Shown: one piece after another, positions 1 through 64,000 of the stretch
Layout of the letters: each line of letters starts with the position of its first letter
Position numbering within the stretch: the stretch's first letter is position 1
Assembly (NCBI RefSeq): GCF_004768545.1
Contig: NZ_CP038636.1
Span: forward strand, 434,001-498,000
From: Cupriavidus oxalaticus
GTDB taxonomy: Bacteria > Pseudomonadota > Gammaproteobacteria > Burkholderiales > Burkholderiaceae
Length of the DNA stretch: 64,000 bases
Reading direction: 5' to 3'
Notes under the pieces: model-generated
What the model saw: the letters and a program-made list of their open reading frames with translations, nothing else
The model's database searches: none
What the model was told of the DNA's origin: nothing
Position numbers and translations under genes: made by a program

Positions 1-446
1 GATTGCTCTGCCGCGAGCATGCGGCGGTTCCAGTCGCCGTCACGCACGGCATTGTCGAAGGTTGCCAGCCGTCTGGTCATTGCGAGCATGGCAGATACCA
101 CAAATTCGGCAACGGCGTTCGAGTTCGTGTCCGGCGTATTGGCCACTGGGATGCCGTGAGCCGTTGCGCGGTCTACTGGAATGAAGTCCACACCAACACC
201 ATGACGAACGACGGCGCGAAGACGATGCTCGCGCTCGAACAGATCGCCAGGGAGTTGTCGCCGTACGATCAGACCGTCAACCTGCGCAATGCGATCTCGA
301 AGGGCTTTATCACTAGCCGCGCCGATCAGTCCTGGAGGCAGTAACTCGACGTCGGCGTTAGCCGCCAGTCGAGCATGCGCCTCCGGGACGATGGCATCAG
401 TCAGCAGCACAAGCGGGCGACTCGCTACCCCGGAGGCTTGTGTCAT
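1..446 (-). CDS. D-isomer-specific 2-hydroxyacid dehydrogenase (partial, C-terminus off window)
   Basis: The visible part is about 148 residues of the N-terminal catalytic domain of an NAD-dependent 2-hydroxyacid dehydrogenase (phosphoglycerate/glyoxylate reductase family). It reads on the minus strand from an ATG at 446. The segment NTPDTNSNAVAEF is the usual hinge leading into the Rossmann domain, which lies outside the window. The ATG overlaps the TGA of the upstream dehydrogenase (443-445) in an ATGA arrangement, so translation is probably coupled. It is the last visible gene of the catabolic operon. The substrate cannot be told from the sequence. Confidence 0.85.
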   Translation of the reverse strand, partial: MTQASGVASRPLVLLTDAIVPEAHARLAANADVELLPPGLIGAASDKALRDRIAQVDGLIVRRQLPGDLFEREHRLRAVVRHGVGVDFIPVDRATAHGIPVANTPDTNSNAVAEFVVSAMLAMTRRLATFDNAVRDGDWNRRMLAAEQ

Positions 447-1519
447 GCGAGAACCGCCCTGGCGATTTCGGCGCCCATTTCCTGTGTACTGGCCCTTCCA
501 CCCAGGTCAGGCGTTAGTACGCGATCGGGATGCGTAAGGACAGCTTCGATGGCCTTCATGATCGCGGCCGCTGCCTCAGGCTGTCCGAGGTGTTCCAGCA
601 TCATGGCCCCAGACCAGATCTGACCGATGGGATTCGCAATGCCTTGTCCGGCGATGTCCGGGGCTGAGCCATGCACCGGTTCAAACATCGACGGGTACTT
701 CCGCTCCGGGTTGATGTTTGCGCTCGGCGCCACTGCAATCGTTCCCGTGATACCGGGGCCGAGATCGGAGAGGATGTCGCCGAACAGGTTCGATCCAACC
801 ACGACGTCGAAGCGCTCCGGGGACATCGCAAACCGCGCTGCCAGGATATCGATGTGGTACTGGTCGGTGCGGATGTCGGGATAGTCGGCACCCACTGCGG
901 CAAACCGCTCGTCCCAGAATGGCATGGAATGGAAGATGCCATTGGACTTGGTTGCCGATGTCACGTGATTCCGTCCTAGCTTCTTAGCGAGATCAAACGC
1001 ATAGCGCATGATTCGATCGGTTCCGCGACGAGTGAAGATGGCCTCCTGCGTGACAAACTCATGTTCCGTGCCGGCGAACATGCGTCCGCCAACTTGCGAG
1101 TATTCGCCTTCGGTGTTCTCGCGCACGATCCAGAAGTCGATGTCGCCGGGCTCCTTGTTGGCGAGCGGGCAGGGAACACCGGGCAGAAGCCTGACCGGTC
1201 GCAGGTTCACGTACTGGTCGAATTCGCGGCGGATCGGGATGAGGAGGTTCCACAGTGATACGTGGTCCGGCACGCCGGGGAAGCCGACTGCGCCGAGAAA
1301 GATGGCGTCAGAGTCGCGTAGCCGCTCGATTCCATCGGACGGCATCATGCTTCCTTGGGCGTGGTAGCGGGCGCAGCTCCAGTCATAGGTCGTGAAGGCG
1401 AGCTTGAAGCCGAACTTAGCGCTGGCGGCTTCCAGGACCCGGATGCCTTCGGGGACCACTTCGTTGCCAATGCCATCGCCTGGAATGACGGCAATCTTGT
1501 ATTGCTGGTTTGTAATCAT
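443..1519 (-). CDS. Tartrate/D-malate dehydrogenase (decarboxylating), isocitrate/isopropylmalate dehydrogenase family
   Basis: A 358-residue, full-length member of the metal- and NAD-dependent beta-decarboxylating dehydrogenases. Visible motifs are VIPGDGIG (residues 11-18), RENTEGEYS (133-141), the catalytic Lys in ATKSNG (191), metal-binding Asp residues around 225, 248 and 252, and FEPVHGSAPDIAG (279-291). The R-E-N-T-E-G-E-Y loop fits the tartrate/D-malate group rather than isocitrate dehydrogenase. It would oxidise and decarboxylate a 2-hydroxy acid such as D-malate or tartrate. The gene lies 21 bp after the reductase gene upstream and overlaps the next gene. Exact substrate is inferred from family only; TtuC/DmlA-like enzymes are the nearest known group. 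Confidence 0.85.
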   Translation of the reverse strand: MITNQQYKIAVIPGDGIGNEVVPEGIRVLEAASAKFGFKLAFTTYDWSCARYHAQGSMMPSDGIERLRDSDAIFLGAVGFPGVPDHVSLWNLLIPIRREFDQYVNLRPVRLLPGVPCPLANKEPGDIDFWIVRENTEGEYSQVGGRMFAGTEHEFVTQEAIFTRRGTDRIMRYAFDLAKKLGRNHVTSATKSNGIFHSMPFWDERFAAVGADYPDIRTDQYHIDILAARFAMSPERFDVVVGSNLFGDILSDLGPGITGTIAVAPSANINPERKYPSMFEPVHGSAPDIAGQGIANPIGQIWSGAMMLEHLGQPEAAAAIMKAIEAVLTHPDRVLTPDLGGRASTQEMGAEIARAVLA

Positions 1520-1540
1520 GGTGTCGGTTTCCGGGGACGA

Positions 1541-2425
1541 TCAGCGAACGGATGCCGGCTCGGCCAGCAGTGCGACAAGCTCCGGCACGGTGCCATGGGA
1601 CCGTTGGTCATAGGCGCCGGCATAGGTTTCGCGGATCGCTGAGGCAGTCGCGTGACTGGCGCCCACTTCGCTCGCCATGGTGTCGTAGTAGGTCATGTCC
1701 TTCAGCGCGTTGGAGATGGTGAAGCGGAACCCGGAGCTGTCGCCCCGCTCAATGAAGGGACGCAGGCGTTCCAGGATGACACCGGCACCGCCGCCCTTGG
1801 CCAGCACATCCACAAGGACCTCGGGACTGACATCAGCGCGTGCTGCACAGGCGGCAGCCTCCGCCAGGACTGCGGAGAAACCCAGAGACACGAAGTTGTG
1901 CAACAGCTTGAGCCGGTGTCCGGAACCGACAGGCCCGGCGAAGGTGATGTTTTCGGCGAAGCTCTGCAGCAGTGGCAGGCATTCTTGGTAGAGCGACTCG
2001 TCGCCGCCGACGATCAGGTTCAGGCGTCCCTCGGCCGCTTCTTTGGGCGTACGCGTCATTGGCGCGTCCATGAACCTGCCACCGGCCTTTTGCACGGCGG
2101 CGGCGATGCGCTCGGTCGAAGAGGGGATCGCCGTCGAGCAATCGATGACCACGGTACCGGGCCGCAGGGCGCTGAGGAGGCCTTGGGCGCTGAAAAGCAC
2201 ATCCTCGACCTCGGGGGATCCGGTAACGCAGAGAATGACGATGTCGACCTGGCCGGCGAGCTCCGAGATAGCCGGTACGGTTTTCGCCCCCGCCTTCAGC
2301 AGTGCGTCGAGTGGCTGATTACCTGGATGTTCGAGGACCACCAAGGGATAACCATGCTTTGCCACATTCGTCGCGATGCCATGGCCCATCATGCCAATGC
2401 CAATCATGCCCACTGTTTTCTTCAT
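1541..2425 (-). CDS. NAD(P)-dependent oxidoreductase, 3-hydroxyisobutyrate dehydrogenase / tartronate semialdehyde reductase family
   Basis: 294 residues. I chose the ATG at 2425 because it has a GGAGA ribosome site and begins directly with the Rossmann fold; the open frame runs further upstream but without family sequence. G9-x-G11-x-x-G14 binds the dinucleotide. DAPMTRTPKEAAEG replaces the more common DAPVSGG substrate loop, and the KLLHNF segment carries the expected catalytic Lys. These enzymes reduce semialdehydes or oxidise beta-hydroxy acids in the cytoplasm. Its place between an aldehyde dehydrogenase and a decarboxylating dehydrogenase suggests it handles a semialdehyde intermediate of the same pathway. 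Confidence 0.82.
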   Translation of the reverse strand: MKKTVGMIGIGMMGHGIATNVAKHGYPLVVLEHPGNQPLDALLKAGAKTVPAISELAGQVDIVILCVTGSPEVEDVLFSAQGLLSALRPGTVVIDCSTAIPSSTERIAAAVQKAGGRFMDAPMTRTPKEAAEGRLNLIVGGDESLYQECLPLLQSFAENITFAGPVGSGHRLKLLHNFVSLGFSAVLAEAAACAARADVSPEVLVDVLAKGGGAGVILERLRPFIERGDSSGFRFTISNALKDMTYYDTMASEVGASHATASAIRETYAGAYDQRSHGTVPELVALLAEPASVR

Positions 2426-2454
2426 GATTCTGTCTCCTGTTGTTGTCTCGCGGC

Positions 2455-3915
2455 TCAGCGCAATGCCAGGCCGCCAGCGCAGATGTACTTGACCTCGATG
2501 TAGTCCTCGATGCCGTATTTGGATCCCTCCCGGCCGACACCCGACTCCTTCACACCGCCGAACGGTGCGACCTCGGTGGAGATCAGGCCCTCGTTCAGGC
2601 CCACGATGCCGCATTCGAGCGCTTCTGCCACGCGCCAGGAGCGGGCGTAGTTAGTTGTATAGAAATAGGCAGCCAATCCGAAGGGCGTGTCATTTGCCAT
2701 TGCGACGGCTTCTTCCTCGGTCTTGAAGCGGATGAGGGGGGCCACCGGGCCGAAAGTCTCCTCATTCATGAGCTTCGCCTTCGGCGACACGTCCGTGAGG
2801 ATCGTCGGCTTGAAGAAGCGGCCGCCGAGGGCGTGGGCCTTGCCGCCGGTGAATACCTGAGCACCCAGAGAGACGGCGTCGTCGATGTGTTCGCGAACCT
2901 TCTCGATCGCCGCGTCGTCAATCAGCGGTCCGAGATCCACGCCCGGTGCCATGCCATCGCCGACGACTTGAGCTTCCACTGCAATCCTGAGCTTCTCTGC
3001 GAACGCGTCGTAGACGCCGTCCTGGACGAAGATGCGGTTCGCGCAGACGCAGGTCTGACCGGCATTGCGAAACTTCGAGGCCATGACGCCGGCGACGGCA
3101 GCGTCGAGGTCGGCGTCGTCGAAGATGAGGAATGGCGCGTTGCCGCCCAGTTCCATAGAAACCTTCTTCACCGTACCGGCGCATTGCTCGAGGAGAGTCT
3201 TGCCGACATCGGTGGAGCCCGTGAATGACAGCTTGCGCACGACGGGGCTCGATGTGAGCTCACCCCCCACAACGGAGGCGGAACCGGTGACCACATTCAG
3301 TACCCCATCAGGGATTCCTGCTTCCTTGGCCAGAGCGGCGAGCGCCAGCGCAGAGAAGGGCGTGGCAGAGGCAGGCTTGATCACGATCGTGCAGCCTGCA
3401 GCCAAGGCGGCGCCAGCCTTGCGCGTGATCATCGCATTCGGGAAATTCCACGGGGTGATGGCGGCGACGACGCCGATGGGCTGCTTGATGACGATGATGC
3501 GGCGGTCCGATGACGGCGCAGGAATCACATCGCCATAGATTCGACGTGCTTCTTCCGAGAACCATTCAATAAAGCCAGACCCGTAGGCAATTTCACCCCG
3601 GGACTCTTTCAGCGGTTTGCCTTGCTCAAGCGTGAGGATCGTTGCCAGGTCCTCCTGGTTGGCCATGCAGAGATCGAACCATCGACGCAGCAGGCGGCTG
3701 CGTTCGCGCGAGCTGGTTGCGCGCCATGCTGGAAGGGCTCGGTCCGCGGCCGCGATGGCTGCCTGGACGTCGGCGGCCGTCATGCGGGGCACAGTACCGA
3801 GCTGTTGCCCTGTTGCAGGATTTGTGACGGGCACCACTTCGCCGTCAGCAGCGTCTACCCATTGGCCATTCACGTGGCACTGCTGGCGGAAGAGAGAAGG
3901 ATTCTGGATCTGCAT
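2455..3915 (-). CDS. gabD: NAD(P)-dependent succinate-semialdehyde-type aldehyde dehydrogenase
   Basis: 486 residues from ATG 3915, the usual GabD length. Motifs are ITPWNFPNAM (about 153-162), the cofactor Lys at 180, the general base Glu255 in MELGGNAP, and the catalytic Cys289 in GQTCVCANR, where a second Cys follows two residues later as in bacterial SSADHs. It oxidises an aldehyde, classically succinate semialdehyde, to the acid. The gene sits 29 bp upstream of the reductase and 38 bp after the hydroxyacid dehydrogenase, so it is inside the operon. In this context the true substrate could be another semialdehyde, so the gene symbol is by similarity. Confidence 0.85.
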   Translation of the reverse strand: MQIQNPSLFRQQCHVNGQWVDAADGEVVPVTNPATGQQLGTVPRMTAADVQAAIAAADRALPAWRATSSRERSRLLRRWFDLCMANQEDLATILTLEQGKPLKESRGEIAYGSGFIEWFSEEARRIYGDVIPAPSSDRRIIVIKQPIGVVAAITPWNFPNAMITRKAGAALAAGCTIVIKPASATPFSALALAALAKEAGIPDGVLNVVTGSASVVGGELTSSPVVRKLSFTGSTDVGKTLLEQCAGTVKKVSMELGGNAPFLIFDDADLDAAVAGVMASKFRNAGQTCVCANRIFVQDGVYDAFAEKLRIAVEAQVVGDGMAPGVDLGPLIDDAAIEKVREHIDDAVSLGAQVFTGGKAHALGGRFFKPTILTDVSPKAKLMNEETFGPVAPLIRFKTEEEAVAMANDTPFGLAAYFYTTNYARSWRVAEALECGIVGLNEGLISTEVAPFGGVKESGVGREGSKYGIEDYIEVKYICAGGLALR

Positions 3916-3953
3916 GAAAAGGGACTCCGGTCGCTTTGACTTGAAGGGGGGAA

Positions 3954-4937
3954 TCAGGAAAGCAGGTTGGCGGGTCGTTCGCCGCGGCGCAGTGCCGCGA
4001 TCCCGTCGATCAGAAGCCATCCCATGGCGTTGCGCGTTTCCTCTGTCGCGCTGCCGATATGCGGACTGAGAAAGACGTTGTCGAGAGCGCGATAGCGCGG
4101 ATCGACGTTCGGCTCGTTGGCGAAAACATCAAGACCAGCTGAAAAGACGTGGCCGTCGTTCAGCGCTTCGATCAGCGCATCGTCATCCACGATGTCGCCG
4201 CGGGAAATGTTGACGACGACAGCGCCAGGGGGCAGTGCTCGGATGTGCGCTTGATCGAGCGTTCCTTTGAGCTGTGGTGAACCCGGTGCCGCGACCAGCA
4301 GCATCTCGCTGTGTCGGCAGAGGCTTTCGAGGGTCGTGTGGTAGATGGCGCCCTCGGCGACCTCTGGCCCGAGTCGGGAGCGGTTGTGGTAGTGGATTTG
4401 CATGCCGAATGCGCGGGCACGCGTCGCGATGGCTCGGCCGATGCGCCCCATGCCGAATATGCCGAGCCGCTTGCCGACCAGGCCTTTGCCCAGCAGTTGA
4501 GTGGGCGCCCAACCTGGCCATTGGCCGCTGCGGACCATGCGATCTGCTTCATAACCGCGCCGTGCGGCATTGAGCAGGAGCATTAGCGCGACTTCGGCAC
4601 AAGCATCGCTCAGGACGTCAGGCGTATGCAGAACCTCGATGCCGAGCTCGCGAGCCGTGGCCAAGTCGATGTGGTCGTAGCCTACCGAGAGAGTGGCCAC
4701 CGTCTTGAGGGTGGGCGACAGTGCGCGCAACACATTGCCGTCAATGCGCTCTGTCGCGGTCACCAGCAGAACGCTCACGCCCTTGGCGCGCTCGATGATT
4801 GTGGCGGAATCCGTCAGTTCGTCGCTTTCATTCAGCTTTACGACGAAGCGCTCTTTCAGCGCGGCTTCGATCTCCGCAGGCATGCGCCTGCATACGTAAG
4901 CATTTTCAAGCGACTGATTGTGATCCTGGGCCGGCAT
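3954..4937 (-). CDS. 2-hydroxyacid dehydrogenase (glyoxylate/hydroxypyruvate reductase type)
   Basis: 327 residues. The ATG at 4937 was chosen for its GAGGAGA ribosome site; the frame stays open upstream into the promoter region. The Rossmann motif GMGRIG is at 162-167. The catalytic triad of the family is present: Arg246 in NISRGDIVD, Glu275 in FANEP and His293 in SPHIGSATEE. It should interconvert a 2-keto acid and a D-2-hydroxy acid using NAD(P)H. It is the first gene of the minus-strand operon and is read away from the divergent FadR-type regulator, so its promoter must lie in 4938-5115. Confidence 0.86.
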   Translation of the reverse strand: MPAQDHNQSLENAYVCRRMPAEIEAALKERFVVKLNESDELTDSATIIERAKGVSVLLVTATERIDGNVLRALSPTLKTVATLSVGYDHIDLATARELGIEVLHTPDVLSDACAEVALMLLLNAARRGYEADRMVRSGQWPGWAPTQLLGKGLVGKRLGIFGMGRIGRAIATRARAFGMQIHYHNRSRLGPEVAEGAIYHTTLESLCRHSEMLLVAAPGSPQLKGTLDQAHIRALPPGAVVVNISRGDIVDDDALIEALNDGHVFSAGLDVFANEPNVDPRYRALDNVFLSPHIGSATEETRNAMGWLLIDGIAALRRGERPANLLS

Positions 4938-4997
4938 TGATGCAGTCTCCTCGTTGGTTCGCGACAGCGTCGCACGAAGTCGTTGTGTTCTTGTGAT

Positions 4998-5008
4998 TTG
5001 TATTACAA
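4998..5008. promoter_or_regulatory. Probable FadR-family operator
   Basis: The 11-bp palindrome TTGTATTACAA fits the published FadR-subfamily consensus T-N-G-T-N3-A-C-N-A exactly. It lies in the gap between the divergent regulator and the catabolic operon, close to the operon start, in an AT-rich stretch suited to the promoter. Binding by the regulator at 5116-5955 is inferred. Confidence 0.6.
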
Positions 5009-5115
5009 ATTCATATGATGAAGATGTCAAGCAAATTTGTTCGGGATGCTATGATGTGAACTAGGGCTGCCACAGCGCTGAGGCGCGGCGAAGCAACGAC
5101 AAGTGGAGCATTACC

Positions 5116-5955
5116 TTGCAGAGCACAACAGAAAATCTGACGGAAGCAGACCAGCAGCCAGCGGGGAAAGGCGGTTTTGAGCCCACATTGGCCGACCGCG
5201 TCACCGAACATCTCGCTGGGCAGATCCGACGCGGTCTGTACCCCGTCAATGCTCGTCTGCCGACGGAAAAGTTCATGACCGAGCAGTACGGCGTGAGCCG
5301 CACCGTGATTCGTGAAGCCATTTCCCGCCTTAAGTCCGAGGGCCTCGTGGAAAGCCGGCAGGGGAGCGGTACGGTTGTGCTCAATCCGGCGACCGCAGAG
5401 GTATTCCGCCTTGGGCGTGGCGGTTCCGACCCGGCCTTGGGGGTCGTGCGAATCCTGGAACTGCGTCGTGGGATTGAGGCGGAAATGGCCGCATTGGCTG
5501 CGGAGCGCCGTAGCGAAAGGCAAATGGACGACATCCGGAACGCATTGCGCGAGATCGACTCTGCAGTGCGGGCGGGCGGCGACGGCGTTGAAGAAGACCT
5601 GGCATTCCATCTTGCGGTGTCCCGTGCCACTGGCAATCCTCACTACACCGAGCTACTCGGCATGTTGACGCGGGCATTGAGAGACGCCATTCGTCTCACG
5701 CGCGGCAATGAAGCCAGACGAAGTGATCTGGCTGCGCATGTCCGCACCGAGCATGCGGAGATCTGCGCTGCGATCGAAACCCAGGATCCGCAACGCGCCC
5801 GCCAGGCGGCCTTCCTGCACATGCGCAATACGGAGGAGCGGATTCTCGCTGCCGAACGGGACTTCTGGACTGGTGATAGCCGGACTGCCGCGCAGAGACT
5901 GGCCGGAGCCAACCTTTCGACAGTGATACGGCGTGCTGCGGAAGGGAATAGGTGA
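5116..5955 (+). CDS. GntR/FadR-family transcriptional regulator
   Basis: 279 residues starting at a TTG (5116) placed 7 bases after GGAG; no ATG fits before the DNA-binding domain. An N-terminal winged helix occupies about residues 20-90 (ADRVTEHLAGQI, then RLPTEKFM and SRTVIREAISRLKSEGLVE). An all-helical FCD effector domain follows at about 110-240, including a DLAFHLAVSRATGNP segment that supplies metal or ligand contacts in the family. It is divergent from the hydroxyacid catabolic operon, and a matching operator lies between them, so it most likely represses that operon until a carboxylic acid substrate binds. Confidence 0.88.
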   Translation: MQSTTENLTEADQQPAGKGGFEPTLADRVTEHLAGQIRRGLYPVNARLPTEKFMTEQYGVSRTVIREAISRLKSEGLVESRQGSGTVVLNPATAEVFRLGRGGSDPALGVVRILELRRGIEAEMAALAAERRSERQMDDIRNALREIDSAVRAGGDGVEEDLAFHLAVSRATGNPHYTELLGMLTRALRDAIRLTRGNEARRSDLAAHVRTEHAEICAAIETQDPQRARQAAFLHMRNTEERILAAERDFWTGDSRTAAQRLAGANLSTVIRRAAEGNR

Positions 5956-5974
5956 AGCCGAATAGAAGCGGCTT
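5955..5974 (+). terminator. Weak stem-loop after the FadR-type gene
   Basis: AAGCCG and CGGCTT form a 6-bp stem with an 8-base loop, followed by only three T residues. It overlaps the stop codon region. It may be a weak intrinsic terminator; no stronger candidate is seen before the IS relic. Confidence 0.25.
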
Positions 5975-6216
5975 TCGCTTCACGAACCGATTCCACTTGG
6001 GGAGAGCCGAAAGGCCTCGGGCAGAACTTTTCGGCTGATTGCCTATAATTTTCCCCCCGCTAACCAGCACCCGACTCTCGCTGGCTGGTGCCTCGCACAA
6101 CAACTGACTGTTTTCCTTCCATCTTCGCTGACCATAAAAATGATTACGTAGCCATTTATGTACTGCATTGATGTAGGTATGGCAATATATTTAATCAATA
6201 AGTCATGTTGTGCTGC

Positions 6217-6639
6217 TTATGCGAGAAGGTCCGCGGGATGACCCGAGGCACGCTCGTGAGAGATGGTGTTTCTGTGAACCTGCACGGTCCAGTGCGCCTC
6301 CTGGTCGCAGCCCGAGCGCGCCAATTTGAGCGCGTCGCGCCGGTCGGCCTTGACCCGCTCGCCAGGCTTTCGTGGAATCAGTGATGGCGCGCACACCATG
6401 CAGTCGAATCCCCTCTGGACCAGTTAGCGGTAGAGGCCATAGCCGCAAGGGCCTGCTTCATAGACGATGCGTACGTGCTGCGCCTTGGACTGCCTGCGCT
6501 GGCATAGGCGATCGACGTCCGTCTTCCAGGTACCGATCTTGCCGAGCAATTCCACCTCTCCCATGCCGATGGCATAAGCTGCAGTGATCGATCCCTTGTG
6601 TACGTCGAGACCGACGTACGCCGTGCTATCGTTTCCCAT
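6217..6639 (-). pseudogene. IS110-family transposase relic
   Basis: From an ATG at 6639 the reading frame gives a clear IS110/IS1111 N-terminus (YVGLDVHKGSI with the first catalytic Asp), then an in-frame TAA at 6424-6426 after GPCGYGLYR. The same frame continues past the stop with [20 protein letters not shown], the next conserved block containing the DRRDA motif, and then diverges. About two thirds of the protein, including the C-terminal Tnp20 domain, is missing. The element is therefore truncated and also carries a nonsense mutation. No terminal repeats were recognised. Confidence 0.8.
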
Positions 6640-6864
6640 GCTGGCCTCCGTGCTGGAAATCGCCGGGTGTGGACTAAGGCCACACCATGCGGCTCTGGCA
6701 GCCAGGCTAACCCGCGTTTGATTCCCCACGGCGGGCCAGCCACCGACTTGGAGGCATACTGCCTAAACCGCTTCGCGGTGGTTCGAATCTCTGCCCAGCA
6801 TCACGAATTAATAGTCGGTCTCCTACGCTCGGACGGCAAGCACGAAGCCAAATTGGAGGAACAA

Positions 6865-7373
6865 ATGGCAGCAAAGCCTCGCACCTCGCAGAAGCTCCTG
6901 GCAGAGATGCGCGAGCAATGGCGCCTCTTGTCCCTGTACGAACGCTTCGAACAAGTCGTCGTCGTAGCGCTGAGCCTGATCATCGCCGTAGTGATCGCGA
7001 TAGCTCTCGTCCAATTGACCCTTGGTGTGCTGCCACATGTGCTCAGCGGCACGGTGAGCCCGCTCGATCATGAAGTGTTCCAAAATCTCTTCGGGGCATG
7101 GTGACGACGCTGCTCATCGCACTGGAGTTCAAGCACTCCATCATTCGGGTTGCGCTGCGCCGGGAGAGCATCGTTCAGGTCAAGACAGTCATTCTCATTT
7201 CGCTGATTGCACTGAGTCGAAAGTTCGTCATTCTAGATACGAAGGCAACCGACGCTGCCACAATCGCTGCGCTTTCAGGGGCGACACTCGTTCTCGGAGT
7301 GGTGTATTGGCTACTACGCGAGCGCGATGATCGAGTCGCCGGCCTCGATCGAGGAGAGCTTGGCAGCGAATGA
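6865..7373 (+). pseudogene. psiE: PsiE-family inner-membrane protein, frameshifted
   Basis: A GGAGGA site precedes the ATG at 6865. The first frame (to 7104) has a basic N-terminus and a transmembrane helix rich in Val/Ile, then ends at FGAW. A second frame opening at 7098 continues the same family without a gap: LIALEFKHSIIRVALR, VQVKTVILISLIALSRKF and a last membrane segment before LLRERDD. The two pieces overlap by 7 bases and differ by two bases in phase at the GGGGCATGG string. Together they make a normal-length phosphate-starvation-inducible PsiE-like protein with about four membrane helices. It is either a true frameshift or a sequencing error; function in the family is unknown. Confidence 0.72.
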
Positions 7374-7443
7374 GCGGGCGTAGGCGAATGACTCAAATTC
7401 GGGCCAGACCGGACGCCGAAGCGGCATATCTCGGCAGGCAACG

Positions 7444-8376
7444 CTAAATGCCGAGGCTGCCTGCCAGGCGTTCGGCCATCTGCATTTGGCGAAATGCTTC
7501 CACAACGTATTCGATGAATACGCGCGTCTTGGTTGGTATCAGTGTGCGCGTAGGGTAGTACAACGAAATGGCGCCTGCATCGGCATACCAGCGTGGCAGT
7601 AAGCGCACCAGTTCGCCACGTTCAATCCATGGCAACACATCCGGTACAGCCAGCAGTGTCACACCGAGCCCCAGTAGCGCGGCTTCACGCATGGCGGCCG
7701 GGTCGCTCACCACAATGCGTTCGGGCATGGTCGCGGCAACCTCGTTGCCGGCGGCATCGCGCATGGTCCATTGGCGCGTGCGTCCTGTGCGTCCGGAGCG
7801 CATGACGATGCCATCCATGACGTTCAGCATGGATGGATCGGCAGGCAGCGTGCGTTCCCGCAGATACGCAGGCGACGCCACCGCGACGACATGCGCCGGT
7901 GCCAGTGCGCGCGACACGAGACCCGGCGTCAGCTCGAAGCCCCCGCCTATAGCCGCGTCGAACCCTTCGGCAATCAAATCGATCGCGCGATTCTCGAAAT
8001 GCCATTCCGGGCGGATCGCCGGATAACGCTTCAGGAAATCGGGAAGCAATGGCAGCACGTAAGCCATGCCGAACGATGGGGCCAGGCTGACTTTCAGCAC
8101 GCCAGCCGGTTCGCCGTGTTGGTTCGACATGGCGGCGATGGCGGCTTGGAGAGCGTCCAGGTTGCCGCCGATGGATGCAAGGAAGCGTTCGCCAGCCTCG
8201 GTAAGCGTCAGCTTGCGTGTCGAGCGCTGAAACAGTCGCACGCCCAGATTGCGCTCGAGCATGGCCACGTTGCGGCTGACGGCCGCGGGCGTCAGGGCCA
8301 GTCGGCGACCCGCCGCCGAAAAGCTACCGGTTTCGGCGCTGCGCACAAAGGATTCGAGGTTGGCGAGGGTTTCCAT
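7444..8376 (-). CDS. LysR-family transcriptional regulator
   Basis: 310 residues from ATG 8376 (METLANLESF). The frame could start 14 codons earlier, but the chosen start gives the normal LysR N-terminus. The winged helix-turn-helix is at residues 1-60 with GSFSAAGRRLALTPAAVSRNVAMLE, a strong LysR signature. The remainder is the periplasmic-binding-type effector domain. It is transcribed divergently from the SDR and F420-type reductase genes, the usual arrangement for a LysR protein and its targets. The inducer is unknown. Confidence 0.9.
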   Translation of the reverse strand: METLANLESFVRSAETGSFSAAGRRLALTPAAVSRNVAMLERNLGVRLFQRSTRKLTLTEAGERFLASIGGNLDALQAAIAAMSNQHGEPAGVLKVSLAPSFGMAYVLPLLPDFLKRYPAIRPEWHFENRAIDLIAEGFDAAIGGGFELTPGLVSRALAPAHVVAVASPAYLRERTLPADPSMLNVMDGIVMRSGRTGRTRQWTMRDAAGNEVAATMPERIVVSDPAAMREAALLGLGVTLLAVPDVLPWIERGELVRLLPRWYADAGAISLYYPTRTLIPTKTRVFIEYVVEAFRQMQMAERLAGSLGI

Positions 8377-8493
8377 CCGACTCAGCTTACACGATTGCTT
8401 GAAGATGATTTCAGGCATTTTCGACTAATCACCGGGGAATCGCGCGCCCATACTTCGTTCACACCTCGTGATTCACCCTAACCGGAGCTAAAA

Positions 8494-9246
8494 ATGACTC
8501 AACAGACGCTTTCCCTGTCCGGCAAGATCGCCCTAGTTACTGGCGGTTCGCGCTCCATCGGCGCCGCCATTGCCCGCCGCCTGGCCGCCGACGGCGCGGC
8601 CGTGGCGCTGACCTACAGTGCCTCACCGGATAAAGCCGCCACGGTAGTAAGCGAGATCGAAGCGGCCGGCGGCCGGGCCATCGCGCTCGCCGCAGACGCG
8701 GGCGATCCCGCGGCGGTGCGCCTAGCCGTGGCCGCGACGGTCGACGCATTCGGTGGTCTCGATATCCTCGTCAACAACGCTGGCATGGGCCTGGGCGGCG
8801 CTATCGAGGACATCCCGTTCGACGCCTACGAGCGCATGATTGCAGTGAACGTGACCGGCGTATTTGTGGCCACTCAGGAAGCGGTGCGGCATATGAAGGC
8901 GGGCGGGCGCGTGATCCATATCGGTTCGTCGATGGTGCGCTACGCAGCGTTTCCCACGGCATCGCTCTACACGCTGACCAAGGGTGCAATTGCCGGCTTC
9001 AATCGCAGTCTGGTGCGTGATCTGGGGCCGAAAGGCATCACGGTCAACACCGTTCACCCTGGCCCGACCGACACCGATATGAACCCCGCCGGCGGCCCGG
9101 TTAGCGAGATCGTAGGGCCCGGCATTGCCTTGGGCCGATACGGGCAGCCACATGAGATTGCCGGCGTGGTGGCATTCCTCGCCGGCCCGGACGCAGCCTT
9201 CGTGACGGGTGCCGAGATCGTTGCCGATGGCGGCTTCACCGCTTGA
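8494..9246 (+). CDS. SDR-family NAD(P)-dependent oxidoreductase
   Basis: 250 residues, classical short-chain dehydrogenase. The cofactor motif TGGSRSIG is at about 16-23, NNAG at 93-96, the catalytic Ser near 144, and Tyr158-x3-Lys162 (YTLTK). The C-terminus GAEIVADGGFTA is typical of 3-oxoacyl-ACP reductase-like members. GGAG lies 8 bases before the ATG. It is divergent from the LysR gene and its stop overlaps the frame of the next reductase by a few bases, so the two are probably co-transcribed. The substrate is not identifiable. Confidence 0.9.
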   Translation: MTQQTLSLSGKIALVTGGSRSIGAAIARRLAADGAAVALTYSASPDKAATVVSEIEAAGGRAIALAADAGDPAAVRLAVAATVDAFGGLDILVNNAGMGLGGAIEDIPFDAYERMIAVNVTGVFVATQEAVRHMKAGGRVIHIGSSMVRYAAFPTASLYTLTKGAIAGFNRSLVRDLGPKGITVNTVHPGPTDTDMNPAGGPVSEIVGPGIALGRYGQPHEIAGVVAFLAGPDAAFVTGAEIVADGGFTA

Positions 9247-9260
9247 ACAAGGAGTTCGTC

Positions 9261-9848
9261 ATGCAAGCAAGCTACGGAAAGACCATTGGCATCATCGGCG
9301 CGGGCGCGATAGGCATGGCGTTCGCCACGGCGCTGGCTCGGCACGGCATCCAGGCGGTGGTGGCCAACAGTCGTGGGCCTGAAACGCTTCGGGATGCCGT
9401 GAAAGCAATCGGGCCTTCGATTCGCCCGGGCACGCGCGAGGCAGCCACAGCGCAGGACATCGTGCTGGTGGCTGCGAACTGGTCGAAGCTGCCACTGGCA
9501 CTGAGCGGGCTGCCCGAATTTGGCGGGCGGACTGTCGTCGACGCAAACAATCCAATTGAGGCCCCGCTGTTTCGCCCCGCGGACCTGCATGGCCGCTCTT
9601 CGAGCGCAGTGTTTGCAGACCTCGTGCCCGGCGCGCGTGTTGTCAAGGCGTTCAATCACCTGCAACCCGCACTGGTGTCTGGCGATCCGCAAGCAGAAGG
9701 TGGCCGCCGCGTGTTGTTTTTATCCGGTGACGATGCGAACGCCAAAGCCGAGGTGGCCACGCTTTCTGGCCGGCTACGCCATTTTGATTCCGCCAGCTTG
9801 ACCCGTAGCGGCTCGCCGCAGCGCGCAGAACAGAACGGGCAATCGTGA
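9261..9848 (+). CDS. NADPH-dependent F420-reductase-like oxidoreductase
   Basis: 195 residues from ATG 9261, preceded by AAGGAG at 9249-9254; an upstream ATG at 9243 lacks a good site. GAGAIG (13-18) is the Rossmann dinucleotide motif, and NNPIE and VVKAFNHL are conserved in this NADP oxidoreductase family. The C-terminus (from RHFDSASLTRSG) looks unlike the family. One base out of frame, codons after 9845 read VTLAKLLPPLR to a TGA at 9880, so the native end may have been lost to a frameshift. It follows the SDR gene by 14 bp. Confidence 0.75.
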   Translation: MQASYGKTIGIIGAGAIGMAFATALARHGIQAVVANSRGPETLRDAVKAIGPSIRPGTREAATAQDIVLVAANWSKLPLALSGLPEFGGRTVVDANNPIEAPLFRPADLHGRSSSAVFADLVPGARVVKAFNHLQPALVSGDPQAEGGRRVLFLSGDDANAKAEVATLSGRLRHFDSASLTRSGSPQRAEQNGQS

Positions 9849-10030
9849 CGCTCGCAAAGCTGCTGCCCCCGCTTCGTTGACACAACAGCCTTCTTTTCCT
9901 AAATTTTTTTGCAGGGCGACGAGTCGCCCGGTGTGCGTTGATTGGTCCGATACTGGCTCACCCAGCTCGGACGTTCTGCACCTGTGCTTTAGTGACCATT
10001 CGTGATGCCTTTGCAATCTGGGAGCGCACC

Positions 10031-10444
10031 ATGTCAAAGGTTGCATATAGCCCTGTTGACGCGCGACGCTTGCGGCAAGACCGGGCAATCGAAGAATCTC
10101 GCAAGCGCGTCCGCATACAGATCACCCATATCCGGCATATTCAGGCAGAGGGTGACAGCCCGGACACCGCATATCGTGTTCTGAGGTATCTACGTCACTC
10201 AGTAAGGCAACTCAGGGAAAATCGCGACCTGTTTGTACGCGCTTTTGGGGCTGACGGGCACGATCGTATTCCGGTTGCACAGGAATCGTCAGTACTGCCC
10301 AACGGCGCCGCTGAGCGGTTCGTGCAAGCCGAAGATGATGGCGAGCCAGCGCCAGATGCGGCCGCCACAAGTGGCGGGCCGAGGGAGGGTGCTGTATGCA
10401 ACCCCCAAAATAATTGCTCCATCGTACTCTTGAAATCTGACTAG
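10031..10444 (+). CDS. Hypothetical protein, first gene of small heat-shock cluster
   Basis: 137 residues from ATG 10031 with GGGAG six bases upstream. I do not recognise a family. The first 80 residues are strongly charged and probably helical (many Arg, Gln and Asp), with no membrane segment or signal peptide. The last 50 residues are low in complexity (Ala, Pro, Glu, Asp) and end unusually with a Cys-containing tail. It lies just upstream of two Hsp20 genes in the same direction, so a stress-related role is possible but not shown. Confidence 0.55.
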   Translation: MSKVAYSPVDARRLRQDRAIEESRKRVRIQITHIRHIQAEGDSPDTAYRVLRYLRHSVRQLRENRDLFVRAFGADGHDRIPVAQESSVLPNGAAERFVQAEDDGEPAPDAAATSGGPREGAVCNPQNNCSIVLLKSD

Positions 10445-10572
10445 CTGCTTTTATTTCCGGCTCAAGCAGTCGCGACGTCGCGCTGCGTTTCTGTTTGTTT
10501 GCTGCCACCAAGGCAGGCGAACGGGAGCGCGCAAGCCCCTTCGCCTCCTTGCTGTTTGAAGGAGATAAGATC

Positions 10573-11013
10573 ATGAGTCACGCAGTTTTTGGAGCCGATC
10601 TCTTCAGTGAACTCGACCGCCTGCAAAGGCAGATGGCGGACGTGTTTGGCGGCTTCCCCTCCAGTATCCGCTCCGGGCGCTCCGGCGCCTTCCCGCCGGT
10701 GAATATCGGGTCGACGGACGACACCATCGAGATCGTTGCGTTCGCGCCCGGGCTGAAACGGGAAAACCTGGAGGTCTCTATCGACAAGGGGCTACTGACG
10801 ATCAGTGGAGAGCGCGGTCCTTCCTATGCGGACGACTCGCCAGATAGCAAGCGCTATGCGCGTGAGCGCTTCGTCGGCTCGTTCAGGCGCGTCATCGAGC
10901 TGCCGCAAAGCGCCGATCCTGACAAGGTTCAGGCTCGCTACGCGAATGGTTGCCTGTCGATCAGCGTGGGCAAGCGGGAAGCCTCCAAGGCACGCGCGAT
11001 TGCCGTCCAGTGA
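10573..11013 (+). CDS. Hsp20/alpha-crystallin small heat-shock protein
   Basis: 146 residues; GAAGGAG lies about 10 bases before the ATG at 10573. An N-terminal arm (DLFSELDRLQRQMADVFGG) precedes the alpha-crystallin domain at about 40-140, with the conserved FAPGLKRENLEVSIDKGLLTI region and a C-terminal strand. Such proteins form oligomers that hold unfolding proteins in a refoldable state in the cytoplasm. It is followed after 14 bp by a second Hsp20 gene, a common tandem pair in this group of bacteria. Confidence 0.92.
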   Translation: MSHAVFGADLFSELDRLQRQMADVFGGFPSSIRSGRSGAFPPVNIGSTDDTIEIVAFAPGLKRENLEVSIDKGLLTISGERGPSYADDSPDSKRYARERFVGSFRRVIELPQSADPDKVQARYANGCLSISVGKREASKARAIAVQ

Positions 11014-11027
11014 ACCGGGAGATTGCC

Positions 11028-11435
11028 ATGTCAGAGATGAATCAAGTCGTTGCACAGCCTCAAGGTGCTGTCGCACCAGCCCAGGATGAAAAGGCGATGC
11101 CTACCGTGACGTTGCTCCCGCCGGTCGATATCGTCGAGGATGCGGGGGGCGTTACGTTGTGGGCGGACCTGCCTGGTGTGACCCGCGACCAGCTGGAAGT
11201 CAGCGTCCATGACGGGAACCTTCGCATCGAGGCGCAGGCTATCGTATCGATGCCCTCGGGCCTGCGGGTACAACACGCTGAAATCCGGCAGCCGCGTTTC
11301 GCGAGGACGTTCTCGCTGAGTCCCGACCTCGATTCGACGAAGATCGAGGCGAACCTGCAGGACGGCGTACTGAGGTTGACGATTCCACGTCGTGAAGCCG
11401 CGCGTCCGCGACGCATCGACGTCAGTGTTTCCTGA
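11028..11435 (+). CDS. Second Hsp20/alpha-crystallin small heat-shock protein
   Basis: 135 residues from ATG 11028 with GGGAG upstream. An Ala/Gln-rich N-terminal arm leads into the alpha-crystallin domain: TLWADLPGVTRDQLEVSVHDGNL, then RFARTFSLSPDLD and DGVLRLTIPRRE near the C-terminus. It is divergent from, not a copy of, the preceding Hsp20, so the two may form hetero-oligomers. It ends just before an 11-bp perfect stem-loop at 11464-11497. Confidence 0.92.
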   Translation: MSEMNQVVAQPQGAVAPAQDEKAMPTVTLLPPVDIVEDAGGVTLWADLPGVTRDQLEVSVHDGNLRIEAQAIVSMPSGLRVQHAEIRQPRFARTFSLSPDLDSTKIEANLQDGVLRLTIPRREAARPRRIDVSVS

Positions 11436-11463
11436 GTCCGGGCTGGGATAAGCCAGGATGAAC

Positions 11464-11497
11464 GCGCCATGCCGCGCCGCAGGCGCCGGCATGGCGC
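11464..11497. terminator. Strong stem-loop after the hsp20 pair
   Basis: GCGCCATGCCG and CGGCATGGCGC form a perfect 11-bp stem with a GC-rich loop, 28 bases after the second hsp20 stop. There is no T run, so it may act as an RNA 3' end stabiliser or partial terminator rather than a classical intrinsic terminator. Confidence 0.5.
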
Positions 11498-11539
11498 ATT
11501 CTCCGGTTTGCAGATAGGCATTGCAAAAGGATATAAGAC

Positions 11540-11923
11540 ATGGAGTTTGATTCCGACTGGATGACATTGGGCAAACACCGCGTTCGCATCCGGTGCGTGC
11601 GCGGCTTCCCTACGGAGAAGACGCGAAGTGTGGCGGAGTTGGCCAGGATTGCCATCGAAAACAATCTCAGTGCAGCGGCGCGCCTGGTCGAGGTAACCGC
11701 GGACAGTGAAAAGACGTACACAATAAGCGTCGGCACAACCTTTCCGAAAGATAGGGATGTCGCGCCTCACCTCGACGTGGCGTTGGCGACCATGTTCGGG
11801 CTCAAATCCGATCAGGTGAATTTCGACGTCGTGGTAGTCAGTCAGGCCGAGGTCGATCTGCACTTCGGCGTCTACGAACGAATGCTGGCCGAGAAGCTTG
11901 GAATCGTGCCGAGTATTCAGTAA
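11540..11923 (+). CDS. Hypothetical protein
   Basis: 127 residues; AAAGGATAT precedes the ATG at 11540. No family recognised. It is a soluble mixed alpha/beta protein without signal peptide or membrane segments, with clean GC-rich codon use. It follows the hsp20 pair in the same direction after a strong stem-loop, so it may be expressed from the same region at lower level. Confidence 0.6.
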   Translation: MEFDSDWMTLGKHRVRIRCVRGFPTEKTRSVAELARIAIENNLSAAARLVEVTADSEKTYTISVGTTFPKDRDVAPHLDVALATMFGLKSDQVNFDVVVVSQAEVDLHFGVYERMLAEKLGIVPSIQ

Positions 11924-12040
11924 GCGAGAAAAGCGGGATGCCTTCATCATCGAGCCCCGTCGTCGCCCGATTAGTTCATGCTCGGCGCGGCTGTATGTGA
12001 CAAACGGGTGCCGCGTGAACTCAGCAGCTTCGAATTGCAG

Positions 12041-12335
12041 ACGGACCACGGGGCGCGCGTTCTGCAGCGCTTCGAAGGCACTGCCGAACTGCTGCGCCAT
12101 CGCGCGCGCATGGGCACGGTCGCCGTCGGCGAAGCCGTTCAGGTCGGCGCCGGCGCTGAAAAACTTCTCACCGGCTCCGGTCACGACGACGGCGCGGATC
12201 TCGGGGTTGGCATCGATCTTCGCCACCAGATCGCGCAGCTGCTACAGGCCGTCGGCGGTGAAGGCGTTGGCGGGCGGGCGGCTCAGCGTCAGCGTGGCGA
12301 CGTGGCCATCCAGCGCCAGCACTATCGGAGCACAA
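12041..12335 (-). pseudogene. Enoyl-CoA hydratase/isomerase N-terminal relic
   Basis: On the minus strand the segment reads VLALDGHVATLTLSRPPANAF, then an in-frame TAG at 12242-12244, then QLRDLVAKIDANPEIR and AVVVTGAGEKFFSAGADL, the acyl-CoA-binding loop of the crotonase fold. Homology stops abruptly after ALQNARPVV, just before the catalytic glycine-rich helix. The gene is thus both interrupted and cut off. The long open frame that runs on to 11060 on this strand is antisense to the Hsp20 genes and not a continuation. Confidence 0.75.
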
Positions 12336-12416
12336 TAGTGCGGTCAGGCAGCATACAGGCACAGAAACCGTCGGTGTCTGGTTTGTTGCGGCCGTGGTCA
12401 TCGGCGCTTCAAGCGC

Positions 12417-12605
12417 CTACTTTCCGCTGCCCCTGCCGCCGATGCCAACCTTACCGCGCCCGATCTTGCGATGCGGTACACCGGGGCGCAGCCGCTTTCT
12501 GGTGCTAGCAGCCAACGTGACGTGCTCCGCAGGGTAGCGGGTTGTCCTATGCAGCGCGGCCTGGTAGGCAGGATGGTCCGGACTAATGTACTTGATCGCT
12601 GACAT
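12417..12605 (-). CDS. Small basic hypothetical protein
   Basis: 62 residues from ATG 12605, which follows a near-perfect Shine-Dalgarno AGGAGGTG. The N-terminal half (MSAIKYISPDHPAYQAALH) is neutral; the C-terminal half is rich in Arg, Lys and Gly and may bind nucleic acid. No family recognised. The strong ribosome site is the main reason to believe it. Confidence 0.5.
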   Translation of the reverse strand: MSAIKYISPDHPAYQAALHRTTRYPAEHVTLAASTRKRLRPGVPHRKIGRGKVGIGGRGSGK

Positions 12606-13012
12606 GATTGGCACCTCCTCTGAGGATTCTAGTTCGAAAAGGCAGGGCGACATGCCGCTTTTCTGACCACGCCATGCGCGTGTTCTGTGAAGGCACAACG
12701 CCCCATCCAACAGGGCATTGCCGAGCCATAAGAGCCAACCGAGATAATGTTAGCGATTGACGGTCCGCTTACCAGCAATTCGCCTGACGTCGGCGAACCG
12801 CTGAATTCCGCCCCCGGCGCTACTGTGCCCCAAGCCACCTCACATAAAGCCTGGATTTCGGGGAAGATAGCGCGTCCAATCGCCGCAGTCGCGCCAGCTT
12901 CCGCAGGATGACAAGTGCGAAGCTCCGACAATCTCTCACCGACCCGTCATAGCCATCGCGAGTACCGGGAGGTGAACGGCCGCGTCCAAAGTACAACTGC
13001 TATCTCGATACC
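12606..13012. other. Intergenic, no supported gene
   Basis: A minus-strand open frame across 12629-12931 has no ribosome site and no recognisable family content. Nothing else is seen. Confidence 0.4.
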
Positions 13013-14143
13013 CTAGTCCCCGTTGGCCTCGCCGTCAGGCCGTGTCACCACCTCGCGGAGCGGGATGACGGCGCGGCCGCCGCAGTTGCGCAGCAGGTCT
13101 CGCAATTCGTTGATTACCGGAAATACCTCGTGATTCCAGTCGCCCCCCTGCTTGTCGTGGGCCTCTTGCTCGCGCTCGACGATCCAGCGGTCCTCCCTGA
13201 AGATGCGTTCTGTGAACCAGACCAGCAGCGGCCATGCCAGGTCCAGTGCAAACGGAATGCCGGGCTTGCGGATGGAAAGCAGGCCAAACGTCCGGTTGGT
13301 GCGCTGCGCCGCGTCCAGCGGCACGTAGACGATCCACAGGTCCATCACCAACGTGCCGTCGCCCGAGCGGATCTGGAGGGTCTGGTACGGATATATGGTG
13401 CGCACCGTCATCACGTCCTTGTTGTCCCGGTCGCAGTTCTTCTTGCTGGCGCCAAACACCAGCGCCTCGCCCACAGGCTGCTTGCCTTCCATGCGCGCGA
13501 ACGTGTAGTCCACTTCCACCCAGTCCTCTCCGCGACGGCGGCCCAGCGAGCGCGCGCGCATCTGTCCCATCTGCCGCCGGTGTAGGAACTGGTGGTTCAT
13601 GTCCATCAGGTTCTCATGCATGAAGGAGTAGTGGCACTTGACCTCGCGGCCAAAGCGACGCGTCTTGTACGCCTTGTCCGCCACCGATGGCAGAGCGGGC
13701 AGCGGCCGCTCCTTGGCAAGCGCCCCATCGCCAGGAAAGACAAAGATCAGGCCGTGCACCTCGCGGCAGGGATAGGCACGCACGCCGTTGGGCAGGCGCT
13801 CACGCCCGAGGTATGGCACATCGATGCAGCGGCCGGTGCAGTCATAAGTCCAGCCGTGATAGCCACAGCGGATGGACTCGCCTTCCACCACGCCCGCGTG
13901 CAGCGGCACCTGCCGGTGTGCGCAACGATCCTCCAGTGCGAATATCGTACCGGACACGGTACGAATCAGTACGATCGGATCGCCGGCAAAATGCACCCCG
14001 TGGGCTTTGCCCCGCTTGACCTCATTTGACCAAGCCAATGGGAACCAGTGATCGGGATGGATGGGCACACGGCGCAGGTCGCGCACGGGCGCATTAGCGT
14101 GCGGGTCGATGGCATGGCTATCCGGCAAAGGCACTGTATGCAT
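13013..14143 (-). CDS. Rieske [2Fe-2S] aromatic-ring hydroxylating oxygenase, large subunit type
   Basis: 376 residues from ATG 14143, which has GAGGAGG eight bases upstream. The Rieske cluster ligands are C74-x-H76 (DRCAHRQ) and C93-x2-H96 (CGYHGW). The mononuclear iron site follows at N178-x2-D181-x2-H184-x3-H188, the form found in vanillate demethylase and phenylpropionate dioxygenase-like enzymes. It would hydroxylate or demethylate an aromatic or cyclic compound using electrons from a separate reductase, which is not encoded nearby. No operon partner or regulator is adjacent, so the substrate stays unknown. Confidence 0.88.
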   Translation of the reverse strand: MHTVPLPDSHAIDPHANAPVRDLRRVPIHPDHWFPLAWSNEVKRGKAHGVHFAGDPIVLIRTVSGTIFALEDRCAHRQVPLHAGVVEGESIRCGYHGWTYDCTGRCIDVPYLGRERLPNGVRAYPCREVHGLIFVFPGDGALAKERPLPALPSVADKAYKTRRFGREVKCHYSFMHENLMDMNHQFLHRRQMGQMRARSLGRRRGEDWVEVDYTFARMEGKQPVGEALVFGASKKNCDRDNKDVMTVRTIYPYQTLQIRSGDGTLVMDLWIVYVPLDAAQRTNRTFGLLSIRKPGIPFALDLAWPLLVWFTERIFREDRWIVEREQEAHDKQGGDWNHEVFPVINELRDLLRNCGGRAVIPLREVVTRPDGEANGD

Positions 14144-14592
14144 GCGTGACGCCTCCTCGTATAACGGGAGCTTCGACCGTCGCCACACGCCGACCAATTA
14201 GCGAACGGGGATTCGGCGCAGTTTACGCGAAGTCTACCGAACTCACCGGAATCCCGTTCTTTCCATATTGTGGTTGATATTGTGGAAGGCTAAAGGTCAT
14301 GGCCACCTTCGGCCAATCGACCCCCACACATCCTGGTGGCGGGGTAGCGAGCGTCCGGTGCCTGGTACGGAGCCGACGCACAACTGCCGACGCTATAGCG
14401 CCGGGCAATGGCCGAAAGTGGCCGCTTGCTGCCGCTGAGTCCCCCGATAACATTGCCTTACTGGCAGCCCTGACTTAAGTGCGTCTTATTCCACTTTTTG
14501 CGTTGAAATTTGATAACTATTATCGAGAACGGTACATTTCGCGTGACATCCGCCGTGCCCTTGCGCCCAACCCCGTCTGAAGAGGATCAAAT

Positions 14593-14914
14593 ATGAACAC
14601 CGGCAAGCCGCAGCAATGGTCACGTGGCTAGCACAATGCCGGCCGGCTTTGCCGCATTACTTGTCGGCTAGCTGACTGCTTCGATTCTTGGCAAATTCAA
14701 GCCTGCTTCGCCAGAGCTCAAGGCTGCCTGCGAAGGGGCAGGGCCCAACTATATGCAAAAGCCTGCGGTGGTGGTCGGATCCATCGCATTCGACTGGACA
14801 GTGGATTCCCATCCTCCAGTCATCCCATATTTCGAAGTCGATGGACGCGGCAATGTCATTCTGCCGTCGCGCCGATCACTCATGCCATGTCGACCGTCAT
14901 CAGATTGGTCTTAG
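14593..14914 (+). pseudogene. Possible decayed gene of unknown family
   Basis: An ATG at 14593 is followed by stops in its frame. From about 14672 another frame stays open to a TAG at 14914 and reads like real protein (ELKAACEGAGPNYMQKP, then SIAFDWTVDSHPP). No family assigned. The rest of 14144-15168 shows only short shadow frames and nothing I can support. Confidence 0.3.
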
Positions 14915-15168
14915 AGCTTGGCAGAGCCACATTCGAGACGTTGTACGTCACCGGCACGTCAGCGGTTAAGTTTGGAATTCCGTAGTAATCACCCTGCTTC
15001 GGATGACGAATGAAAGGCCGAACGCGATTGCGCGGTGGACCATTCACCCAGCTTGTTCAGCGTAGGCATAACAGTCTTCGCTCGAACCGTTGGGTGAGAA
15101 GGCGACTACGGCGGCAGAACGTCAGGGCCCTGTCGGGCGGGAGCACCGGCCCCGCCCTGGATCGCGCA

Positions 15169-15384
15169 CTAGTCGAAGCTGACCGCGTTCACGGCGCAGG
15201 ACGACAGGTTGGACTCATAGCTGCCGGGGCGCACACCCCATTGCCCTCCCCGCTGGGCCTGGAGCCAGAGCTCGATGGTGGTGATGAGCGTGGCGTCGTG
15301 GACGTGCTTGTCCTGCCGCCAGCAGACCTTGACCTCTGTTCCGTTGTTGGCTTCGGTGAATTTTTCCTGGCAATACTTGGCCAT
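15169..15384 (-). CDS. Small protein of unknown function, last gene of the paralogue operon
   Basis: 71 residues from ATG 15384, with AAGGAG upstream; the frame is open further upstream but without a ribosome site. It has three Cys (CQEKF near the start, VCWRQ in the middle, SSCAV near the end) and a Gly/Arg-rich turn (QRGGQWGVRPG). No signal peptide or membrane segment. It is the distal gene of a four-gene minus-strand operon and lies 41 bp after the 87-residue gene. Function unknown; with its neighbours it may be a partner or immunity-type protein, which is speculation. Confidence 0.65.
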   Translation of the reverse strand: MAKYCQEKFTEANNGTEVKVCWRQDKHVHDATLITTIELWLQAQRGGQWGVRPGSYESNLSSCAVNAVSFD

Positions 15385-15425
15385 GGCTGGCTCCTTGAAG
15401 GATGCAACGTGTGGAACGGTGAACT

Positions 15426-15689
15426 TCACATCACGGTGAAATAGTCGCGCCAAGCGGCCTCCAGCGTGATCCGGGTAGGCATCGGCACGGCGGCGTTGTT
15501 GAACGTGGGCGGTTGGTTATTGCCGTAGTAGTAAGCGGTGCGGTCGTTCGTCGCCATATGGTCGCGCGTGGCATTGTCAACGCAACGGCTCATATGGATA
15601 GCCGGGAAGTTCGGATTCTCGTAGTACACCCAGACGCCTTGGCCGTTCGCGGGGTCGCGATACGCGCTGACTTTCCAGTCGTCCATCAT
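15426..15689 (-). CDS. Small protein of unknown function in the paralogue operon
   Basis: 87 residues (the start may be ATG 15689 or 15686); AAGGAG precedes. The sequence is rich in Tyr, Asn, Pro and Trp (WVYYENPNFPAIHM, YYYGNNQPP), typical of an exported or surface-binding beta-rich protein, yet it has no signal peptide. One Cys. No family recognised. It sits 61 bp after the 405-residue paralogue and 41 bp before the 71-residue gene. Confidence 0.65.
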   Translation of the reverse strand: MMDDWKVSAYRDPANGQGVWVYYENPNFPAIHMSRCVDNATRDHMATNDRTAYYYGNNQPPTFNNAAVPMPTRITLEAAWRDYFTVM

Positions 15690-15750
15690 GGTTGCTCTCC
15701 TTGAAAACGCTACTGCGATTGACGTGCCGGTGGGCGTATTCCCGCCAGCG

Positions 15751-16968
15751 CTACGAAACCGGCTTGCTGATCACGCCCAGCAAGACCGGGACATCCGAGC
15801 CGCTGCCATCGAACGAGACTTCGGTACCGTTGCAGCCCCGGCATGCCACGGCGCCCGGGGCATCCTGGGCGGCGCCCTGAACGGCAAAGGGGCCGACCCG
15901 CGTCAGCGAAGCAGCGAGTGCCTGCGCCTGGTGCGGACTGCCCGCGCGCAGCGCGATGCGCGGCTGATAGCCGATGACCGCTCCTGTTGGCAGCAACGCG
16001 AGCGCGCCGGCGGCCCCGAAGAAGTCGGGCGCCCCCGCCGGCAGCGCGGCCTGGCCGCCATCCAGCAGGCCGGCGTCGAACCAACTGCCAGGAGTCAGCG
16101 CGAAGACGCCGAACCCACCCAGCGACAAAGCCAATCCGTTGACGCCGTCAGGCAGGCCATTCGGCGCACCTTCGACCATGGCCGCTAGCGGCGCCGCGTT
16201 GATTGCATCCGCGACCGCCGCGCCGCCGGCGCCTTGCAGCCCCAGGAAGGAAGGCCAGCTTCCCGCCGCCGGCAAGGCAGCAGCAGGCGCGGCCCCGGCC
16301 GGAGCGGCCAGCGCCGGAGGCGGCAGGAACACCGACCAGGCCGTAGCGCCGCCGGCCGGCGCCGCGCGCCATGCGGCCAGCCCCGCAGGCCAGCCATCGA
16401 GCGCGTATTGCGGGCAGCGGAATACCACGCCCGCCGCATAGAGGCTGGCGGCCATGTTCAGGTCCGAGGCCTCTTGTTGCGATGCCAGCAAGCAGCGATT
16501 CAGGGCTGCCGTGAGCGCCGGCACGCGTTCACCCAACGCCGCCAGCAGCGCTTGATGCGCTTGCGCAGGCGCCATGGCGTTGGCCGCGGCGTTGACGCCC
16601 GCGGGCATGGGCGGCCCGGGCCGCCACGCCCGCACCGCCTGGCGGTAGCGCGCGAGGTCGGCCTGCAGGCTGCCCGTCCCGGCAGCCGCCCGCAACAGCG
16701 CGGGCTGCCCTGCGGCGCTTTCCACCAGGTAGCTCAGGCAAAGCCAGTAGGCGGCAAACAAGCCGCTGTGTGGCGCGTAGACACCCGCGGCAGCGGGAAT
16801 GCCGTCGCCCAGCTGGTAGGTGCACCAGTTGCCCACCTGCGCATCCGCGTTGCCCAGTCCGCTGAAGGTGGCGGCCCCCGCGACGGAGAACACGTCGTTG
16901 CCAGCCACGCCCGCATGGCCGGCAAGTGCCGCGGCATACATGCGCCAGAGCGCAAGGTCGGATAGCAC
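15751..16968 (-). CDS. Large protein of unknown function, paralogue B
   Basis: 405 residues from a GTG at 16968 with GGGAGGT upstream. It is a clear paralogue of the 453-residue protein encoded just before it: GNAD plus a following L-G-D/x-P block at residues 39-55, GFGVFALTPGSWFDAG in the middle, APDFFGAAG with IGYQP after it, and a final VPVLLGVISK (about 393-402). Compared with its sister it is far richer in Ala, Gly and Pro, especially around 210-260, and has a CRGC pair near residue 370. No signal peptide or membrane helix. The N-terminal half looks helical, the C-terminal half beta-rich. Function unknown. Confidence 0.75.
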   Translation of the reverse strand: MLSDLALWRMYAAALAGHAGVAGNDVFSVAGAATFSGLGNADAQVGNWCTYQLGDGIPAAAGVYAPHSGLFAAYWLCLSYLVESAAGQPALLRAAAGTGSLQADLARYRQAVRAWRPGPPMPAGVNAAANAMAPAQAHQALLAALGERVPALTAALNRCLLASQQEASDLNMAASLYAAGVVFRCPQYALDGWPAGLAAWRAAPAGGATAWSVFLPPPALAAPAGAAPAAALPAAGSWPSFLGLQGAGGAAVADAINAAPLAAMVEGAPNGLPDGVNGLALSLGGFGVFALTPGSWFDAGLLDGGQAALPAGAPDFFGAAGALALLPTGAVIGYQPRIALRAGSPHQAQALAASLTRVGPFAVQGAAQDAPGAVACRGCNGTEVSFDGSGSDVPVLLGVISKPVS

Positions 16969-17058
16969 GGCGAGACCTCCCGGCAGGATGGACAGGATGA
17001 ACGGCTGGGCGGCGCAGCCCCTCGCCCGAGCGCGCGAGGGACTGCGATCGCGACGGCC

Positions 17059-18420
17059 TCAGGTGCCCAGCTGCTGGCTTACTACCCCAAGCAGGATCGG
17101 CAGGGTGCTGCTGACCGGCCCGATCGTGACCGTGGCAGATGCATCGTCCCACTTGATGTCCTGCTTGGTGCCGTTGGTCGACACCGTGGCCGAGCCGATG
17201 CGGAAAGGGCCGATGCCGATCGACGCGGTCGCCTGCGCCTGCCAGGTGTTCTTGACGTTGCTGTAGTCGCTGGCCGCCATCTTCAACTTCACGGTCGGCT
17301 GGAAGCCCACCACGATCTGCGTCGCCATCCGCGCCAGCGAGCCGCTGTCGGCGAAGAAGGCCGGCGCGCCGGATTTGAGCCGCTGATGGTAGGTCGACAC
17401 CAGCCCGCCGTTGTCCCACCACAGCCCCGGGCCGACCGGGAAGGTGCCGAAGCCGGTGAAGTCCACGGTCAGGCTGAAGTCACTGCTGGTGGTATTGATG
17501 CTGGTCTTTTGCCCGCTGGCCGAACCGCTGCCGAAGAAGGAGAAGAAGTCGCCGAACAGGCTGGCGTCTACCGAGGTGCTCCAGCCGAACTCGTCGAAGT
17601 CGTAAGTCTTCGAAGCGGAAGTCACCGAGATCGACGCGCCGGCGTTGTTCTTGCCGGCGACGCTGGCCTGCTGCCACTCGGCGTACTTGGCGCTAAACGC
17701 CTGCAGGGAATAGGACGGCGCGAAGGCCGAGATCAGGTTGTTCACCGGCACCGGATTGGTGCCACCGATCACCACCGGCTGGCTGCCTGCGGGTGCGACG
17801 CTGCCCACCTTGACCGGCATGTTGTACGGGTTCTGCAGCGTCATGCTCTGCGCGCCGTTGATGCCCACCTTGGCCCGCGCCTGCTGCACCACGCTATAGC
17901 CGGCCCCATAGGCCTTGATCATGATCTCGTCATACGCGCTGGCGGCGCCGATCAGCGCATTGTTGGCGCTCAGGTAGGACGGATAGCTCTGCTGCACCCA
18001 AGTCTGGAAGGGAGGCGGCGAGGGATTGACGTTCTTGTACGCCCCGTAAGCCGTATAGGCCGCTACCTGGACATTGTTGAATGCGGTCTGCGCGGCATTG
18101 AGCGCCGCCGCGGCCTGGTTGACCTGGCTGTCCAGGTTCGGATTAACCATGGCGCCAAGGTCGATCCAGTCGAGGAAGGTCGCGTACGTGGCCAGAAGGC
18201 CGCCCACCGGCGCATAGGCCGGGCTGTTGGCAGGCACGACATCGCCGATGCCGTACACATAGGCATTGATGATGTCCGGGTCGGCGTTGCCCAGGTCCAC
18301 GTTCAGGGTGGTTGAGCCGGCGCTGAACTGCTGCTGTGCGGACATGCCATTGGGGAAGGCGGTCGCCTGCAGGGCGCCCATCCACTGCTTCCACAGACCC
18401 ACGGTATCGACGTTTGCCAT
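17059..18420 (-). CDS. Large protein of unknown function, paralogue A
   Basis: 453 residues from ATG 18420; TGGAG precedes it, and the open frame upstream is only read-through across the response-regulator gene. Residues 1-200 look helical, with GNADPDIINAYVYGIGD (44-60) and a YGAGYSVVQQARAK helix. Residues 250-453 look beta-rich: many Ser/Thr, GFGTFPVGPGLWWDNGGL, APAFFADSGS, VGFQPTVKLKM, and the closing LPILLGVVSQ (about 440-449). No signal peptide, catalytic motif or known domain recognised. It heads an operon with paralogue B and two small proteins, and lies downstream of a two-component pair in the same direction. A two-part structural, binding or pore-forming role is possible but unproven. 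Confidence 0.78.
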   Translation of the reverse strand: MANVDTVGLWKQWMGALQATAFPNGMSAQQQFSAGSTTLNVDLGNADPDIINAYVYGIGDVVPANSPAYAPVGGLLATYATFLDWIDLGAMVNPNLDSQVNQAAAALNAAQTAFNNVQVAAYTAYGAYKNVNPSPPPFQTWVQQSYPSYLSANNALIGAASAYDEIMIKAYGAGYSVVQQARAKVGINGAQSMTLQNPYNMPVKVGSVAPAGSQPVVIGGTNPVPVNNLISAFAPSYSLQAFSAKYAEWQQASVAGKNNAGASISVTSASKTYDFDEFGWSTSVDASLFGDFFSFFGSGSASGQKTSINTTSSDFSLTVDFTGFGTFPVGPGLWWDNGGLVSTYHQRLKSGAPAFFADSGSLARMATQIVVGFQPTVKLKMAASDYSNVKNTWQAQATASIGIGPFRIGSATVSTNGTKQDIKWDDASATVTIGPVSSTLPILLGVVSQQLGT

Positions 18421-18647
18421 TTTTTTTGCTCCAGATCGTTTGCCGAGAAGGGACGGTGGCGGCATCCAGGCCCCACCCTCCGCCGACGCGCCGTGCCCCG
18501 CCGCCATCGCGCATGCACCGTTCGTCTGGCATTCATGGTCGGTTATCGCGGGCGCCGCCGAACTGTGCCGCGGCCTGATTCGCACCTTCAGGAATGCTGA
18601 TTCGCGCATCAGCAGCACGGATATCGCGGCCGCCGGCGGCGTAGCGC
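18421..18647. promoter_or_regulatory. Likely promoter region of the paralogue operon
   Basis: 227 bp separate the response-regulator stop from the first paralogue gene. No clear -10/-35 pair stands out. It is the only sizeable gap before the four-gene operon, so it is the likely place for response-regulator binding. Confidence 0.35.
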
Positions 18648-19292
18648 CTAGAAGAGGTCTTCGCGAATCGCGTAGCGCGTCAGCTGGGCAATGCCCTTGA
18701 CCTGGAGCTTGGCCATGATGTGCTCGCGATGGGTACCCACCGTTTTGCCGCTGATGTGCAGCCGTTCGGCAATCTCCCGGGTGGAGTGCCCCTCCACCAG
18801 CAACTGCAGGATCTGCCGCTCGCGCGTGCTGAGCTGCGCGCTCGGCTCGATCGAGCCGTGGTGCCGCGCGCAGCGCAGGCTGGCGACCATCGCGGTGGCC
18901 ACCTCGGGACTGAGATAGGAACGTCCTCCCGCCACCGTGCGGATGGCCTTGCCGAGTTCGTCGCAGGCGCAATCCTTGAGCAGGTAGCCAAGCGCGCCGG
19001 CGTCCAGCGCGGCGGCGATCCTGCGCTGCTCGCCATGCGCCGAGAGGCACAGGACGCGCGCCGAGGGCACGTCCGGCACGATGCGGCAGAGCGCGTCGAT
19101 GCCGTTGAGTACCGGCATGCCGAGATCGAGGGCGATCACGTCCGGGAGCAAGGCCTGCGCCATGCGCAAGGCTTCCATGCCGTCGCCGGCCTGGCCGACA
19201 ACGGTCATGTCCGCTTCGCGCTCAAGCAAGGCGGCAAGTCCCTCCCGGAAGAGCGTGTGATCGTCGGCAAGCAAAACACGAGTTTGCGGCAT
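18648..19292 (-). CDS. NarL/FixJ-type response regulator
   Basis: 214 residues. The ATG at 19292 lies 2 bases after the kinase stop; the frame also allows a TTG two codons earlier. The receiver domain has the acidic pair at D10-D11, the phospho-acceptor Asp56 (ALDLGMP) and the conserved Lys in LLKDCA. A C-terminal LuxR helix-turn-helix follows (LSTREREILQL-type segment, then STREIAERLHISGKTVGTHR). It pairs with the kinase encoded immediately upstream and most likely controls the downstream paralogue operon on the same strand. Confidence 0.92.
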   Translation of the reverse strand: MPQTRVLLADDHTLFREGLAALLEREADMTVVGQAGDGMEALRMAQALLPDVIALDLGMPVLNGIDALCRIVPDVPSARVLCLSAHGEQRRIAAALDAGALGYLLKDCACDELGKAIRTVAGGRSYLSPEVATAMVASLRCARHHGSIEPSAQLSTRERQILQLLVEGHSTREIAERLHISGKTVGTHREHIMAKLQVKGIAQLTRYAIREDLF

Positions 19293-19294
19293 GC

Positions 19295-20146
19295 TCAACC
19301 TCGCGGCATGGTGTGGATTACGTCGCGGTGCGCCGAGCCGCCGGTATCGACGCCCGCCGCCCGCCAGTGCCCCGTGGGCATCACGATGCGCACGTGCGTG
19401 CCGCTGCCGTGCGCGGAGCCCACTTCGAGGCGTGCCCCCAGCGCGCGAAGCTGTGCCGCGCTGCTGGGAAGGCCAAAACCGCCCCCAGCACTGCCCTGGC
19501 CGGCAACAGAGCCCGGATCGAAGCCACGGCCGTCGTCCTCCACGCTGACCGTGACGTGGCCGCGCTTACAGGCCGTACGCACCCACACCTGGGATGCGCC
19601 GCTATGCTTGCGAACGTTGGCAAGCAGCTCCTTCACCACGCGCAGCAACACCGCGGTGGCAGCTTGCTCAAGCGGCGCCTGGGGGCCGCGCAGATCCAGC
19701 AGCAGGCGGGGAACCCCGCTCGATCCTTCCCCTGCGCAATGCGCCAGGCTACGCAGCGCGTCGTCGAGCGGCCCCTGCGCCAGCAGGCCAAGGCCGAGAT
19801 CGATCGTCGCCGCGCGTACGCTGGCGGCAGCCTCCGCCACCAGCGTACGCGCCTCGCCGATCAGCGCGCGTGCCTGCGGCGGGCATGCCAGCTTCTCCAA
19901 CTGGCCCAGCCGCAATAGCGCGAGGGCAAGCGCCTGGCCCACTTCGTCGTGCAGGCTGCAGGCGATGCGCTGCCGCTCACACTCCCGGGCCGCATGGCTG
20001 GCGTCGAGGATGGCCTGCTGTTGCTCGCGCCGCCGCCCGCGCACTGGACGATTGGCCTGGTACGCGGGCGCGCCCCCTGGGACAAGCCCGTCGCTGTCCC
20101 CGGGCGCCGCCCCGGCATTCTTGTTCTGCAACATGCCTGTCCCCAT
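19295..20146 (-). CDS. Soluble NarX/DegS-type sensor histidine kinase
   Basis: 283 residues from ATG 20146. The HisKA_3 box ERQRIACSLHDEVGQ carries the phospho-acceptor His66. The HATPase domain has the N box (KELLANVRKHSG), the G1 box (VEDDGRGFD) and a GGGFGL G2 region. There is no transmembrane helix and only about 50 residues before the dimerisation domain, so no recognisable sensor domain: the signal must be cytoplasmic or come from a partner. The response regulator follows after 2 bp. An AT-rich stretch upstream (20170-20215) is the likely promoter. Confidence 0.88.
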   Translation of the reverse strand: MGTGMLQNKNAGAAPGDSDGLVPGGAPAYQANRPVRGRRREQQQAILDASHAARECERQRIACSLHDEVGQALALALLRLGQLEKLACPPQARALIGEARTLVAEAAASVRAATIDLGLGLLAQGPLDDALRSLAHCAGEGSSGVPRLLLDLRGPQAPLEQAATAVLLRVVKELLANVRKHSGASQVWVRTACKRGHVTVSVEDDGRGFDPGSVAGQGSAGGGFGLPSSAAQLRALGARLEVGSAHGSGTHVRIVMPTGHWRAAGVDTGGSAHRDVIHTMPRG

Positions 20147-20333
20147 TGAAACCAACAAACTCTCCAGCGCGCGAAAATCTCTTTTAAATATTATTCAATT
20201 GACATACAGTTCCATGAATCCCGCGCCAGCTCTGGCTTTCCGGACTTCGCGGTCAAGCCTTGCGCAGCATCATCCCGCCGCGCGCACGCGGCTTGCAATA
20301 CTGCCAATGCCGTATCTCCGGTAGCACAGGGAT

Positions 20334-20636
20334 TCACTCATGGCGCCAGAGGCCATGGCGCAGGCAATAGATCGCCACGCCGGCCGCATTGCCCACGCCG
20401 AGTTTCCGGTACAGGTTCTCCCGATGCTTGCGCACGGTCAGGTTGCTCAGGCCGAGTTCCCTGGCAATCCGCTTGCTGGTATGCCCCGCTGCTACCCGTT
20501 GCGCAATGTCACGCTCACGCTGCGTCAGCACAGCCGGTGGCACGCCCGCCGGATGCGCCGCCATTGCCGCCTCGATGGGCCGCGCGAGATCGACGAAAGC
20601 CGTGCGCCACCGCGTAGGCGGCAAGCTGCGCCGCAT
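20334..20636 (-). CDS. LuxR-type helix-turn-helix ORF, downstream half of an overlapping pair
   Basis: 100 residues from ATG 20636. The C-terminal LuxR HTH is clear (LTQRERDIAQRVAAGHTSKR, then ARELGLSNLTVRKHRENLYRKLG). It overlaps the upstream LuxR-type ORF by 122 bases in another frame. Its own first 20 residues are read in the frame opposite to the conserved end of that upstream HTH, so the true coding part probably begins near DLARPIEAAM. Either the two are overlapping genes or one tandem-HTH protein is split by a 1-base frameshift near 20590. Confidence 0.65.
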   Translation of the reverse strand: MRRSLPPTRWRTAFVDLARPIEAAMAAHPAGVPPAVLTQRERDIAQRVAAGHTSKRIARELGLSNLTVRKHRENLYRKLGVGNAAGVAIYCLRHGLWRHE

Positions 20637-20805
20637 TGCGCAAGCCCGTCTTGGCCAGCAAGTTGCTGCGATGCTTGCGGGCGGTCAGCACGCTGATCTG
20701 CAATGCAGCGGCAACGGCGCGGCAACTCATGCCGGATGCGATCAGCCCCAGGACTTCAAGTTCGCGCTGCGTCAGCGTGGCGTAGAGAATGCTTTGAGCC
20801 TGCAT
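20515..20805 (-). CDS. LuxR-type helix-turn-helix ORF, upstream half of an overlapping pair
   Basis: 96 residues if started at ATG 20805 (MQAQSILYATLTQREL). A complete LuxR HTH is visible (ELEVLGLIASGMSCRAVAAA, then LQISVLTARKHRSNLLAKTG, and QLAAYAVAHGF), followed by an Arg/Gly-rich tail that looks like out-of-frame translation. It lacks a receiver or ligand domain. Its position upstream of the kinase/regulator pair, on the same strand, suggests it belongs to the same regulatory module. Confidence 0.65.
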   Translation of the reverse strand: MQAQSILYATLTQRELEVLGLIASGMSCRAVAAALQISVLTARKHRSNLLAKTGLRNAAQLAAYAVAHGFRRSRAAHRGGNGGASGGRATGCADAA

Positions 20806-20893
20806 GTGTTGCCTGGGACGGGATGAAGCCCGCAATTCTGGCAGATAGCAGCCCCCCGGGTGGGCGGCAGACAAGCCCGCCGCCGAACAACGC

Positions 20894-21420
20894 GAACTAA
20901 AGTCGCTGTTCAGGCCGAAGTCGGCCCGGGTTCTACGCGCCATGCTGCGCGGGCCCGACCGTGCTTGGCGCGTCACCGAGTTGTCGGAAATCTCCGGAGT
21001 CAGCCTGGGGCACGTCAGCAATGTACGCAACGGCTTGATTGATCGGGAATGGGGAGCTCGATGTGGACGTAGGGCTAGATGCGGAAGCACTCGGCGATGG
21101 CGAATACGCGACCTTGATCGGCGCTCTTTAATGCCATGGATACGCGCAGCGCGAGGGGCTTCGGCGCTTCCAGCTGGTTCGCCAGGTCACAACGCGAGAT
21201 GGCGGGGAAGCGATCGACGTCGTGGTCGATTTCTTGATGCCGCGCGACGCGGAAATCGTCAAGAACAATCCTCCGGCGCTGAAGGACCGTCTCCGGTCGT
21301 GCACGAACAGGCTGTCGCGTCCGGCGAACACCCGAGTTGGCTCGCGCCCGGCGTGCGAGAATACGGTGCGACCAGAAGCCGACTTGCTGCGGTCGCCAAA
21401 ACACAACGCGGAGACGATAT
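20894..21420 (+). pseudogene. Type IV toxin-antitoxin (AbiEi/AbiEii-like) relic
   Basis: The first part reads as an AbiEi-like winged helix (LFRPKSARVLRAMLRGPDRA, then WRVTELSEISGVSLGHVSNV). After a junction near 21055 the frame changes to DVDVGLDAEALG, a nucleotidyltransferase-type segment, then an in-frame TAA near 21129, then GYAQREGLRRFQLVRQ, AIDVVVDFLMPRDAEIVKN. The pieces match the antitoxin HTH and toxin nucleotidyltransferase halves of abortive-infection type IV systems, fused by deletion and broken by a stop. Family call is from memory of the motifs; it is clearly non-functional. Confidence 0.5.
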
Positions 21421-21756
21421 TGGCCAAGAATCTAATGTACGGCCTGGTAACAATGGTACTTGCAACATCGGCGTTTGCCGGGGAGCGCTACATAGAAGTA
21501 TGGAACCCGCCGGAGGCGCGCAGTTCCGCCACGAAATACCTGAAGCCATCGGCACACAAACCGAAGAATAGTCGTGTGGGTCCTCCTGCAACAAGCAGCC
21601 GGACGCCTCGAGTAGCGAAAATCTCACCGTTACGGCCGGCCACAAGGGGCAAGGCCCGGCAGGCTGACATACAACGACATTCCGCGGCAGGTTACGCCAG
21701 AAGGTAACGTGCTTCGGGTGGTAGGCGGCCACTCTCGAGCTGACATTGAGCGCTGA
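21420..21756 (+). pseudogene. Small secreted protein, frameshifted
   Basis: From ATG 21435 a signal peptide (MYGLVTMVLATSAFAG) and mature start ERYIEVWNPPEAR are clear. The middle is Pro/Ser/Lys-rich. Near 21655 the frame changes: DIPRQVTPEGNVLRV and GGHSRADIER follow in another phase to a TGA at 21756. The joined product would be a periplasmic protein of about 105 residues, of a type I believe occurs in Cupriavidus and relatives with unknown function. Confidence 0.55.
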
Positions 21757-21919
21757 TCGAGCAGCGGCCGGGGCGGTCCAGACCATCTGGCAGGCGGCCA
21801 ACGAGGCCGCCACCGGCGAGCTGGCCACGCTGCGCGCCGCTGCCCGCGCATTCCGGAGCGCCCCCTTGCGCTATCATCCGGCCCATCTGGTCCACAGCAA
21901 ACGACAGGAGCAGCCAATC

Positions 21920-22624
21920 ATGCGACACATCGGTCAGACCGTCTCGTTCATCCGTCCCGACGGCCAGTCGGTCAACGGCTACCTTGCCAGGCCGGATCTC
22001 ACTGACGGCGCGCCGGCCATCATCGTTGTCCAGGAGTGGTGGGGGCTGAACAACCAGATTCGCGGCGTGGCCGACCGCCTTGGGCGTGCCGGTTACTACG
22101 CGCTGGTACCTGACCTCTACCGCGGCGCCAGCACGGTCGAGCAGGAAGAGGCCCACCACCTGATGTCCAAGCTGAACTTCGGCGACGCCGTGGCGCAGGA
22201 CATCCGCGGCGCCGTGCAGTACCTCGGCACCCTGAGCAGCCGCATCGGTATCACCGGCTTCTGCATGGGTGGTGCGCTGACACTGCTGTCGCTGAACTCC
22301 ATCCCCGAGCTGAACGCAGGTGTGCCGTTCTACGGCATGCCGCCGCTGGAAGCGATCGATCCTGCCAATATCAAGGTGCCGGTGCTCGTTCACTCGGCCG
22401 CGCAGGACGCGTTCTTTGCGGCCGAGGACTTCGACAAGCTCGAGGAGAAGCTGCGCGCCGGCGGCGTCGACGCGACGTTCCACCGTTACCTCGCGCACCA
22501 TGCCTTTGCCAACGAGGAGGCCATCGGCGACGGCCGCATCGCCGGTACCCAGTACGACGCCGCTTGGGCGCAGGTCGCCTGGGACCGCACGCTGACGTTC
22601 TTCGCGCGCCACCTTTGGCGCTGA
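21920..22624 (+). CDS. Dienelactone hydrolase family protein
   Basis: 234 residues from ATG 21920 with ACAGGAG upstream; this matches the normal family length, while the longer open frame adds unrelated sequence. The alpha/beta-hydrolase nucleophile is the Cys in GFCMGG, the oxyanion region is VVQEWWGLN, and the acid and His fall in HSAAQDAFF and HHAFANE. It hydrolyses dienelactones to maleylacetate, or related lactones and esters, in the cytoplasm. No chlorocatechol genes are nearby, so a general role is as likely. Confidence 0.9.
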   Translation: MRHIGQTVSFIRPDGQSVNGYLARPDLTDGAPAIIVVQEWWGLNNQIRGVADRLGRAGYYALVPDLYRGASTVEQEEAHHLMSKLNFGDAVAQDIRGAVQYLGTLSSRIGITGFCMGGALTLLSLNSIPELNAGVPFYGMPPLEAIDPANIKVPVLVHSAAQDAFFAAEDFDKLEEKLRAGGVDATFHRYLAHHAFANEEAIGDGRIAGTQYDAAWAQVAWDRTLTFFARHLWR

Positions 22625-22857
22625 TCATCGCCAGCCGGGAAGCATCCCGTCCGCGGCCTCGGCACGCGCAACAACTGACGGGTGGATTGCATTGGGTGCA
22701 AATACGCCCCGGCAATTGCTTCGTTTACTGGATGTGCTGGAACTGTCCCATCTGGCCCATGATCCAGGTTGCTTTTCCCCGCCGGCCTCGGCTTTGGCGT
22801 ACAAACCTGTACGCCTCGCAAGGGTTAGTCGCGGCACACATCAGGCGCTGTGCTCTG

Positions 22858-23065
22858 TTAACGCTTCAATGGCGTGGTTAGCACGGTCTCATTCGTGTCC
22901 ACGACGAACACCGCAAGCAGCTTGGCGGGCTCCGTCTTGCTCGCGTTGGCACTGACGTCGTGCCGGTCGCCAGGCATATCGGTGAAGTTCTGCCCCTTCG
23001 TGAAGGTGCGAAGTGGTCCGCCGTTGAGTTGGTTCAGCACGGCGCCTTCCGTCGCGAGCTACCTG
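22858..23065 (-). pseudogene. Cupin-domain protein, C-terminal relic
   Basis: After a TAG at its 5' end, the minus strand reads LATEGAVLNQLNGGPLRTF, then FTDMPGDRHDVSANASKTEP and LLAVFVVDTNE to a stop at 22858. This is the last strand set of a cupin fold, similar in plan to the intact cupin at 24795-25196. The N-terminal half with the metal His residues is gone. Confidence 0.6.
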
Positions 23066-23078
23066 CCGAATTTATGGA

Positions 23079-23831
23079 TCACTTCACATGAGCGCGCGCC
23101 AGCCACTGATCGAGACTGGTGCGACCTATCCGCGCATCGCCCAGCGGCACGAGCGACAGTTCCTCGACTTGGCCGCCGTAGTATCGCGCGTCGGGATCCG
23201 TCACGACGGTGCGCGCGTCGCCCACCGACTTCAGATAGCGCGAAACGATCTGCGCGAAGGGCGCGCGGTCCGGTCCGGCGATGTCGATGGTGCCGTTTAG
23301 CGGCGCCCCCAGCGCGACCTGCGCAAGCGCCGCCGCGACGTCATCCGCAGCGATCGGCTGGAACATCCCGTCGCCAATGCGCACAGTGCCGCCATCCGTA
23401 CCGTAATCCGCGATGGCCCCGATGAATTCCATGAACTGCGTGGCGCGCACGATCGTGTATGGCACACCGGCCGCGTCGATCACCGCTTCCTGTGCAACCT
23501 TGGCCGTGAAATACGCGTTGTCCGGCATGCGGTCGGCGCCGACGATCGACAGCGCGACGTGATGGCGCACCCCCGCAGCCACCTCGGCCTTGCCGAGATT
23601 GCGTGCCGAGGTGCGGAAGAAGTCGAGCACCGCCTGCGGCTCCCAAGACGGCGCATTCGTCACATCCACGACGACATCCGCATTCACCAGTGCATGGCTT
23701 AGGCCTTCGCCGGTCACTGTGTTGACACCGGTACGCGGCGATGCGGCGACTGCCGTATGGCCCGCCTCATTGAGCAGCGTGACAAGACGTGAGCCGATCA
23801 GGCCAGAACCACCGATTACAACGATCTTCAT
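23079..23831 (-). CDS. NAD(P)H-binding (NmrA/atypical SDR) protein
   Basis: 250 residues from ATG 23831 with GGAG upstream. The extended Rossmann motif GGSGLIG is at residues 8-14, and the middle shows YTIVRATQFMEF, typical of NmrA-like atypical SDRs. It lacks the classical Tyr-x3-Lys, so it may act as a redox sensor or weak reductase. A cupin relic follows 14 bp downstream on the same strand, suggesting the original pair was a cupin plus this gene. Confidence 0.85.
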   Translation of the reverse strand: MKIVVIGGSGLIGSRLVTLLNEAGHTAVAASPRTGVNTVTGEGLSHALVNADVVVDVTNAPSWEPQAVLDFFRTSARNLGKAEVAAGVRHHVALSIVGADRMPDNAYFTAKVAQEAVIDAAGVPYTIVRATQFMEFIGAIADYGTDGGTVRIGDGMFQPIAADDVAAALAQVALGAPLNGTIDIAGPDRAPFAQIVSRYLKSVGDARTVVTDPDARYYGGQVEELSLVPLGDARIGRTSLDQWLARAHVK

Positions 23832-24310
23832 GGCAGATTCTCCATATCAGGGTAGAGGAACGCGCTGCGCACCTGGTGTGGGGGGTATCACTGAACGTGC
23901 CTGTCACCGTCGCATCGTATGAAGCCATTGTGGAACAATCATGCCCTATGGATAAGGGCCCGGCTCTGGACGAACGCGGATTGCATGTGGCATGGTTGAA
24001 CGCCTGATTGCGATGACAAGTTCTTTGCTCGGCTTAAATGGTAGACCTTGTTCAAGCCGATTACGACATGACGCTTGCTTCCTATTTCATCGGATAGATG
24101 GATCCGTCGCCGCCTTGGCACCCACCCGCAGGAGCCCCTGATCAGCTTTGGCCAACGCTGGCTCCGATTGGTGTCGATGCGACAACAGAGTGGGTACCTT
24201 GGCGGCACTACTGGTGCCGCGGGCCGAAGGCTACGATTCTTCCCAAGCGGTGCCTGCAGTAATCCAGCGCAGGTCCGGCGAGCATCCCCGCCAACCTAGC
24301 AGGAGTGATC
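23832..24310. other. Intergenic, no firm gene
   Basis: A plus-strand frame from ATG 24099 codes for 54 residues (MDPSPPWHPPAGAP start, several Trp) without a ribosome site; I do not call it a gene. Nothing else is seen. Confidence 0.3.
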
Positions 24311-24790
24311 ATGGCTCAACGCATCAACTACTTTCAGCAATCCCCGGAACTGTTAAAAAAGCTCATGGAGCTCAACAGCCTGTTCCCGAAGACGACGATC
24401 GAGGAACACGTTCGCGGACTCGTCGAGATTCGCGCGTCGCAGCTCAACGGTTGTGCATTCTGCGTCGACATGCATATCAAGACGGCGAAGATCCACGGCG
24501 AGCGCGAACTGCGGCTGCATCATGTAGCGATCTGGCGCGAATCCACGCTGTTCTCGCCGCGCGAGCGCGCAGCGCTGGCATGGACCGAAGCGTTGACCCG
24601 GCTGTCCGCAGAAGGTGTGCCCGACGATATCTACGAGCGCGTGCGCACCCAGTATTCCGAAAAGGAGCTGTCCGACCTGACTTTCCTGGTGGGCGCAATC
24701 AATACCTGGAACCGGTTGAACGTAGCGTTCCGCATGGTGCCGGGCGCGTTTGACAAGACGTTCGGACTGGACAAAGCCAATCTGGAGTGA
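24311..24790 (+). CDS. AhpD-like / carboxymuconolactone decarboxylase family protein
   Basis: 159 residues from ATG 24311 with AGGAG six bases before. The redox-active motif is C48-x2-C51 with His55 (GCAFCVDMH), the AhpD-type peroxidase centre. It is therefore more likely a thiol peroxidase-type protein than a decarboxylase. The cupin gene starts 4 bp after its stop, so the two form an operon; this pairing is often seen in oxidative-stress loci. Confidence 0.88.
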   Translation: MAQRINYFQQSPELLKKLMELNSLFPKTTIEEHVRGLVEIRASQLNGCAFCVDMHIKTAKIHGERELRLHHVAIWRESTLFSPRERAALAWTEALTRLSAEGVPDDIYERVRTQYSEKELSDLTFLVGAINTWNRLNVAFRMVPGAFDKTFGLDKANLE

Positions 24791-24794
24791 TGCC

Positions 24795-25196
24795 ATGAAA
24801 GGCATGATTGCGATGGCGGCAAGCCTGCTGCTGGCGATGTCGGTGCAGCTGGCCCACGCAGCGCCGCCGGACGTCGTGGTCAAACCGCTGACCACGAAGG
24901 CATTGCCCGATTATCCGGGCAAGGAAGTGGAAATGATCACGGTGGAGTATCCGCCTGGCGCCTACGACCCTGTGCATCGTCATGATGCGCACGCGTTCGT
25001 CTACGTGCTCGAAGGCAGCATTGTGATGGGCGTGAAGGGCGGCAAGGAAGTCACGCTCAAGGCGGGCGAAACCTTCTATGAAGGCCCGGACGATCTCCAC
25101 ACTGTTGGGCGCAATGCCAGCAACACCAAGCCGGCGAAGTTCGTCGTGCTCCTGATCAAAAAGCAGGGGGCGCCGATCTTCACGCCGGTGATGTAG
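24795..25196 (+). CDS. Exported cupin-domain protein
   Basis: 133 residues from ATG 24795. A signal peptide ends at about residue 25 (LLLAMSVQLAHA then APP). One cupin barrel follows: PVHRHDAHAFVYVLEG gives the metal-binding His set of motif 1 and YEGPDDLHTVGRNAS gives motif 2. A small metal-dependent periplasmic protein is likely; substrate unknown. It overlaps the ribosome-site region of the AhpD-like gene and ends before a good terminator. Confidence 0.87.
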   Translation: MKGMIAMAASLLLAMSVQLAHAAPPDVVVKPLTTKALPDYPGKEVEMITVEYPPGAYDPVHRHDAHAFVYVLEGSIVMGVKGGKEVTLKAGETFYEGPDDLHTVGRNASNTKPAKFVVLLIKKQGAPIFTPVM

Positions 25197-25253
25197 CGCC
25201 AGCCGTTCTCCCGGGCCGGTGCACGCCTGAGGCATTCTGATTCTTCCTCCTGT

Positions 25254-25282
25254 GCCGACGCTTCGTCCTCGCGAGCGTCGGC
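25254..25282 (+). terminator. Rho-independent terminator after the AhpD-cupin pair
   Basis: GCCGACGCT and AGCGTCGGC form a 9-bp stem with an 11-base loop, followed by GTTTCCTTGTT. It could also end the kinase relic transcribed toward it. Confidence 0.6.
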
Positions 25283-25305
25283 GTTTCCTTGTTGCGACAG
25301 CGTGA

Positions 25306-25615
25306 TCAGCGAGCAGGTCCCGCATCATCATCCAATGGGGGCACGCCATTGCCGATCGACAGCTCGCCGCCGTGCGCATCGATGATCGAACGACAGATCG
25401 ACAGCCTCATCCCGAGACCCGTCGGCTTGGTCGTGAAGGACGGTGCCAACGCCTGCTCGGGGTTTTGCGATGCAAAGCCCGGCCCCGGGTCACAAACAGT
25501 CACAACCACACAGCCAGCGTCGGCCTGACTGGTGCTGATGCGCAGTTCACGGATATCATCGCTGTCCCCGTTCATTGCCTCGAGCGCGTTGATCAGATTA
25601 GTGCGAATCGCATGT
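25306..25615 (-). pseudogene. Sensor histidine kinase, C-terminal ATPase relic
   Basis: The minus strand reads RTNLINALEAMNG (N box), DPGPGFA (G1), PSFTTKPTGLGMRLSICRSI (F/G2 region) and IDAHGG. Upstream the frame loses kinase character, so sensing and His-phosphotransfer domains are missing. The usual third box Gly-x-Gly near the end is also degraded. Confidence 0.65.
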
Positions 25616-26112
25616 CATGGCTGGCCGCGATCGGCAGGGCATCGCTCGTTCCGGGAACGAACACGGAGACTTACTTTGCATCCCGCGCCACGGCGATTTT
25701 TAATGCCGCCCGGAATGCACATCGCATGCACGTGCATGACCGCCAGGGGACCTACGTGCCCCCGTTGTGGCAACGTACGCATAGCCGACGCGCTCGCCGC
25801 GATCTTGTACTCCCGGGAACGCCTAGCAGGTACCGGTGATGTTCTAGGAGGCAGAACCCTTGAAATTCCGGAGACCAGTCTGCCCTTGACTACCTAAGCG
25901 GTACCGCCATGATGGGGCTGCTACCTCCGATATCTACCGCCCTGGATGGTTCACCAATCTTTGGCACTGCAGCAGTATCTGCCCCGCCGCCTATAGTGAA
26001 ACTCTGGTAGAGGCCCGGCACCCGCATAGGTATGGGGCCTCCACAGTGGAGATTCCGCGGTGCGAGCTTGGTCGTGCCGCTTTCCAGCCGGTGTACTTCC
26101 TTGGAGGCTTCA
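25616..26112. other. Intergenic, no supported gene
   Basis: Only short shadow frames; no family motif. It contains the presumptive upstream region of phaZ, in which I see no convincing promoter. Confidence 0.35.
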
Positions 26113-27354
26113 ATGCTCTACCGGTTCATGGAGTATCAGCGTGCAATGTTCGCGCCATTCGCTGTGTGGGCAGCGAACGCGGCCAGCGCGTTTTCCGATC
26201 ATGAGAACCCGCTGTCGCAGATACCGGGCGCTCACATGTTTGCCACTGGTTACGAAATGCTGTCCCGTCTGGGACAAAGCGACGACAAGCCGGGGTTCGG
26301 TATCGCAGCCATTGAGCACAACGGCTGCGTCGTCCCGGTGGTGGAGCAAGTCGTCCTGGAACGGGCATTTTGCCGCCTATTGCGCTTCGCACCGGATCCG
26401 GTCGCTCTTGGCCCCGCCGCCTCCCATACAAGACCTGCTGTGCTGGTCTGTGCGCCGCTGGCAGGGCATCACGCCGTCATGCTCCGCGAGGTCGTCGAAA
26501 CCTTATTGGCAGAGCATATCGTCTATGTGACGGACTGGATCGATGCGCGCTGTGTGCCCGTGGTGGACGGGCCGTTTCACCTGGATGACTATGTCACCGA
26601 ACTGCAGGCTTTTATTCGTCAGATTGGCACGGAGGACCCGCTGCACGTGATTGCCATCTGCCAGGCTACCGTACCGGCCCTGGCAGCTGTTTCGCTGTTG
26701 GCCAGCGCGGACGAGCCGGCTCCCCGCAGCCTGATCCTAATGGGCGGGCCGATCGATGCGCGTCGCAGCCCTACCGCGGTGGGAAGGTTCGCCGCAGACC
26801 ACTCCCTCATGTGGTTCCAACGGAATTTGATCTATACCGTGCCCGGTCGCTATGCCGGTGCCGGTCGCAAGGTGTACCCGAACTTCCTGCAGCTTGCCGG
26901 TTTGATGGCGGCACAGCCAGGTTTGTTGGCGGCGTCGCATTGGGACTATTATTTGGAACGCGCCGCAGGTGACTACGAGCGTGCCGAAGCCCTCCGGCGC
27001 GTTTGCGATGGCTACCACGCGGTGCTCGACATGGCGGCAGAGTTCTACCTGGATACCATCCAGATCGTGTTCCAGGAATTCCGTCTGGCGCACGACAATT
27101 GGTTCGTGCAAGGACAGCTCGTGCGTCCGCAAGACATCCGAGCCACTAGGCTCTTGACCATAGAAGGCGAACACGACGCCATTTCCGGCTGCGGACAGAC
27201 GCACGCGGCGCATGCTCTGTGTCGCGGCATTGCGGCACGCGACAAGCGGCATATGACAGCGCGCCACTGCGGCCACTATGATCTATTCTCTGGCACCCGC
27301 TGGCGCTCAGAAATCTACCCTGGTATCCGCACGCTGACTCGACAGGATACCTAG
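26113..27354 (+). CDS. phaZ: Intracellular poly(3-hydroxybutyrate) depolymerase
   Basis: 413 residues from ATG 26113 (MLYRFMEYQRA), the family start; GGAGG precedes it. Counting from here, Cys183 (AICQATVPA), Asp355 (EGEHD) and His388 (CGHYD) coincide in number with the catalytic Cys-Asp-His triad I recall for C. necator PhaZa1, which both supports the start and the assignment. The enzyme breaks down native PHB granules in the cytoplasm to release 3-hydroxybutyrate units when carbon is short. No phasin or synthase gene is adjacent, as is common for phaZ paralogues in this genus. Confidence 0.92.
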   Translation: MLYRFMEYQRAMFAPFAVWAANAASAFSDHENPLSQIPGAHMFATGYEMLSRLGQSDDKPGFGIAAIEHNGCVVPVVEQVVLERAFCRLLRFAPDPVALGPAASHTRPAVLVCAPLAGHHAVMLREVVETLLAEHIVYVTDWIDARCVPVVDGPFHLDDYVTELQAFIRQIGTEDPLHVIAICQATVPALAAVSLLASADEPAPRSLILMGGPIDARRSPTAVGRFAADHSLMWFQRNLIYTVPGRYAGAGRKVYPNFLQLAGLMAAQPGLLAASHWDYYLERAAGDYERAEALRRVCDGYHAVLDMAAEFYLDTIQIVFQEFRLAHDNWFVQGQLVRPQDIRATRLLTIEGEHDAISGCGQTHAAHALCRGIAARDKRHMTARHCGHYDLFSGTRWRSEIYPGIRTLTRQDT

Positions 27355-27592
27355 CCACGATGCCCGCCGATCATGCAAACACCACAGTTGGCATCACCGG
27401 CACATTTGCAAGAATTCAGATGTCGGCCCGCACGATGACGGCCACCACTGGCCTACCGCTTCCTCAACGAGGCTAGTGCGTGCGGTATTCGGCGTTAGCA
27501 ATCCGTCGCGACAAACAGGTCACAACGCGATAGGGCTTTTCGATACTCACGCCTTCCCGGTGCTAATCGCACTGCATGCCGCACGCGCCACA

Positions 27593-27793
27593 TTACGCAA
27601 TGCGGCGTAGGGCTTCAAACATGGAAGTACCTTGACTGGTCAAGCGAGGATGGACATCATCGCCACCATGACCGTGCTCCATCGTCACCAGTTTGCGGAC
27701 CAGCAATCCGTCGAGCTGCTCTGGCTCAAGATCGTCGATGTCATGCGCGTCGCCAAGCAGTAGCAGCGCGGCGATTTCATGTGGACTGAGCAT
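27593..27793 (-). CDS. Small hypothetical protein
   Basis: 66 residues from ATG 27793 with GGAGC upstream. Acidic, Leu-rich (MLSPHEIAALLLL, DIDDLEPEQLDGLLVRKLV), with an HGHGGDD stretch that might hold a metal. The pattern resembles a short winged-helix fragment. No family named. Confidence 0.55.
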   Translation of the reverse strand: MLSPHEIAALLLLGDAHDIDDLEPEQLDGLLVRKLVTMEHGHGGDDVHPRLTSQGTSMFEALRRIA

Positions 27794-28146
27794 GTCAGGC
27801 TCCTTTGTCGGGCACGAAAAAAGGAACTACGACTGCTGGTCCGTGGATGGAGTTCCACGGAAGAGGGTAGGAAGACACTGCGAGTGGATTCGGTGCGAGG
27901 ACGCGCTGAGTATGCGCACAACCGAGCGTTTACCGTAATCGGTCTGCCCGGCGGAATCAAGCCCTTCGTGTGCTGCGATGCAGCGCAGCGTAGCCAAGGC
28001 ACATGGGTCGTTGAGGTCTCAGGCGTTTCCCGAGACCATGGCGAGCTGGATCACTGCTCCACGTAAGGAAGTGAATCAGCTCGCGCGAGAAGCTGAGCTT
28101 CAAACGGTGCAAGGTTGAGCCGCTTTGGCGAACGCTGCGCGCAACA
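27794..28146. other. Intergenic, no supported gene
   Basis: One plus-strand open frame (27779-28066) has no ribosome site or family content. Nothing else seen. Confidence 0.35.
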
Positions 28147-28737
28147 TCATTGCCGCCGTGCGCGTTCGATCTGGTAGACCAGTCGCTGTAAGAGGGTCTG
28201 CTGATGGAGTGTGAGCGAGACAAAGGCGCAGCCTAGCGTGTGCATCACACTTCGACCCTGCCACTGCAGGCCGCATCCCGCTACCTGCAGCGTGATATCT
28301 TGCAGGCGCTGCTGGCCAAGCTCGAGCTTGCAGCCTCTCAAGACCGTGCCGATCGGTAGCCGACGGATGTCGCTTTCGTTCGATCGCAGACCAAGGCCGG
28401 ATTGTGACACGTCCCCGATTTCCGGTCTCAACCGCTCACCGTTCTGAAGGCGCAGTTCGCAGATGAACGCCAAAGAGGCCGGCACAGTTGCACGAGGATG
28501 CCGCCGCCGTTCTTCGTAGCGGATTCGCCGCGGGAACGCCGCTGCCAACGCTTGCCTACCCTGAAAATAGACGACCTGCGGATCTTCGACGACGAAAGCA
28601 GTCGGCAGTCGTCGGCATAGCGCCTGGTATCCAGGATATGGGCATGCCAGAACGCATCGACGAGTTCGCTGGGCACTGCCGGCATTTCCCACGTTGAGAG
28701 CGGTAGGGGCATTCGAACTCGAACGGCTGACGGTCAT
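28147..28737 (-). CDS. PilZ-domain (cyclic-di-GMP-binding) protein, N-terminus doubtful
   Basis: The C-terminal 120 residues are a good PilZ domain: the basic motif in YEERRRHPRATVP, the D-x-S-x2-G motif in DVSQSGLGL, and a closing hydrophobic strand before a helix ending QIERARRQ. This resembles the flagellar brake YcgR, which slows the motor when c-di-GMP rises. Upstream of about 28620 the frame loses family character, and a different protein fragment appears in another frame, so the YcgR N-terminal domain is probably missing. The given start is only the first ATG in frame. Confidence 0.6.
   Translation of the reverse strand: MTVSRSSSNAPTALNVGNAGSAQRTRRCVLACPYPGYQALCRRLPTAFVVEDPQVVYFQGRQALAAAFPRRIRYEERRRHPRATVPASLAFICELRLQNGERLRPEIGDVSQSGLGLRSNESDIRRLPIGTVLRGCKLELGQQRLQDITLQVAGCGLQWQGRSVMHTLGCAFVSLTLHQQTLLQRLVYQIERARRQ
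28605..28712 (-). pseudogene. Fragment of a WHxHI-type glycine-rich-domain family protein
   Basis: In a frame different from the PilZ ORF the sequence reads VPSELVDAFWHAHILDTRRY, matching the signature I know from plant and bacterial glycine-rich domain-containing proteins. It is only about 35 residues long and is fused to the PilZ remnant, so it marks a recombination scar. Confidence 0.4.
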
Positions 28738-28829
28738 GCAAGGCCTTGTCCATTTTTTTCCCGCAGCACTGTACGATGGCTAGTCTCGATCGCCTGGAAC
28801 AGTGTGTCCGGGGTCGGCTTGTGGCCGCG

Positions 28830-29139
28830 CCAAGCCAGCAACGCCATTTCCCGCGAAAAGTGGGCATTCCCTTTGCCGAGGTCCCAAAAAGTCGCCGGCA
28901 TCGTAGACGCGGAACCTGACCCAGCGCAGGTTCTCGTTGCTGGCCAGGTCCTTCAGCAAATCAGCCACGCGAATGCCTGCACCGAGCGAGCCAACGTAAG
29001 CAGCGCGGCGGGCTTCCACGGAGTTCAGGTTCGGCACCTTGCGGTACACCGGCAAACGCAGGGCGATGCCCACATGGGGGATCTTGGCTTCGCTGAAAAT
29101 CAGCCGGCCGCTGCTCACTGATATCCCATTGCTTACCAC
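28830..29139 (-). pseudogene. CHASE-type sensor-domain relic
   Basis: The minus strand reads SGRLIFSEAKIPHVGIALRL, PVYRKVPNLNSVEARRAAYV and GSLGAGIRVADLLKDL, the usual core of a periplasmic CHASE sensor domain of kinases or cyclases. Membrane anchors and output domain are missing, so it is a fragment. Assignment is by pattern, with moderate certainty. Confidence 0.5.
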
Positions 29140-29461
29140 CCATCCGCCTCAGCCGGCCCTCGAAAGCCGGCGTCCGTAAGCGATGGACAAATCAGCTTTT
29201 AACGGGTTATGCCAGCACACCATAGCTTAATCGCCAATGGAGCAGGTTCACTTGAGAGCGGGTCGGCCGCCCCTTTGCCCCCTTTGCCACAACCAAGCGT
29301 ACCCATTTCTGCGTGCAGCGTAAGCATTCTCGATTCCGCCCCGACGTTTGTAGTTTGCATGCCAGCAGAAGCGGGGTTGCCGGCCCCTGATTTGGAGTTG
29401 CTCGGACGTCGCCGAGATCGTGGAGTACGCTACTTTATGCTGGGTATGAGGGAGACTGCCA
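29140..29461. other. Intergenic, no supported gene
   Basis: Two opposite shadow frames cross here; neither has a ribosome site or motif. The promoter of the NUDIX gene must be here. Confidence 0.35.
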
Positions 29462-29884
29462 ATGAGGCTCATTAAGCATTCTGCTGGATTGGTTGTGCTC
29501 CGACCTACGGTTGGTCAGTGGCTCTGCCTGGTCCTACGCGCATATCGAAATTGGGACATGCCCAAAGGCATACCAGAACCTAACGAAGAGCCATTATCGG
29601 CAGCGATGCGGGAAGCCAGGGAGGAAACCGGCTTGTCAACGCTTGAGCTTCGCTGGGGGAAGGACTATCGCGAAACAGAACCCTATACGAACGGCAAGAT
29701 AGCGCGCTTCTATCTGGCGGCGTCACCGAGCGGTGAGGTGCGCTTACCAATTAGTGCTGAACTAGGGCGTCCAGAGCACCACGAGTTCCGCTGGGTGACA
29801 TTTGCGGAGGCCCAGCAACTGCTGCCATCTCGGTTCGAGCCGATACTCGAATGGGCTCAGAGCATGGCCGGGCCGCCGAGCTAA
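29462..29884 (+). CDS. NUDIX hydrolase
   Basis: 140 residues from ATG 29462 with GGGAG upstream. The NUDIX box is complete and lies at about residues 38-60: G-x5-E-x7-REAREETGL. The protein should cleave a nucleoside diphosphate linked to another group using Mg2+. The short N-terminal strand (RLIKHSAGLVVLR) suggests the diadenosine-polyphosphate type, but the substrate is not determined. Confidence 0.9.
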   Translation: MRLIKHSAGLVVLRPTVGQWLCLVLRAYRNWDMPKGIPEPNEEPLSAAMREAREETGLSTLELRWGKDYRETEPYTNGKIARFYLAASPSGEVRLPISAELGRPEHHEFRWVTFAEAQQLLPSRFEPILEWAQSMAGPPS

Positions 29885-30202
29885 GGTCAGCGGATATCCT
29901 TCCCCCAATCGCAAAGTGGTGGAGGAATCGCCAGTGCTGCGATTGCACAGCCTATCGCAACACCAATGCTCATCTTATGCGGTGCACCGCTTCAAATTGA
30001 AGAAGTGCGTGCCAATGCGTGAGTCATTTGCTCTTGCACGGTGCCATCCGCGCGCCCTTCGCCGTGACCAGAGCGTGAATCTTAGGTTAGAATGCAAAGC
30101 TTGAAACGATTTCCCAGCGATTGGGGCTTAAGCGAAGGGAAATGCCCCAGCGAGAGCGGAAAGGCCTGATTTCCCCGACGTCAGGCAATATGTTTCTTTA
30201 CA
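29885..30202. other. Intergenic upstream of tRNA-Leu
   Basis: No gene supported. A plus-strand frame at 29802-30104 is a shadow. The tRNA promoter is not clear. Confidence 0.3.
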
Positions 30203-30287
30203 GCCGACGTGGTGAAATTGGTAGACACGCTATCTTGAGGGGGTAGTGGCGAAAGCTGTGCGAGTTCGAGTCTCGCCGTCGGCACCA
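30203..30287 (+). tRNA. tRNA-Leu (GAG)
   Basis: 85 nt including an encoded CCA. The acceptor arms GCCGACG and CGTCGGC pair perfectly. The anticodon loop TTGAGGG, closed by CTATC/GGTAG, gives GAG, which reads CUC and CUU Leu codons. A long class II variable arm (about TGGCGAAAGCTGT) and the T loop GTTCGAGTC are present. Confidence 0.95.
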
Positions 30288-30304
30288 AACAACTTAGAAG
30301 CAGG

Positions 30305-30925
30305 ATGCAGACGGTCGCGGTTCTTGATTTTGAAACGACGGGATTGTCGCCAAGTCTCGGTGACCGAGCCACGGAAATTGCTGTCATCTTGCTGCGTGAC
30401 GGCGAGATTATCGACCGTTATCAAAGCTTGATGAACGCTGGAAGGCGTATCCCCTCGCAGGTTGTAAGCCTGACCGGAATCACCAATGACATGATCGCAG
30501 ATGCGCCTGCCGCATCGAAGGTCATGAGTGAAGCGGCCAGGTTTGTCGGCAGACATCCGGTGGTAGCCCACAATGCCGGATTTGACCGAAGGTTTTGGCA
30601 AGCCGAGCTTGGGCTCCTGGACATCGCGGCCAATCAGCACTTCGCGTGCACGATGCTCACCTCCAGACGTATCTACCCACACGCTCAGAATCACAGGTTA
30701 TCAACACTCGTCGATTTGCTCCATTTGCCCAAGACCGGGCGCGCGCACAGAGCGATGGCCGACGCTGAAATGACCTGCCATCTGTGGCATCGACTGCGAC
30801 TCGATATCGCTCGGACGTACGGAGTCAGGCAGGTCGATTACGCGCTCATCGCCCGTGTTCAGGCCACCAACCGCGCCAAGGTTCCGATGTTCCTTCGTTC
30901 GCTAGCCGAATCGGACGCTGATTAG
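30305..30925 (+). CDS. DnaQ-like 3'-5' exonuclease
   Basis: 206 residues, starting 18 bp after the tRNA. The DEDDh exonuclease motifs are visible: DFETTG (Asp8, Glu10) as ExoI, a middle Asp in HNAGFDRRF as ExoII, and HRAMADAE as ExoIII. It resembles the DNA polymerase III epsilon proofreading domain, standing alone. It may trim DNA or RNA; it lacks the epsilon C-terminal alpha-binding segment. Confidence 0.9.
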   Translation: MQTVAVLDFETTGLSPSLGDRATEIAVILLRDGEIIDRYQSLMNAGRRIPSQVVSLTGITNDMIADAPAASKVMSEAARFVGRHPVVAHNAGFDRRFWQAELGLLDIAANQHFACTMLTSRRIYPHAQNHRLSTLVDLLHLPKTGRAHRAMADAEMTCHLWHRLRLDIARTYGVRQVDYALIARVQATNRAKVPMFLRSLAESDAD

Positions 30926-30964
30926 CATGCACCGAGCTAAGGGTAATTTTCCGGTCGGACACCA

Positions 30965-31290
30965 TTAACTCTCGGGTTTGCTGCTGGATTCTCGGCGCTC
31001 CTCAGCATATTCTTGGCAGTCCTCAACAATGGTTTGGGAGTCGCGGGTGCAGTCGTTGGGATCGGAGATATCGGTTTCCGCCGCCCAGTAGTAGCCAGCT
31101 TCATGCCCTGAGCAGGATATGCAGCGGGAGCCCAAGGAACACTCATTGTCGGCCGCGCCCTGCGTCGGGCGGGGCACCTGAGTATCAAATCGGCGTTTCA
31201 TTTCATCGATGCTCACGCCTTGGTCGGCCGCAATGGCTGGCAAGAACTGGTCCCGGTATATTTTCCGACCGGCAGCATGACGCTATGCTG
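30965..31290 (-). CDS. Hypothetical Cys-containing protein, start unclear
   Basis: The frame looks coding from just after a TAG near 31293: GRKIYRDQFLPAIAADQGVS, then a body with five Cys (CSLGSRC, CSGHE, DCTRD, DCQEY) and an acidic, Glu/Arg-rich tail. No start codon with a ribosome site is seen before ATG 31201, so it may be a 5'-truncated gene. The Cys spacing could hold a metal or disulphides. No family recognised. Confidence 0.4.
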
Positions 31291-31338
31291 CGTGGGCATG
31301 AGAAGCAACAGACCTCGCGATGCAGCGGAATACCATCG

Positions 31339-31626
31339 CTAGGGCGCCTCTCTAAAGCCCTTGACAAGCTTGTGCAAGCGCTCGTCGTCCTCCGATGTCC
31401 GTTGACCGACAGTAAGCTTCCACCAGGCTAAGTAGACGCCGTAGGCGAGCCAAGCATCCCTAATACTGTTTCCGCAATTGCATTCAGACTGACTAAGGAT
31501 AAGGCGAATCGATTTTTCGGTTGTTGTCGTAAATTCATCGTAACACTTGTGAGAATTCGAACTCGGATTGATTGATCTCGCTGACTCGACAAGCATAACC
31601 GCAGCGTAAAGGGGGTTATTTAGCAT
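31339..31626 (-). CDS. Hypothetical protein
   Basis: 95 residues from ATG 31626. Lower GC than its surroundings. A helical protein with a SECNCG pair in the middle and AWLAYGVYLAWWKL, a Trp-rich amphipathic stretch. No clear ribosome site. It may be an accessory gene brought in by transfer; no family recognised. Confidence 0.4.
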   Translation of the reverse strand: MLNNPLYAAVMLVESARSINPSSNSHKCYDEFTTTTEKSIRLILSQSECNCGNSIRDAWLAYGVYLAWWKLTVGQRTSEDDERLHKLVKGFREAP

Positions 31627-32581
31627 AAACGTTAATTAGGTCGACAAGTTCTGGTGTGGGTCAGCTGACCAAGGCAGTGTTGGGGTAGTGCCCTGGCTCT
31701 ATAGTTGCCAGCCTGCTCACTGCGGTCCGATGCGACCACCCTGTGCTCGCGCCCTACATAGTGCGAGGTCGGTGGACGCTCACTGCGCCCCGCCGCTCCC
31801 AGTTACTCATGGCGCCCCAGATTCAATTGCGGTGATCTTCACTGCAAGCGTAGTTCGCCATGACGCGGCAGCACATCAGGCGAACAGGCTAGTGCAGCGG
31901 CGCACGGGTTGATGCAGAGCCGAAACGCCACGCTCAAACAAGACGCACACTTGACGGTGGTAGCTTGCAATTTTTCAAAATAACCCTCGGAGCGCTCGCG
32001 GGGAGAGAACGATGCCAGCCGTTTTCTATTTCAATTCTGTAACGGCGACGGCGACGCAGGCGAATGGGGCCTGTGCATCGAGCCCAAATAGCACGCATCA
32101 TTTTGAGGGATAAGGTCTGCGGTATGGGAACAAGCATTACGGCTACGCTTTGCTCGATACGTATGCCCACAATTCGCAGCTCAAATCCTCACCAGTCTAT
32201 ACGCTCGCCTTTTTGGCAGTTATTTATCTCGGTGTAGCTGGCGGTGTCCAACGCCTGGTCTGCAATGCACCGAAGATTGTGAAGCGCCGGAGTTCAAAGC
32301 CTATCGCCCTGATTGCGCGGATCACCCGTCACAGGTTCGCTGCGTTTCAGGTCTGAATCAACCTGTGCATCAACAATGCAGTCCGTCATTAGACCGATAG
32401 TCTTTTTCATCGGTGAGTACAGAATCTCAGCACCAGCCAAGGATCGAAGCACTTACTTCGTAAATCAGTGACTCTGGTTCGGGATTGAAGATTGAAGCTC
32501 CGCACATGGCTGCAAGGCTTATCTCCGGCCTGTCCGCCCGTGGTCCCGGTTCCTGGAAGCTTCCCTAACTCGGAGTCTTAA
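31627..32581. other. Long intergenic stretch without supported genes
   Basis: Short frames only, none with a family motif or ribosome site. Base composition varies, which fits remnants of mobile or decayed DNA, but I cannot name any. Confidence 0.35.
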
Positions 32582-32776
32582 ATGCAACTTTTCTCGAAAG
32601 TCCTGCACCGCAACGATACCGAACGGCGCAGCTTGAGTCAGGCTGCCCAGGGCCAGCAATGGAAGATCGCTTACGACCTTGACGGCCAGTCGATCCTCGG
32701 GGCGTTGTTCTTCGGCATTTTGTGCGCGATGCCGACCGCGTTGGGTGGCCTTCTCCTGGTCCTGATCCGGCTGTAA
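32582..32776 (+). CDS. Small single-pass membrane protein
   Basis: 64 residues from ATG 32582, with GGAG nine bases upstream. About 35 polar residues precede one hydrophobic helix (LGALFFGILCAMPTALGGLL). It would sit in the inner membrane with its N-terminus in the cytoplasm. No family recognised. Confidence 0.45.
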   Translation: MQLFSKVLHRNDTERRSLSQAAQGQQWKIAYDLDGQSILGALFFGILCAMPTALGGLLLVLIRL

Positions 32777-33081
32777 GCCCCCCACTGACTGGCCCCGTTC
32801 TAGCGTGAGCGGGCTATTGTGCTGACGTGTCTTCGGGGGGCGTTGGCTGGAACCAAATCTTACCTTGCCGCTGGCAGCGCAGTTGGCCATCGACGCAGAG
32901 TCCGCTTGCAGACTCCCGGACAAGATTGGGGTGGCTGCCATTGTCGCTGCCCACCAACCGCATACCTTCGGCGGGATCAGCGTCCAGCGCGTCTAGGCGA
33001 ATGTTAGCCGTTTCGTTCAAGCTGCCCGTCATCGGTGGCCGGCACACTGGCGTCTCGTTTCCAACAGAAAGGAGCTCTGCC

Positions 33082-33201
33082 ATGACTACCACTACCCAAT
33101 CCCAATGCGATTGCGCTGCTTGCCCTGGCGCCGGCTGCGCCTGCGGTTGCCAGGCAACTGCTGAACGGAATCCGTGCGCCTGCGGAGCCGGATGCAACTG
33201 A
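33082..33201 (+). CDS. Cys-rich metallothionein-like protein (ends at an in-frame TGA)
   Basis: 39 residues from ATG 33082 with AAAGGAG seven bases upstream. It contains nine Cys in CxC and CxxC groups (QCDCAACPG, CACGCQ, PCACGAGC), a plan fit for binding Cu, Zn, Cd or similar metals in the cytoplasm. The frame continues past TGA (33199-33201) for 23 more codons with four further Cys in two CxC pairs before TAA at 33273. A decayed Nramp metal transporter gene lies just downstream. It was too short to be picked up as a long ORF. Confidence 0.7.
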   Translation: MTTTTQSQCDCAACPGAGCACGCQATAERNPCACGAGCN

Positions 33202-33273
33202 GCGCCGCAATGCCAGTGCAGAACTGGATGTGCCTGTGGCGCCGCAAAGCCAGCGCCGGAAACGCGTACGTAA
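33202..33273 (+). other. Cys-rich read-through extension of the metallothionein-like gene
   Basis: In frame after the TGA: A-P-Q-C-Q-C-R-T-G-C-A-C-G then a Pro/Ala tail and TAA. The CxC spacing continues the pattern of the preceding 39 residues, so the stop probably arose inside a longer protein, or is read through. Confidence 0.55.
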
Positions 33274-33349
33274 CGTTGCCGAGGGCGCGGCGTCTTTATT
33301 CGCCCGCCTGTTCCCGGTCGCCGTATAGGGGCGCCAGCGGATTGTGCCC

Positions 33350-33666
33350 ATGCGCCCGCAACTCGTGGCCGCGCCATCCGGCTATACCTGGCGCGACTTC
33401 GCTCGCTTTCCCGGCCCGGGCTACCTCGCTGCGGTCGGGTATATGGACCCAGGCAACTGGGCGACTGACCGCGCCGCTGGCCCCGTCCACGGCTACCGCT
33501 TGCTGTGGGTGGTGGGGACGGCCAGGGCAATGCTGATGCAGGTCATGGCAAGCCGGCTCTGCCTGATAAGCGGCAAGAACCTGGCGCAGGCGTCCTGAAG
33601 AAGCGCGGCTTCAGGCGACTGGAGATTTTCGTGATCAGCATGGTGGCGCCGGTGTCGGCGCGCTAG
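33350..33666 (+). pseudogene. Nramp (MntH-like) metal transporter relic
   Basis: The first 80 codons read a good Nramp N-terminus: FPGPGYLAAVGYMDPGNWAT carries the D-P-G-N metal-binding motif of helix 1. After ASRLCLISGKNLAQA comes a TGA (33596-33598); in frame beyond it, KKRGFRRLEIFVISMVAP matches a later part of helix 4-5 of the same family. So a deletion and a stop have removed most of the transporter. Confidence 0.75.
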
Positions 33667-34177
33667 CGTTGACACATGCCAAGGCCGCCGGAGCCCGGCA
33701 CGCGATCCACAACCAAGTCAACCCTGCTGCGCAGCGGGTGCTTGAAATCACAGGGGGCGCGGGCCGGCGATCGCCTATTCAATTACCCGCGGGCCAAGGT
33801 CATAGACAAGGAAGAACTTGAGCGTAATTGACTGAAGAGCGTTGTTGGTACTCCGGTTGCGCTGGACAGATCGTGCAAGCGAATGCACCGTTGAGAACGG
33901 AAAGGTAGTTGACAATGTGGTGTTGGACTTTCCATTACAGAACTAGCGGCCGCGAGCAAAACACAACACGATGTTAGTCCGGCCAGCAGCAGCCGATTAG
34001 TTTCGGATGCTTCGATGTTGCTCCATCAGCTTGTCGAGCCACTATGCGCTATGCCGCGTCGCGGATTCCTGTGATCTGGTCTGACTCGCACCTCGACGCA
34101 ATGCGTACATCGTTTTCTATTGTGTACACGACTTGTGCGGTTATACTCCGCACTCCACAACACTATGAATAACCAAC
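33667..34177. other. Intergenic, decayed sequence
   Basis: Short broken frames, none assigned. The stretch before 34178 has TTATAC (34140-34145), a possible -10 for the histone-like gene. Confidence 0.3.
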
Positions 34178-34645
34178 ATGGTCGCAGCAAATAAAACAAC
34201 GACTCGGGTGAATGCAGTTGCCAAGAGCAAGCCTGCCGCAAAGAAGGTAGCCGTTCCGACGAAGAAGGCCAGCGTGCTTGCGCGCGAGGCGCAGGCCGCC
34301 AAGAAGCGTCTGCTGAAGCTGCGCGCCGACACCAAGAAGGCGATCGAGGCAGCAAAGCGTGACGTCGCCAAGGCTACGGAAGCCGCAAAGGCTGCAGCTC
34401 GCTTTGAAAAGCAGGCTGCAAAGGACAAAGCGGCTGCAAAGAAGGCTAAGGCCGCCGGCGCAAAGAAGGCAACGGCTGGCAAGGTGGCTGCGAAGAAGCC
34501 CGCTGCAAAAAAAGCGGTTGCCGGCAATAAGGTTGCGGCGAAGCAGGCGGCCCCGAAAACGGCTGCAGTGAAAGCCGTGACGAAAAAGCGGGCCCCGGCA
34601 AAGAGGGCTGTTGCACCGGCGGCCTCGCCCGCAGCTGCGGCCTGA
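34178..34645 (+). CDS. Lys/Ala-rich histone H1-like DNA-binding protein
   Basis: 155 residues, dominated by Ala, Lys and Val. The first third is a charged helix (LAREAQAAKKRLLKLRADTK, then KKAIEAAKRDVAKATEAAK); the rest is a tail of AAKK/PAKK-type repeats like eukaryotic histone H1 and the AlgP/HctB family. It probably compacts or bridges DNA. Two H-NS-type genes follow within 2.2 kb, making this a nucleoid-protein cluster. Confidence 0.82.
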   Translation: MVAANKTTTRVNAVAKSKPAAKKVAVPTKKASVLAREAQAAKKRLLKLRADTKKAIEAAKRDVAKATEAAKAAARFEKQAAKDKAAAKKAKAAGAKKATAGKVAAKKPAAKKAVAGNKVAAKQAAPKTAAVKAVTKKRAPAKRAVAPAASPAAAA

Positions 34646-34786
34646 TTTAGACCTCGGCTGGTACGCGATGTTGCCAACCAGCCGATTGGCCGAAGATGTG
34701 GGGCGCATCTTAGCGCTGCGCTCTGCATCGACGGAAAAGCAAATGCTGCGCATAGCGCTGACAGCTGATCCGTTTTTGGTTTTACT

Positions 34787-34865
<79 letters not shown>

Positions 34866-35111
34866 AGGCATACTTGGCCTTGATCTGGTCAGATCTCTGC
34901 CCAATACTACCTGGCTCTGTCTGGCGCCGCCCCCTTCAGAAGGACACGTAACGCCGCTTTGCAGCAATGCTCGCAGTCCGCATATAACAGCCATTGTCGC
35001 AGTGGCAGTATCCCAAAGGACGATTCCTTCCCATTTCTGGACAACTTGGGGGCCTGGGCAACATCGCTCAATCCGTCCATTCTCCAATCTGGCGGCTATC
35101 TGGAAGAAATC

Positions 35112-35140
35112 TTGCGGACCGCCCTGGAAATGCGTATAAG
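35112..35140 (+). promoter_or_regulatory. Sigma-70 promoter of the first H-NS gene
   Basis: TTGCGG (35112-35117) and TATAAG (35135-35140) separated by 17 bp. The same pair with the same spacing stands before the second H-NS gene. Confidence 0.65.
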
Positions 35141-35171
35141 TCAATCGTGATAGGAAAATATTGGAGACAGG

Positions 35172-35486
35172 ATGACGACGTATCAGGAATTGTTGGCTCA
35201 GAAGCAAGCGCTGGAGGCCCAAATCGAAGAGGCACGCGCCTCTGAGGTGGCGGGTGTCATCGAACAGATTCGTAATCTGATGATCCAGTATAGCCTCTCG
35301 CCTGAGGACATTGCGCCTCGCCGTCGCCGAGGCCGGCCAGCGGGTACCACTTCTGCTGCCGCAGAAAAAGTAGCGCTCCCGCCCAAGTATATGGATCCCA
35401 AAACAGGGAAAACCTGGTCCGGCCGAGGCAGGGCGCCGGCATGGCTGGGCAAGCGCCCCGAGCGCTTCCTCATTCCGCAGGAATGA
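35172..35486 (+). CDS. H-NS family nucleoid protein, copy 1
   Basis: 104 residues. An N-terminal coiled coil for dimerisation (about 1-45, LLAQKQALEAQIEEARASE) leads through a basic linker with RRRRGRP to the C-terminal DNA-binding domain, KYMDPKTGKTWSGRGRAPAW, which contains the family core. GGAGACAGG precedes the ATG. It should bind AT-rich DNA and silence acquired genes. A second, closely similar gene lies 910 bp downstream. Confidence 0.92.
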   Translation: MTTYQELLAQKQALEAQIEEARASEVAGVIEQIRNLMIQYSLSPEDIAPRRRRGRPAGTTSAAAEKVALPPKYMDPKTGKTWSGRGRAPAWLGKRPERFLIPQE

Positions 35487-36336
35487 CGTGCATGGCCATC
35501 GCCCCACGGGCGATGGCAACTTGCCTTATCCAAGGCGTCAGCTGACAGGGAATCGGTTTCGTTTCCCTGTACCGGCGCAAAAAAAGCGGCTCTCGACCGG
35601 TAGCGGAGAGCCGTGGAACGTCCAAGAAGAAATCGGGAAACTCTCGCAAGTTACCCGCATCTAGTATCCGCCAAGGCGCCAAGACATGCAATTGAGCTGC
35701 ATAGTCGGCGGGACGCAGTCAGGTGGCGATCCATTGAGAACAACTGGCCCGAGCAGCCAGCGCTCCCTGGGCGCGTGCAATAGCATGGCATCACTTGTCA
35801 AAGCCATGCGAGGGTGGGGATGCCGCAATTGTCCAACCGCTTGTCGGACAATTGGCTTAGGGCACAACCAGGCGCTGGCTGAATTCGTATTGCTTGAACG
35901 CCAGTGGCATGGGTACCGGGCGCTAGCATCAATCGATTGGCAGTCGAGTATGCGTTTCTCACCGCGTTCAAAGCAGGGCTTGATCGCTCGACAATGTACC
36001 CAAGGGGACACATCAAATTGGCCAAAAAATAGTGTGGCTCCGGCAAGGAGCTGCTACTTCCGGCGGTGTCGCTTTGTATTTCGGAATATCGGACATGTTC
36101 AGAGGCGACAGTTACACGCTAATCAAATAGTATGAATAACGAGCCATCGTCCCTGTTGACACTATTGGCTCGGCCACTCGCGCTTTACATTCGTGAGGCC
36201 AAGCCGCCGAATTGGGGGGCGTGACCGCAAGGTGGGACGGCAGCCCACCATAACACCCCACGAGCCAAAATGATTTGCATCGGCATAGACAGCAAGGGCC
36301 CGTTCACGACGTCTCAGAATAGAGAGCGAGAATATC
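35487..36336. other. Gap between the two H-NS genes
   Basis: No supported gene; frames over 35661-36135 lack ribosome sites and motifs. CGGCTCTC and GAGAGCCG (35587-35613) form an 8-bp stem preceded by an A tract, so it could terminate minus-strand transcription. Confidence 0.4.
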
Positions 36337-36365
36337 TTGCGGTTCTGCCATGTAGTGCGTATAAG
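36337..36365 (+). promoter_or_regulatory. Sigma-70 promoter of the second H-NS gene
   Basis: TTGCGG (36337-36342), 17-bp spacer, TATAAG (36360-36365). The boxes, the TGCG before the -10 and the following TC match the first H-NS promoter, although the spacers differ. Confidence 0.65.
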
Positions 36366-36396
36366 TCGATTTAGCTAACGAACCGGAGACGGAGAT

Positions 36397-36711
36397 ATGG
36401 CAACGTACAAAGAGCTTGTCGCTCAGAAGGAAGCCTTGGAAGCTCAAATTGAAGTGGCTCGTTCAACCGAGGTGGCGAGTGTTATCGAGCAAATTCAATC
36501 CTTGATGGCTCAGTATGGTCTTTCTCCGGAGGATGTAGCCCCGCGGCGCCGTCGAGGACGTCCTGCCGCTTCCAGCTCCACATCTGCAACGAAGACTTCA
36601 CTGCCGCCAAAGTACATGGATCCCAAGACTGGAAAGACTTGGTCGGGAAGAGGGCGTACGCCTGGGTGGCTCGGCAAACGACCCGAGCGTTTCCTTATTC
36701 CGCAGGAATAA
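36397..36711 (+). CDS. H-NS family nucleoid protein, copy 2
   Basis: 104 residues, same length and plan as copy 1: coiled-coil N-terminus (LVAQKEALEAQIEVARSTE), RRRRGRP linker and the DNA-binding end KYMDPKTGKTWSGRGRTPGW. The last 30 residues differ at only a few sites. GGAGACGGAG precedes the ATG. A duplicate with its own promoter could form mixed dimers with copy 1. Confidence 0.92.
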   Translation: MATYKELVAQKEALEAQIEVARSTEVASVIEQIQSLMAQYGLSPEDVAPRRRRGRPAASSSTSATKTSLPPKYMDPKTGKTWSGRGRTPGWLGKRPERFLIPQE

Positions 36712-36784
36712 TTGCCCCGATAAACCAGGGGTTGCGCGGTGAGGCGCCGCGAACCGCACCAATCGATCGAGGCATATTGCCGTA

Positions 36785-36802
36785 GTTTCATTATCGTGAA
36801 AC
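36785..36802. promoter_or_regulatory. Palindrome upstream of the HipB-like gene
   Basis: GTTTCA-N6-TGAAAC, perfect 6-bp arms, centred about 38 bp before the ATG. A likely self-binding operator of the XRE-type regulator, by analogy with HipB. Confidence 0.5.
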
Positions 36803-36831
36803 AATGGCGCAACACCTTTTTGCGCTGCTCT

Positions 36832-37146
36832 ATGCCACGGCCTCTTCCTGATCCGACGCCTCCAGCCCGCGCGACCATTCGCTCTATTTCACAGTTGGGC
36901 GATCGAATTCGAGCAACTCGGGCTGCCCAGGGCATGCCGATTGATCAAGCCGCGAAAAATTGCGCTGTAGCCGTCGGCATGCTATCCAAACTTGAAAACG
37001 GTAAAAGCGTAAATTTCGAGTACGTCCTTCGAGTGCTGGAGGGGCTTGACCTGACACTCTTGGTTGTTCCGAAAGCCCACGGCCACTGGCTTGAGCAGGC
37101 GGCTACCCATGCTGCCAAGCTTGGCGACGAGAGAGCGTGGGAATAG
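36832..37146 (+). CDS. HipB-like XRE-family regulator (orphan antitoxin?)
   Basis: 104 residues from ATG 36832. The helix-turn-helix is at about residues 20-75: LGDRIRATRAAQGMPIDQAA, then VGMLSKLENGKSVNFEYVLR and VLEGLDLTLLVVP, the pattern of HipB antitoxins. No HipA kinase gene follows; instead a hairpin and an insertion sequence are found. It may be the surviving half of a toxin-antitoxin pair or a free-standing regulator. Confidence 0.75.
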   Translation: MPRPLPDPTPPARATIRSISQLGDRIRATRAAQGMPIDQAAKNCAVAVGMLSKLENGKSVNFEYVLRVLEGLDLTLLVVPKAHGHWLEQAATHAAKLGDERAWE

Positions 37147-37187
37147 TCTGCATAGCTGACTTCAAACCCACACGATCGAGCTTGTGA

Positions 37188-37227
37188 CCAGCCCTCGCGA
37201 AGTCGATTACTTCGCGAGGACGGCTGG
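37188..37227. terminator. Long stem-loop after the HipB-like gene
   Basis: CTCGCGAAGT and ACTTCGCGAG form a perfect 10-bp stem with a 5-base loop, extended by CCAGCC/GGCTGG outer arms. No T run follows. It may be a terminator or the scar of a mobile element end. Confidence 0.45.
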
Positions 37228-37272
37228 ATGCGCGAGTTTATTTAACATAATGTTTATTATGCGTTTTTGTGC

Positions 37273-38946
37273 TGTTAGACCCAAATAGTAATGTCGTAGT
37301 TGAGCCAAATAGAAATGTCGTACCCCTAGCCAAGGCTGGCATGCTGGCGGCTTTCCGTCTGTCCGAGACCGGAGGCCGCGATGCGCAAGCCCGAGACCAT
37401 CACGATGACGATGCGCGAACTCGATCGGCTCAAGGTGATTCAGGCCGTGGTCGACCATGGCCTGGCGGTCTGGCGCGCGGCCGAGAAGCTCGGCTTGTCG
37501 CGGCGTCAGGTAGAACGGCTGGTGCTGCGCTACCACGAGGACGGTCCCTGTGGCCTGGGCTCGCGCAAGCGCGGCCGTGACAGCAACCGCCAGCTGCCGC
37601 CCGGGCTCGAATCCCGTGTCCGGGGCCTGATCCGCGACAGCTATGCCGACTTCGGCCCGACCCTGGCGGCCGAGAAGCTGCGCGAGCGCCATGGCATCGA
37701 CCTGGCCACGGAGACGGTGCGCCGGATCATGATCGACGCCGGCTTCTGGGTGCCGCGCAAGCTGCGCCCGCCCAAGGTGCACCAGCCGAGGAACCGCCGC
37801 GCCTGCCTGGGCGAGCTGGTGCAGATCGATGGCAGCGACCACGCCTGGTTCGAGGACCGGGCGCCGGCGTGCACGTTGCTGGTCTTCGTCGACGACGCCA
37901 CCGGGCGGCTGATGCAACTGCGGTTCGTGCCAACGGAATCGACGCAAGCGTACTTCACCGCCACGCGCGCCTATGTCGAGCGTCACGGCAAGCCGATGGC
38001 GTTCTACAGCGACAAGGCCGGCATCTTCCGCGTCAACGCCAAAGACAGCGCCGAAGGCCGCGGCTACACCCAGTTCGGGCGCGCGCTGTTCGAGCTCAAT
38101 ATCGATAGCCTGTGCGCCAATTCGAGCCCGGCCAAGGGCCGGGTCGAGCGGATGAACGGCACGTTGCAGGACCGGCTGGTCAAGGAGCTGCGGCTGCGCG
38201 GGATCAGTTCGATGGAGGCCGCCAACGCCTTTGCGCCACGGTTTATGGCCGACTTCAACGCGCGCTTTGCCAAGGTGCCCAAGCGCGACTTCGATGCGCA
38301 CCGGCCGTTGCGCGGCGACGAGGACCTGGCGCGGATCTTCAGCTGGCGCGAGTGGCGCAAGGTGTCCCGGAGCCTCACACTGCAGTACGACAAGGTGATG
38401 TACCTGCTCGAGGACCGGCCCGAGCACCGGCGGCTGATCCACCGCTATGTCGAGGTCGCCGAGTACCCGGACGGGCGCATCGAGTTGTGGGCCGACGGCG
38501 CTTCTCTGCCCTACACCACCTACGACCGGCTCGGCGAGATCGACCAGGGCGCGATCGTCGAGCACAAGCGGCTGGGGCACGTGCTGGCCGTCACGGCGCA
38601 GGTGCAGGCGCAGCGCGACAGCCGCCAGCAGGCGGGACCGTCGCGCACGCTGGTGGGCGAGCCACCGCGCCGCCAGCGGCCATCGCCGAGCACCAAGCGC
38701 CAGCGGCTGATCAACCGGCTCGATCTGGAGCGCGCGCTGGCGGCAGCCCCGCTGCAGCGGAACGCGGACCTTTTAACTTTGCCCATGGTGAATCCACCGC
38801 TCAACCCTGAGCTGAACTCAGTCACGTCAGGCCAGCACCACCGCCCCACCACCACCCCGCAAAAGCCTCCAACCCCGCACAAAAAGCACGCCCGCACCGA
38901 CATTTGAATTTAGCGGGCGCGACGACCTTTCAAAACCCGCTGGACA
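37273..38946 (+). mobile_element. ISNCY-type (IS1202-like) insertion sequence
   Basis: The element is 1,674 bp, begins TGTTAGACCC and ends ACA, and is flanked by 5-bp TGTGC direct repeats (37268-37272 and 38947-38951). Inside the left end an 18-bp unit (CCAAATAGTAATGTCGTA) is repeated with one change; the right end has weaker inverted versions (near CGACATTTGAATTTAGC). These look like transposase-binding sites. The 30 bp right after the right TGTGC repeat the left end exactly. Confidence 0.7.
37381..38907 (+). CDS. ISNCY-family transposase
   Basis: 508 residues. N-terminal helix-turn-helix (AAEKLGLSRRQVERLVLRYH), then a DDE integrase core with QIDGSDHAWFE, VFVDDATGRLM, and AKGRVERMNGTLQDRLVKEL carrying the catalytic acidic residues, and a basic C-terminal tail ending in Pro/His-rich sequence. 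The frame is intact, so the element may be active. A long open frame on the opposite strand is an antisense shadow. Confidence 0.9.
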   Translation: MRKPETITMTMRELDRLKVIQAVVDHGLAVWRAAEKLGLSRRQVERLVLRYHEDGPCGLGSRKRGRDSNRQLPPGLESRVRGLIRDSYADFGPTLAAEKLRERHGIDLATETVRRIMIDAGFWVPRKLRPPKVHQPRNRRACLGELVQIDGSDHAWFEDRAPACTLLVFVDDATGRLMQLRFVPTESTQAYFTATRAYVERHGKPMAFYSDKAGIFRVNAKDSAEGRGYTQFGRALFELNIDSLCANSSPAKGRVERMNGTLQDRLVKELRLRGISSMEAANAFAPRFMADFNARFAKVPKRDFDAHRPLRGDEDLARIFSWREWRKVSRSLTLQYDKVMYLLEDRPEHRRLIHRYVEVAEYPDGRIELWADGASLPYTTYDRLGEIDQGAIVEHKRLGHVLAVTAQVQAQRDSRQQAGPSRTLVGEPPRRQRPSPSTKRQRLINRLDLERALAAAPLQRNADLLTLPMVNPPLNPELNSVTSGQHHRPTTTPQKPPTPHKKHARTDI

Positions 38947-38951
38947 TGTGC

Positions 38952-39068
38952 TGTTAGACCCAAATAGTAATGTCGTAGTTGGGGGTGCAGACGAAAACTT
39001 GGACTACTTGGAGGTAGTTCATGTATTCGTACGAGGATCGCATCAGGGCGGTCAAGCTGAACCGCCCC
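38952..39068 (+). mobile_element. Left end of a second truncated insertion sequence
   Basis: It starts with the same 30 bp as the ISNCY left end, then carries the first codons of a different transposase (ATG 39021, MYSYEDRIRAVKL), an IS3-type start that I recognise. It is cut off after 12-13 residues by the start of the next IS3 element. Confidence 0.55.
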
Positions 39069-39108
39069 GGGTTTAGTGGAGGCTCCAATTCTTGAGAGAA
39101 TGGAGCCC

Positions 39109-39432
39109 ATGAGCAAGCAAACCAAGTTTTCCCCCGAGGTCCGAGAGCGAGCTGTACGTCTGGTTCGAGAGCAGCGCAGCGAGCATCCATCGCTGTGGGC
39201 GGCAGTCGAATCCATCGCACCGATGATCGGTTGCACGAGCCAGACTCTGTTGGGGTGGGTCAAACAAGAGCAGGTGGAGAGCGGCGAGCGCGATGGCGCG
39301 ACCACATCGGAGCGTGAACGCCTCAAGGCGCTGGAGCGTGAGGTAAAGGAGCTGCGCCGCGCCAACGAGATCCTGAAGCTGGCGAGCGCGTTTTTCGCCC
39401 AGGCGGAGCTTGATCGCCGTTTGAAGTCCTGA
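39109..39432 (+). CDS. IS3-family transposase OrfA
   Basis: 107 residues from ATG 39109. Helix-turn-helix of IS3 OrfA ([18 protein letters not shown], then [18 protein letters not shown]) and a leucine-zipper-like helix ([20 protein letters not shown]). OrfB overlaps in the -1 frame, as usual for IS3 elements that make the full transposase by programmed frameshifting. Confidence 0.88.
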
Positions 39433-39843
39433 AGGCCTTTGTCGATCTGCATCGCGACGCCTTCGGGGTCGAGCCGATCTGCAAGGTCTTGCAGATTGCT
39501 CCGTCGGGCTATCGGCGCCATGCTGCGCAGCTTCGCGATCCATCGCGGCGCTCTGCGCGAACCAAACGCGATGAGTGGCTTCGGCCCGAGATCAAGCGAG
39601 TCTGGCAGGCCAACATGCAGGTCTACGGGGCCGACAAGGTTTGGAAGCAGATGAACCGGGAAGGCATTGCGGTGGCGCGTTGTACGGTCGAGAGGCTGAT
39701 GAAGCAGCAGAGTTTGCGCAGCGTGATTCGCGGCAAGCGGGTTCGCACGACAACTCCAGATGCGAGAGCAGCGCGCCCGCCGGACTTGGTCAACCGTCAG
39801 TCCAGGGCCGAGCGGCCGAACCAGCTCTGGGTTTCGGACTTCA
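39420..39843 (+). pseudogene. IS3-family OrfB, part 1 (before the intron)
   Basis: Reads [20 protein letters not shown], then CKVLQIAPSGYRRHAAQ and ADKVWKQMNREGIAVARCTV, and RPNQLWVSDF, which contains the first catalytic Asp of the DDE core. At codon T of WVSDFTYVAT the group II intron starts. If the intron splices, the frame continues at 41681. Confidence 0.82.
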
Positions 39844-41680
39844 GTGTGCCGCAGCAAGCGGCGTAGGAGATGAGGGTATGGCCCCTCGCCATCGGCTTGC
39901 AGGAGCGGGTGGCAAACCACCATGAGCGGCTTGGGTCAAAAGCCCTGGTCGTGAGCGTCATGGAAAAGGCGCCATGAAGGCGTCAGGTATGAATCATGGA
40001 AGACGAACAACAGTGAACTGCCGTTCAAGTGTCGAAACAGTTCAGATGACATCAAAACCGGGGAGTGATGTTGCCCCGCGATCAGTCTGGCCGTTACCTG
40101 CTTACGCGCCAGGCGGTGTCCGGCATAGAGGCAGCGTCAGCCTGATTCGGGCTCTTACGTTGAACTGCGGGAACCTTCGGTGGCGATGCCAAGCGAAAGG
40201 CACAAGCCCGAAAGGCGAGGCCGAAAGTAGCGATGCGCCACCAAGGGGCGGAGCAGCTCGTAGTAGTGTTGAAGCCGCTGTAATGGCGGTGGAGCGAAGG
40301 GGCTGCGTCATCCCGGTCTGGGGTCGTGTCAACTGCGTGAGCAGGAGGAGCACGGCCACATGACCAAACCGTTTGACATTCCTAAAGCGTTAATCTGGAA
40401 AGCATTCCAATGTGTCAAAGGGAACGGCGGCGCCGCAGGCGTCGACCGTGAATCGATCGAGCAATTCGAGAGTCGCCTGAGCGATAACCTGTACAGGCTA
40501 TGGAATCGACTCTGCTCCGGCAGTTACTTTCCGCCGCCGGTCAAAGGGGTGCCGATTCCGAAGAAGTCAGGCGGTGTGCGAATGTTGGGCGTGCCCACGG
40601 TTGCCGACCGGGTGGCGCAGACGGCGGTCAAGCTCCTGCTGGAGCCGCAGATCGACCCGATGTTCCATCCAAACTCCTATGGCTATCGACCTTGGGCGCT
40701 CTGCCCATGACGCGATTGCCATGGTGAGGCGGCGAAGCTGGGAGTACGACTGGGTTGTGGAATTCGATATTAAGGGACTCTTCGACAATATCGACCACGA
40801 CCTGCTGATGAAAGCGCTCAAGAAGCACTGCCAGACCCCATGGGTTCTCTTGTATGTGGAGCGCTGGCTGAAAGCGCCTATGCAGACCGCCGACGGGGAA
40901 CTCAAGGAACGGACGCGCGGCACGCCGCAAGGCGGCGTCGTTAGTCCGTTACTGGCCAGCCTATTCCTGCATTATGCCTCCGACGTGTGGGTCGCCCGTA
41001 ACCTCAGAAGCGTGCGGTTTTGCCGTTACGCCGATGATGGGGTGGTCCATTGCAAGAGCTTGGCTCAGGCCAAGCTGGCGTTAGGCAGGATCGGCGAGCG
41101 GTTCCGCGAGTGCGGGCTCGAGTTGCATCCGGGCAAGACAAGGATCGTCTATTGTCAGGACGTCAATCGGCGGGAAGCGCATCCTGATGTCCAGTTCACC
41201 TTCCTCGGGTACACCTTCCGGCCGCGCAAAGCGGTGGACAAGTATCAGCGGGTCTACGTGAACTTCTCTCCGGCGGTAAGCCGTGACGCCCTCAAGGCGA
41301 TGCGGCAGACAATTCGGGGATGGCATCTGCAACTGATGTGTGACCGCGAGTTGGGCGACCTGGCGGCGATGTTCAATCCGATTCTGAGGGGGTGGCAGCA
41401 GTACTACGGCCGCTTCCACGGCTCGGCAATGTCGGTGATCTGGAAACACATGAATGACTACCTGGTGCGCTGGATGATGCGCAAGCACAAAACTCTCGCT
41501 CGCCATAAAAAAGCGGGCGAGACACGCTCTCGGGCGGCTTGCGCGTCAATTCCCGAGTGCCTTTGTGCATTGGGGAATGGGATGTCTTCCTGCGGTTGGA
41601 TGATGGGAGCCGGATGAGTTGAGAGGCTCACGTCCGGTTCTGCGAGAGGCTGGGGGTGAAATTCCCCCGGCCTACTCACC
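39844..41680 (+). mobile_element. Group II intron inserted in IS3 orfB
   Basis: The 5' end GTGTGCC follows the group II GUGYG consensus. Near the 3' end, GAGAGGCTCACGTCCGGTTC is a domain V-type hairpin and GGGGGTGAAATTCCCCC followed by CCTACTCACC resembles domain VI with its bulged A. The RT ORF lies between. The boundary at 41680 is set by restoring the transposase frame and may be off by 1-2 bases. About 1,837 bp. Confidence 0.82.
40360..41617 (+). pseudogene. ltrA: Group II intron reverse transcriptase/maturase, frameshifted
   Basis: From ATG 40360 the first frame gives the RT start (KGNGGAAGVDRESIEQFE, PPPVKGVPIPKKSGGVRML) up to NSYGYRP, then goes out of phase. The second frame continues GRSAHDAIAMVRRRSWEYDW, FDIKGLFDNIDHDLL, TPQGGVVSPLLASL and the catalytic YADD (RFCRYADDGVV), then the maturase domain X with LRGWQQYYGRF. 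The shift is a single extra T at 40692-40693 (CCTTGGGCGC). No C-terminal endonuclease domain is visible. Without the extra base the protein would be about 419 residues. Confidence 0.85.
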
Positions 41681-41950
41681 CGTATGTGGCGACGGCCGAA
41701 GGCTGGCTGTACCTGGCAGTCATTGTCGACCTGTTCAGCCGGCAAGTGGTTGGCTGGTCGATGCGGCCGCATATGAAGGCCGAGTTGGTCACGGACGCCC
41801 TGCGCATGGCATGGTTCCGGCGCCGCCCCGAAGCCGGGGTGATTGTGCATAGCGACCGTGGCAGCCAGTATTGCAGCGGGCTCTTCCAGGACTCGCTCAA
41901 GGCGTACGGCATGCGTTCGTCTATGAGCCGGCGCGGCGATTGCTGGGATA
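41681..41950 (+). pseudogene. IS3-family OrfB, part 2 (between intron and IS110)
   Basis: Continues the DDE core: [20 protein letters not shown], then [20 protein letters not shown] and [13 protein letters not shown], with the second catalytic Asp, up to MSRRGDCWD, where the IS110 element is inserted. Confidence 0.82.
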
Positions 41951-43232
41951 CTCAGTCCAAAATACGCTTTGAACGTCGGACCGATCTGACCCGTGCTGGG
42001 ATTGGCCGAGCTGCCTTGGCGTTGACCTGTCGATCGGGTTCCGGCGTTCCCCGAGCATTGCCGGGCCCAACGCTTGTGACCTGATAGGAGCTTTGTCCTG
42101 CACCCTGAGTGTCCTGTCCTGCGAGTGGGATTGGCGGTGTGCCCACTACAACGGATAACACGCATGGAACAAGAACAAGACGAAGTAATTCTGGGTGTCG
42201 ACACGCATCTGGATACGCATGTCGGGGCGGTGATCAGCAGCACGGGCAAGCTCCTCGGCACGCAGTCGGTCTCTGCAGACACCAATGGCTATCTCAATCT
42301 TCTGACCTGGGCGAACTCGTTCGGATGCTTGCGGCGCGCTGGAGTCGAAGGGACAGGAACTTACGGGGCTGGCCTAGCCCGCGTGCTACGCGATCATGAC
42401 ATCGAGGTACTGGAAGTCAATCGCCCTGACCGGGCGGCTCGCCGGTCTCGCGGGAAATCTGATCCCACTGACGCGGAAAACGCCGCGCGTGCAGTCCTCT
42501 CGGGGAAGGCAACTGCCCTTCCCAAAGCGCAGTCTGGAGCAGCAGAAGCGATGCGTGCCGTCTCTGTTGCCCGGCGCAGTGCCGTAAAGGCGAAGACGCA
42601 GGCTATCAATCAGTTGCGAGCTTTGCTGGTCAGCGCGCCTCAGGAGATCCGTGAACGGCTTCTGAAAGAAAAGACGGCGGAATGCGTGGCAAGCTGCGCC
42701 CGCCTGCGCTCGTTAGGCGACACTCCCTTGCTGCAAACCTTGACCGCCACTCTACGCCTACTGGCCAAGCGCTGGCTGGCACTGGCAGAGGAGCTGAGCA
42801 CCCTCGACGGCATGCTTGATCGCCTGACCAGCCGGCATGCCAAGCGGCTTCGGGAGCGGTTTGGCGTAGGCCCTCAGACAGCGGCAGTGCTTGTTGCCGT
42901 TGCCGGTGACAATCCTGACCGGCTGAAAAACGAAGCTGCACTGGCTGCGCTTTGTGGCACAAGTCCTTTGCAGGCTTCGTCCGGTAAAACGGTCCGGCAT
43001 CGCTTGAACAGGGGCGGAGATCGTTCGGCAAATAATGCCTTGTGGACTATCGCCATGGTGCGAATGCGCAGCGATCCCAGGACACGGTCATACGTCGACC
43101 GCCGAACGAAGGAAGGCATGTCCAAGAAGGAGATTCATCGCTGCCTCAAGCGATATATCGTCAGGGAGCTGTACCCCCTCATTTTGGCCGATCTGACCGA
43201 TTCGAGCCGCGCCGCTTGACATAGGAGCGTCA
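41951..43232 (+). mobile_element. IS110-family insertion sequence
   Basis: Inserted between the codons for D and N of CWDNAPTE in the IS3 orfB. About 1,282 bp, no obvious inverted repeats or target duplication, as expected for IS110 elements, which insert by a DEDD recombinase guided by a bridge RNA. Some 210 bp of non-coding left end (41951-42163) may encode that RNA. Confidence 0.78.
42164..43219 (+). CDS. IS110-family transposase
   Basis: 351 residues from ATG 42164. The N-terminal DEDD RuvC-like domain has VDTHLDTHVGAV, EGTGTYGAGLAR and KSDPTDAENAARAVL; the C-terminal Tnp20 domain has FGVGPQTAAVLVAVAGDNPD and RGGDRSANNALWTIAM with the conserved Ser. Full length and uninterrupted, so possibly active. 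Confidence 0.92.
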   Translation: MEQEQDEVILGVDTHLDTHVGAVISSTGKLLGTQSVSADTNGYLNLLTWANSFGCLRRAGVEGTGTYGAGLARVLRDHDIEVLEVNRPDRAARRSRGKSDPTDAENAARAVLSGKATALPKAQSGAAEAMRAVSVARRSAVKAKTQAINQLRALLVSAPQEIRERLLKEKTAECVASCARLRSLGDTPLLQTLTATLRLLAKRWLALAEELSTLDGMLDRLTSRHAKRLRERFGVGPQTAAVLVAVAGDNPDRLKNEAALAALCGTSPLQASSGKTVRHRLNRGGDRSANNALWTIAMVRMRSDPRTRSYVDRRTKEGMSKKEIHRCLKRYIVRELYPLILADLTDSSRAA

Positions 43233-43438
43233 ATGCGCCTACCGAAAGCCTGTGGAGTTCGCTGAAGGTCGCACGACTGCACGGTCGGCACTTTGCGACG
43301 CGGCGTGCCGCGATGGATGAAATCGTCGACTGGCTCGGCTTCTACAATGCCCGCCGACTGCATTCGACATTGAACTACGTCAGCCCCATGACGTTCGAGA
43401 AGAATTGGGCTGCCGCTCAGCAAGGGCAAGCGGCCTGA
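43233..43438 (+). pseudogene. IS3-family OrfB, part 3 (after IS110)
   Basis: Reads NAPTESLWSSLKVARLHGR, then FATRRAAMDEIVDWLGFYNA and RRLHSTLNYVSPMTFEKNW to TGA at 43438; the E in NAPTESLW is the final catalytic Glu of the DDE core. Confidence 0.85.
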
Positions 43439-43440
43439 TG

Positions 43441-43705
43441 GCTCGGCTATGGGGTTCGTGAAACAGGGGCAAGGTCAAAGCGGCATGTTGGCGTTTGACG
43501 AACCACTTGCTGACTACCTGGTTGACGGCCGACTCGACGCACCCCGATGCAGTGGGCTCCCCATGCCTATGGCGGTTACCGTTATTCACGATGAAGTGCC
43601 GGTTGTTGTCCAGGTAGACGATGAACTCCTCAAGTTTGCCGAGGAGTTTGGCTTCTTCGGGGCTGGCCTCAGCGTCAGATCCCACCTCAGGCTTTCCAAT
43701 CGATG
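43441..43705 (-). pseudogene. ISKra4-family transposase C-terminal relic
   Basis: The minus strand reads EEFIVYLDNNRHFIVNNGNR, then GEPTASGCVESAVNQVVSKW and FVKRQHAALTL, the conserved end of ISKra4-type transposases (usual form ESAVNQV-SK-V-K-Q). Both ends are missing. Confidence 0.6.
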
Positions 43706-43969
43706 CAACGCCGGATAGGGGCAGCCGTGTCAGAAGTGCCACTTGGCGCTATGCAGTGCCCTGATCAATGCCGCAAGCGTGGCCGTCCTCCTCTCGTGAA
43801 CAATCTGCGACGACCAGTCTACGCCCGGATCTGTCGCAACCAATCATTGACAGTTTGGCTGACGACTCGATAAGCACAACGTTATCGGGCCGTATCGACG
43901 TGCGCGGCAGAGCCAGCGTTTCAAGGCAGGCTTTCACGTAGGTGTCTGGCGTGGGGATTAGTCAAGATG

Positions 43970-45133
43970 CTACAGACTTTCCTGGTCGACAAATCGGCCC
44001 AGCCTACGTAGCGCTGGGAGCAGCACTTCATCCGCATAACGGCAACCGGTGAGGCCAGGATCGGTCTGCCCCGACTTCCTTGCTTCATCCGGTGCGTGGG
44101 ACTCCTCGGCGAGCAGGTGTGCGAGCAGCGCCTCGTAGCCAGCCTTCCACGCTTGCGCGCCCGGGAATACCACACGCAACTCCTTGAGAATAGCCATCCC
44201 AGCAAAATCCAGGTCGCCCCAGAAATGAACAGGGCGCGTGACGTCGGTCCCATGCAGCCATGCAAGAACGCTAAGCCCCAATGCCGCATTCCGCTCAAAC
44301 ACGCCCGGGGCAAAATAAACCGAGCTGCCACCCTGCTGGCGCAGCCGCCTCGCGCTCGCCTTGTATCCGGATGCGTATATCAGGACAAAGCCTTCGGCGG
44401 CACTCAGCCTCCCTGCCGCCATCGCTTCAAATGTTGCAGCGTTTTCCACAAAAAGAATCGGGGCGGCAGGATCGGCTGTACGGGCGGCTACCAGCAGTTG
44501 TACCGGCTTGTCCGGAAAGGGGCAGACATCCGTGTCAAGCAACAGGGCAATGGCCTCCTGCTGGCCGTTGAGAACTTTAGACAAGCCCCAGAACTGCCGG
44601 CTTGCCACCTCATGGAGCATGAGGTTCTCGCCGACAAGCGCCGGGATGCCGGCGAGACGCTCAAGTACCTGCTCCGGTGATCGTGGCAGGATGAGGATCG
44701 GACGAGACAGCAGCCGCTCGCACAGCGCCGCGTTGCTGAAGCGCGCTGGCACAGCCTGCCGCCACTGAGCCATCCAGGCGACCAAGGCGCTGGGCTGGCG
44801 CCCCGTCTCATCGCGAAGAAACGCTTCCGCTCGCGCGGCAATGACGAGCTTCGGTGAGCGCTCCCAGATATCAAGATCACGCTGGCCGCGACGCTGGTCT
44901 AGCACCAGCGCCAACCCGGGCTGCGTCTGCAACGCTTCGAGGGCGCGCCACACGAACATACGTTCGCCGTGCAGGGCGATCGCGAAGAACTCTGGCCACG
45001 TTCCGGCACTCAACGGGAAGCTGATATCGCGGCGTCTCTCCGCAAACGGCTTCGCCTCGATGCGGTCCACCAGTGCATTCAGCAACGCGGTGAGGGCAGC
45101 CGGCCGGCGCCCCGGAATGCCGTCGACGCTCAT
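43970..45133 (-). CDS. jetD: Wadjet anti-plasmid system protein JetD
   Basis: 387 residues from ATG 45133, which overlaps the JetC stop as ATGA. The N-terminal part matches the DUF3322 domain (SFPLSAGTWPEFFAIALHGE); the C-terminal DUF2220 domain is Toprim-like, with the Glu in LFVENAATFEAM and the D-x-D in FWGDLDFAG, the metal-binding residues used to cut DNA. JetD is the nuclease subunit that cleaves small circular DNA once the JetABC SMC-like complex has extruded it. Last gene of the operon. Confidence 0.88.
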   Translation of the reverse strand: MSVDGIPGRRPAALTALLNALVDRIEAKPFAERRRDISFPLSAGTWPEFFAIALHGERMFVWRALEALQTQPGLALVLDQRRGQRDLDIWERSPKLVIAARAEAFLRDETGRQPSALVAWMAQWRQAVPARFSNAALCERLLSRPILILPRSPEQVLERLAGIPALVGENLMLHEVASRQFWGLSKVLNGQQEAIALLLDTDVCPFPDKPVQLLVAARTADPAAPILFVENAATFEAMAAGRLSAAEGFVLIYASGYKASARRLRQQGGSSVYFAPGVFERNAALGLSVLAWLHGTDVTRPVHFWGDLDFAGMAILKELRVVFPGAQAWKAGYEALLAHLLAEESHAPDEARKSGQTDPGLTGCRYADEVLLPALRRLGRFVDQESL

Positions 45134-48100
45134 GTCCCCGTGTCCGAGACCAACTGCTTGCGTGCCTCCTGCAAGTCGAACTGCCATGCCGCTTCACGCC
45201 GCACCGCCTCCCGGCGTTCAGTCCAGAGGGCATGCAGCCGGTCGGCCTTCAACAGCGAGCTGTCCACCTCTGTAATTTTATCGAGTTCCCCTGCCAGACC
45301 CTCCACCTTCATCAGGGAAAAACGATGCTCGAAACTGAACAACTCGAGAAGGGGGCCGGACGCGCGGGACGGCATGGCAACCACCAGCTGCAGGCCAAGG
45401 TTCTCATTGAGATAGCGCATCACGGCAGCGGTGCGGCCCTCGTCCATCTTGTCGAAGGCCTCGTCGATCATCATGAGCTTCAGGCTCGGCGTCTTTTCGA
45501 ACTGGCGAAATGCCTGGGCCAGCACTGCGGCCCGCACCAGATACGCCGGCGTCATCAGCTCGCCTCCCGAGAACGTCGCCATTCTCGCCAAGGACGCCTC
45601 GCGTCCATCTTCCGAATACTTGCGGATGTCATACTGGCGATAGTTGCGGTAGTCCGCTATGTCCCTCAGTCGCCGCAACGCGTGGTCGCGGTTGGTGTCG
45701 AGCAATAGCAGCTTAATGTCGTCCAGCGCCACGACGCTGTCGGCCGACAGCACGCCTTCGGCCGCCGAGAACAGATCCACCGGCGTTTGCGTCTCGGCCA
45801 GCCGGTTCAGTTCCTGGAACAGGTCGAAGTACTTCTTGTACTCCTTGACCATCTGCCCATATTCGATCTCGAAACGGTCTTCGCCGAATGCCAGGCGTTT
45901 GAGTTTTTCATTGAGCCGCTTGAGCGGATCGATGCCCTGCTCCACCGCGGTGCGTACGGCCAGCGCAAAATGCGTACTGAAGGTATTGTTGAAGTTCTTC
46001 TCGGCGCCGCGAAGCTCGCTGGTGTTATTGAGAATGCGCACTTGATCGAGCCGTTCGAGCATGGCCGAGATCTGCCGCCGGGCGGCGGGCACGCCGCCAT
46101 AGGCATGCCACTCGTACTCCTCCTGGGTCGACTGGCAAGGCTGAAAGTCGACCCGCTCATCGAACGAGGAAGACAAGAGGTTGTGTGCCTCCAGCTTCCG
46201 CTCGAATGCCTCGCGCTCGTGGCGGTAGAGGCCGGCCTGCTGGCGCCGCCGTCCATCGAAGGACGCGGAAGTCTGCTCCCTGGCTGCATCCCGGGCGCGC
46301 TGATCCAGCCGGATGGGGTCAAAATGCGGATTGAGCCGGATCAGTTCAGCCACGCGAGCGTTGACCTGTCTCACGCCGTCCTGGCACCCAGCAAGCTTAG
46401 CCTCGGCGTCAGCGATGTTCGCCTCAAAGCCACGCGCTTGCCCCTCCGCTTCGCCCGCTAAGCGCGATGCGGTATTGGATAAGCGGTGGTGGCCGTCCAA
46501 TAGCTGCTCTGCACGCGCCACGCGGCGTTCCAGCACGATAAGATCGGCGTCATCCAGGCTGGCGAGCTGCGCCGCGAGACTGCTCAATTCACGCTGCGTC
46601 TCACCCAGCTTGTCCAGCATTGGTGCGACAGGCACAAGCTTCAGGCCGAGCAGACGGGCACCCCATGCAGCCAACTCCGTGGCGCTTGCGCGATGTGCGT
46701 CCCTTTCCCGCGTCTTTTCGTCGATCTCACGGGAAAGCCTCACCACGCGCTTGCGCCGAGCCTCTGCACCGAAGGCAAGTTCGCCGTCCTCCACCCATGA
46801 CGAAAACATCTTGAACCCGCCGCTGGCCATGCCGTCCACGGTCAGTGCCTGTGGCGCGCCGCGCAGCGCCTGCGCATCCGCTACCTTGACATAACGCCCG
46901 TAGCTTGCAATCAGATAAGCGCGCGCAGTCTCATCAGCGATCACCAGCTCCTGCAGCACGGCATCGGGCGACAGCGCCTGATTTTCCGCCCGCCGCTTGG
47001 CCAGTTCGCCCTGTACCACGGAAGCCTCTCGCCCTTGCCTAGTCGCCGGCATCTCATGCCGCAGCGCCCGGATGGCGCTCCCCTCGTACTGCGCGTCCAC
47101 CAGGATCACGAAGCGGTTGCCGCCCAAAAGCCCTTCGATGGCGTTTTGCCAACGTGAGCCCTCCCGCGGCTGGACGAGGTTGCAAAGCACCCTGGGACGG
47201 GCGCCCGGCATCTGGGCTTCGAGATATCGGACCGCGGCCTCCACATGCGCCGGCAAGTCAAAGTGGCCATCTTCCAGCCCTTGCCGACGCCGCTTCAGGT
47301 CATCGATTTCCCCTTGCAGGGCGGCCGCGCGATCTGACTCTCGCGTCTGCTCCTGTACTACTGCCCCATACAGGCCGTCGGCACCGTGCAGCTGCTGCGC
47401 AACAGGGGCCAGGGCGGCATCCAGCCTGGCAAACCGGTCGCGCCGCAGGCTCGCCGGGTCGATCTGCGCGCCTGTCAGCATCGCCGCCAGTTCACGCGCG
47501 GCGGCGTGGCCGTCGGCGGCATCGATCGCCGCGGCCTCGACAACCAGCCGTTCTACATGGGCTGCGTAGGCGCAGGCCGGCCCTGCAGGCAGTTTAGCCA
47601 GGGCAGCCAGTTCGTCCAGCACGCCGCGCAAGCCCGTCAGGGCGGCCAGGACGTCCAGCGCGATTCGGGATCGATCATCGGTGGCGGCGGCCATCTCGCG
47701 GCTGAGCCGCTCACGATCCTGCGCCACCGGATTGCCATTGAGGCGCCCCTTGGCAGTGCCGTGCAACTCCGTGGCGCGCTTTAGCGCCTGTGCATGCCGG
47801 TCGGCAAGCGCCTGCTGCTTTTCGACATCGGCCAAGGCGCGGCGCCGGCAGGCCTCCAGTCTTTGGATTTCCTCCTCGACATCCTGCTGCCGGCGCAGCG
47901 CTTCGCCCAGTTCGGCCTCCATGGCCTCTTCGAACGCAGCAAGGAACGCATCCGCGTGTGCCTTCAGCACGCCCAGCCGCTCCCGGCATGCCAGTAATTC
48001 GGTGGCGATCTTGCGCAGACGCTGCACGTTTTGCATGAGCGAAGCGATATGCCCGATCTGATCGGAGAAATCAGGCTCGGCCAGCACTTGCTCCCGAATC

Positions 48101-48801
48101 AGCTCGTCCACCGAGCCGACGGTCTTGCGGGCAATGGACTGGACGAAAGCACGTGCCGCTGCTTCGGCCTCACGCGGCCCGACCAGCGTCTTGCCGCCAC
48201 CGCGAAACTCGGCATAGAGCTTGCACAGATAGTCTTCGATGCTGTTCTCGAACGGCAGGACGCGCGGATAGCGCTGGCGCAGCCGATGGTAGATATCCTC
48301 GACCTTTACCGCCGTAATCGAATTGCCCTTGCGTGACTCGATGAAATCCGCCTCCATCGCGCGGCTGCCCGGCAGCACAAAGTAGAGCTTGCGCGCCACG
48401 TCGACGCTTCGACCTTGTTCGCGCGTACCGGACACGGCGGCTTCCACGGCCACCACGGCGGTGAATGGTTCGGCGGACTCCCCGTCATCGGGCGCAAAGA
48501 CTGCGACGACATAGGTGTGCGACCCATACGGCCGGACGCAGAGATTGTCGCGCATGCCTACCGCATACGACGCCAGCGTCCGCCTCACCTTGCCGCCGGC
48601 GCGCGAGGCGCCGCTCTCGTCCTGCGCGGAGTTGAAAACGTTGATGTGCTGCTTGCCTCCGGTCATGACCAGCTGGATCGCGTCCTGGAAAGAGGACTTC
48701 CCAACGCCGGTCGAACCCGACAGCAAGGTGGTGTGACCAAAGGGGTATTCCCGGGACACCACGAAACCCCAGTTGACCAGGATGAGCTTCTCAAGCTTCA
48801 T
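45130..48801 (-). CDS. jetC: Wadjet anti-plasmid system protein JetC (SMC/MukB-like ATPase)
   Basis: 1,223 residues from ATG 48801 (MKLEKLILVNWG). Walker A is GSTGVGKS (29-36). Long coiled coils fill roughly 250-480 and 680-850, around a hinge-like region near residue 560-610. Close to the C-terminus are the ABC signature FSGGE and Walker B LKLMMIDEAFD. This is the loop-extruding motor of the complex. It overlaps jetB by 11 bp upstream and jetD by 4 bp downstream, so all four genes are translated together. Confidence 0.9.
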   Translation of the reverse strand: MKLEKLILVNWGFVVSREYPFGHTTLLSGSTGVGKSSFQDAIQLVMTGGKQHINVFNSAQDESGASRAGGKVRRTLASYAVGMRDNLCVRPYGSHTYVVAVFAPDDGESAEPFTAVVAVEAAVSGTREQGRSVDVARKLYFVLPGSRAMEADFIESRKGNSITAVKVEDIYHRLRQRYPRVLPFENSIEDYLCKLYAEFRGGGKTLVGPREAEAAARAFVQSIARKTVGSVDELIREQVLAEPDFSDQIGHIASLMQNVQRLRKIATELLACRERLGVLKAHADAFLAAFEEAMEAELGEALRRQQDVEEEIQRLEACRRRALADVEKQQALADRHAQALKRATELHGTAKGRLNGNPVAQDRERLSREMAAATDDRSRIALDVLAALTGLRGVLDELAALAKLPAGPACAYAAHVERLVVEAAAIDAADGHAAARELAAMLTGAQIDPASLRRDRFARLDAALAPVAQQLHGADGLYGAVVQEQTRESDRAAALQGEIDDLKRRRQGLEDGHFDLPAHVEAAVRYLEAQMPGARPRVLCNLVQPREGSRWQNAIEGLLGGNRFVILVDAQYEGSAIRALRHEMPATRQGREASVVQGELAKRRAENQALSPDAVLQELVIADETARAYLIASYGRYVKVADAQALRGAPQALTVDGMASGGFKMFSSWVEDGELAFGAEARRKRVVRLSREIDEKTRERDAHRASATELAAWGARLLGLKLVPVAPMLDKLGETQRELSSLAAQLASLDDADLIVLERRVARAEQLLDGHHRLSNTASRLAGEAEGQARGFEANIADAEAKLAGCQDGVRQVNARVAELIRLNPHFDPIRLDQRARDAAREQTSASFDGRRRQQAGLYRHEREAFERKLEAHNLLSSSFDERVDFQPCQSTQEEYEWHAYGGVPAARRQISAMLERLDQVRILNNTSELRGAEKNFNNTFSTHFALAVRTAVEQGIDPLKRLNEKLKRLAFGEDRFEIEYGQMVKEYKKYFDLFQELNRLAETQTPVDLFSAAEGVLSADSVVALDDIKLLLLDTNRDHALRRLRDIADYRNYRQYDIRKYSEDGREASLARMATFSGGELMTPAYLVRAAVLAQAFRQFEKTPSLKLMMIDEAFDKMDEGRTAAVMRYLNENLGLQLVVAMPSRASGPLLELFSFEHRFSLMKVEGLAGELDKITEVDSSLLKADRLHALWTERREAVRREAAWQFDLQEARKQLVSDTGT

Positions 48802-49477
48802 CGTCAGGCTCCGGCGACGTGACGGCCGACACGGGCGTCCGTGTTTCGACCAGCAGGGCATCGATGGCGGGATCCGTCACGAACTGCAGGATCGTTCCAC
48901 GAATGGCCACCAGAGCGTCGGCATCTTCCACCTCGGAATCCGCCCGGTAGTCGATCAGGCGGGCACGCTTCAGGTCGGCGAAGAGCTTCTCCCGCGCAGT
49001 CTTGGCCGGCAGTGAGCGGCGCGCCTGCGCGGTCAGCGTGGCATTCAGGTATTCCACGGTGACGAGCGCCTCGTTGCGCTCGTTGATCGAGCCTTGCCGC
49101 AGGCTTTCGTTGTACAGCAAGCGCAGCACCAGGCAGCATGCCACGAAATCGGCGGAGAGCTTCGCCCGCACGGCGTCCACCGCGATTGCATCGTCCTCGG
49201 CGGGCAGTCCAGGCACGCGCGCCCCCGGCGGGTAAAGCCGAAAATAACTCTGATGCCGCTCGTGCAGCAGCCGGAACCCGCCCACGTCGAAGTACGCATT
49301 GAGCAGGCCCTCGATACGCACGGCGTCGTCGTAGAGCTGACGCTCGATGGCGCTGTCCTCCCGATGCAGGATGGACAGCCCGAACAGGCGGCCGAGAATC
49401 TGCCGGAACGCCTCCGGCCTGACGCCCGCCGCCTTCAGTTCCGCTTCCACCAGTTGGCCAATCGTAATTTCATCCAT
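48791..49477 (-). CDS. jetB: Wadjet anti-plasmid system protein JetB (MukE/MksE-like)
   Basis: 228 residues from ATG 49477 (MDEITIGQLVEAEL). Winged-helix DUF4194 protein: FRQILGRLFGLSILHREDSA, then YDDAVRIEGLLNAYFDVGGF and a late LFADLKRARLIDYRAD helix. It is the KITE-type subunit that joins JetA to JetC. It overlaps jetA by 8 bp and jetC by 11 bp. Confidence 0.87.
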   Translation of the reverse strand: MDEITIGQLVEAELKAAGVRPEAFRQILGRLFGLSILHREDSAIERQLYDDAVRIEGLLNAYFDVGGFRLLHERHQSYFRLYPPGARVPGLPAEDDAIAVDAVRAKLSADFVACCLVLRLLYNESLRQGSINERNEALVTVEYLNATLTAQARRSLPAKTAREKLFADLKRARLIDYRADSEVEDADALVAIRGTILQFVTDPAIDALLVETRTPVSAVTSPEPDDEA

Positions 49478-50900
49478 GGCCGATGTGTCGCCTCCTGATT
49501 GCATAGTCGGTGCCCGACATGATGGCATTGTCCAGCGGCTCGGCGTCTAGCCGCTCCACGTCCAGTCCCTCATGGTCCCGTGCCGCCTCGACGGCCCGCA
49601 ACAACGACAACGCCTGGATGGCATCGTCGACCGGCAACTCGGACAGGCGCAGCGCACCCGTGCCACGCATGGAACCGAGCAGGTAATCCACGACGTCGTG
49701 ATGCGACAGGGAGAAGGCCCGCTCTTCCGCTTGCCGTACGAACTGACGCAAACGCTCTTCCTGCGTGATCTCCGGAACAATGCTCACGGCCTGTGCCCGG
49801 TTACGCTCGCCGGCCTTTCTCGGCTGTACCGCGGCGGGATCGTATAGTGCCACGCTTACCGGTGCGAGCGCGGCCCCCTGCCGCTCCAGCCACGCGCCCT
49901 GCTCCCGCTCTGGCATCTCCCCCAGCCGGCGGATCAGGGCGGACAATGCCGCCCCGCTGCCCGATGCCCCCATGAACAGGCTCTGCGACAACAAGACCAC
50001 ATGGCGGCGGACATAGCTTTCCATGGCCCGGAACAATTCCGGCTGCTTCGTCCGGCAGGCCGCAGTCACCATCTCGTCGATCCGATCAAGCATCCATCTC
50101 AAGATAGCCCCGTCCGGCGCGGACTGCGCGGCCCACGCCGCGTGGTTGGCCAGGTCATCGTCAATGGCCTGCATCTCGGCCGCGCTCAACTCGTTAAGAC
50201 GTTCGATCAGTGCCCCGATGTCCAGCCGGTGGCGCTCGGCATTGTCATAGACCAGCCGGGGCGAGAACTCATCACGAAAACGTCGCTCTACGAACTCAAT
50301 GAACCCATCCCAATTTCCCTGCACATGCGCATCGAGCAATATCTTGCGGGCCAGGTCATAGAAGAGTTCGATGTCCTCGGAGAGGTCGGCGATGACCCGA
50401 TCAGCATACTCGTAGGCGTCGAGCAGGTCTTCCACGTCGCGGCGCTCGATGAAGGCGCTCAGTGCATTCTTGCAGGAGCGCATGTTGCGCTGACGGGTCC
50501 GTTCGCGTGGGCGGTCGGCCAGCGTCAGCGCCTGAGCGAAGATCTTGCCGGCGCGGGTGAAGCGATAGGCGGTAACCAGTCTGACGCGATCCTCGGCGGT
50601 TTCGAGCCAGCCATCCGCGACGAGAAGGCGCACGATGGCGCTTGCCAGCTTCTGGTCGTCGGCAAGGTCACCGGCGGTGAATCCATCTTCGCCATCTTCC
50701 CCGGCAGGGTCGGCCGGCAGCGTGGCAGACTGCATGGTCTGAACAAACAGGTCACGCAAGTCCTCGCGCCCGAGGATGGAACGGTAGTCGGCATGGGAAC
50801 CATAAAGCCGCGCATAGAATGCGCGGATGCAAGCCGCGATCAGCCGGCGCCTCTTCAGCGTCAGCGGACGAAAGAACTGCGGATAAGCCGAATCCACCAT
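49470..50900 (-). CDS. jetA: Wadjet anti-plasmid system protein JetA (kleisin-like)
   Basis: 476 residues from ATG 50900. A mostly helical protein with an N-terminal winged helix (FFRPLTLKRRRLIAACIRAF), a central helical bundle and a C-terminal winged helix (FSLSHHDVVDYLLGSM). Placement before jetB and the lack of a DUF3375 start suggest type I Wadjet, where JetA is the DUF5716 kleisin; I give the subtype with some reserve. It is the first gene of the Jet operon. Confidence 0.82.
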   Translation of the reverse strand: MVDSAYPQFFRPLTLKRRRLIAACIRAFYARLYGSHADYRSILGREDLRDLFVQTMQSATLPADPAGEDGEDGFTAGDLADDQKLASAIVRLLVADGWLETAEDRVRLVTAYRFTRAGKIFAQALTLADRPRERTRQRNMRSCKNALSAFIERRDVEDLLDAYEYADRVIADLSEDIELFYDLARKILLDAHVQGNWDGFIEFVERRFRDEFSPRLVYDNAERHRLDIGALIERLNELSAAEMQAIDDDLANHAAWAAQSAPDGAILRWMLDRIDEMVTAACRTKQPELFRAMESYVRRHVVLLSQSLFMGASGSGAALSALIRRLGEMPEREQGAWLERQGAALAPVSVALYDPAAVQPRKAGERNRAQAVSIVPEITQEERLRQFVRQAEERAFSLSHHDVVDYLLGSMRGTGALRLSELPVDDAIQALSLLRAVEAARDHEGLDVERLDAEPLDNAIMSGTDYAIRRRHIGHG

Positions 50901-51234
50901 GGCGGCTGATGTCCCCTCTCAATACTCTGTCGTTGCACCTGCGTACCACCGACGCAGCGACCAAACGCGTACGATACCACCCCCTCGCTGCGCTGCCATG
51001 CGCGACCCGCTTCAGGGATTCACCATTACCGTCTGCTACCGGCGCGCCCCCGGTTGCGCCTTGTTGTTGTGCCTGCCGAGCACCGCATTATGTTAAATAT
51101 AAGTCATGCAGGTGTGCCCGCGGTCGATAGTCGGTGACCCGGTATGGTCCGGGGAATGACGAAACTTGAACTATTCCATTAGCCCTCACCGCCGGCGGCC
51201 ACCCCTGGCATGGCACAGCCGACCTGTGCAAACC
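50901..51234. other. Gap between the SAP-type gene and jetA
   Basis: No gene seen. An AT-rich stretch near 51085-51105 (TTATATTTAACATAAT on the minus strand) could hold the jetA promoter; boxes are weak. Confidence 0.35.
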
Positions 51235-53007
51235 TCAGGCCATCATCCCATAGCCCAACGCGCGAATATGTGTCCGAAATTTCTCTTCATCCTCGAGCCG
51301 CACGACCACATGCCTATCACCGGCGCGCAGGCACAGACGGGCGGTCTCCTTGCGAGTGGCCAGCATGGCTGCCATTTGCGCGTCATGGCAATCAATCAGC
51401 AGCGTGGTCCCCGCGACTTTCAGCGCCTTGCCCTGCTTGCCGGTGCTCTTGATGAAGGATTCCACCGTATCTGGCAGCGGCTGGTCGTCCCGGGCCTGCA
51501 GGAATTCGCGAAGTTCAGCGATGTCATGCCCCCTCTCGACCGCTACGATGGCCTTCTGAAGGTCAAGCCGCCAGAGCATGTCCACCTCTTCTGTCGCCCA
51601 CATGTCCAGAACCAGGGATTCTTCCGCCGAAAGACCGTCCCCGATGACCTTGATCTGCATGCCGGGCATGATAGACAGCCTAACGCTGGACCGAACCGGC
51701 GCCGGCGTGTAATGGGCGCTGGCGCCAAGGCAATAGGCGCCCAACGAGGTCACGCGAAAATAGGCCAGCCCATCGTAGCGGCTGAGGAACTGGAGTTCAT
51801 CCGTTCCCCACATGTCGCGAAAATTAGGCCGAGCCCCCGCCGGTTCGGTGTATGCGACGTCGATGATGCCAAGTGGCGCCGCATACTCGAGCAGGAAGCA
51901 GAGTATGTAGCGCAACTGCAGGATGTCCCAGTCATGGTAGCCACTGTGTCCCAGGCTGCCGTAATCCGGCTCGCAGATGTAAAGACTCCAAGGGTCGCGG
52001 GCCACGTCGAAAGTACGCCCGGTTGCCACCATGAAGCGGGAAAACGCGTCGATGCTGACCCACTCGCCGGGCGGGCAACGCTGCAGCAATTCGGTGATCG
52101 CCGCGCGGCGCGGCGCCACGGCAGCCATCGCACCGCCCTTGGCCTTTTGCCCCTTGATGACATCGATGCGGCTGAATTCATCCAGCAGCGTCGCCTTCAG
52201 CCATTTTCGCCAGATTGTGCCAAGCACGTCAGCCGTGGGCGCCGTCAGGGCTTTCAGTCCTGCCTTGCTCAGCGCCAGCTTGCTGCCGTTGCATTGTACA
52301 AGTCCGGCTGCCTGAAGCAGTATCGGCCAAGAGAATGCCTTGATCGGACCAATCTCCTGATCGGTGGGATTCGGCGCGTGGTAGGCGTAGTAGTCGCTAC
52401 CGGACAGTTGCCCGCACAACAAACGCAGCGTCGCCGTGCCCGGCAGCGATGTCTTCTCGCTGACCTGAATCTTTCCCTGATCCACCAGGCGCAGCAGCAC
52501 CGGTAGATCCGCCAGGGCATCGCGCTCGCACAGCCGCACCGTCAACGGGCTTTCACCGTGCATGTCGGGAAGCGTAGCGGTCGTGTCCAGCCGGACAGGC
52601 TCGGGCGCCGGCACGAATGCCATGAGCCGCTCCTTCAGATCGGCAGGCACGCAGCGCCATCCGTTCTGATAGTACAGAAACAGGCACAACGCCGTGGGCG
52701 GCCCAGAGTGTTGGTGTCGGCGCTGCTCGTCGCGGACAAAAAAGTTCGGCAAACGCCCATACTTCGCTCGGAACCGCATGGCGTTAAAGCAGCCATCCTC
52801 GGCATACGTGGCCTCTGCCACCGCCAGACGTTGGGTCTCGTCCAGGCCTTCCCACAGCGCGCACAGCCTGTCGCCGGCAAGGTTCCGCAGGACCTCTTCA
52901 ACCAGCACACCCTTCTTTCCGATGCGTGACGCCTCCGGAAGCCAGCGCATCAGCGATTTCAGATCGTCTACGGTCAAATTGTTCAGCGCTTCAGGGAGGG
53001 AACTCAT
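51235..53007 (-). CDS. SAP-like / helicase-associated-domain protein upstream of Wadjet
   Basis: 590 residues from ATG 53007 (MSSLPEALNNL; an ATG two codons earlier is also possible). The N-terminus (LTVDDLKSLMRWLPEASRIG, then KKGVLVEEVL) follows the SAP DNA-binding helix pattern. The middle looks like repeated winged helices (GEWVSIDAFSRFM, LYICEPDYG). The C-terminal 150 residues resemble the helicase-associated XPB/Ssl2-type domain (QIKVIGDGLSAEESLVLDMW), without any ATPase motif in the protein. It reads toward jetA on the same strand, 334 bp before it. Domain names are from pattern memory; the role is unknown. Confidence 0.65.
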   Translation of the reverse strand: MSSLPEALNNLTVDDLKSLMRWLPEASRIGKKGVLVEEVLRNLAGDRLCALWEGLDETQRLAVAEATYAEDGCFNAMRFRAKYGRLPNFFVRDEQRRHQHSGPPTALCLFLYYQNGWRCVPADLKERLMAFVPAPEPVRLDTTATLPDMHGESPLTVRLCERDALADLPVLLRLVDQGKIQVSEKTSLPGTATLRLLCGQLSGSDYYAYHAPNPTDQEIGPIKAFSWPILLQAAGLVQCNGSKLALSKAGLKALTAPTADVLGTIWRKWLKATLLDEFSRIDVIKGQKAKGGAMAAVAPRRAAITELLQRCPPGEWVSIDAFSRFMVATGRTFDVARDPWSLYICEPDYGSLGHSGYHDWDILQLRYILCFLLEYAAPLGIIDVAYTEPAGARPNFRDMWGTDELQFLSRYDGLAYFRVTSLGAYCLGASAHYTPAPVRSSVRLSIMPGMQIKVIGDGLSAEESLVLDMWATEEVDMLWRLDLQKAIVAVERGHDIAELREFLQARDDQPLPDTVESFIKSTGKQGKALKVAGTTLLIDCHDAQMAAMLATRKETARLCLRAGDRHVVVRLEDEEKFRTHIRALGYGMMA

Positions 53008-53512
53008 GAGCATACGTAATGATGGCAATTTTTCAGGCCGTGTCCGGCCTCGGGGCAAAGGCGGCCAGGGACAAGCAAACGTGATGATAGTCCGGACAGT
53101 CAGGAGTCGAGCGTCTGCAGCGGATATTTGCTCGCATTCATCCCAATTCGCACCGCCGCATCCAGGTCCACGCTCGGCGCTCGCCACGAGCTGTGTCAGG
53201 TGGATGTGATATCTGCCAGCCCTGCTCCCGAAAGATAAAGATGGGGCCCTGACCTCGCAACACCCGGGCCCTATCCTCCTGCTCTCGCCCCGGAAAACTA
53301 CACGTTCTGCCTCGCATTGACCGCCCGCCGCAGCCAGACAGATCTCGCCTTGTCCGTCCCACTCAGCCCCCTCGGCGTTGCGGTAGCAGACTGCAGGAGG
53401 TGTTGGCGGCGAATCGACGCAGCCCGCCGGTCCGCCATCTGGGCCTGGATTCAGCGGATCGCTCCGACCACCTCGTCGGCTAAACTGGCGCACGAAGCCA
53501 CATGGAGCCACG
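53008..53512. other. Gap upstream of the SAP-type gene
   Basis: The minus-strand frame stays open through here but has Ser/Arg/Pro-rich shadow composition and no start with a ribosome site. No other gene supported. Confidence 0.35.
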
Positions 53513-53650
53513 ATGGACCCAGATGACGTGATACGAGATTTCGAGCGCCTCGCCCTGGATGACGCGACGGAATTGGAGGTCGACGACGCAATTGCCGGCT
53601 TGGCGGTGCTGTTGGCCGATCCAGCGATCGCGGGGAAAGAAGGCCCGTGA
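53513..53650 (+). CDS. Small acidic hypothetical protein
   Basis: 45 residues from ATG 53513 with GGAG six bases upstream. Very acidic (MDPDDVIRDFERLALDD, LEVDDAIAGLAVLL). It ends 35 bp before the presumed left end of the Tn3 element, so it might be a truncated gene. Not recognised. Confidence 0.45.
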   Translation: MDPDDVIRDFERLALDDATELEVDDAIAGLAVLLADPAIAGKEGP

Positions 53651-53787
53651 CCAAGATACGCCCAAACCGCTATCATAAGCCTTCGGGTTATATGACAGTC
53701 GATATCAATTACTTTTGGAAATAAGCGCGGAACTGTAACCTGCCCCAGCTAGGCTGGCCGGCCTTTCAGCGATTGTCGAGATCCTGT

Positions 53788-56760
53788 ATGGCCACCGTCG
53801 AGCGTACCGCCTACCCGCGTTTCCCAAAGGTCTTTTCCCTCAAGGAATTGCGGGCCTGCTACACCCCAAGCGCGGAAGAGTTGGACTGGGCGACGCGGTC
53901 CACACGCGGGCTAGAATCGCGACTTGGTCTGCTGGTGCTCCTGAAGGTCTTTCAGCAGCTACACCACTTCCCGAACCTTGACACGATTCCTGCCAGCGTG
54001 CCGGAACTGGTGCGCATCAGCGCCGGCCTGAACCCAGGTACGAAGTTTGGCTACGACCGAAAGGTGTCGCCGACCTTGTTCCGACACTACACGGCGGTGC
54101 GAGAGTTCCTTGGCATCCAGGCCTACCTCGGCACCGATGCCAACGAGGTCACTATCCGCGCTGCGCGCGACGCCGCCGAAACGATGGACCAGCCGGTTGA
54201 CATCATCAACGCCACGATCGATGCGCTGGTCCTGCGTCAGATCGAACTGCCATCCTTCTCCACGTTAGATGCCATCGTCGAGCAGGTCCACGCTCGCACG
54301 CAAACGGCCCTGTTTCGCCGCATCAGACGACGCCTGTCCGAGGACGAGCAGCACCGGCTTGACCGGTTGCTGACCCGAGACCTAGCAAGCCGTCAGACCG
54401 CTTATCACAACATCAAGCGCCACGCGCTGCGTCCCTCGCGCAAGCACCTGACTCTGCTGATCGAGCATCTAACCTGGCTGGACACCATCGGAGACTTTTC
54501 CAAGACCGTGGCAGGCGTGCCGGCTTCCAAGCTGCGGTCCTTGGCGAGCCAGGCCATGAGCCTGGACGCGGCCAATCTCAAGGAGCTCTTGCCGGAGAAG
54601 CGCTATACGCTGATGGTGGCGCTCCTCAATCAAATGCGGGTACGGGTGCGGGACGATCTCGCCGAAATGTTTATCCGGCGCATGAGCGCCATCCACAAGC
54701 GGGCACGGGAGGAGTTGGAGCAAATCCAGTCCCGCCGGCGCGCGCAAATGGAAAAGCTCGTCGCGCTGCTCGACGGCGTGGTCGAGATCGTCGCCGAGGG
54801 CGAGGACGATGCTCAGATCGGCGTAGAGGTAAGGCGCCTTCTTGCCCCCTCAGGCGATTTGGAGCCTCTACGCGAGAGCTGCGCCGAGGTCCGCGCCTTC
54901 AGCGGGAACAACTACTTGCCCCTTTTGTGGCGGCATTTTCGCCCGCACCGCTCGGTAATGTTGCGCCTAGCCGAAGTGCTGAAGTGGCAGTCAACCAGCC
55001 AGTCGTGCACCCTGCTGGCCGCACTGGCAGTCGTGTTGCAGAATGCGGCCCTGCACCGTGAATGGTTTGCCGCCGACGTCGATCTGAGCTTCGCCTCGGA
55101 GCGCTGGCGCAAGCTCGTACATCGCTCTGACAATCTGGGGCCTGGCATCAATCGGCGCTATCTGGAGCTCTGCGTGCTTTCGCATATGGTCGGCGAACTG
55201 CGCTCTGGCGACCTCTGCGTCGTCGGCTCTGACGCGTTTGCCGACTACCGGCTGCATCTGTTGCCCTGGCGTGAATGCGAGCGCCGCCTCCCTGACTACT
55301 GCGCCAAGCTGGAGATGCCCACCAACGCGCAGGATTTCGTTGCTCACCTACGTCAGTGGTTGGCCGCGACGGCACAGAACCTGGACGATAGTTTTCCGGA
55401 TAAGCGTCAGCACGTCACCATTGGCCGCAACGGCGAACCGGTACTACGCCGGACCGTCGCCAAGGAAATCCCCGCCAGCGCGCTTGCGCTTCAGCAGACG
55501 CTGATCCGCCACATGCCGAACCGCAACCTGCTGGATGTCCTGGCCAACATCGAGCATTGGACCCACTTCACGCGCCACTTCGGCCCGCTTTCAGGCAGCG
55601 ATCCCAAGATCCGCCATGCAGCCGACCGCTACTTGCTGACGATCTTCGCGATGGGCTGCAATCTCGGACGCAAGCAGCTCGCCACATGGGCGAACGGGTG
55701 ACACCGCACATGATGTCGTTCGTCAATCGGCGGCATATGAGTCTCGAACGGCTTGAAACCGCGCAGCGCGAACTGATCGAGTTGTATCTCCAACTCGACC
55801 TGCCCAAGCATTGGGGGGACGGTAAGACCGTGGCGGCTGACGGCACGCAATACGACTTCTACGACAATAACCTTCTCACGGGCTACCACTTCCGCTACCG
55901 CAAGAAGGGCGCGGTGGCCTACCGGCATGTTGCAGACCACTACATCGCCGTATTCCGACACTTCATCCCGCCCGGCGTGTGGGAGGCTGTCTACGTTATC
56001 GAGGGCTTGCTCAAGGCAGGCTTGAGGCGTGGAGGCAGACACGGTGCATGCCGACACCCAGGGCCAGTCAGCTGCCGTTTTTGCCTTTACCTACCTGCTT
56101 GGCATCAACCTGATGCCGCGGATTCGTAATTGGCAGGATCTGAAACTTTACCGAGCCGATCCCACCTCCAAGTATCGTCATATTGAGCGCCTTTTCTCGG
56201 GCGTGGTGGATTGGGACCTGATCACTCTTCACTGGCAGGACCTGATGCAGGTCGCATTGTCGATCCAGGCCGGAACCATATCCTCTCCCCTACTGCTGCG
56301 CCGCTTGGGATCGGATAGTCGCAAGAATCGCCTCCTGCTGGCCGCCCAGGAACTCGGTAAGGTTGTCCGCACCGTGTTTCTGCTGGAATGGATCGGTAGC
56401 CGCGAACTGCGCCAGGAAATCACAGCGACGACCAACAAGATCGAGTCCTACAATGGCTTTGCCAAGTGGTTCTCGTTCGGCGGCGATGAGCAGCAAAAGC
56501 GATTGCGCTACAACGATCTGATCGCCTCCGCAGTGATCCTTCAGAACACCGCCGACATGATGCAGGCGCTTCGTGCCATGGAGAAGGACGGTATCAAGGT
56601 CGACGTGGACGACATCGGCTTCCTCAGCCCATATCTCACCAGCAACATCAAGCGCTTTGGCGACTACAAGCTAAACCTTGAGCGGACTCCGGAGGCCTGG
56701 ATCCACGACAGTCTTTTCGCTGCCCCCGCATTCTCCGTTCGGAAACCACGCCATGCCTAA
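53788..56760 (+). pseudogene. tnpA: Tn3-family transposase TnpA, two frameshifts
   Basis: Family sequence is continuous over three frame segments: from ATG 53788 to about 55665 (DUF4158 N-terminus, then GMGCNLG-type block), a second frame to about 56030 (QAARHMGERVTPHMMSFVNR, DGTQYDFYDNNLLTGYHFRY with a catalytic Asp), and a third to 56760 (VHADTQGQSAAVFAFTYLLG, MPRIRNWQDLKLYR, NKIESYNGFAKWFSFGG with the catalytic Glu). Joined, it is about 990 residues, the normal TnpA length. Two short indels break it, near 55665 and near 56030. Confidence 0.85.
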
Positions 56761-56876
56761 CACCCAGACCCCTTATGGCCCGGTTGACACCGATGCCTTG
56801 CATCGCCTGCAGGACAGTTTCGACACCCGCGAGATCCTGCGCATTGTGGACCTCGTCGATACGATACGAACCCGAG
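56753..56876 (+). pseudogene. Truncated ORF overlapping the tnpA end
   Basis: ATG 56753 overlaps the tnpA stop by 8 bases. About 41 residues look coding (PYGPVDTDALHRLQDSFDTR, EILRIVDLVDTI) before the junction at 56877. Probably a Tn3 passenger gene; no family assigned. Confidence 0.4.
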
Positions 56877-57185
56877 TCAGTGAGCCAGCAGGTATTCAGC
56901 GAGGGACTTCAGGTAGCGGATCTTGTCCAGCGTTTCAGCGAGGTTCTTGGGGCCGTTGCGTCTGGAAGGCGCCTTGATCCACTCGAGGTGCGTTGCAGAG
57001 TCGTCAGCCCGTGGACTGCGGACGGATTCCATGCATTGCTGCAGCGTGGCCGCCGACACTGCGCGGTTGACCGCTGCGAGCATTTGCGCCTCGTAGCTGG
57101 AAAATGCATGCCGTGCCAAGTTGGTGATCTGGAAGCGGGCAGGCAACTCTTCCCTGCCAACGTAGCGATACGCAAATGCCGACAT
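56877..57185 (-). pseudogene. Second Tn3-type transposase N-terminal fragment
   Basis: From ATG 57185 the minus strand reads SAFAYRYVGREELPARFQIT and then SYEAQMLAAVNRAVSAATL, DDSATHLEWIKAPSRRNGPK and NLAETLDKIRYLKSL, which fits the DUF4158-type N-terminal part of a Tn3 transposase. It stops at the junction with the other Tn3 element. It is a different transposase from the one at 53788-56760. Confidence 0.5.
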
Positions 57186-57348
57186 CTGCACTTTTTGGGG
57201 TGTCGTTCGGGTCAAAACTGTACGACAAGCGCTCGGATGGCCGCAATAACGTAATGGGCTGCAACGCCACGCCAACAGGGGACTCGGGGCTGATTGTGAA
57301 AACCGTATCAATCGGCAAGAAAAGGACGATTACCCCGCATTAGGCGTG

Positions 57349-57602
57349 TCAACCGTCGCGACACTCGAGATGCGCGACCTCAAGGGCCTCGCTGGCACGG
57401 ATCCCCTGCCGGAGTACACCAGCCTGATGGACAACCTTGTCCTCCTGCGGCAAGCGGGTCTGCATGGTGAACTGCGAAGGTTTATTGGCGTCGTCAAAAT
57501 GCGTGATAGCGCCTTTGATACGGCCTTCCACGACGTCACAATCGGTCCGGGAGGATTGCAGGTCGCGAACCGGTTGATCATGCCAGGAGATGCGGGCGAC
57601 CG
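57349..57602 (+). pseudogene. KaiC-like RecA-superfamily ATPase, C-terminal relic
   Basis: The frame reads SLMDNLVLLRQAGLHGELRR, then FIGVVKMRDSAFDTAFHDVT and IGPGGLQVANRL, the last strands of a KaiC/GvpD-type ATPase domain. Walker motifs and the first domain are missing. Confidence 0.55.
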
Positions 57603-57743
57603 AGAGCCGCAACCGCAAGCGCTATCTAAGTCCCAAAGTGGTGCCGTTTACTTTTATGTATGTTTGGCGACGTGGGAAATAGTAAAAAGATGCACGCAAC
57701 GGGTTAGTTATTGACCGACCTAACCTCTCTGCTACGTGTTCGA

Positions 57744-57893
57744 CTACTTGAGGACGTAGGCGAGGCGCTTCCACCAGTATCGAAGCGAGTACTTCGCCTT
57801 GTAGGGCGCCGGCCTTTGTCGGATTCCCACTGTAATGATGTAAGCATACAGCGCAATCAACACTACAAGGAGGGCGAGCACCAAAATGATCAT
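57744..57893 (-). CDS. 49-residue single-pass membrane protein
   Basis: Read on the minus strand from ATG 57893, with GAGG seven bases before it. One long hydrophobic helix at residues 1-22 (ILVLALLVVLIALYAYII) is followed by a basic, Tyr/Trp-rich cytoplasmic tail (KYSLRYWWKRLAYVLK). Too short for usual ORF cut-offs. No family recognised. Confidence 0.55.
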   Translation of the reverse strand: MIILVLALLVVLIALYAYIITVGIRQRPAPYKAKYSLRYWWKRLAYVLK

Positions 57894-58112
57894 GGAATCC
57901 TCGTTTCAAAGTGAATAATCCAATCCATTGCAAGTCCTCTCAGAGGTGGATGGATCAGGACGCCCCGCTGCGACAACGAACGATTGAATCGCGTACCACA
58001 TTGCCCAAAGCAGGACTGATTGGGGTGGGGAACTGTTGCTCAGCTTGAATCGACACGTCGCATGCCTAGATCGTGAACGGCTTGGCATGTCTGCCCCGCG
58101 ACCGGCTGCGGT

Positions 58113-58349
58113 TCACTCATCCGCTTCGAGAATCATGTCCACAGAGTCCCTTCCTGCCAGCTCGGCCACGAGGTAAGCCCAACGTCGAGAGTATGGCCCG
58201 CCAAAGACTTCAATTCGCTTACCAAAGGCAGCGATGCCTGGCGAACTCATTGGTTCCTCGACCTGAAACCAGACGTCGAACATGTCTTTGGATGCCATAT
58301 TGAGTTCGACATGGATGTTGAACCCACGATATTCCGTCACCCGTTCCAT
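58113..58349 (-). CDS. Hypothetical protein
   Basis: 78 residues from ATG 58349 with a G-rich ribosome site (GGGGGGCG). The open frame runs further upstream but the chosen start fits best. It begins MERVTEYRGFNIHVELN and is a compact alpha/beta protein with an acidic end (SVDMILEADE). No family named. Confidence 0.6.
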   Translation of the reverse strand: MERVTEYRGFNIHVELNMASKDMFDVWFQVEEPMSSPGIAAFGKRIEVFGGPYSRRWAYLVAELAGRDSVDMILEADE

Positions 58350-58600
58350 AGTCGCCCCCCATCTTCGGGTAAGTTTTCTCAACGAGGTGTCCATCGACTT
58401 TCCCGCATCAAAGGGGGGCTCTTCCCATGTTTGGGTAGCCCAGTGCACCGTTCCCGTTCCTATCGTCATCCCGAGGGAATCCATTGAGAGAGTGACAACT
58501 CGCGGATGGGCGCGCGCCAGGCGCCCACCTCGCTGCTTCTAAGCGTTATTTAGAATGATGATTAAAATCGCGAATCGTCAATCCTATTACGGTTGGTGAT

Positions 58601-58858
58601 TTACGCTCCGTCGGAAAACAAATCGCGTCTATCCGTGACTTTTGCACCATCGGTGAACACATCGCGGCCTTCCGTGACTCTCGCACCATCGGAGTAGACG
58701 TCAAACTTCGTGGTTTTCCCTCCATCTGTATAGGGGTCACGCGTCCCCATTGTGCCGGCGCCATCAGTATAGACATCGCGCATACCCGTCCTGGAGTATG
58801 CCGCCCCAGCGCCAAGCGCGGTGCCCATCACAGCGATTAATAAGATGCTTCGCACCAT
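58601..58858 (-). CDS. Exported protein with five D-x-Y/F-x-D-G repeats
   Basis: 85 residues from ATG 58858 (a second ATG three codons earlier sits too close to the AAGGA site). A signal peptide of about 22 residues (ILLIAVMGTALGAGAAYS) is followed by five imperfect 11-13-residue repeats: RDVYTDGAG, RDPYTDGGK, FDVYSDGAR, RDVFTDGAK, RDLFSDGA. The D-x-[YF]-[TS]-D-G-[AG] unit could bind Ca2+ or another cation. Periplasmic or secreted. Family unknown to me. Confidence 0.65.
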   Translation of the reverse strand: MVRSILLIAVMGTALGAGAAYSRTGMRDVYTDGAGTMGTRDPYTDGGKTTKFDVYSDGARVTEGRDVFTDGAKVTDRRDLFSDGA

Positions 58859-59073
58859 ATTCCACATCCTTCAGGTGGTTATTCGTCCCCGGCTCGTAAG
58901 AATTACCCGGTAGCAATTTATGTTGATTTGTGTCCAGCGCATTCGCCTCCCACCATATTCATCTCGCGATGGAATCGTCAAAATTCCTGGAGATAATTCG
59001 GGCTGCTCCTTCTTTCAGGCAGGGCAACGTAGAGTTGCGGAACCGTATCGGCATCGTGGATCCGGCGCTGCAA

Positions 59074-59592
59074 TCATAGCCACCTGAGATTCGGCATCAG
59101 GTCACTATGACCGTCGATCCCTACGCCGCCCAGTTCGTTGATGATCTGCTTCACGACTTCCTTCGATTGCGAATCGCAGCCGGCAATCATCAGCAACTCA
59201 CCCGGTTCTGCTTGCGCATTGTGCCGCCTCAGCCCAAGGCGCCCGATCTTGCCGCCCACCAATCCGCCGATCCACCAGCCGACCATCGCGCTAAGCACGA
59301 CAGCACCAACATACGCCACGGCGGTGGCGCCGGCGCCGACGGAGGTTCCGTAGCTGAAGATTACCAGCGCGCCGACGATCCCGCCGACGAAAATCCCTGT
59401 AATCGCCGCCTCCTCGCAGTATGTAGTCTGGCTGACGTCAATCGTCGGCAATCCGTCGACTGGCTGGTTGTCGGGATGGCCAAACCATGGCCCTGCCACG
59501 CGTGCTGGGGTGCGCGCCAACTCGCCTAATCGCGTTTGGGCTAATTGTGCCGAGGCGGCGTCTTTTAGTTTGAAATACAGCAGCGTACGCAT
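59074..59592 (-). CDS. Membrane protein with glycine-zipper helices
   Basis: 172 residues from ATG 59592 with GAGG upstream. A soluble N-terminal 65 residues precede two Gly/Ala-rich membrane helices (IFVGGIVGALVIFSYG and VGAVVLSAMVGWWIGGLVGG), then a soluble C-terminal tail. The plan resembles DUF1269/glycine-zipper stress proteins that permute membranes, but I cannot assign it firmly. Confidence 0.65.
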   Translation of the reverse strand: MRTLLYFKLKDAASAQLAQTRLGELARTPARVAGPWFGHPDNQPVDGLPTIDVSQTTYCEEAAITGIFVGGIVGALVIFSYGTSVGAGATAVAYVGAVVLSAMVGWWIGGLVGGKIGRLGLRRHNAQAEPGELLMIAGCDSQSKEVVKQIINELGGVGIDGHSDLMPNLRWL

Positions 59593-60486
59593 AACGTTAC
59601 CTCATGCGATCTCATTTCCCTCTTCCGGCGAGCCGGAGGATGGTTGCTTGATGACTGCGGCCCATGCTCCGGAGTACCTTGGCATTGGGGCAGGATGTTG
59701 ACCGCAGGTTTGGCCAACCTTCGTTGACAGCGCGATCCCAGTCAATTGTCAGTGTGATTTCCGCATGGCATCGGGTTGCCCCCACTCGTATGAATCCAAA
59801 TCGATGGATGTTTCCCTTCGCGGGCTGGCCGATCCGGCCGTCGGGCAACAGAGCTTGGTGTGCAGGGGGCGAACTCGGTAGCTGATCATTGCAGAGGTAT
59901 TAGGCATGTTTGTCCTGTGTTGATCACCCGGCTGGCAAAGTGCCGATAGTTGTAACGACGCGTCGCCGGTGTTGGCCCCGATCTTCCATCGCGAACGGGT
60001 CATCTTTTCCACCCGTATCGCGTTGCCAAGGACCATTACGGCATTTTCGTCACGATGAGAGTACGACTTTGCCAACCGGAAACGCGGAAGAGCAGCAATC
60101 AAGGTGGGAGCCAACGTTGCGCTCGGCCTGGCAGAGAAAAATCTCGCTCGCCAGATATCGATTGCATCGATATTTGCGAAAAACCGGCTTACTGAGTGAT
60201 GGGCGACTGGACGAAACAATTGTCGCCGCGTTGGCATGTCGCATGAATTTTCCTGGGATCCCCATGAGTGACTTCAGGAGTCACCAGTCCTAAGACGTCG
60301 TCGAGGGGGAAGGCCCGGAAACGAGTGATTGGCGGAGCAAAAGCGCTTAGCTTTCGGGACGCGTCAACTTGCAGTATAGGGGGCGATGCACGATGTCCCT
60401 AACCCCCTTACAACTTGGCCACGCAGGTGTCGCGCACCTGACAGCCAAGAGTCAATGTGGGACAACGACCAATAGAACGTGTGAGG
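59593..60486. other. Long intergenic stretch without supported genes
   Basis: Several frames cross (59749-60237 minus, 59910-60293 plus) but none has a ribosome site, family motif or consistent codon use. Nothing firm is seen. Confidence 0.35.
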
Positions 60487-61241
60487 TTAGTCGCCCCGAA
60501 ACGCCTGCTTCAGTAACGTCGATTGCTTATACTGATCGAGTGCGCGAATCCGTTCGACGAATCCGGCACCGTCAAGTAATTGAATGCCGGCCCGCTCTGC
60601 AGACTCCTGCACCGGCCGCCCGACATAGCCAGACAACGACCAAAAAACGCCTCGACGCACCTTGTGTTCGTGCATGACGCCGGCAAGTGCGCGGACCTGT
60701 TCCACCTTCACCGGCTTACTCCATGCTTTGCATTGGACCACGGCCACGGGAATATCCAGGCCAGCCTTGTACAAAGTAGCATCGATGCCGCCATCGGGCC
60801 CATGGGGACTGCTTGAGGGCATCCAGCGTCCAGCTATTGATTTCTGGCTTCTCCGGTACGGGTACCGTCCGCGCTGGCGGGCCAACGGCCTCCTTTGACT
60901 TGGCGGATTCACTGGAGGACCGGGGTGACTTGGGCGGCGAGGACGGTCGGCTCGTGCGGAAGCGCCGAGCCCTCTTCGGGACTTCTTGCTTGCTGGTCCC
61001 TGCCCTACCTCGCGCGCGGATGTATGGACAGCACACCCAGGAAGCCGAACATGGCGGCGGGAACCCAGGCTAACGACTGGCTTAACACGGAAATGCCCGT
61101 CAGCAACGGACTCGCCGCGAATATCGCTGGGACGACCCCGCGCAACACAATGTAGGCACCCACGGCCAGCACTGCAGATGCCCACCACGGCGCATCCATC
61201 AACACCTCGCTAAGCGAGGGCTCCTTTCTCCTGCGACCCAT
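60487..61241 (-). pseudogene. Mrr-type restriction endonuclease, frameshifted and internally deleted
   Basis: From ATG 61241 a basic start and two membrane helices (WWASAVLAVGAYIVLRGVV, LSQSLAWVPAAMFGFLGVL) are seen. After IHPRAR the frame changes; a Ser/Pro/Lys linker leads to WTLDALK in the second frame, then a third frame gives GPDGGIDATLYKAGLD and VVQCKAWSKPVK, the D-x(n)-Q-x-K catalytic core of Mrr-type nucleases. The W-x2-FE helix expected between LDALK and GPDGG is missing. So a membrane-anchored restriction enzyme is now broken in at least two places. Confidence 0.75.
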
Positions 61242-61461
61242 TTCTCTACCTGTTATTGTTCTTCATCTCATGCGGCGGCATCCCGCCATCGGCAAATCTA
61301 CCCGATCTGATATACATGGCGGGTTGCAACAGGCCAACACCCCACCGACTACGGGTGGCCGAGCAGCCGGTCTATACCCTGGTGACTTCACGGATTTCGC
61401 CATAGTTTCGCTTGACGTCATCCCTTAAACTGGATCCTTCGCGCAACACCAGACGGAAACC

Positions 61462-62037
61462 ATGAGAAAAGCAGGTCGGGTCAAGACGTGGCATGCAGAC
61501 AAGGGCTTTGGCTTTATCGACGTCCACGCGGACACGAAAGATGTGTTCTTTCACATCACCGCCCTGCAAACGCGCGCCGTGACGCCGACGCCTGGCGACC
61601 GCGTGAGTTTCGAGCTCGGCAAAGGGCGGGACGGCCGGATACAAGCCTTGAACGTTGCCATCGTCGGTGCACCGAAGGCGCGGTCCGACGCGAGCCCTTG
61701 GCCGGTGCTCGCCGGTCTGGCAGCCTTGGGGCTCATCGCCGGCGGCGCCCTGGTGGGTTATTTCCCGCGCCAGGCCGGCATGGTCAGCCTCCCGGCCAGC
61801 CTCATCACGTTCTTCGCTTATGCAGACGACAAGACGCGGGCCGCCCGGAATACGTGGCGCACGCCTGAGACCACCCTGCACCTCCTCGCGCTCTGCGGCG
61901 GCTGGCCGGGCGCGCTTGCCGCCCAGCACCTGCTCCGACACAAGAACCGGAAGCGGGCGTTTCAGGTGACGTTCTGGGGCACGGTCGCGTTGAACGTTGG
62001 CGCCATGGTGCTTTGGCAATCCGTCATGGCGGCCTGA
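61462..62037 (+). CDS. Cold-shock domain plus DUF1294 membrane protein
   Basis: 191 residues from ATG 61462. The N-terminal cold-shock domain has the RNA-binding motifs KGFGFI and DVFFH (residues 14-35). The C-terminal part is DUF1294, with about four membrane helices (VLAGLAALGLIAGGALVGYF, ITFFAYADDKTRA, LLALCGGWPGALAAQ, LNVGAMVLWQ). Such fusions are common in proteobacteria; the DUF1294 role is unknown. It is convergent with the large gene downstream. Confidence 0.88.
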   Translation: MRKAGRVKTWHADKGFGFIDVHADTKDVFFHITALQTRAVTPTPGDRVSFELGKGRDGRIQALNVAIVGAPKARSDASPWPVLAGLAALGLIAGGALVGYFPRQAGMVSLPASLITFFAYADDKTRAARNTWRTPETTLHLLALCGGWPGALAAQHLLRHKNRKRAFQVTFWGTVALNVGAMVLWQSVMAA

Positions 62038-62131
62038 GTAAGCCGAAGGCGGCCACATAGAAGTGAAAAAGCTGCGGGACTGTGGCGCACAATTAGGATG
62101 GCCGTCGCCACCCACTTCGGCAGTCTTTCGC

Positions 62132-64000
62132 CTAAGACAATTCTTCGAGAAGCTTTCTTGTCAGACGCAAGTCCACGGTATCGAACCCCTCCGTGAACGA
62201 AGAATGAACCTGAACCAGCAGTTGCCGTGCAGCGTCGTTTTTCCCTTGACGGTGCCAAAGCCGCCCGAGGCTCAGCGCGCCCTTTAACTCGATTGACGTC
62301 GCGCCTTGCCGGCGGGCGACGGCAATGGCCTTCTGAAAGCAGGCCTGCGCTTCATCGGCTTTGGCGAAGGCGTCGCCATCCTCGCGCGCTAACTGCAGCA
62401 GTAGCTCGCCCTTGAGGCGATACAGAGTCCCTTCATCTAAGCACTCGCCTGTATTACCCACCAGCGTCAGCGCGTCAGCTAGCACGTCTAGACCCGCTTC
62501 TTGACCTGCCTTGCCATAAGCATCTGCAAGCAGCCCAAGTAGAGAGGGCCGACCCAGTGAGGCACCGGTGGCCTCATGGGCGCGCAGCCCTTGGTGTATT
62601 AGGGCGATGCCCTCCTCATGGATTCCTTGAGTAGCGAGCACCCAGCCGCGAAGGATCTCCGCCCGGGCCAGATAAAGAGGAAACCCTTGCTCGCTCGACA
62701 GCGCGAGGGCGGCGTTGGCATACTCCAGCGTCCGTTCAATCTCGCCTCGGCGCTGATGCAACTCCGCCGCGAATACCAGGCTCAAGGCAAGGCTGAACGG
62801 ATCCGAGGCATGCCTGGCGAGCGCCAGCGCTTCCTCAGCGCGGGCCCAGGATTGATCCGGCAAGCCGAGGTACCAGAGAGCCCCGCTCAGCGTGCAGCGT
62901 ATGTGGATGGCAGGGTTGCGGGCATAGCGCAAAAGGTAACCATATGACTGCCGCTCGGGCCGGTGCAGCGCCAGCGCCTGCTCCATGTGGGTACAGGCCA
63001 GCCGGATCTCACCCAGCCGGAATGCGGTCGATCCCAGTATGCGGTGAGCCTCTGTGAGCTGCTCCGGGTCCTGTGCTTCTTTCGCAATGCTCAGCAGCCG
63101 TTCACCCAGCGCTTGCGCCGTCTTGAGCTGCGACCGCAACAGGTAGAAGGACCACAGGCCGATCTGAGCCGCAAAGATCTGCGGGGTTTCTCCCCTCTGT
63201 TCGCTCAATGCGACTGCGCGCGTGTAAGTGGCCTCCACCTCCGGTGCGCCGTGGCCTCGCGCGGCAATCCAGGCCGGGCCGAGCGTCAACAGCAGCGTCA
63301 GTTCTTCGCGCATGCGCTCCTGGGTGTCAGGCAATGTTTTCAGCAGATCGAGGGCTGCACTGAGATGCCATATTGCATCGAGATGCGCGGAACGCTGCAA
63401 GGCCTGCTTGCCGGCCAGTTGCAAGTACTCGACGGCCTTCGGCACATTGCCGCTCTGACTGTAGTGGTGCGCTAACTCGTTGCAGTATTCGCTCAGCCGG
63501 TCCGGAAACAAGGCCTCGATTGCCTGCGCCGTACGTTCATGCAGCATGCTGCGCTGCCCCGAGAGCAGCGAGTTACCTGCCACCTCCTGGGTCAGCGCAT
63601 GCTTGAACGCGTATTCGACCTCAGGGTAGGCCGGCCGCTCATAGATGAAGTCCCCCGCCTGCAGGTCGACCAGCAGGGGATGGAGCGATTCTTCGGGCTG
63701 CCCTGTGACGTGCCGGACCAGGCTCGAAGGAAACTCCGTGCCGATCACCGCCAGCGTCTGCAGCAGTTCCTTCTGCGGCACCGGCAGCCGGTCGATACGG
63801 GCGGCCAGCACCCCTTGCACGGTGGTCGGGATATGGAGTGCCAGCGGGGCCTTGTCGATCCTGTAATTGCCGGGCTGGCCGAGCAGCGTGCCTTCCTCTG
63901 CCAGCGTCTGGACGACCTCCTCCATGAAGAACGGATTGCCCTCCGTCTTGGTGAGGACCAGCTGTTTCAGCGGCACCAGCGAGGGATCGTCGCCGATCAG
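62132..64000 (-). CDS. Large TPR-type ATPase/adenylate-cyclase-like signalling protein (partial)
   Basis: The open frame runs from 62132 to the window edge on the minus strand (over 620 residues), so the N-terminus, where a cyclase or kinase domain and Walker A would lie, is outside. The visible start has TEGNPFFMEEVVQTLAEEGT, the sensor region of a STAND/AAA ATPase, and IPTTVQGVLAARIDRLP. From about residue 160 it is built of TPR-like helices (HYSQSGNVPKAVEYLQLAGK, AYGKAGQEAGLDVLAD). The family usually pairs a guanylate/adenylate cyclase domain with this ATPase-TPR module. Confidence 0.82.
   Translation of the reverse strand: MIGDDPSLVPLKQLVLTKTEGNPFFMEEVVQTLAEEGTLLGQPGNYRIDKAPLALHIPTTVQGVLAARIDRLPVPQKELLQTLAVIGTEFPSSLVRHVTGQPEESLHPLLVDLQAGDFIYERPAYPEVEYAFKHALTQEVAGNSLLSGQRSMLHERTAQAIEALFPDRLSEYCNELAHHYSQSGNVPKAVEYLQLAGKQALQRSAHLDAIWHLSAALDLLKTLPDTQERMREELTLLLTLGPAWIAARGHGAPEVEATYTRAVALSEQRGETPQIFAAQIGLWSFYLLRSQLKTAQALGERLLSIAKEAQDPEQLTEAHRILGSTAFRLGEIRLACTHMEQALALHRPERQSYGYLLRYARNPAIHIRCTLSGALWYLGLPDQSWARAEEALALARHASDPFSLALSLVFAAELHQRRGEIERTLEYANAALALSSEQGFPLYLARAEILRGWVLATQGIHEEGIALIHQGLRAHEATGASLGRPSLLGLLADAYGKAGQEAGLDVLADALTLVGNTGECLDEGTLYRLKGELLLQLAREDGDAFAKADEAQACFQKAIAVARRQGATSIELKGALSLGRLWHRQGKNDAARQLLVQVHSSFTEGFDTVDLRLTRKLLEELS

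Follow-up and report, generated by a model that had tools for sequence, protein, structure and literature searches.

The window analysed here, a 64,000-nucleotide stretch of the Cupriavidus oxalaticus contig NZ_CP038636.1 (positions 434,001 to 498,000), holds a cassette of eight genes, all on the minus strand, that encode two LuxR-type HTH proteins, a kinase, a NarL-type regulator and four further proteins that we call A, B, C and D. The whole cassette spans 15123..20862, as defined by the block held in common with six other Cupriavidus loci in blastn. The first LuxR/GerE HTH-only regulator (20515..20805) has 96 residues when read from the ATG at 20805 (Pfam GerE, E 1.4e-12); a longer frame from 21090 exists, and conservation at the protein level starts only at its residues 77–90 (tblastn). 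The second (20334..20636; 100 residues; GerE, E 1.6e-17) overlaps the first and may therefore possibly begin at a later codon, for example an ATG near 20564. Next come a histidine kinase (19295..20158; HisKA_3, E 2.7e-9; HATPase_c, E 4.3e-14) and a NarL/FixJ-type response regulator (18648..19298; Response_reg, E 3.6e-24; GerE, E 1e-20) whose start adjoins the kinase stop. No Pfam domain precedes residue 61 of the kinase up to E 1, so no sensor domain was found. These Pfam assignments bear out the initial annotation, made from the sequence alone, which had described LuxR-type HTHs, a kinase lacking a sensor domain and a NarL-type regulator. The best NCBIfam rows for the response regulator were MctR, PRK15369, NarL and UvrY/GacA, and all of the best 25 listed fell below their cut-offs.

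The remaining four genes encode protein A (17059..18420; 453 residues), the a-type member of an unnamed superfamily of paired proteins; protein B (15751..16968; 405 residues, GTG start), which diverges from its paralogue A and lacks the first, Gly/Ser-rich hairpin segment; protein C (15426..15689; 87 residues), a small protein of the cassette; and protein D (15169..15384; 71 residues), with a strongly conserved core, WRQDKHVH. The gaps between them are 90 bp (A–B), 61 bp (B–C) and 41 bp (C–D), and each gene is preceded by a purine-rich ribosome site (GGAG for A, GGGAGG for B, AAGGAG for C and D). Coordinates and sequence thus agree with the compact minus-strand module originally described, including its protein lengths, its gaps of 41–90 bp and its ribosome sites. 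At the 3′ boundary of the cassette the hairpin z-score was 0.09 and a terminator scan gave no match, and we claim no intrinsic terminator there. A search for a sigma-70-like promoter found none, and Rfam gave no match. A C-like remnant 3′ of D (about 14880–15000) was convincing by eye and was dropped, as 184 of 500 shuffles scored equally.

A candidate operator, the direct repeat AATCAG-N16-AATCAG, lies on the minus strand at 18575..18602, 154 bp ahead of the start codon of A. In the form AATCAG-N16-A[AT]TCAG the repeat is found 5′ of A at 15 of the 16 Cupriavidus and Pseudomonas loci, at a distance of 124–154 bp in the 11 loci measured. It matches once in the window, against 0.01 matches expected, and the whole 7.97-Mb genome has just two matches. 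The repeat is absent from the loci of four distant full-length relatives of A (L015–L018), where no kinase or regulator relative was found in the DNA examined. Because it persists in two loci without LuxR genes (L011 and L012), the response regulator, rather than the LuxR proteins, is its likely reader. We know of no regulon with an AATCAG-N16-AATCAG repeat.

The cassette occurs as a single unit amid unrelated genomic surroundings. Four of the six other Cupriavidus loci align to 15123–20862 end to end as a single block, while L005 and L008 align in two or three pieces; across the six comparisons the aligned block ends at 15120–15143 and 20774–20863. The flanks of these loci (5.5–8 kb) share at most 274 bp, giving the cassette sharply defined boundaries at seven Cupriavidus loci whose surroundings are unrelated, and its GC content is 0.672 against 0.608 and 0.606 in the 10-kb flanks. 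Plasmid searches for an empty site with three loci gave flank fragments only, the best of which, in Cupriavidus sp. P-10 (L085), matched the right flank of L004 from 460 bp past the cassette edge and none of the left flank. Terminal inverted repeats were not seen by eye. The phage and viral collections searched with A, C and D contained no relatives, and A–D had no usable match in PHROGs (best row E 0.054). Quorum genes of the LuxI and LuxR types lie close to the copy in C. necator N-1 (L005), and two of the Pseudomonas copies (L009 and L014) have PAS-GGDEF genes nearby.

Occurrence is rare and patchy, with the cassette in 6 of 60 Cupriavidus genomes, 6 of 398 Pseudomonas genomes and two plasmid records. 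In tblastn the full eight-gene set is present at all seven Cupriavidus loci and every gene except C at five of nine Pseudomonas loci; among the remaining four, the kinase is missing from two, and the LuxR pair together with D from two. This recurrence in both genera indicates that the grouping is more than chance. The 16 loci include the near-duplicates L011/L012, L009/L065 and L010/L064, mostly 91–98% identical in aligned DNA. The response regulator accompanies A and B at 16/16 loci, and D, the kinase and the LuxR pair each occur at 14/16, the kinase count being that of the tblastn tables (a clean kinase frame was extracted from 9/16). C occurs at 7/16, all in Cupriavidus, and one relative (43%) lies on a Streptomyces plasmid. 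D was found only in genomes that also carry A (3 of 298 Pseudomonas). Over 120 locus pairs, the distances for A, B and the response regulator correlate at 0.89–0.92, values helped by the split between two genera and taken with no housekeeping-gene baseline; we count them in favour of co-inheritance of the three. The sharp edges, the constant regulator and the near-unique repeat together strengthen the original suggestion of a self-contained system. The proposed tie of the effector genes to the small proteins and the two-component pair held at all 16 loci for the regulator and at 14 for D and the kinase; it failed for C in Pseudomonas and for the two-component pair at L015–L018.

Proteins A and B, initially proposed to be paralogues, are confirmed as such by sequence comparison, both in BLASTP (33% over 134 residues, E 8e-10) and in profile–profile alignment (100%, E 1.8e-43, 372 columns). 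That none of the four products belongs to a known family has likewise stood, and no housekeeping family emerged: A–D reached no family in Pfam or NCBIfam (the sole Pfam row was DUF1207 for A, E 0.13, below the cut-off), PADLOC gave none up to E 1, and PDB searches by sequence returned weak, scattered rows (best E 0.027). The literature held no paper that we could find for CNE_BB1p13530, CNE_BB1p13520, CNE_BB1p13540, P0Y58_06530, IB241_23420 or the D motif. Both A and B are weakly charged and rich in Ala, Gly, Ser and Thr (41% and 46%, respectively). Among 42 relatives of A, the 17 invariant columns comprise A, N, G, W, S, L, F and P only, and without catalytic-type residues among them A is not obviously an enzyme; nearly invariant positions include the charged residues D42, K129, K390 and D426. 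For these comparisons, two of the 43 matches to A (P0046 and P0047) proved B-like and were moved from alignment A1 into A2, and alignment A3 holds 13 of the 42 A1 rows. Hydrophobicity alternates in a beta-type pattern at residues 258–276, 305–331, 369–390 and 392–405 of A, and residues 31–44 and 85–102 are likewise above the threshold. No signal peptide is visible by eye in A–D, which counts against action at or outside the envelope in Cupriavidus.

The superfamily to which A belongs is broad, rare and unnamed, with members in Pseudomonadota, Bacteroidota and Gemmatimonadota and homology over nearly the whole length between distant groups (alignments A1 and A6, 95.3%, E 2.2e-8). Adjacent paralogue pairs occur in 7 of the 13 kinds of locus examined (A/B, L018, L073, L074, L086, L088 and L089), and no partner is visible at L015, L016, L017, L057/L058, L087 or L072, where 666 bases beside the gene read N. 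In 7/7 pairs the a-type protein has more Gly plus Ser in its two hairpin segments than its b-type partner, in a comparison of 18 proteins of our own choosing, whose pairs are not all independent and which is biased by a-type labels given partly by resemblance to A. In L057, an unpaired a-type protein, segment 1 is not Gly/Ser-rich (0.20). Both N-termini of the L089 pair look signal-peptide-like by eye. Peptidoglycan-active enzymes lie near relatives at 3 of 13 distant loci (GH25 at L016 and L072; CHAP/PG_binding and YkuD_2 at L074), as counted in an unsystematic look at neighbourhoods with no background rate. Only L016 showed a trypsin-like neighbour (Nal1_C, E 2.3e-5, below the cut-off). Scans of distant relatives against Pfam, NCBIfam, PADLOC and PHROGs produced no usable match, and L060 and L057 had no plasmid match.

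AlphaFold gave a model of A with a mean pLDDT of 77, in which residues 88–177 form a long helical hairpin; the model of B was discarded as unusable (pLDDT 34.7). As in the sequence searches, the structure search that had been suggested for A gave no firm match to a known family: Foldseek found no significant match in the PDB (best E 0.12), and the best row in a viral fold library had E 0.26. Bacterial gasdermins appear in the Foldseek list as weak rows (7n52, E 0.6; 7n50, E 0.86). The VIA list was taken up by helical-hairpin entries, AcrA/MexA and F-BAR among them, which were not read as relatives. Pfam holds MACPF/CDC models, and no MACPF, cholesterol-dependent cytolysin or gasdermin family was among the seven listed up to E 1 in scans of the 42 relatives of A.

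Our best explanation, held tentatively at somewhat short of an even chance, is a mobile, self-regulated effector cassette in which A and B are non-enzymatic paired subunits acting at or outside the envelope, most plausibly in a pore-former-like manner. A signal would reach the sensor-less kinase, the phosphorylated regulator would bind AATCAG-N16-AATCAG and switch on A-B-C-D, and the two small HTH proteins would tune this activation. A and B would then assemble jointly at or outside the envelope. The two Gly/Ser-rich hairpin segments of A, beside long alternating strands, could make it pore-former-like; B, having lost them, could act as its partner, its cap or a control subunit. C and D would be small accessory proteins. 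That the block is a cassette and a regulatory unit is very probable, action of A and B at or outside the envelope is evenly balanced, and the pore-former-like mode is by itself doubtful. More doubtful still is a wider reading, in which A and B would be the founding members of a new superfamily of two-subunit proteins that act on membranes, present in at least three phyla, the a-subunit carrying two membrane hairpins and a hairpin-less paralogue capping, delivering or restraining it, packed in Cupriavidus and Pseudomonas with kinase, regulator and operator as a replicon-hopping plug-in cassette.

A and B might instead build an extracellular or surface structure, such as a matrix, fibre or coat, under biofilm-type regulators and with no pore. 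Their composition and weak charge, the long helical hairpin in the model of A, the LuxR/NarL-type regulators and the neighbouring quorum and PAS-GGDEF genes all fit this idea, but the quorum genes were seen at one locus only and the GGDEF genes at two, no signal peptide was seen in A or B, and fixed one-to-one pairs of divergent paralogues more closely resemble components of a defined complex; we regard it as somewhat unlikely. A toxin aimed at other microbes or at invertebrates, secreted or released by lysis, acting through pores or otherwise and with C and D in immunity or accessory roles, would suit the rare and patchy distribution, the block's unrelated locations, the restriction of D to A-bearing genomes and the lytic enzymes beside some distant relatives. 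Absence of C from 9/9 and of D from 2/9 Pseudomonas loci is odd for an immunity gene, however, Pfam showed no toxin family and PADLOC no match, and we consider a toxin of this kind unlikely.

That the cassette makes a complex for stress or storage in the cytoplasm, controlled by the two-component pair, appears improbable. The lack of signal peptides visible by eye in Cupriavidus and a sensor-less kinase, which suggests an internal signal, speak for it, whereas the signal-peptide-like N-termini of the L089 pair, the lack of invariant catalytic-type residues in A and the mobility and rarity of the cassette, unlike housekeeping stress genes, speak against it. We favour an envelope, surface or toxin-like role over stress. 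Should the effector pair prove to act on membranes or to form a surface structure, it would represent a new class of bacterial effector; if it has neither role, its study would still explain proteins now listed only as hypothetical. The unnamed superfamily, recurring as pairs of adjacent, divergent proteins across more than one phylum, offers structural biology a concrete target, and the cassette itself makes testing easy, being a single 5.7-kb block with a single candidate operator and a single regulator.

The regulatory half of the cassette resembles NarL/FixJ two-component systems with HisKA_3 kinases in its domains, kinase–regulator order and GerE output domain, and differs from them in a kinase without a detected sensor domain, two extra HTH-only LuxR proteins and a target operon of proteins of no known family. 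The modelled order of elements in A (strand, hairpin segment, long strand, helix, long strand, helix, hairpin segment, strand) is like that of the gasdermin and MACPF/CDC core as generally understood, although A has an extra long helical hairpin and N-terminal part and lacks a significant fold or sequence match, the MACPF-fold comparison having covered mainly the hairpin at 88–177. Bacterial gasdermins are characteristically encoded alongside an activating protease; Pfam detected no protease domain in the eight genes, and A–D are without any recognised domain. The A/B pair has no sequence relation that we found to described binary toxins, yet it shares with binary toxins and pore formers in general an organization into adjacent, same-strand pairs of divergent paralogues that recur across phyla.

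A domain search and the sequence itself confirmed the eight minus-strand genes described by the initial annotation. Two helix-turn-helix proteins carrying only a GerE domain, a HisKA_3 kinase with no sensor domain recognised in the domain search, and a NarL-type regulator whose start adjoins the kinase stop are followed by A (453 aa), B (405 aa), C (87 aa) and D (71 aa). The window covers positions 434001-498000 of contig C3 in a 7.97-Mb assembly of Cupriavidus type. Sequence comparison upheld the proposed paralogy of A and B, which are homologous across most of their length, and the closest named relatives of A are from Cupriavidus. B evolves faster than A and the regulator, with a mean amino-acid distance among Cupriavidus of 0.317, compared with 0.086 and 0.129, respectively. 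Elsewhere in the window, paired neighboring genes for Hsp20 small heat-shock proteins lie at 10495-11435 (HSP20 1.2e-18 and 9.2e-17), and a comparable pair is annotated on two further Cupriavidus plasmids. A Rieske-type oxygenase gene lies downstream of the cassette at 13013-14197 (Rieske 4.6e-23, VanA_C 8.4e-14); DNA resembling its region is found on Burkholderia and Mycetohabitans replicons that are not among the A-holding records.

The limits of the cassette were examined in seven Cupriavidus loci: the window, L004 (the C. necator C39 megaplasmid), L005 (C. necator N-1 plasmid pBB1), L006, L007, L008 and L067. The block at 15123-20862 aligns end to end with L004, L006, L007 and L067 at 85–98% identity, and with L005 and L008 in two or three pieces at 68–74%. 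Flanks of 5.5 to 8 kb per side, to the locus limit, were compared in all 21 pairs and had no common DNA at a cut-off of E 1e-5 except four short matches: 274 bp immediately upstream of the cassette in L004 and L006, edge matches of 62 and 35 bp between L007 and L067, and a single stray match of 33 bp between L004 and L005. As the block aligns across these loci while the flanks are unrelated, regulators and effectors occur together in unrelated places, as one apparently mobile unit. The cassette with its regulatory logic is well supported in Cupriavidus, the genus covered by the flank survey. Some Pseudomonas copies have common flanks (e.g. L009 and L013). The GC content of the block is 0.672, versus 0.61 outside. 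No transposase was recognised within the block and plasmid searches found no empty site; by eye, transposase-like remnants are seen upstream of L004 and L007. Among the plasmid records listed, eight also contain a 150-bp stretch found about 0.4 kb upstream of the cassette in L004, and seven of the eight are from Cupriavidus. Outside the cassette, window positions 35111-35487 and 36397-36721 resemble the DNA directly upstream of the L008 copy (L008 6876-7262).

A, B and the response regulator are each present in all 16 Cupriavidus and Pseudomonas loci. The kinase is found in 14 (not in L014 or L066), as are the LuxR-type pair and D (neither in L011 or L012), and C is found in seven, every one Cupriavidus. 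Pairwise distances of A, B and the regulator correlate at 0.89–0.92 over 120 locus pairs, values boosted by the two-genus split. A occurs in 6 of 60 Cupriavidus genomes, each time adjoined by B, in 6/398 Pseudomonas genomes, and across the class in 1/369, the window's own; of 72,556 plasmid records, two bear it, both Cupriavidus. D was found in 3/298 Pseudomonas genomes, all of which also bear A. More distant relatives of A occur in 6/397 genomes of the family to which the Maribacter locus belongs (one full length), in 2/200 of the order containing the Woodsholea locus (one full length) and in 1/249 of the phylum containing the Gemmatimonadetes locus. Signaling genes lie near three copies: in C. 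necator N-1, genes for a LuxI-type autoinducer synthase and a LuxR-type autoinducer receptor are found roughly 1.6 and 4 kb downstream of the cassette (L005 12871-13602 and 15306-16061), and PAS-GGDEF diguanylate cyclase genes lie upstream of two Pseudomonas copies (L009 5470-6513; L014 7512-8525), in L014, where the kinase was not found, immediately ahead of the first LuxR gene.

Aligning the regulator-A interval of the seven Cupriavidus and nine Pseudomonas loci, followed by a pattern search, revealed a candidate operator, AATCAG-N16-A[AT]TCAG, in 15 of 16 loci, which include near-duplicates (L011/L012, L009/L065, L010/L064) and are thus not 16 independent cases. In the window it lies at 18575-18602 on the minus strand, 154 bp before A, with 0.01 matches expected by chance. 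The 7.97-Mb genome holds two matches, the second at C1:360893, and none to a reversed control pattern. Where measured (11 loci), the repeat occurs once per locus, 124–154 bp ahead of A. The response regulator is the likeliest reader of this repeat, judging from three patterns in sequence. The repeat is retained in L011 and L012, which have no LuxR relative in the 4.5–4.8 kb upstream of the kinase match; the pattern search did not find it in the distant loci L015-L018, where neither kinase nor regulator relatives were detected at E 1e-3 (0.9 kb upstream of A being available in L017); and its half-sites are spaced one base wider in L066, whose regulator is the most divergent (48% identity).

Neither A nor B matched a curated family in Pfam/NCBIfam-type searches. 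An alignment of 42 A sequences contains 17 invariant positions, exclusively A, N, G, W, S, L, F or P, with charged residues confined to the nearly invariant positions D42, K129, K390 and D426. In the predicted model of A (mean pLDDT 77), an N-terminal part is followed by a long hairpin of helices at 94-185 and by an alpha/beta C-terminal part, two of whose predicted strands measure 16–17 residues (316-331 and 364-380); a fold search against solved and viral structures gave no significant match. Mean hydrophobicity alternates in a beta-strand-like manner at 258-276, 305-331, 369-390 and 392-405; residues 31-44 and 85-102 show the pattern as well. One A relative, P0014, carries the apparently misannotated source name 'ferritin-like metal-binding protein YciE'. 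D belongs to a family of roughly 71-residue proteins whose WRQDKHVH core is strongly conserved, with 21 relatives identified. A relative of C (43% identical) is encoded on Streptomyces plasmid NZ_CP108391.1 (L083 8640-9261), next to an unrelated 106-aa hypothetical protein; no annotated neighbor there is an A relative by name, few neighbor sequences having been read.

Weak matches in the Maribacter family led to relatives at L057/L058, L072, L073 and L074, and one of these to the Hyphomicrobiales plasmid loci L086-L089. In a profile comparison, A relatives matched the L074/L086-L089 set over 393 columns (95.3% probability, E 2.2e-8). Within this wider superfamily, neighboring divergent paralogue pairs occur at L018 (29% identity), L073 (33%), L074 and L086 (each 26%, C-terminal part), L088 (30%) and L089 (20%); single members occur at L015, L016, L017, L057/L058, L087 and L072, where the adjacent DNA is partly N. 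Counting A/B, the a-type gene, so labelled partly for its likeness to A, comes first in six of seven pairs. An 18-protein alignment places Gly/Ser-rich segments before the first long strand and after the second in most a-types. Gly plus Ser content is higher in the a-type than in its b-type partner in both segments of all seven pairs, a comparison in which the a label was assigned partly by likeness to A and the pairs are partly interrelated; the unpaired L057 protein reaches only 0.20 Gly plus Ser in segment 1.

We infer that A and B form a structural, paired effector, which is probably envelope-directed. Both L089 proteins have signal-peptide-like N-termini by eye, which makes export of the two probable. 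Of 13 distant loci, whose neighbors were surveyed unsystematically, three have peptidoglycan-active genes nearby: GH25 genes at L016 and L072, and CHAP/PG_binding_1 and YkuD_2/hemopexin genes at L074. At L016 (9117-12887, Woodsholea), the GH25 lysozyme gene is divergent and upstream, and after the A relative come a Nal1/trypsin-like protein and a short protein that begins similarly. The L074 cluster (3703-10610) comprises the CHAP/peptidoglycan-binding protein, the a/b pair, a protein of 572 aa that is rich in glycine at its start, and an L,D-transpeptidase bearing hemopexin repeats. A possible pore-former-like version of the effector role draws on how the elements are ordered in a single model, on the Gly/Ser-rich hairpin segments and on the asymmetry between A and B; the fold searches with A gave no significant match and the Pfam search none to MACPF. 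A surface-structure role for A and B would fit nearly as well.
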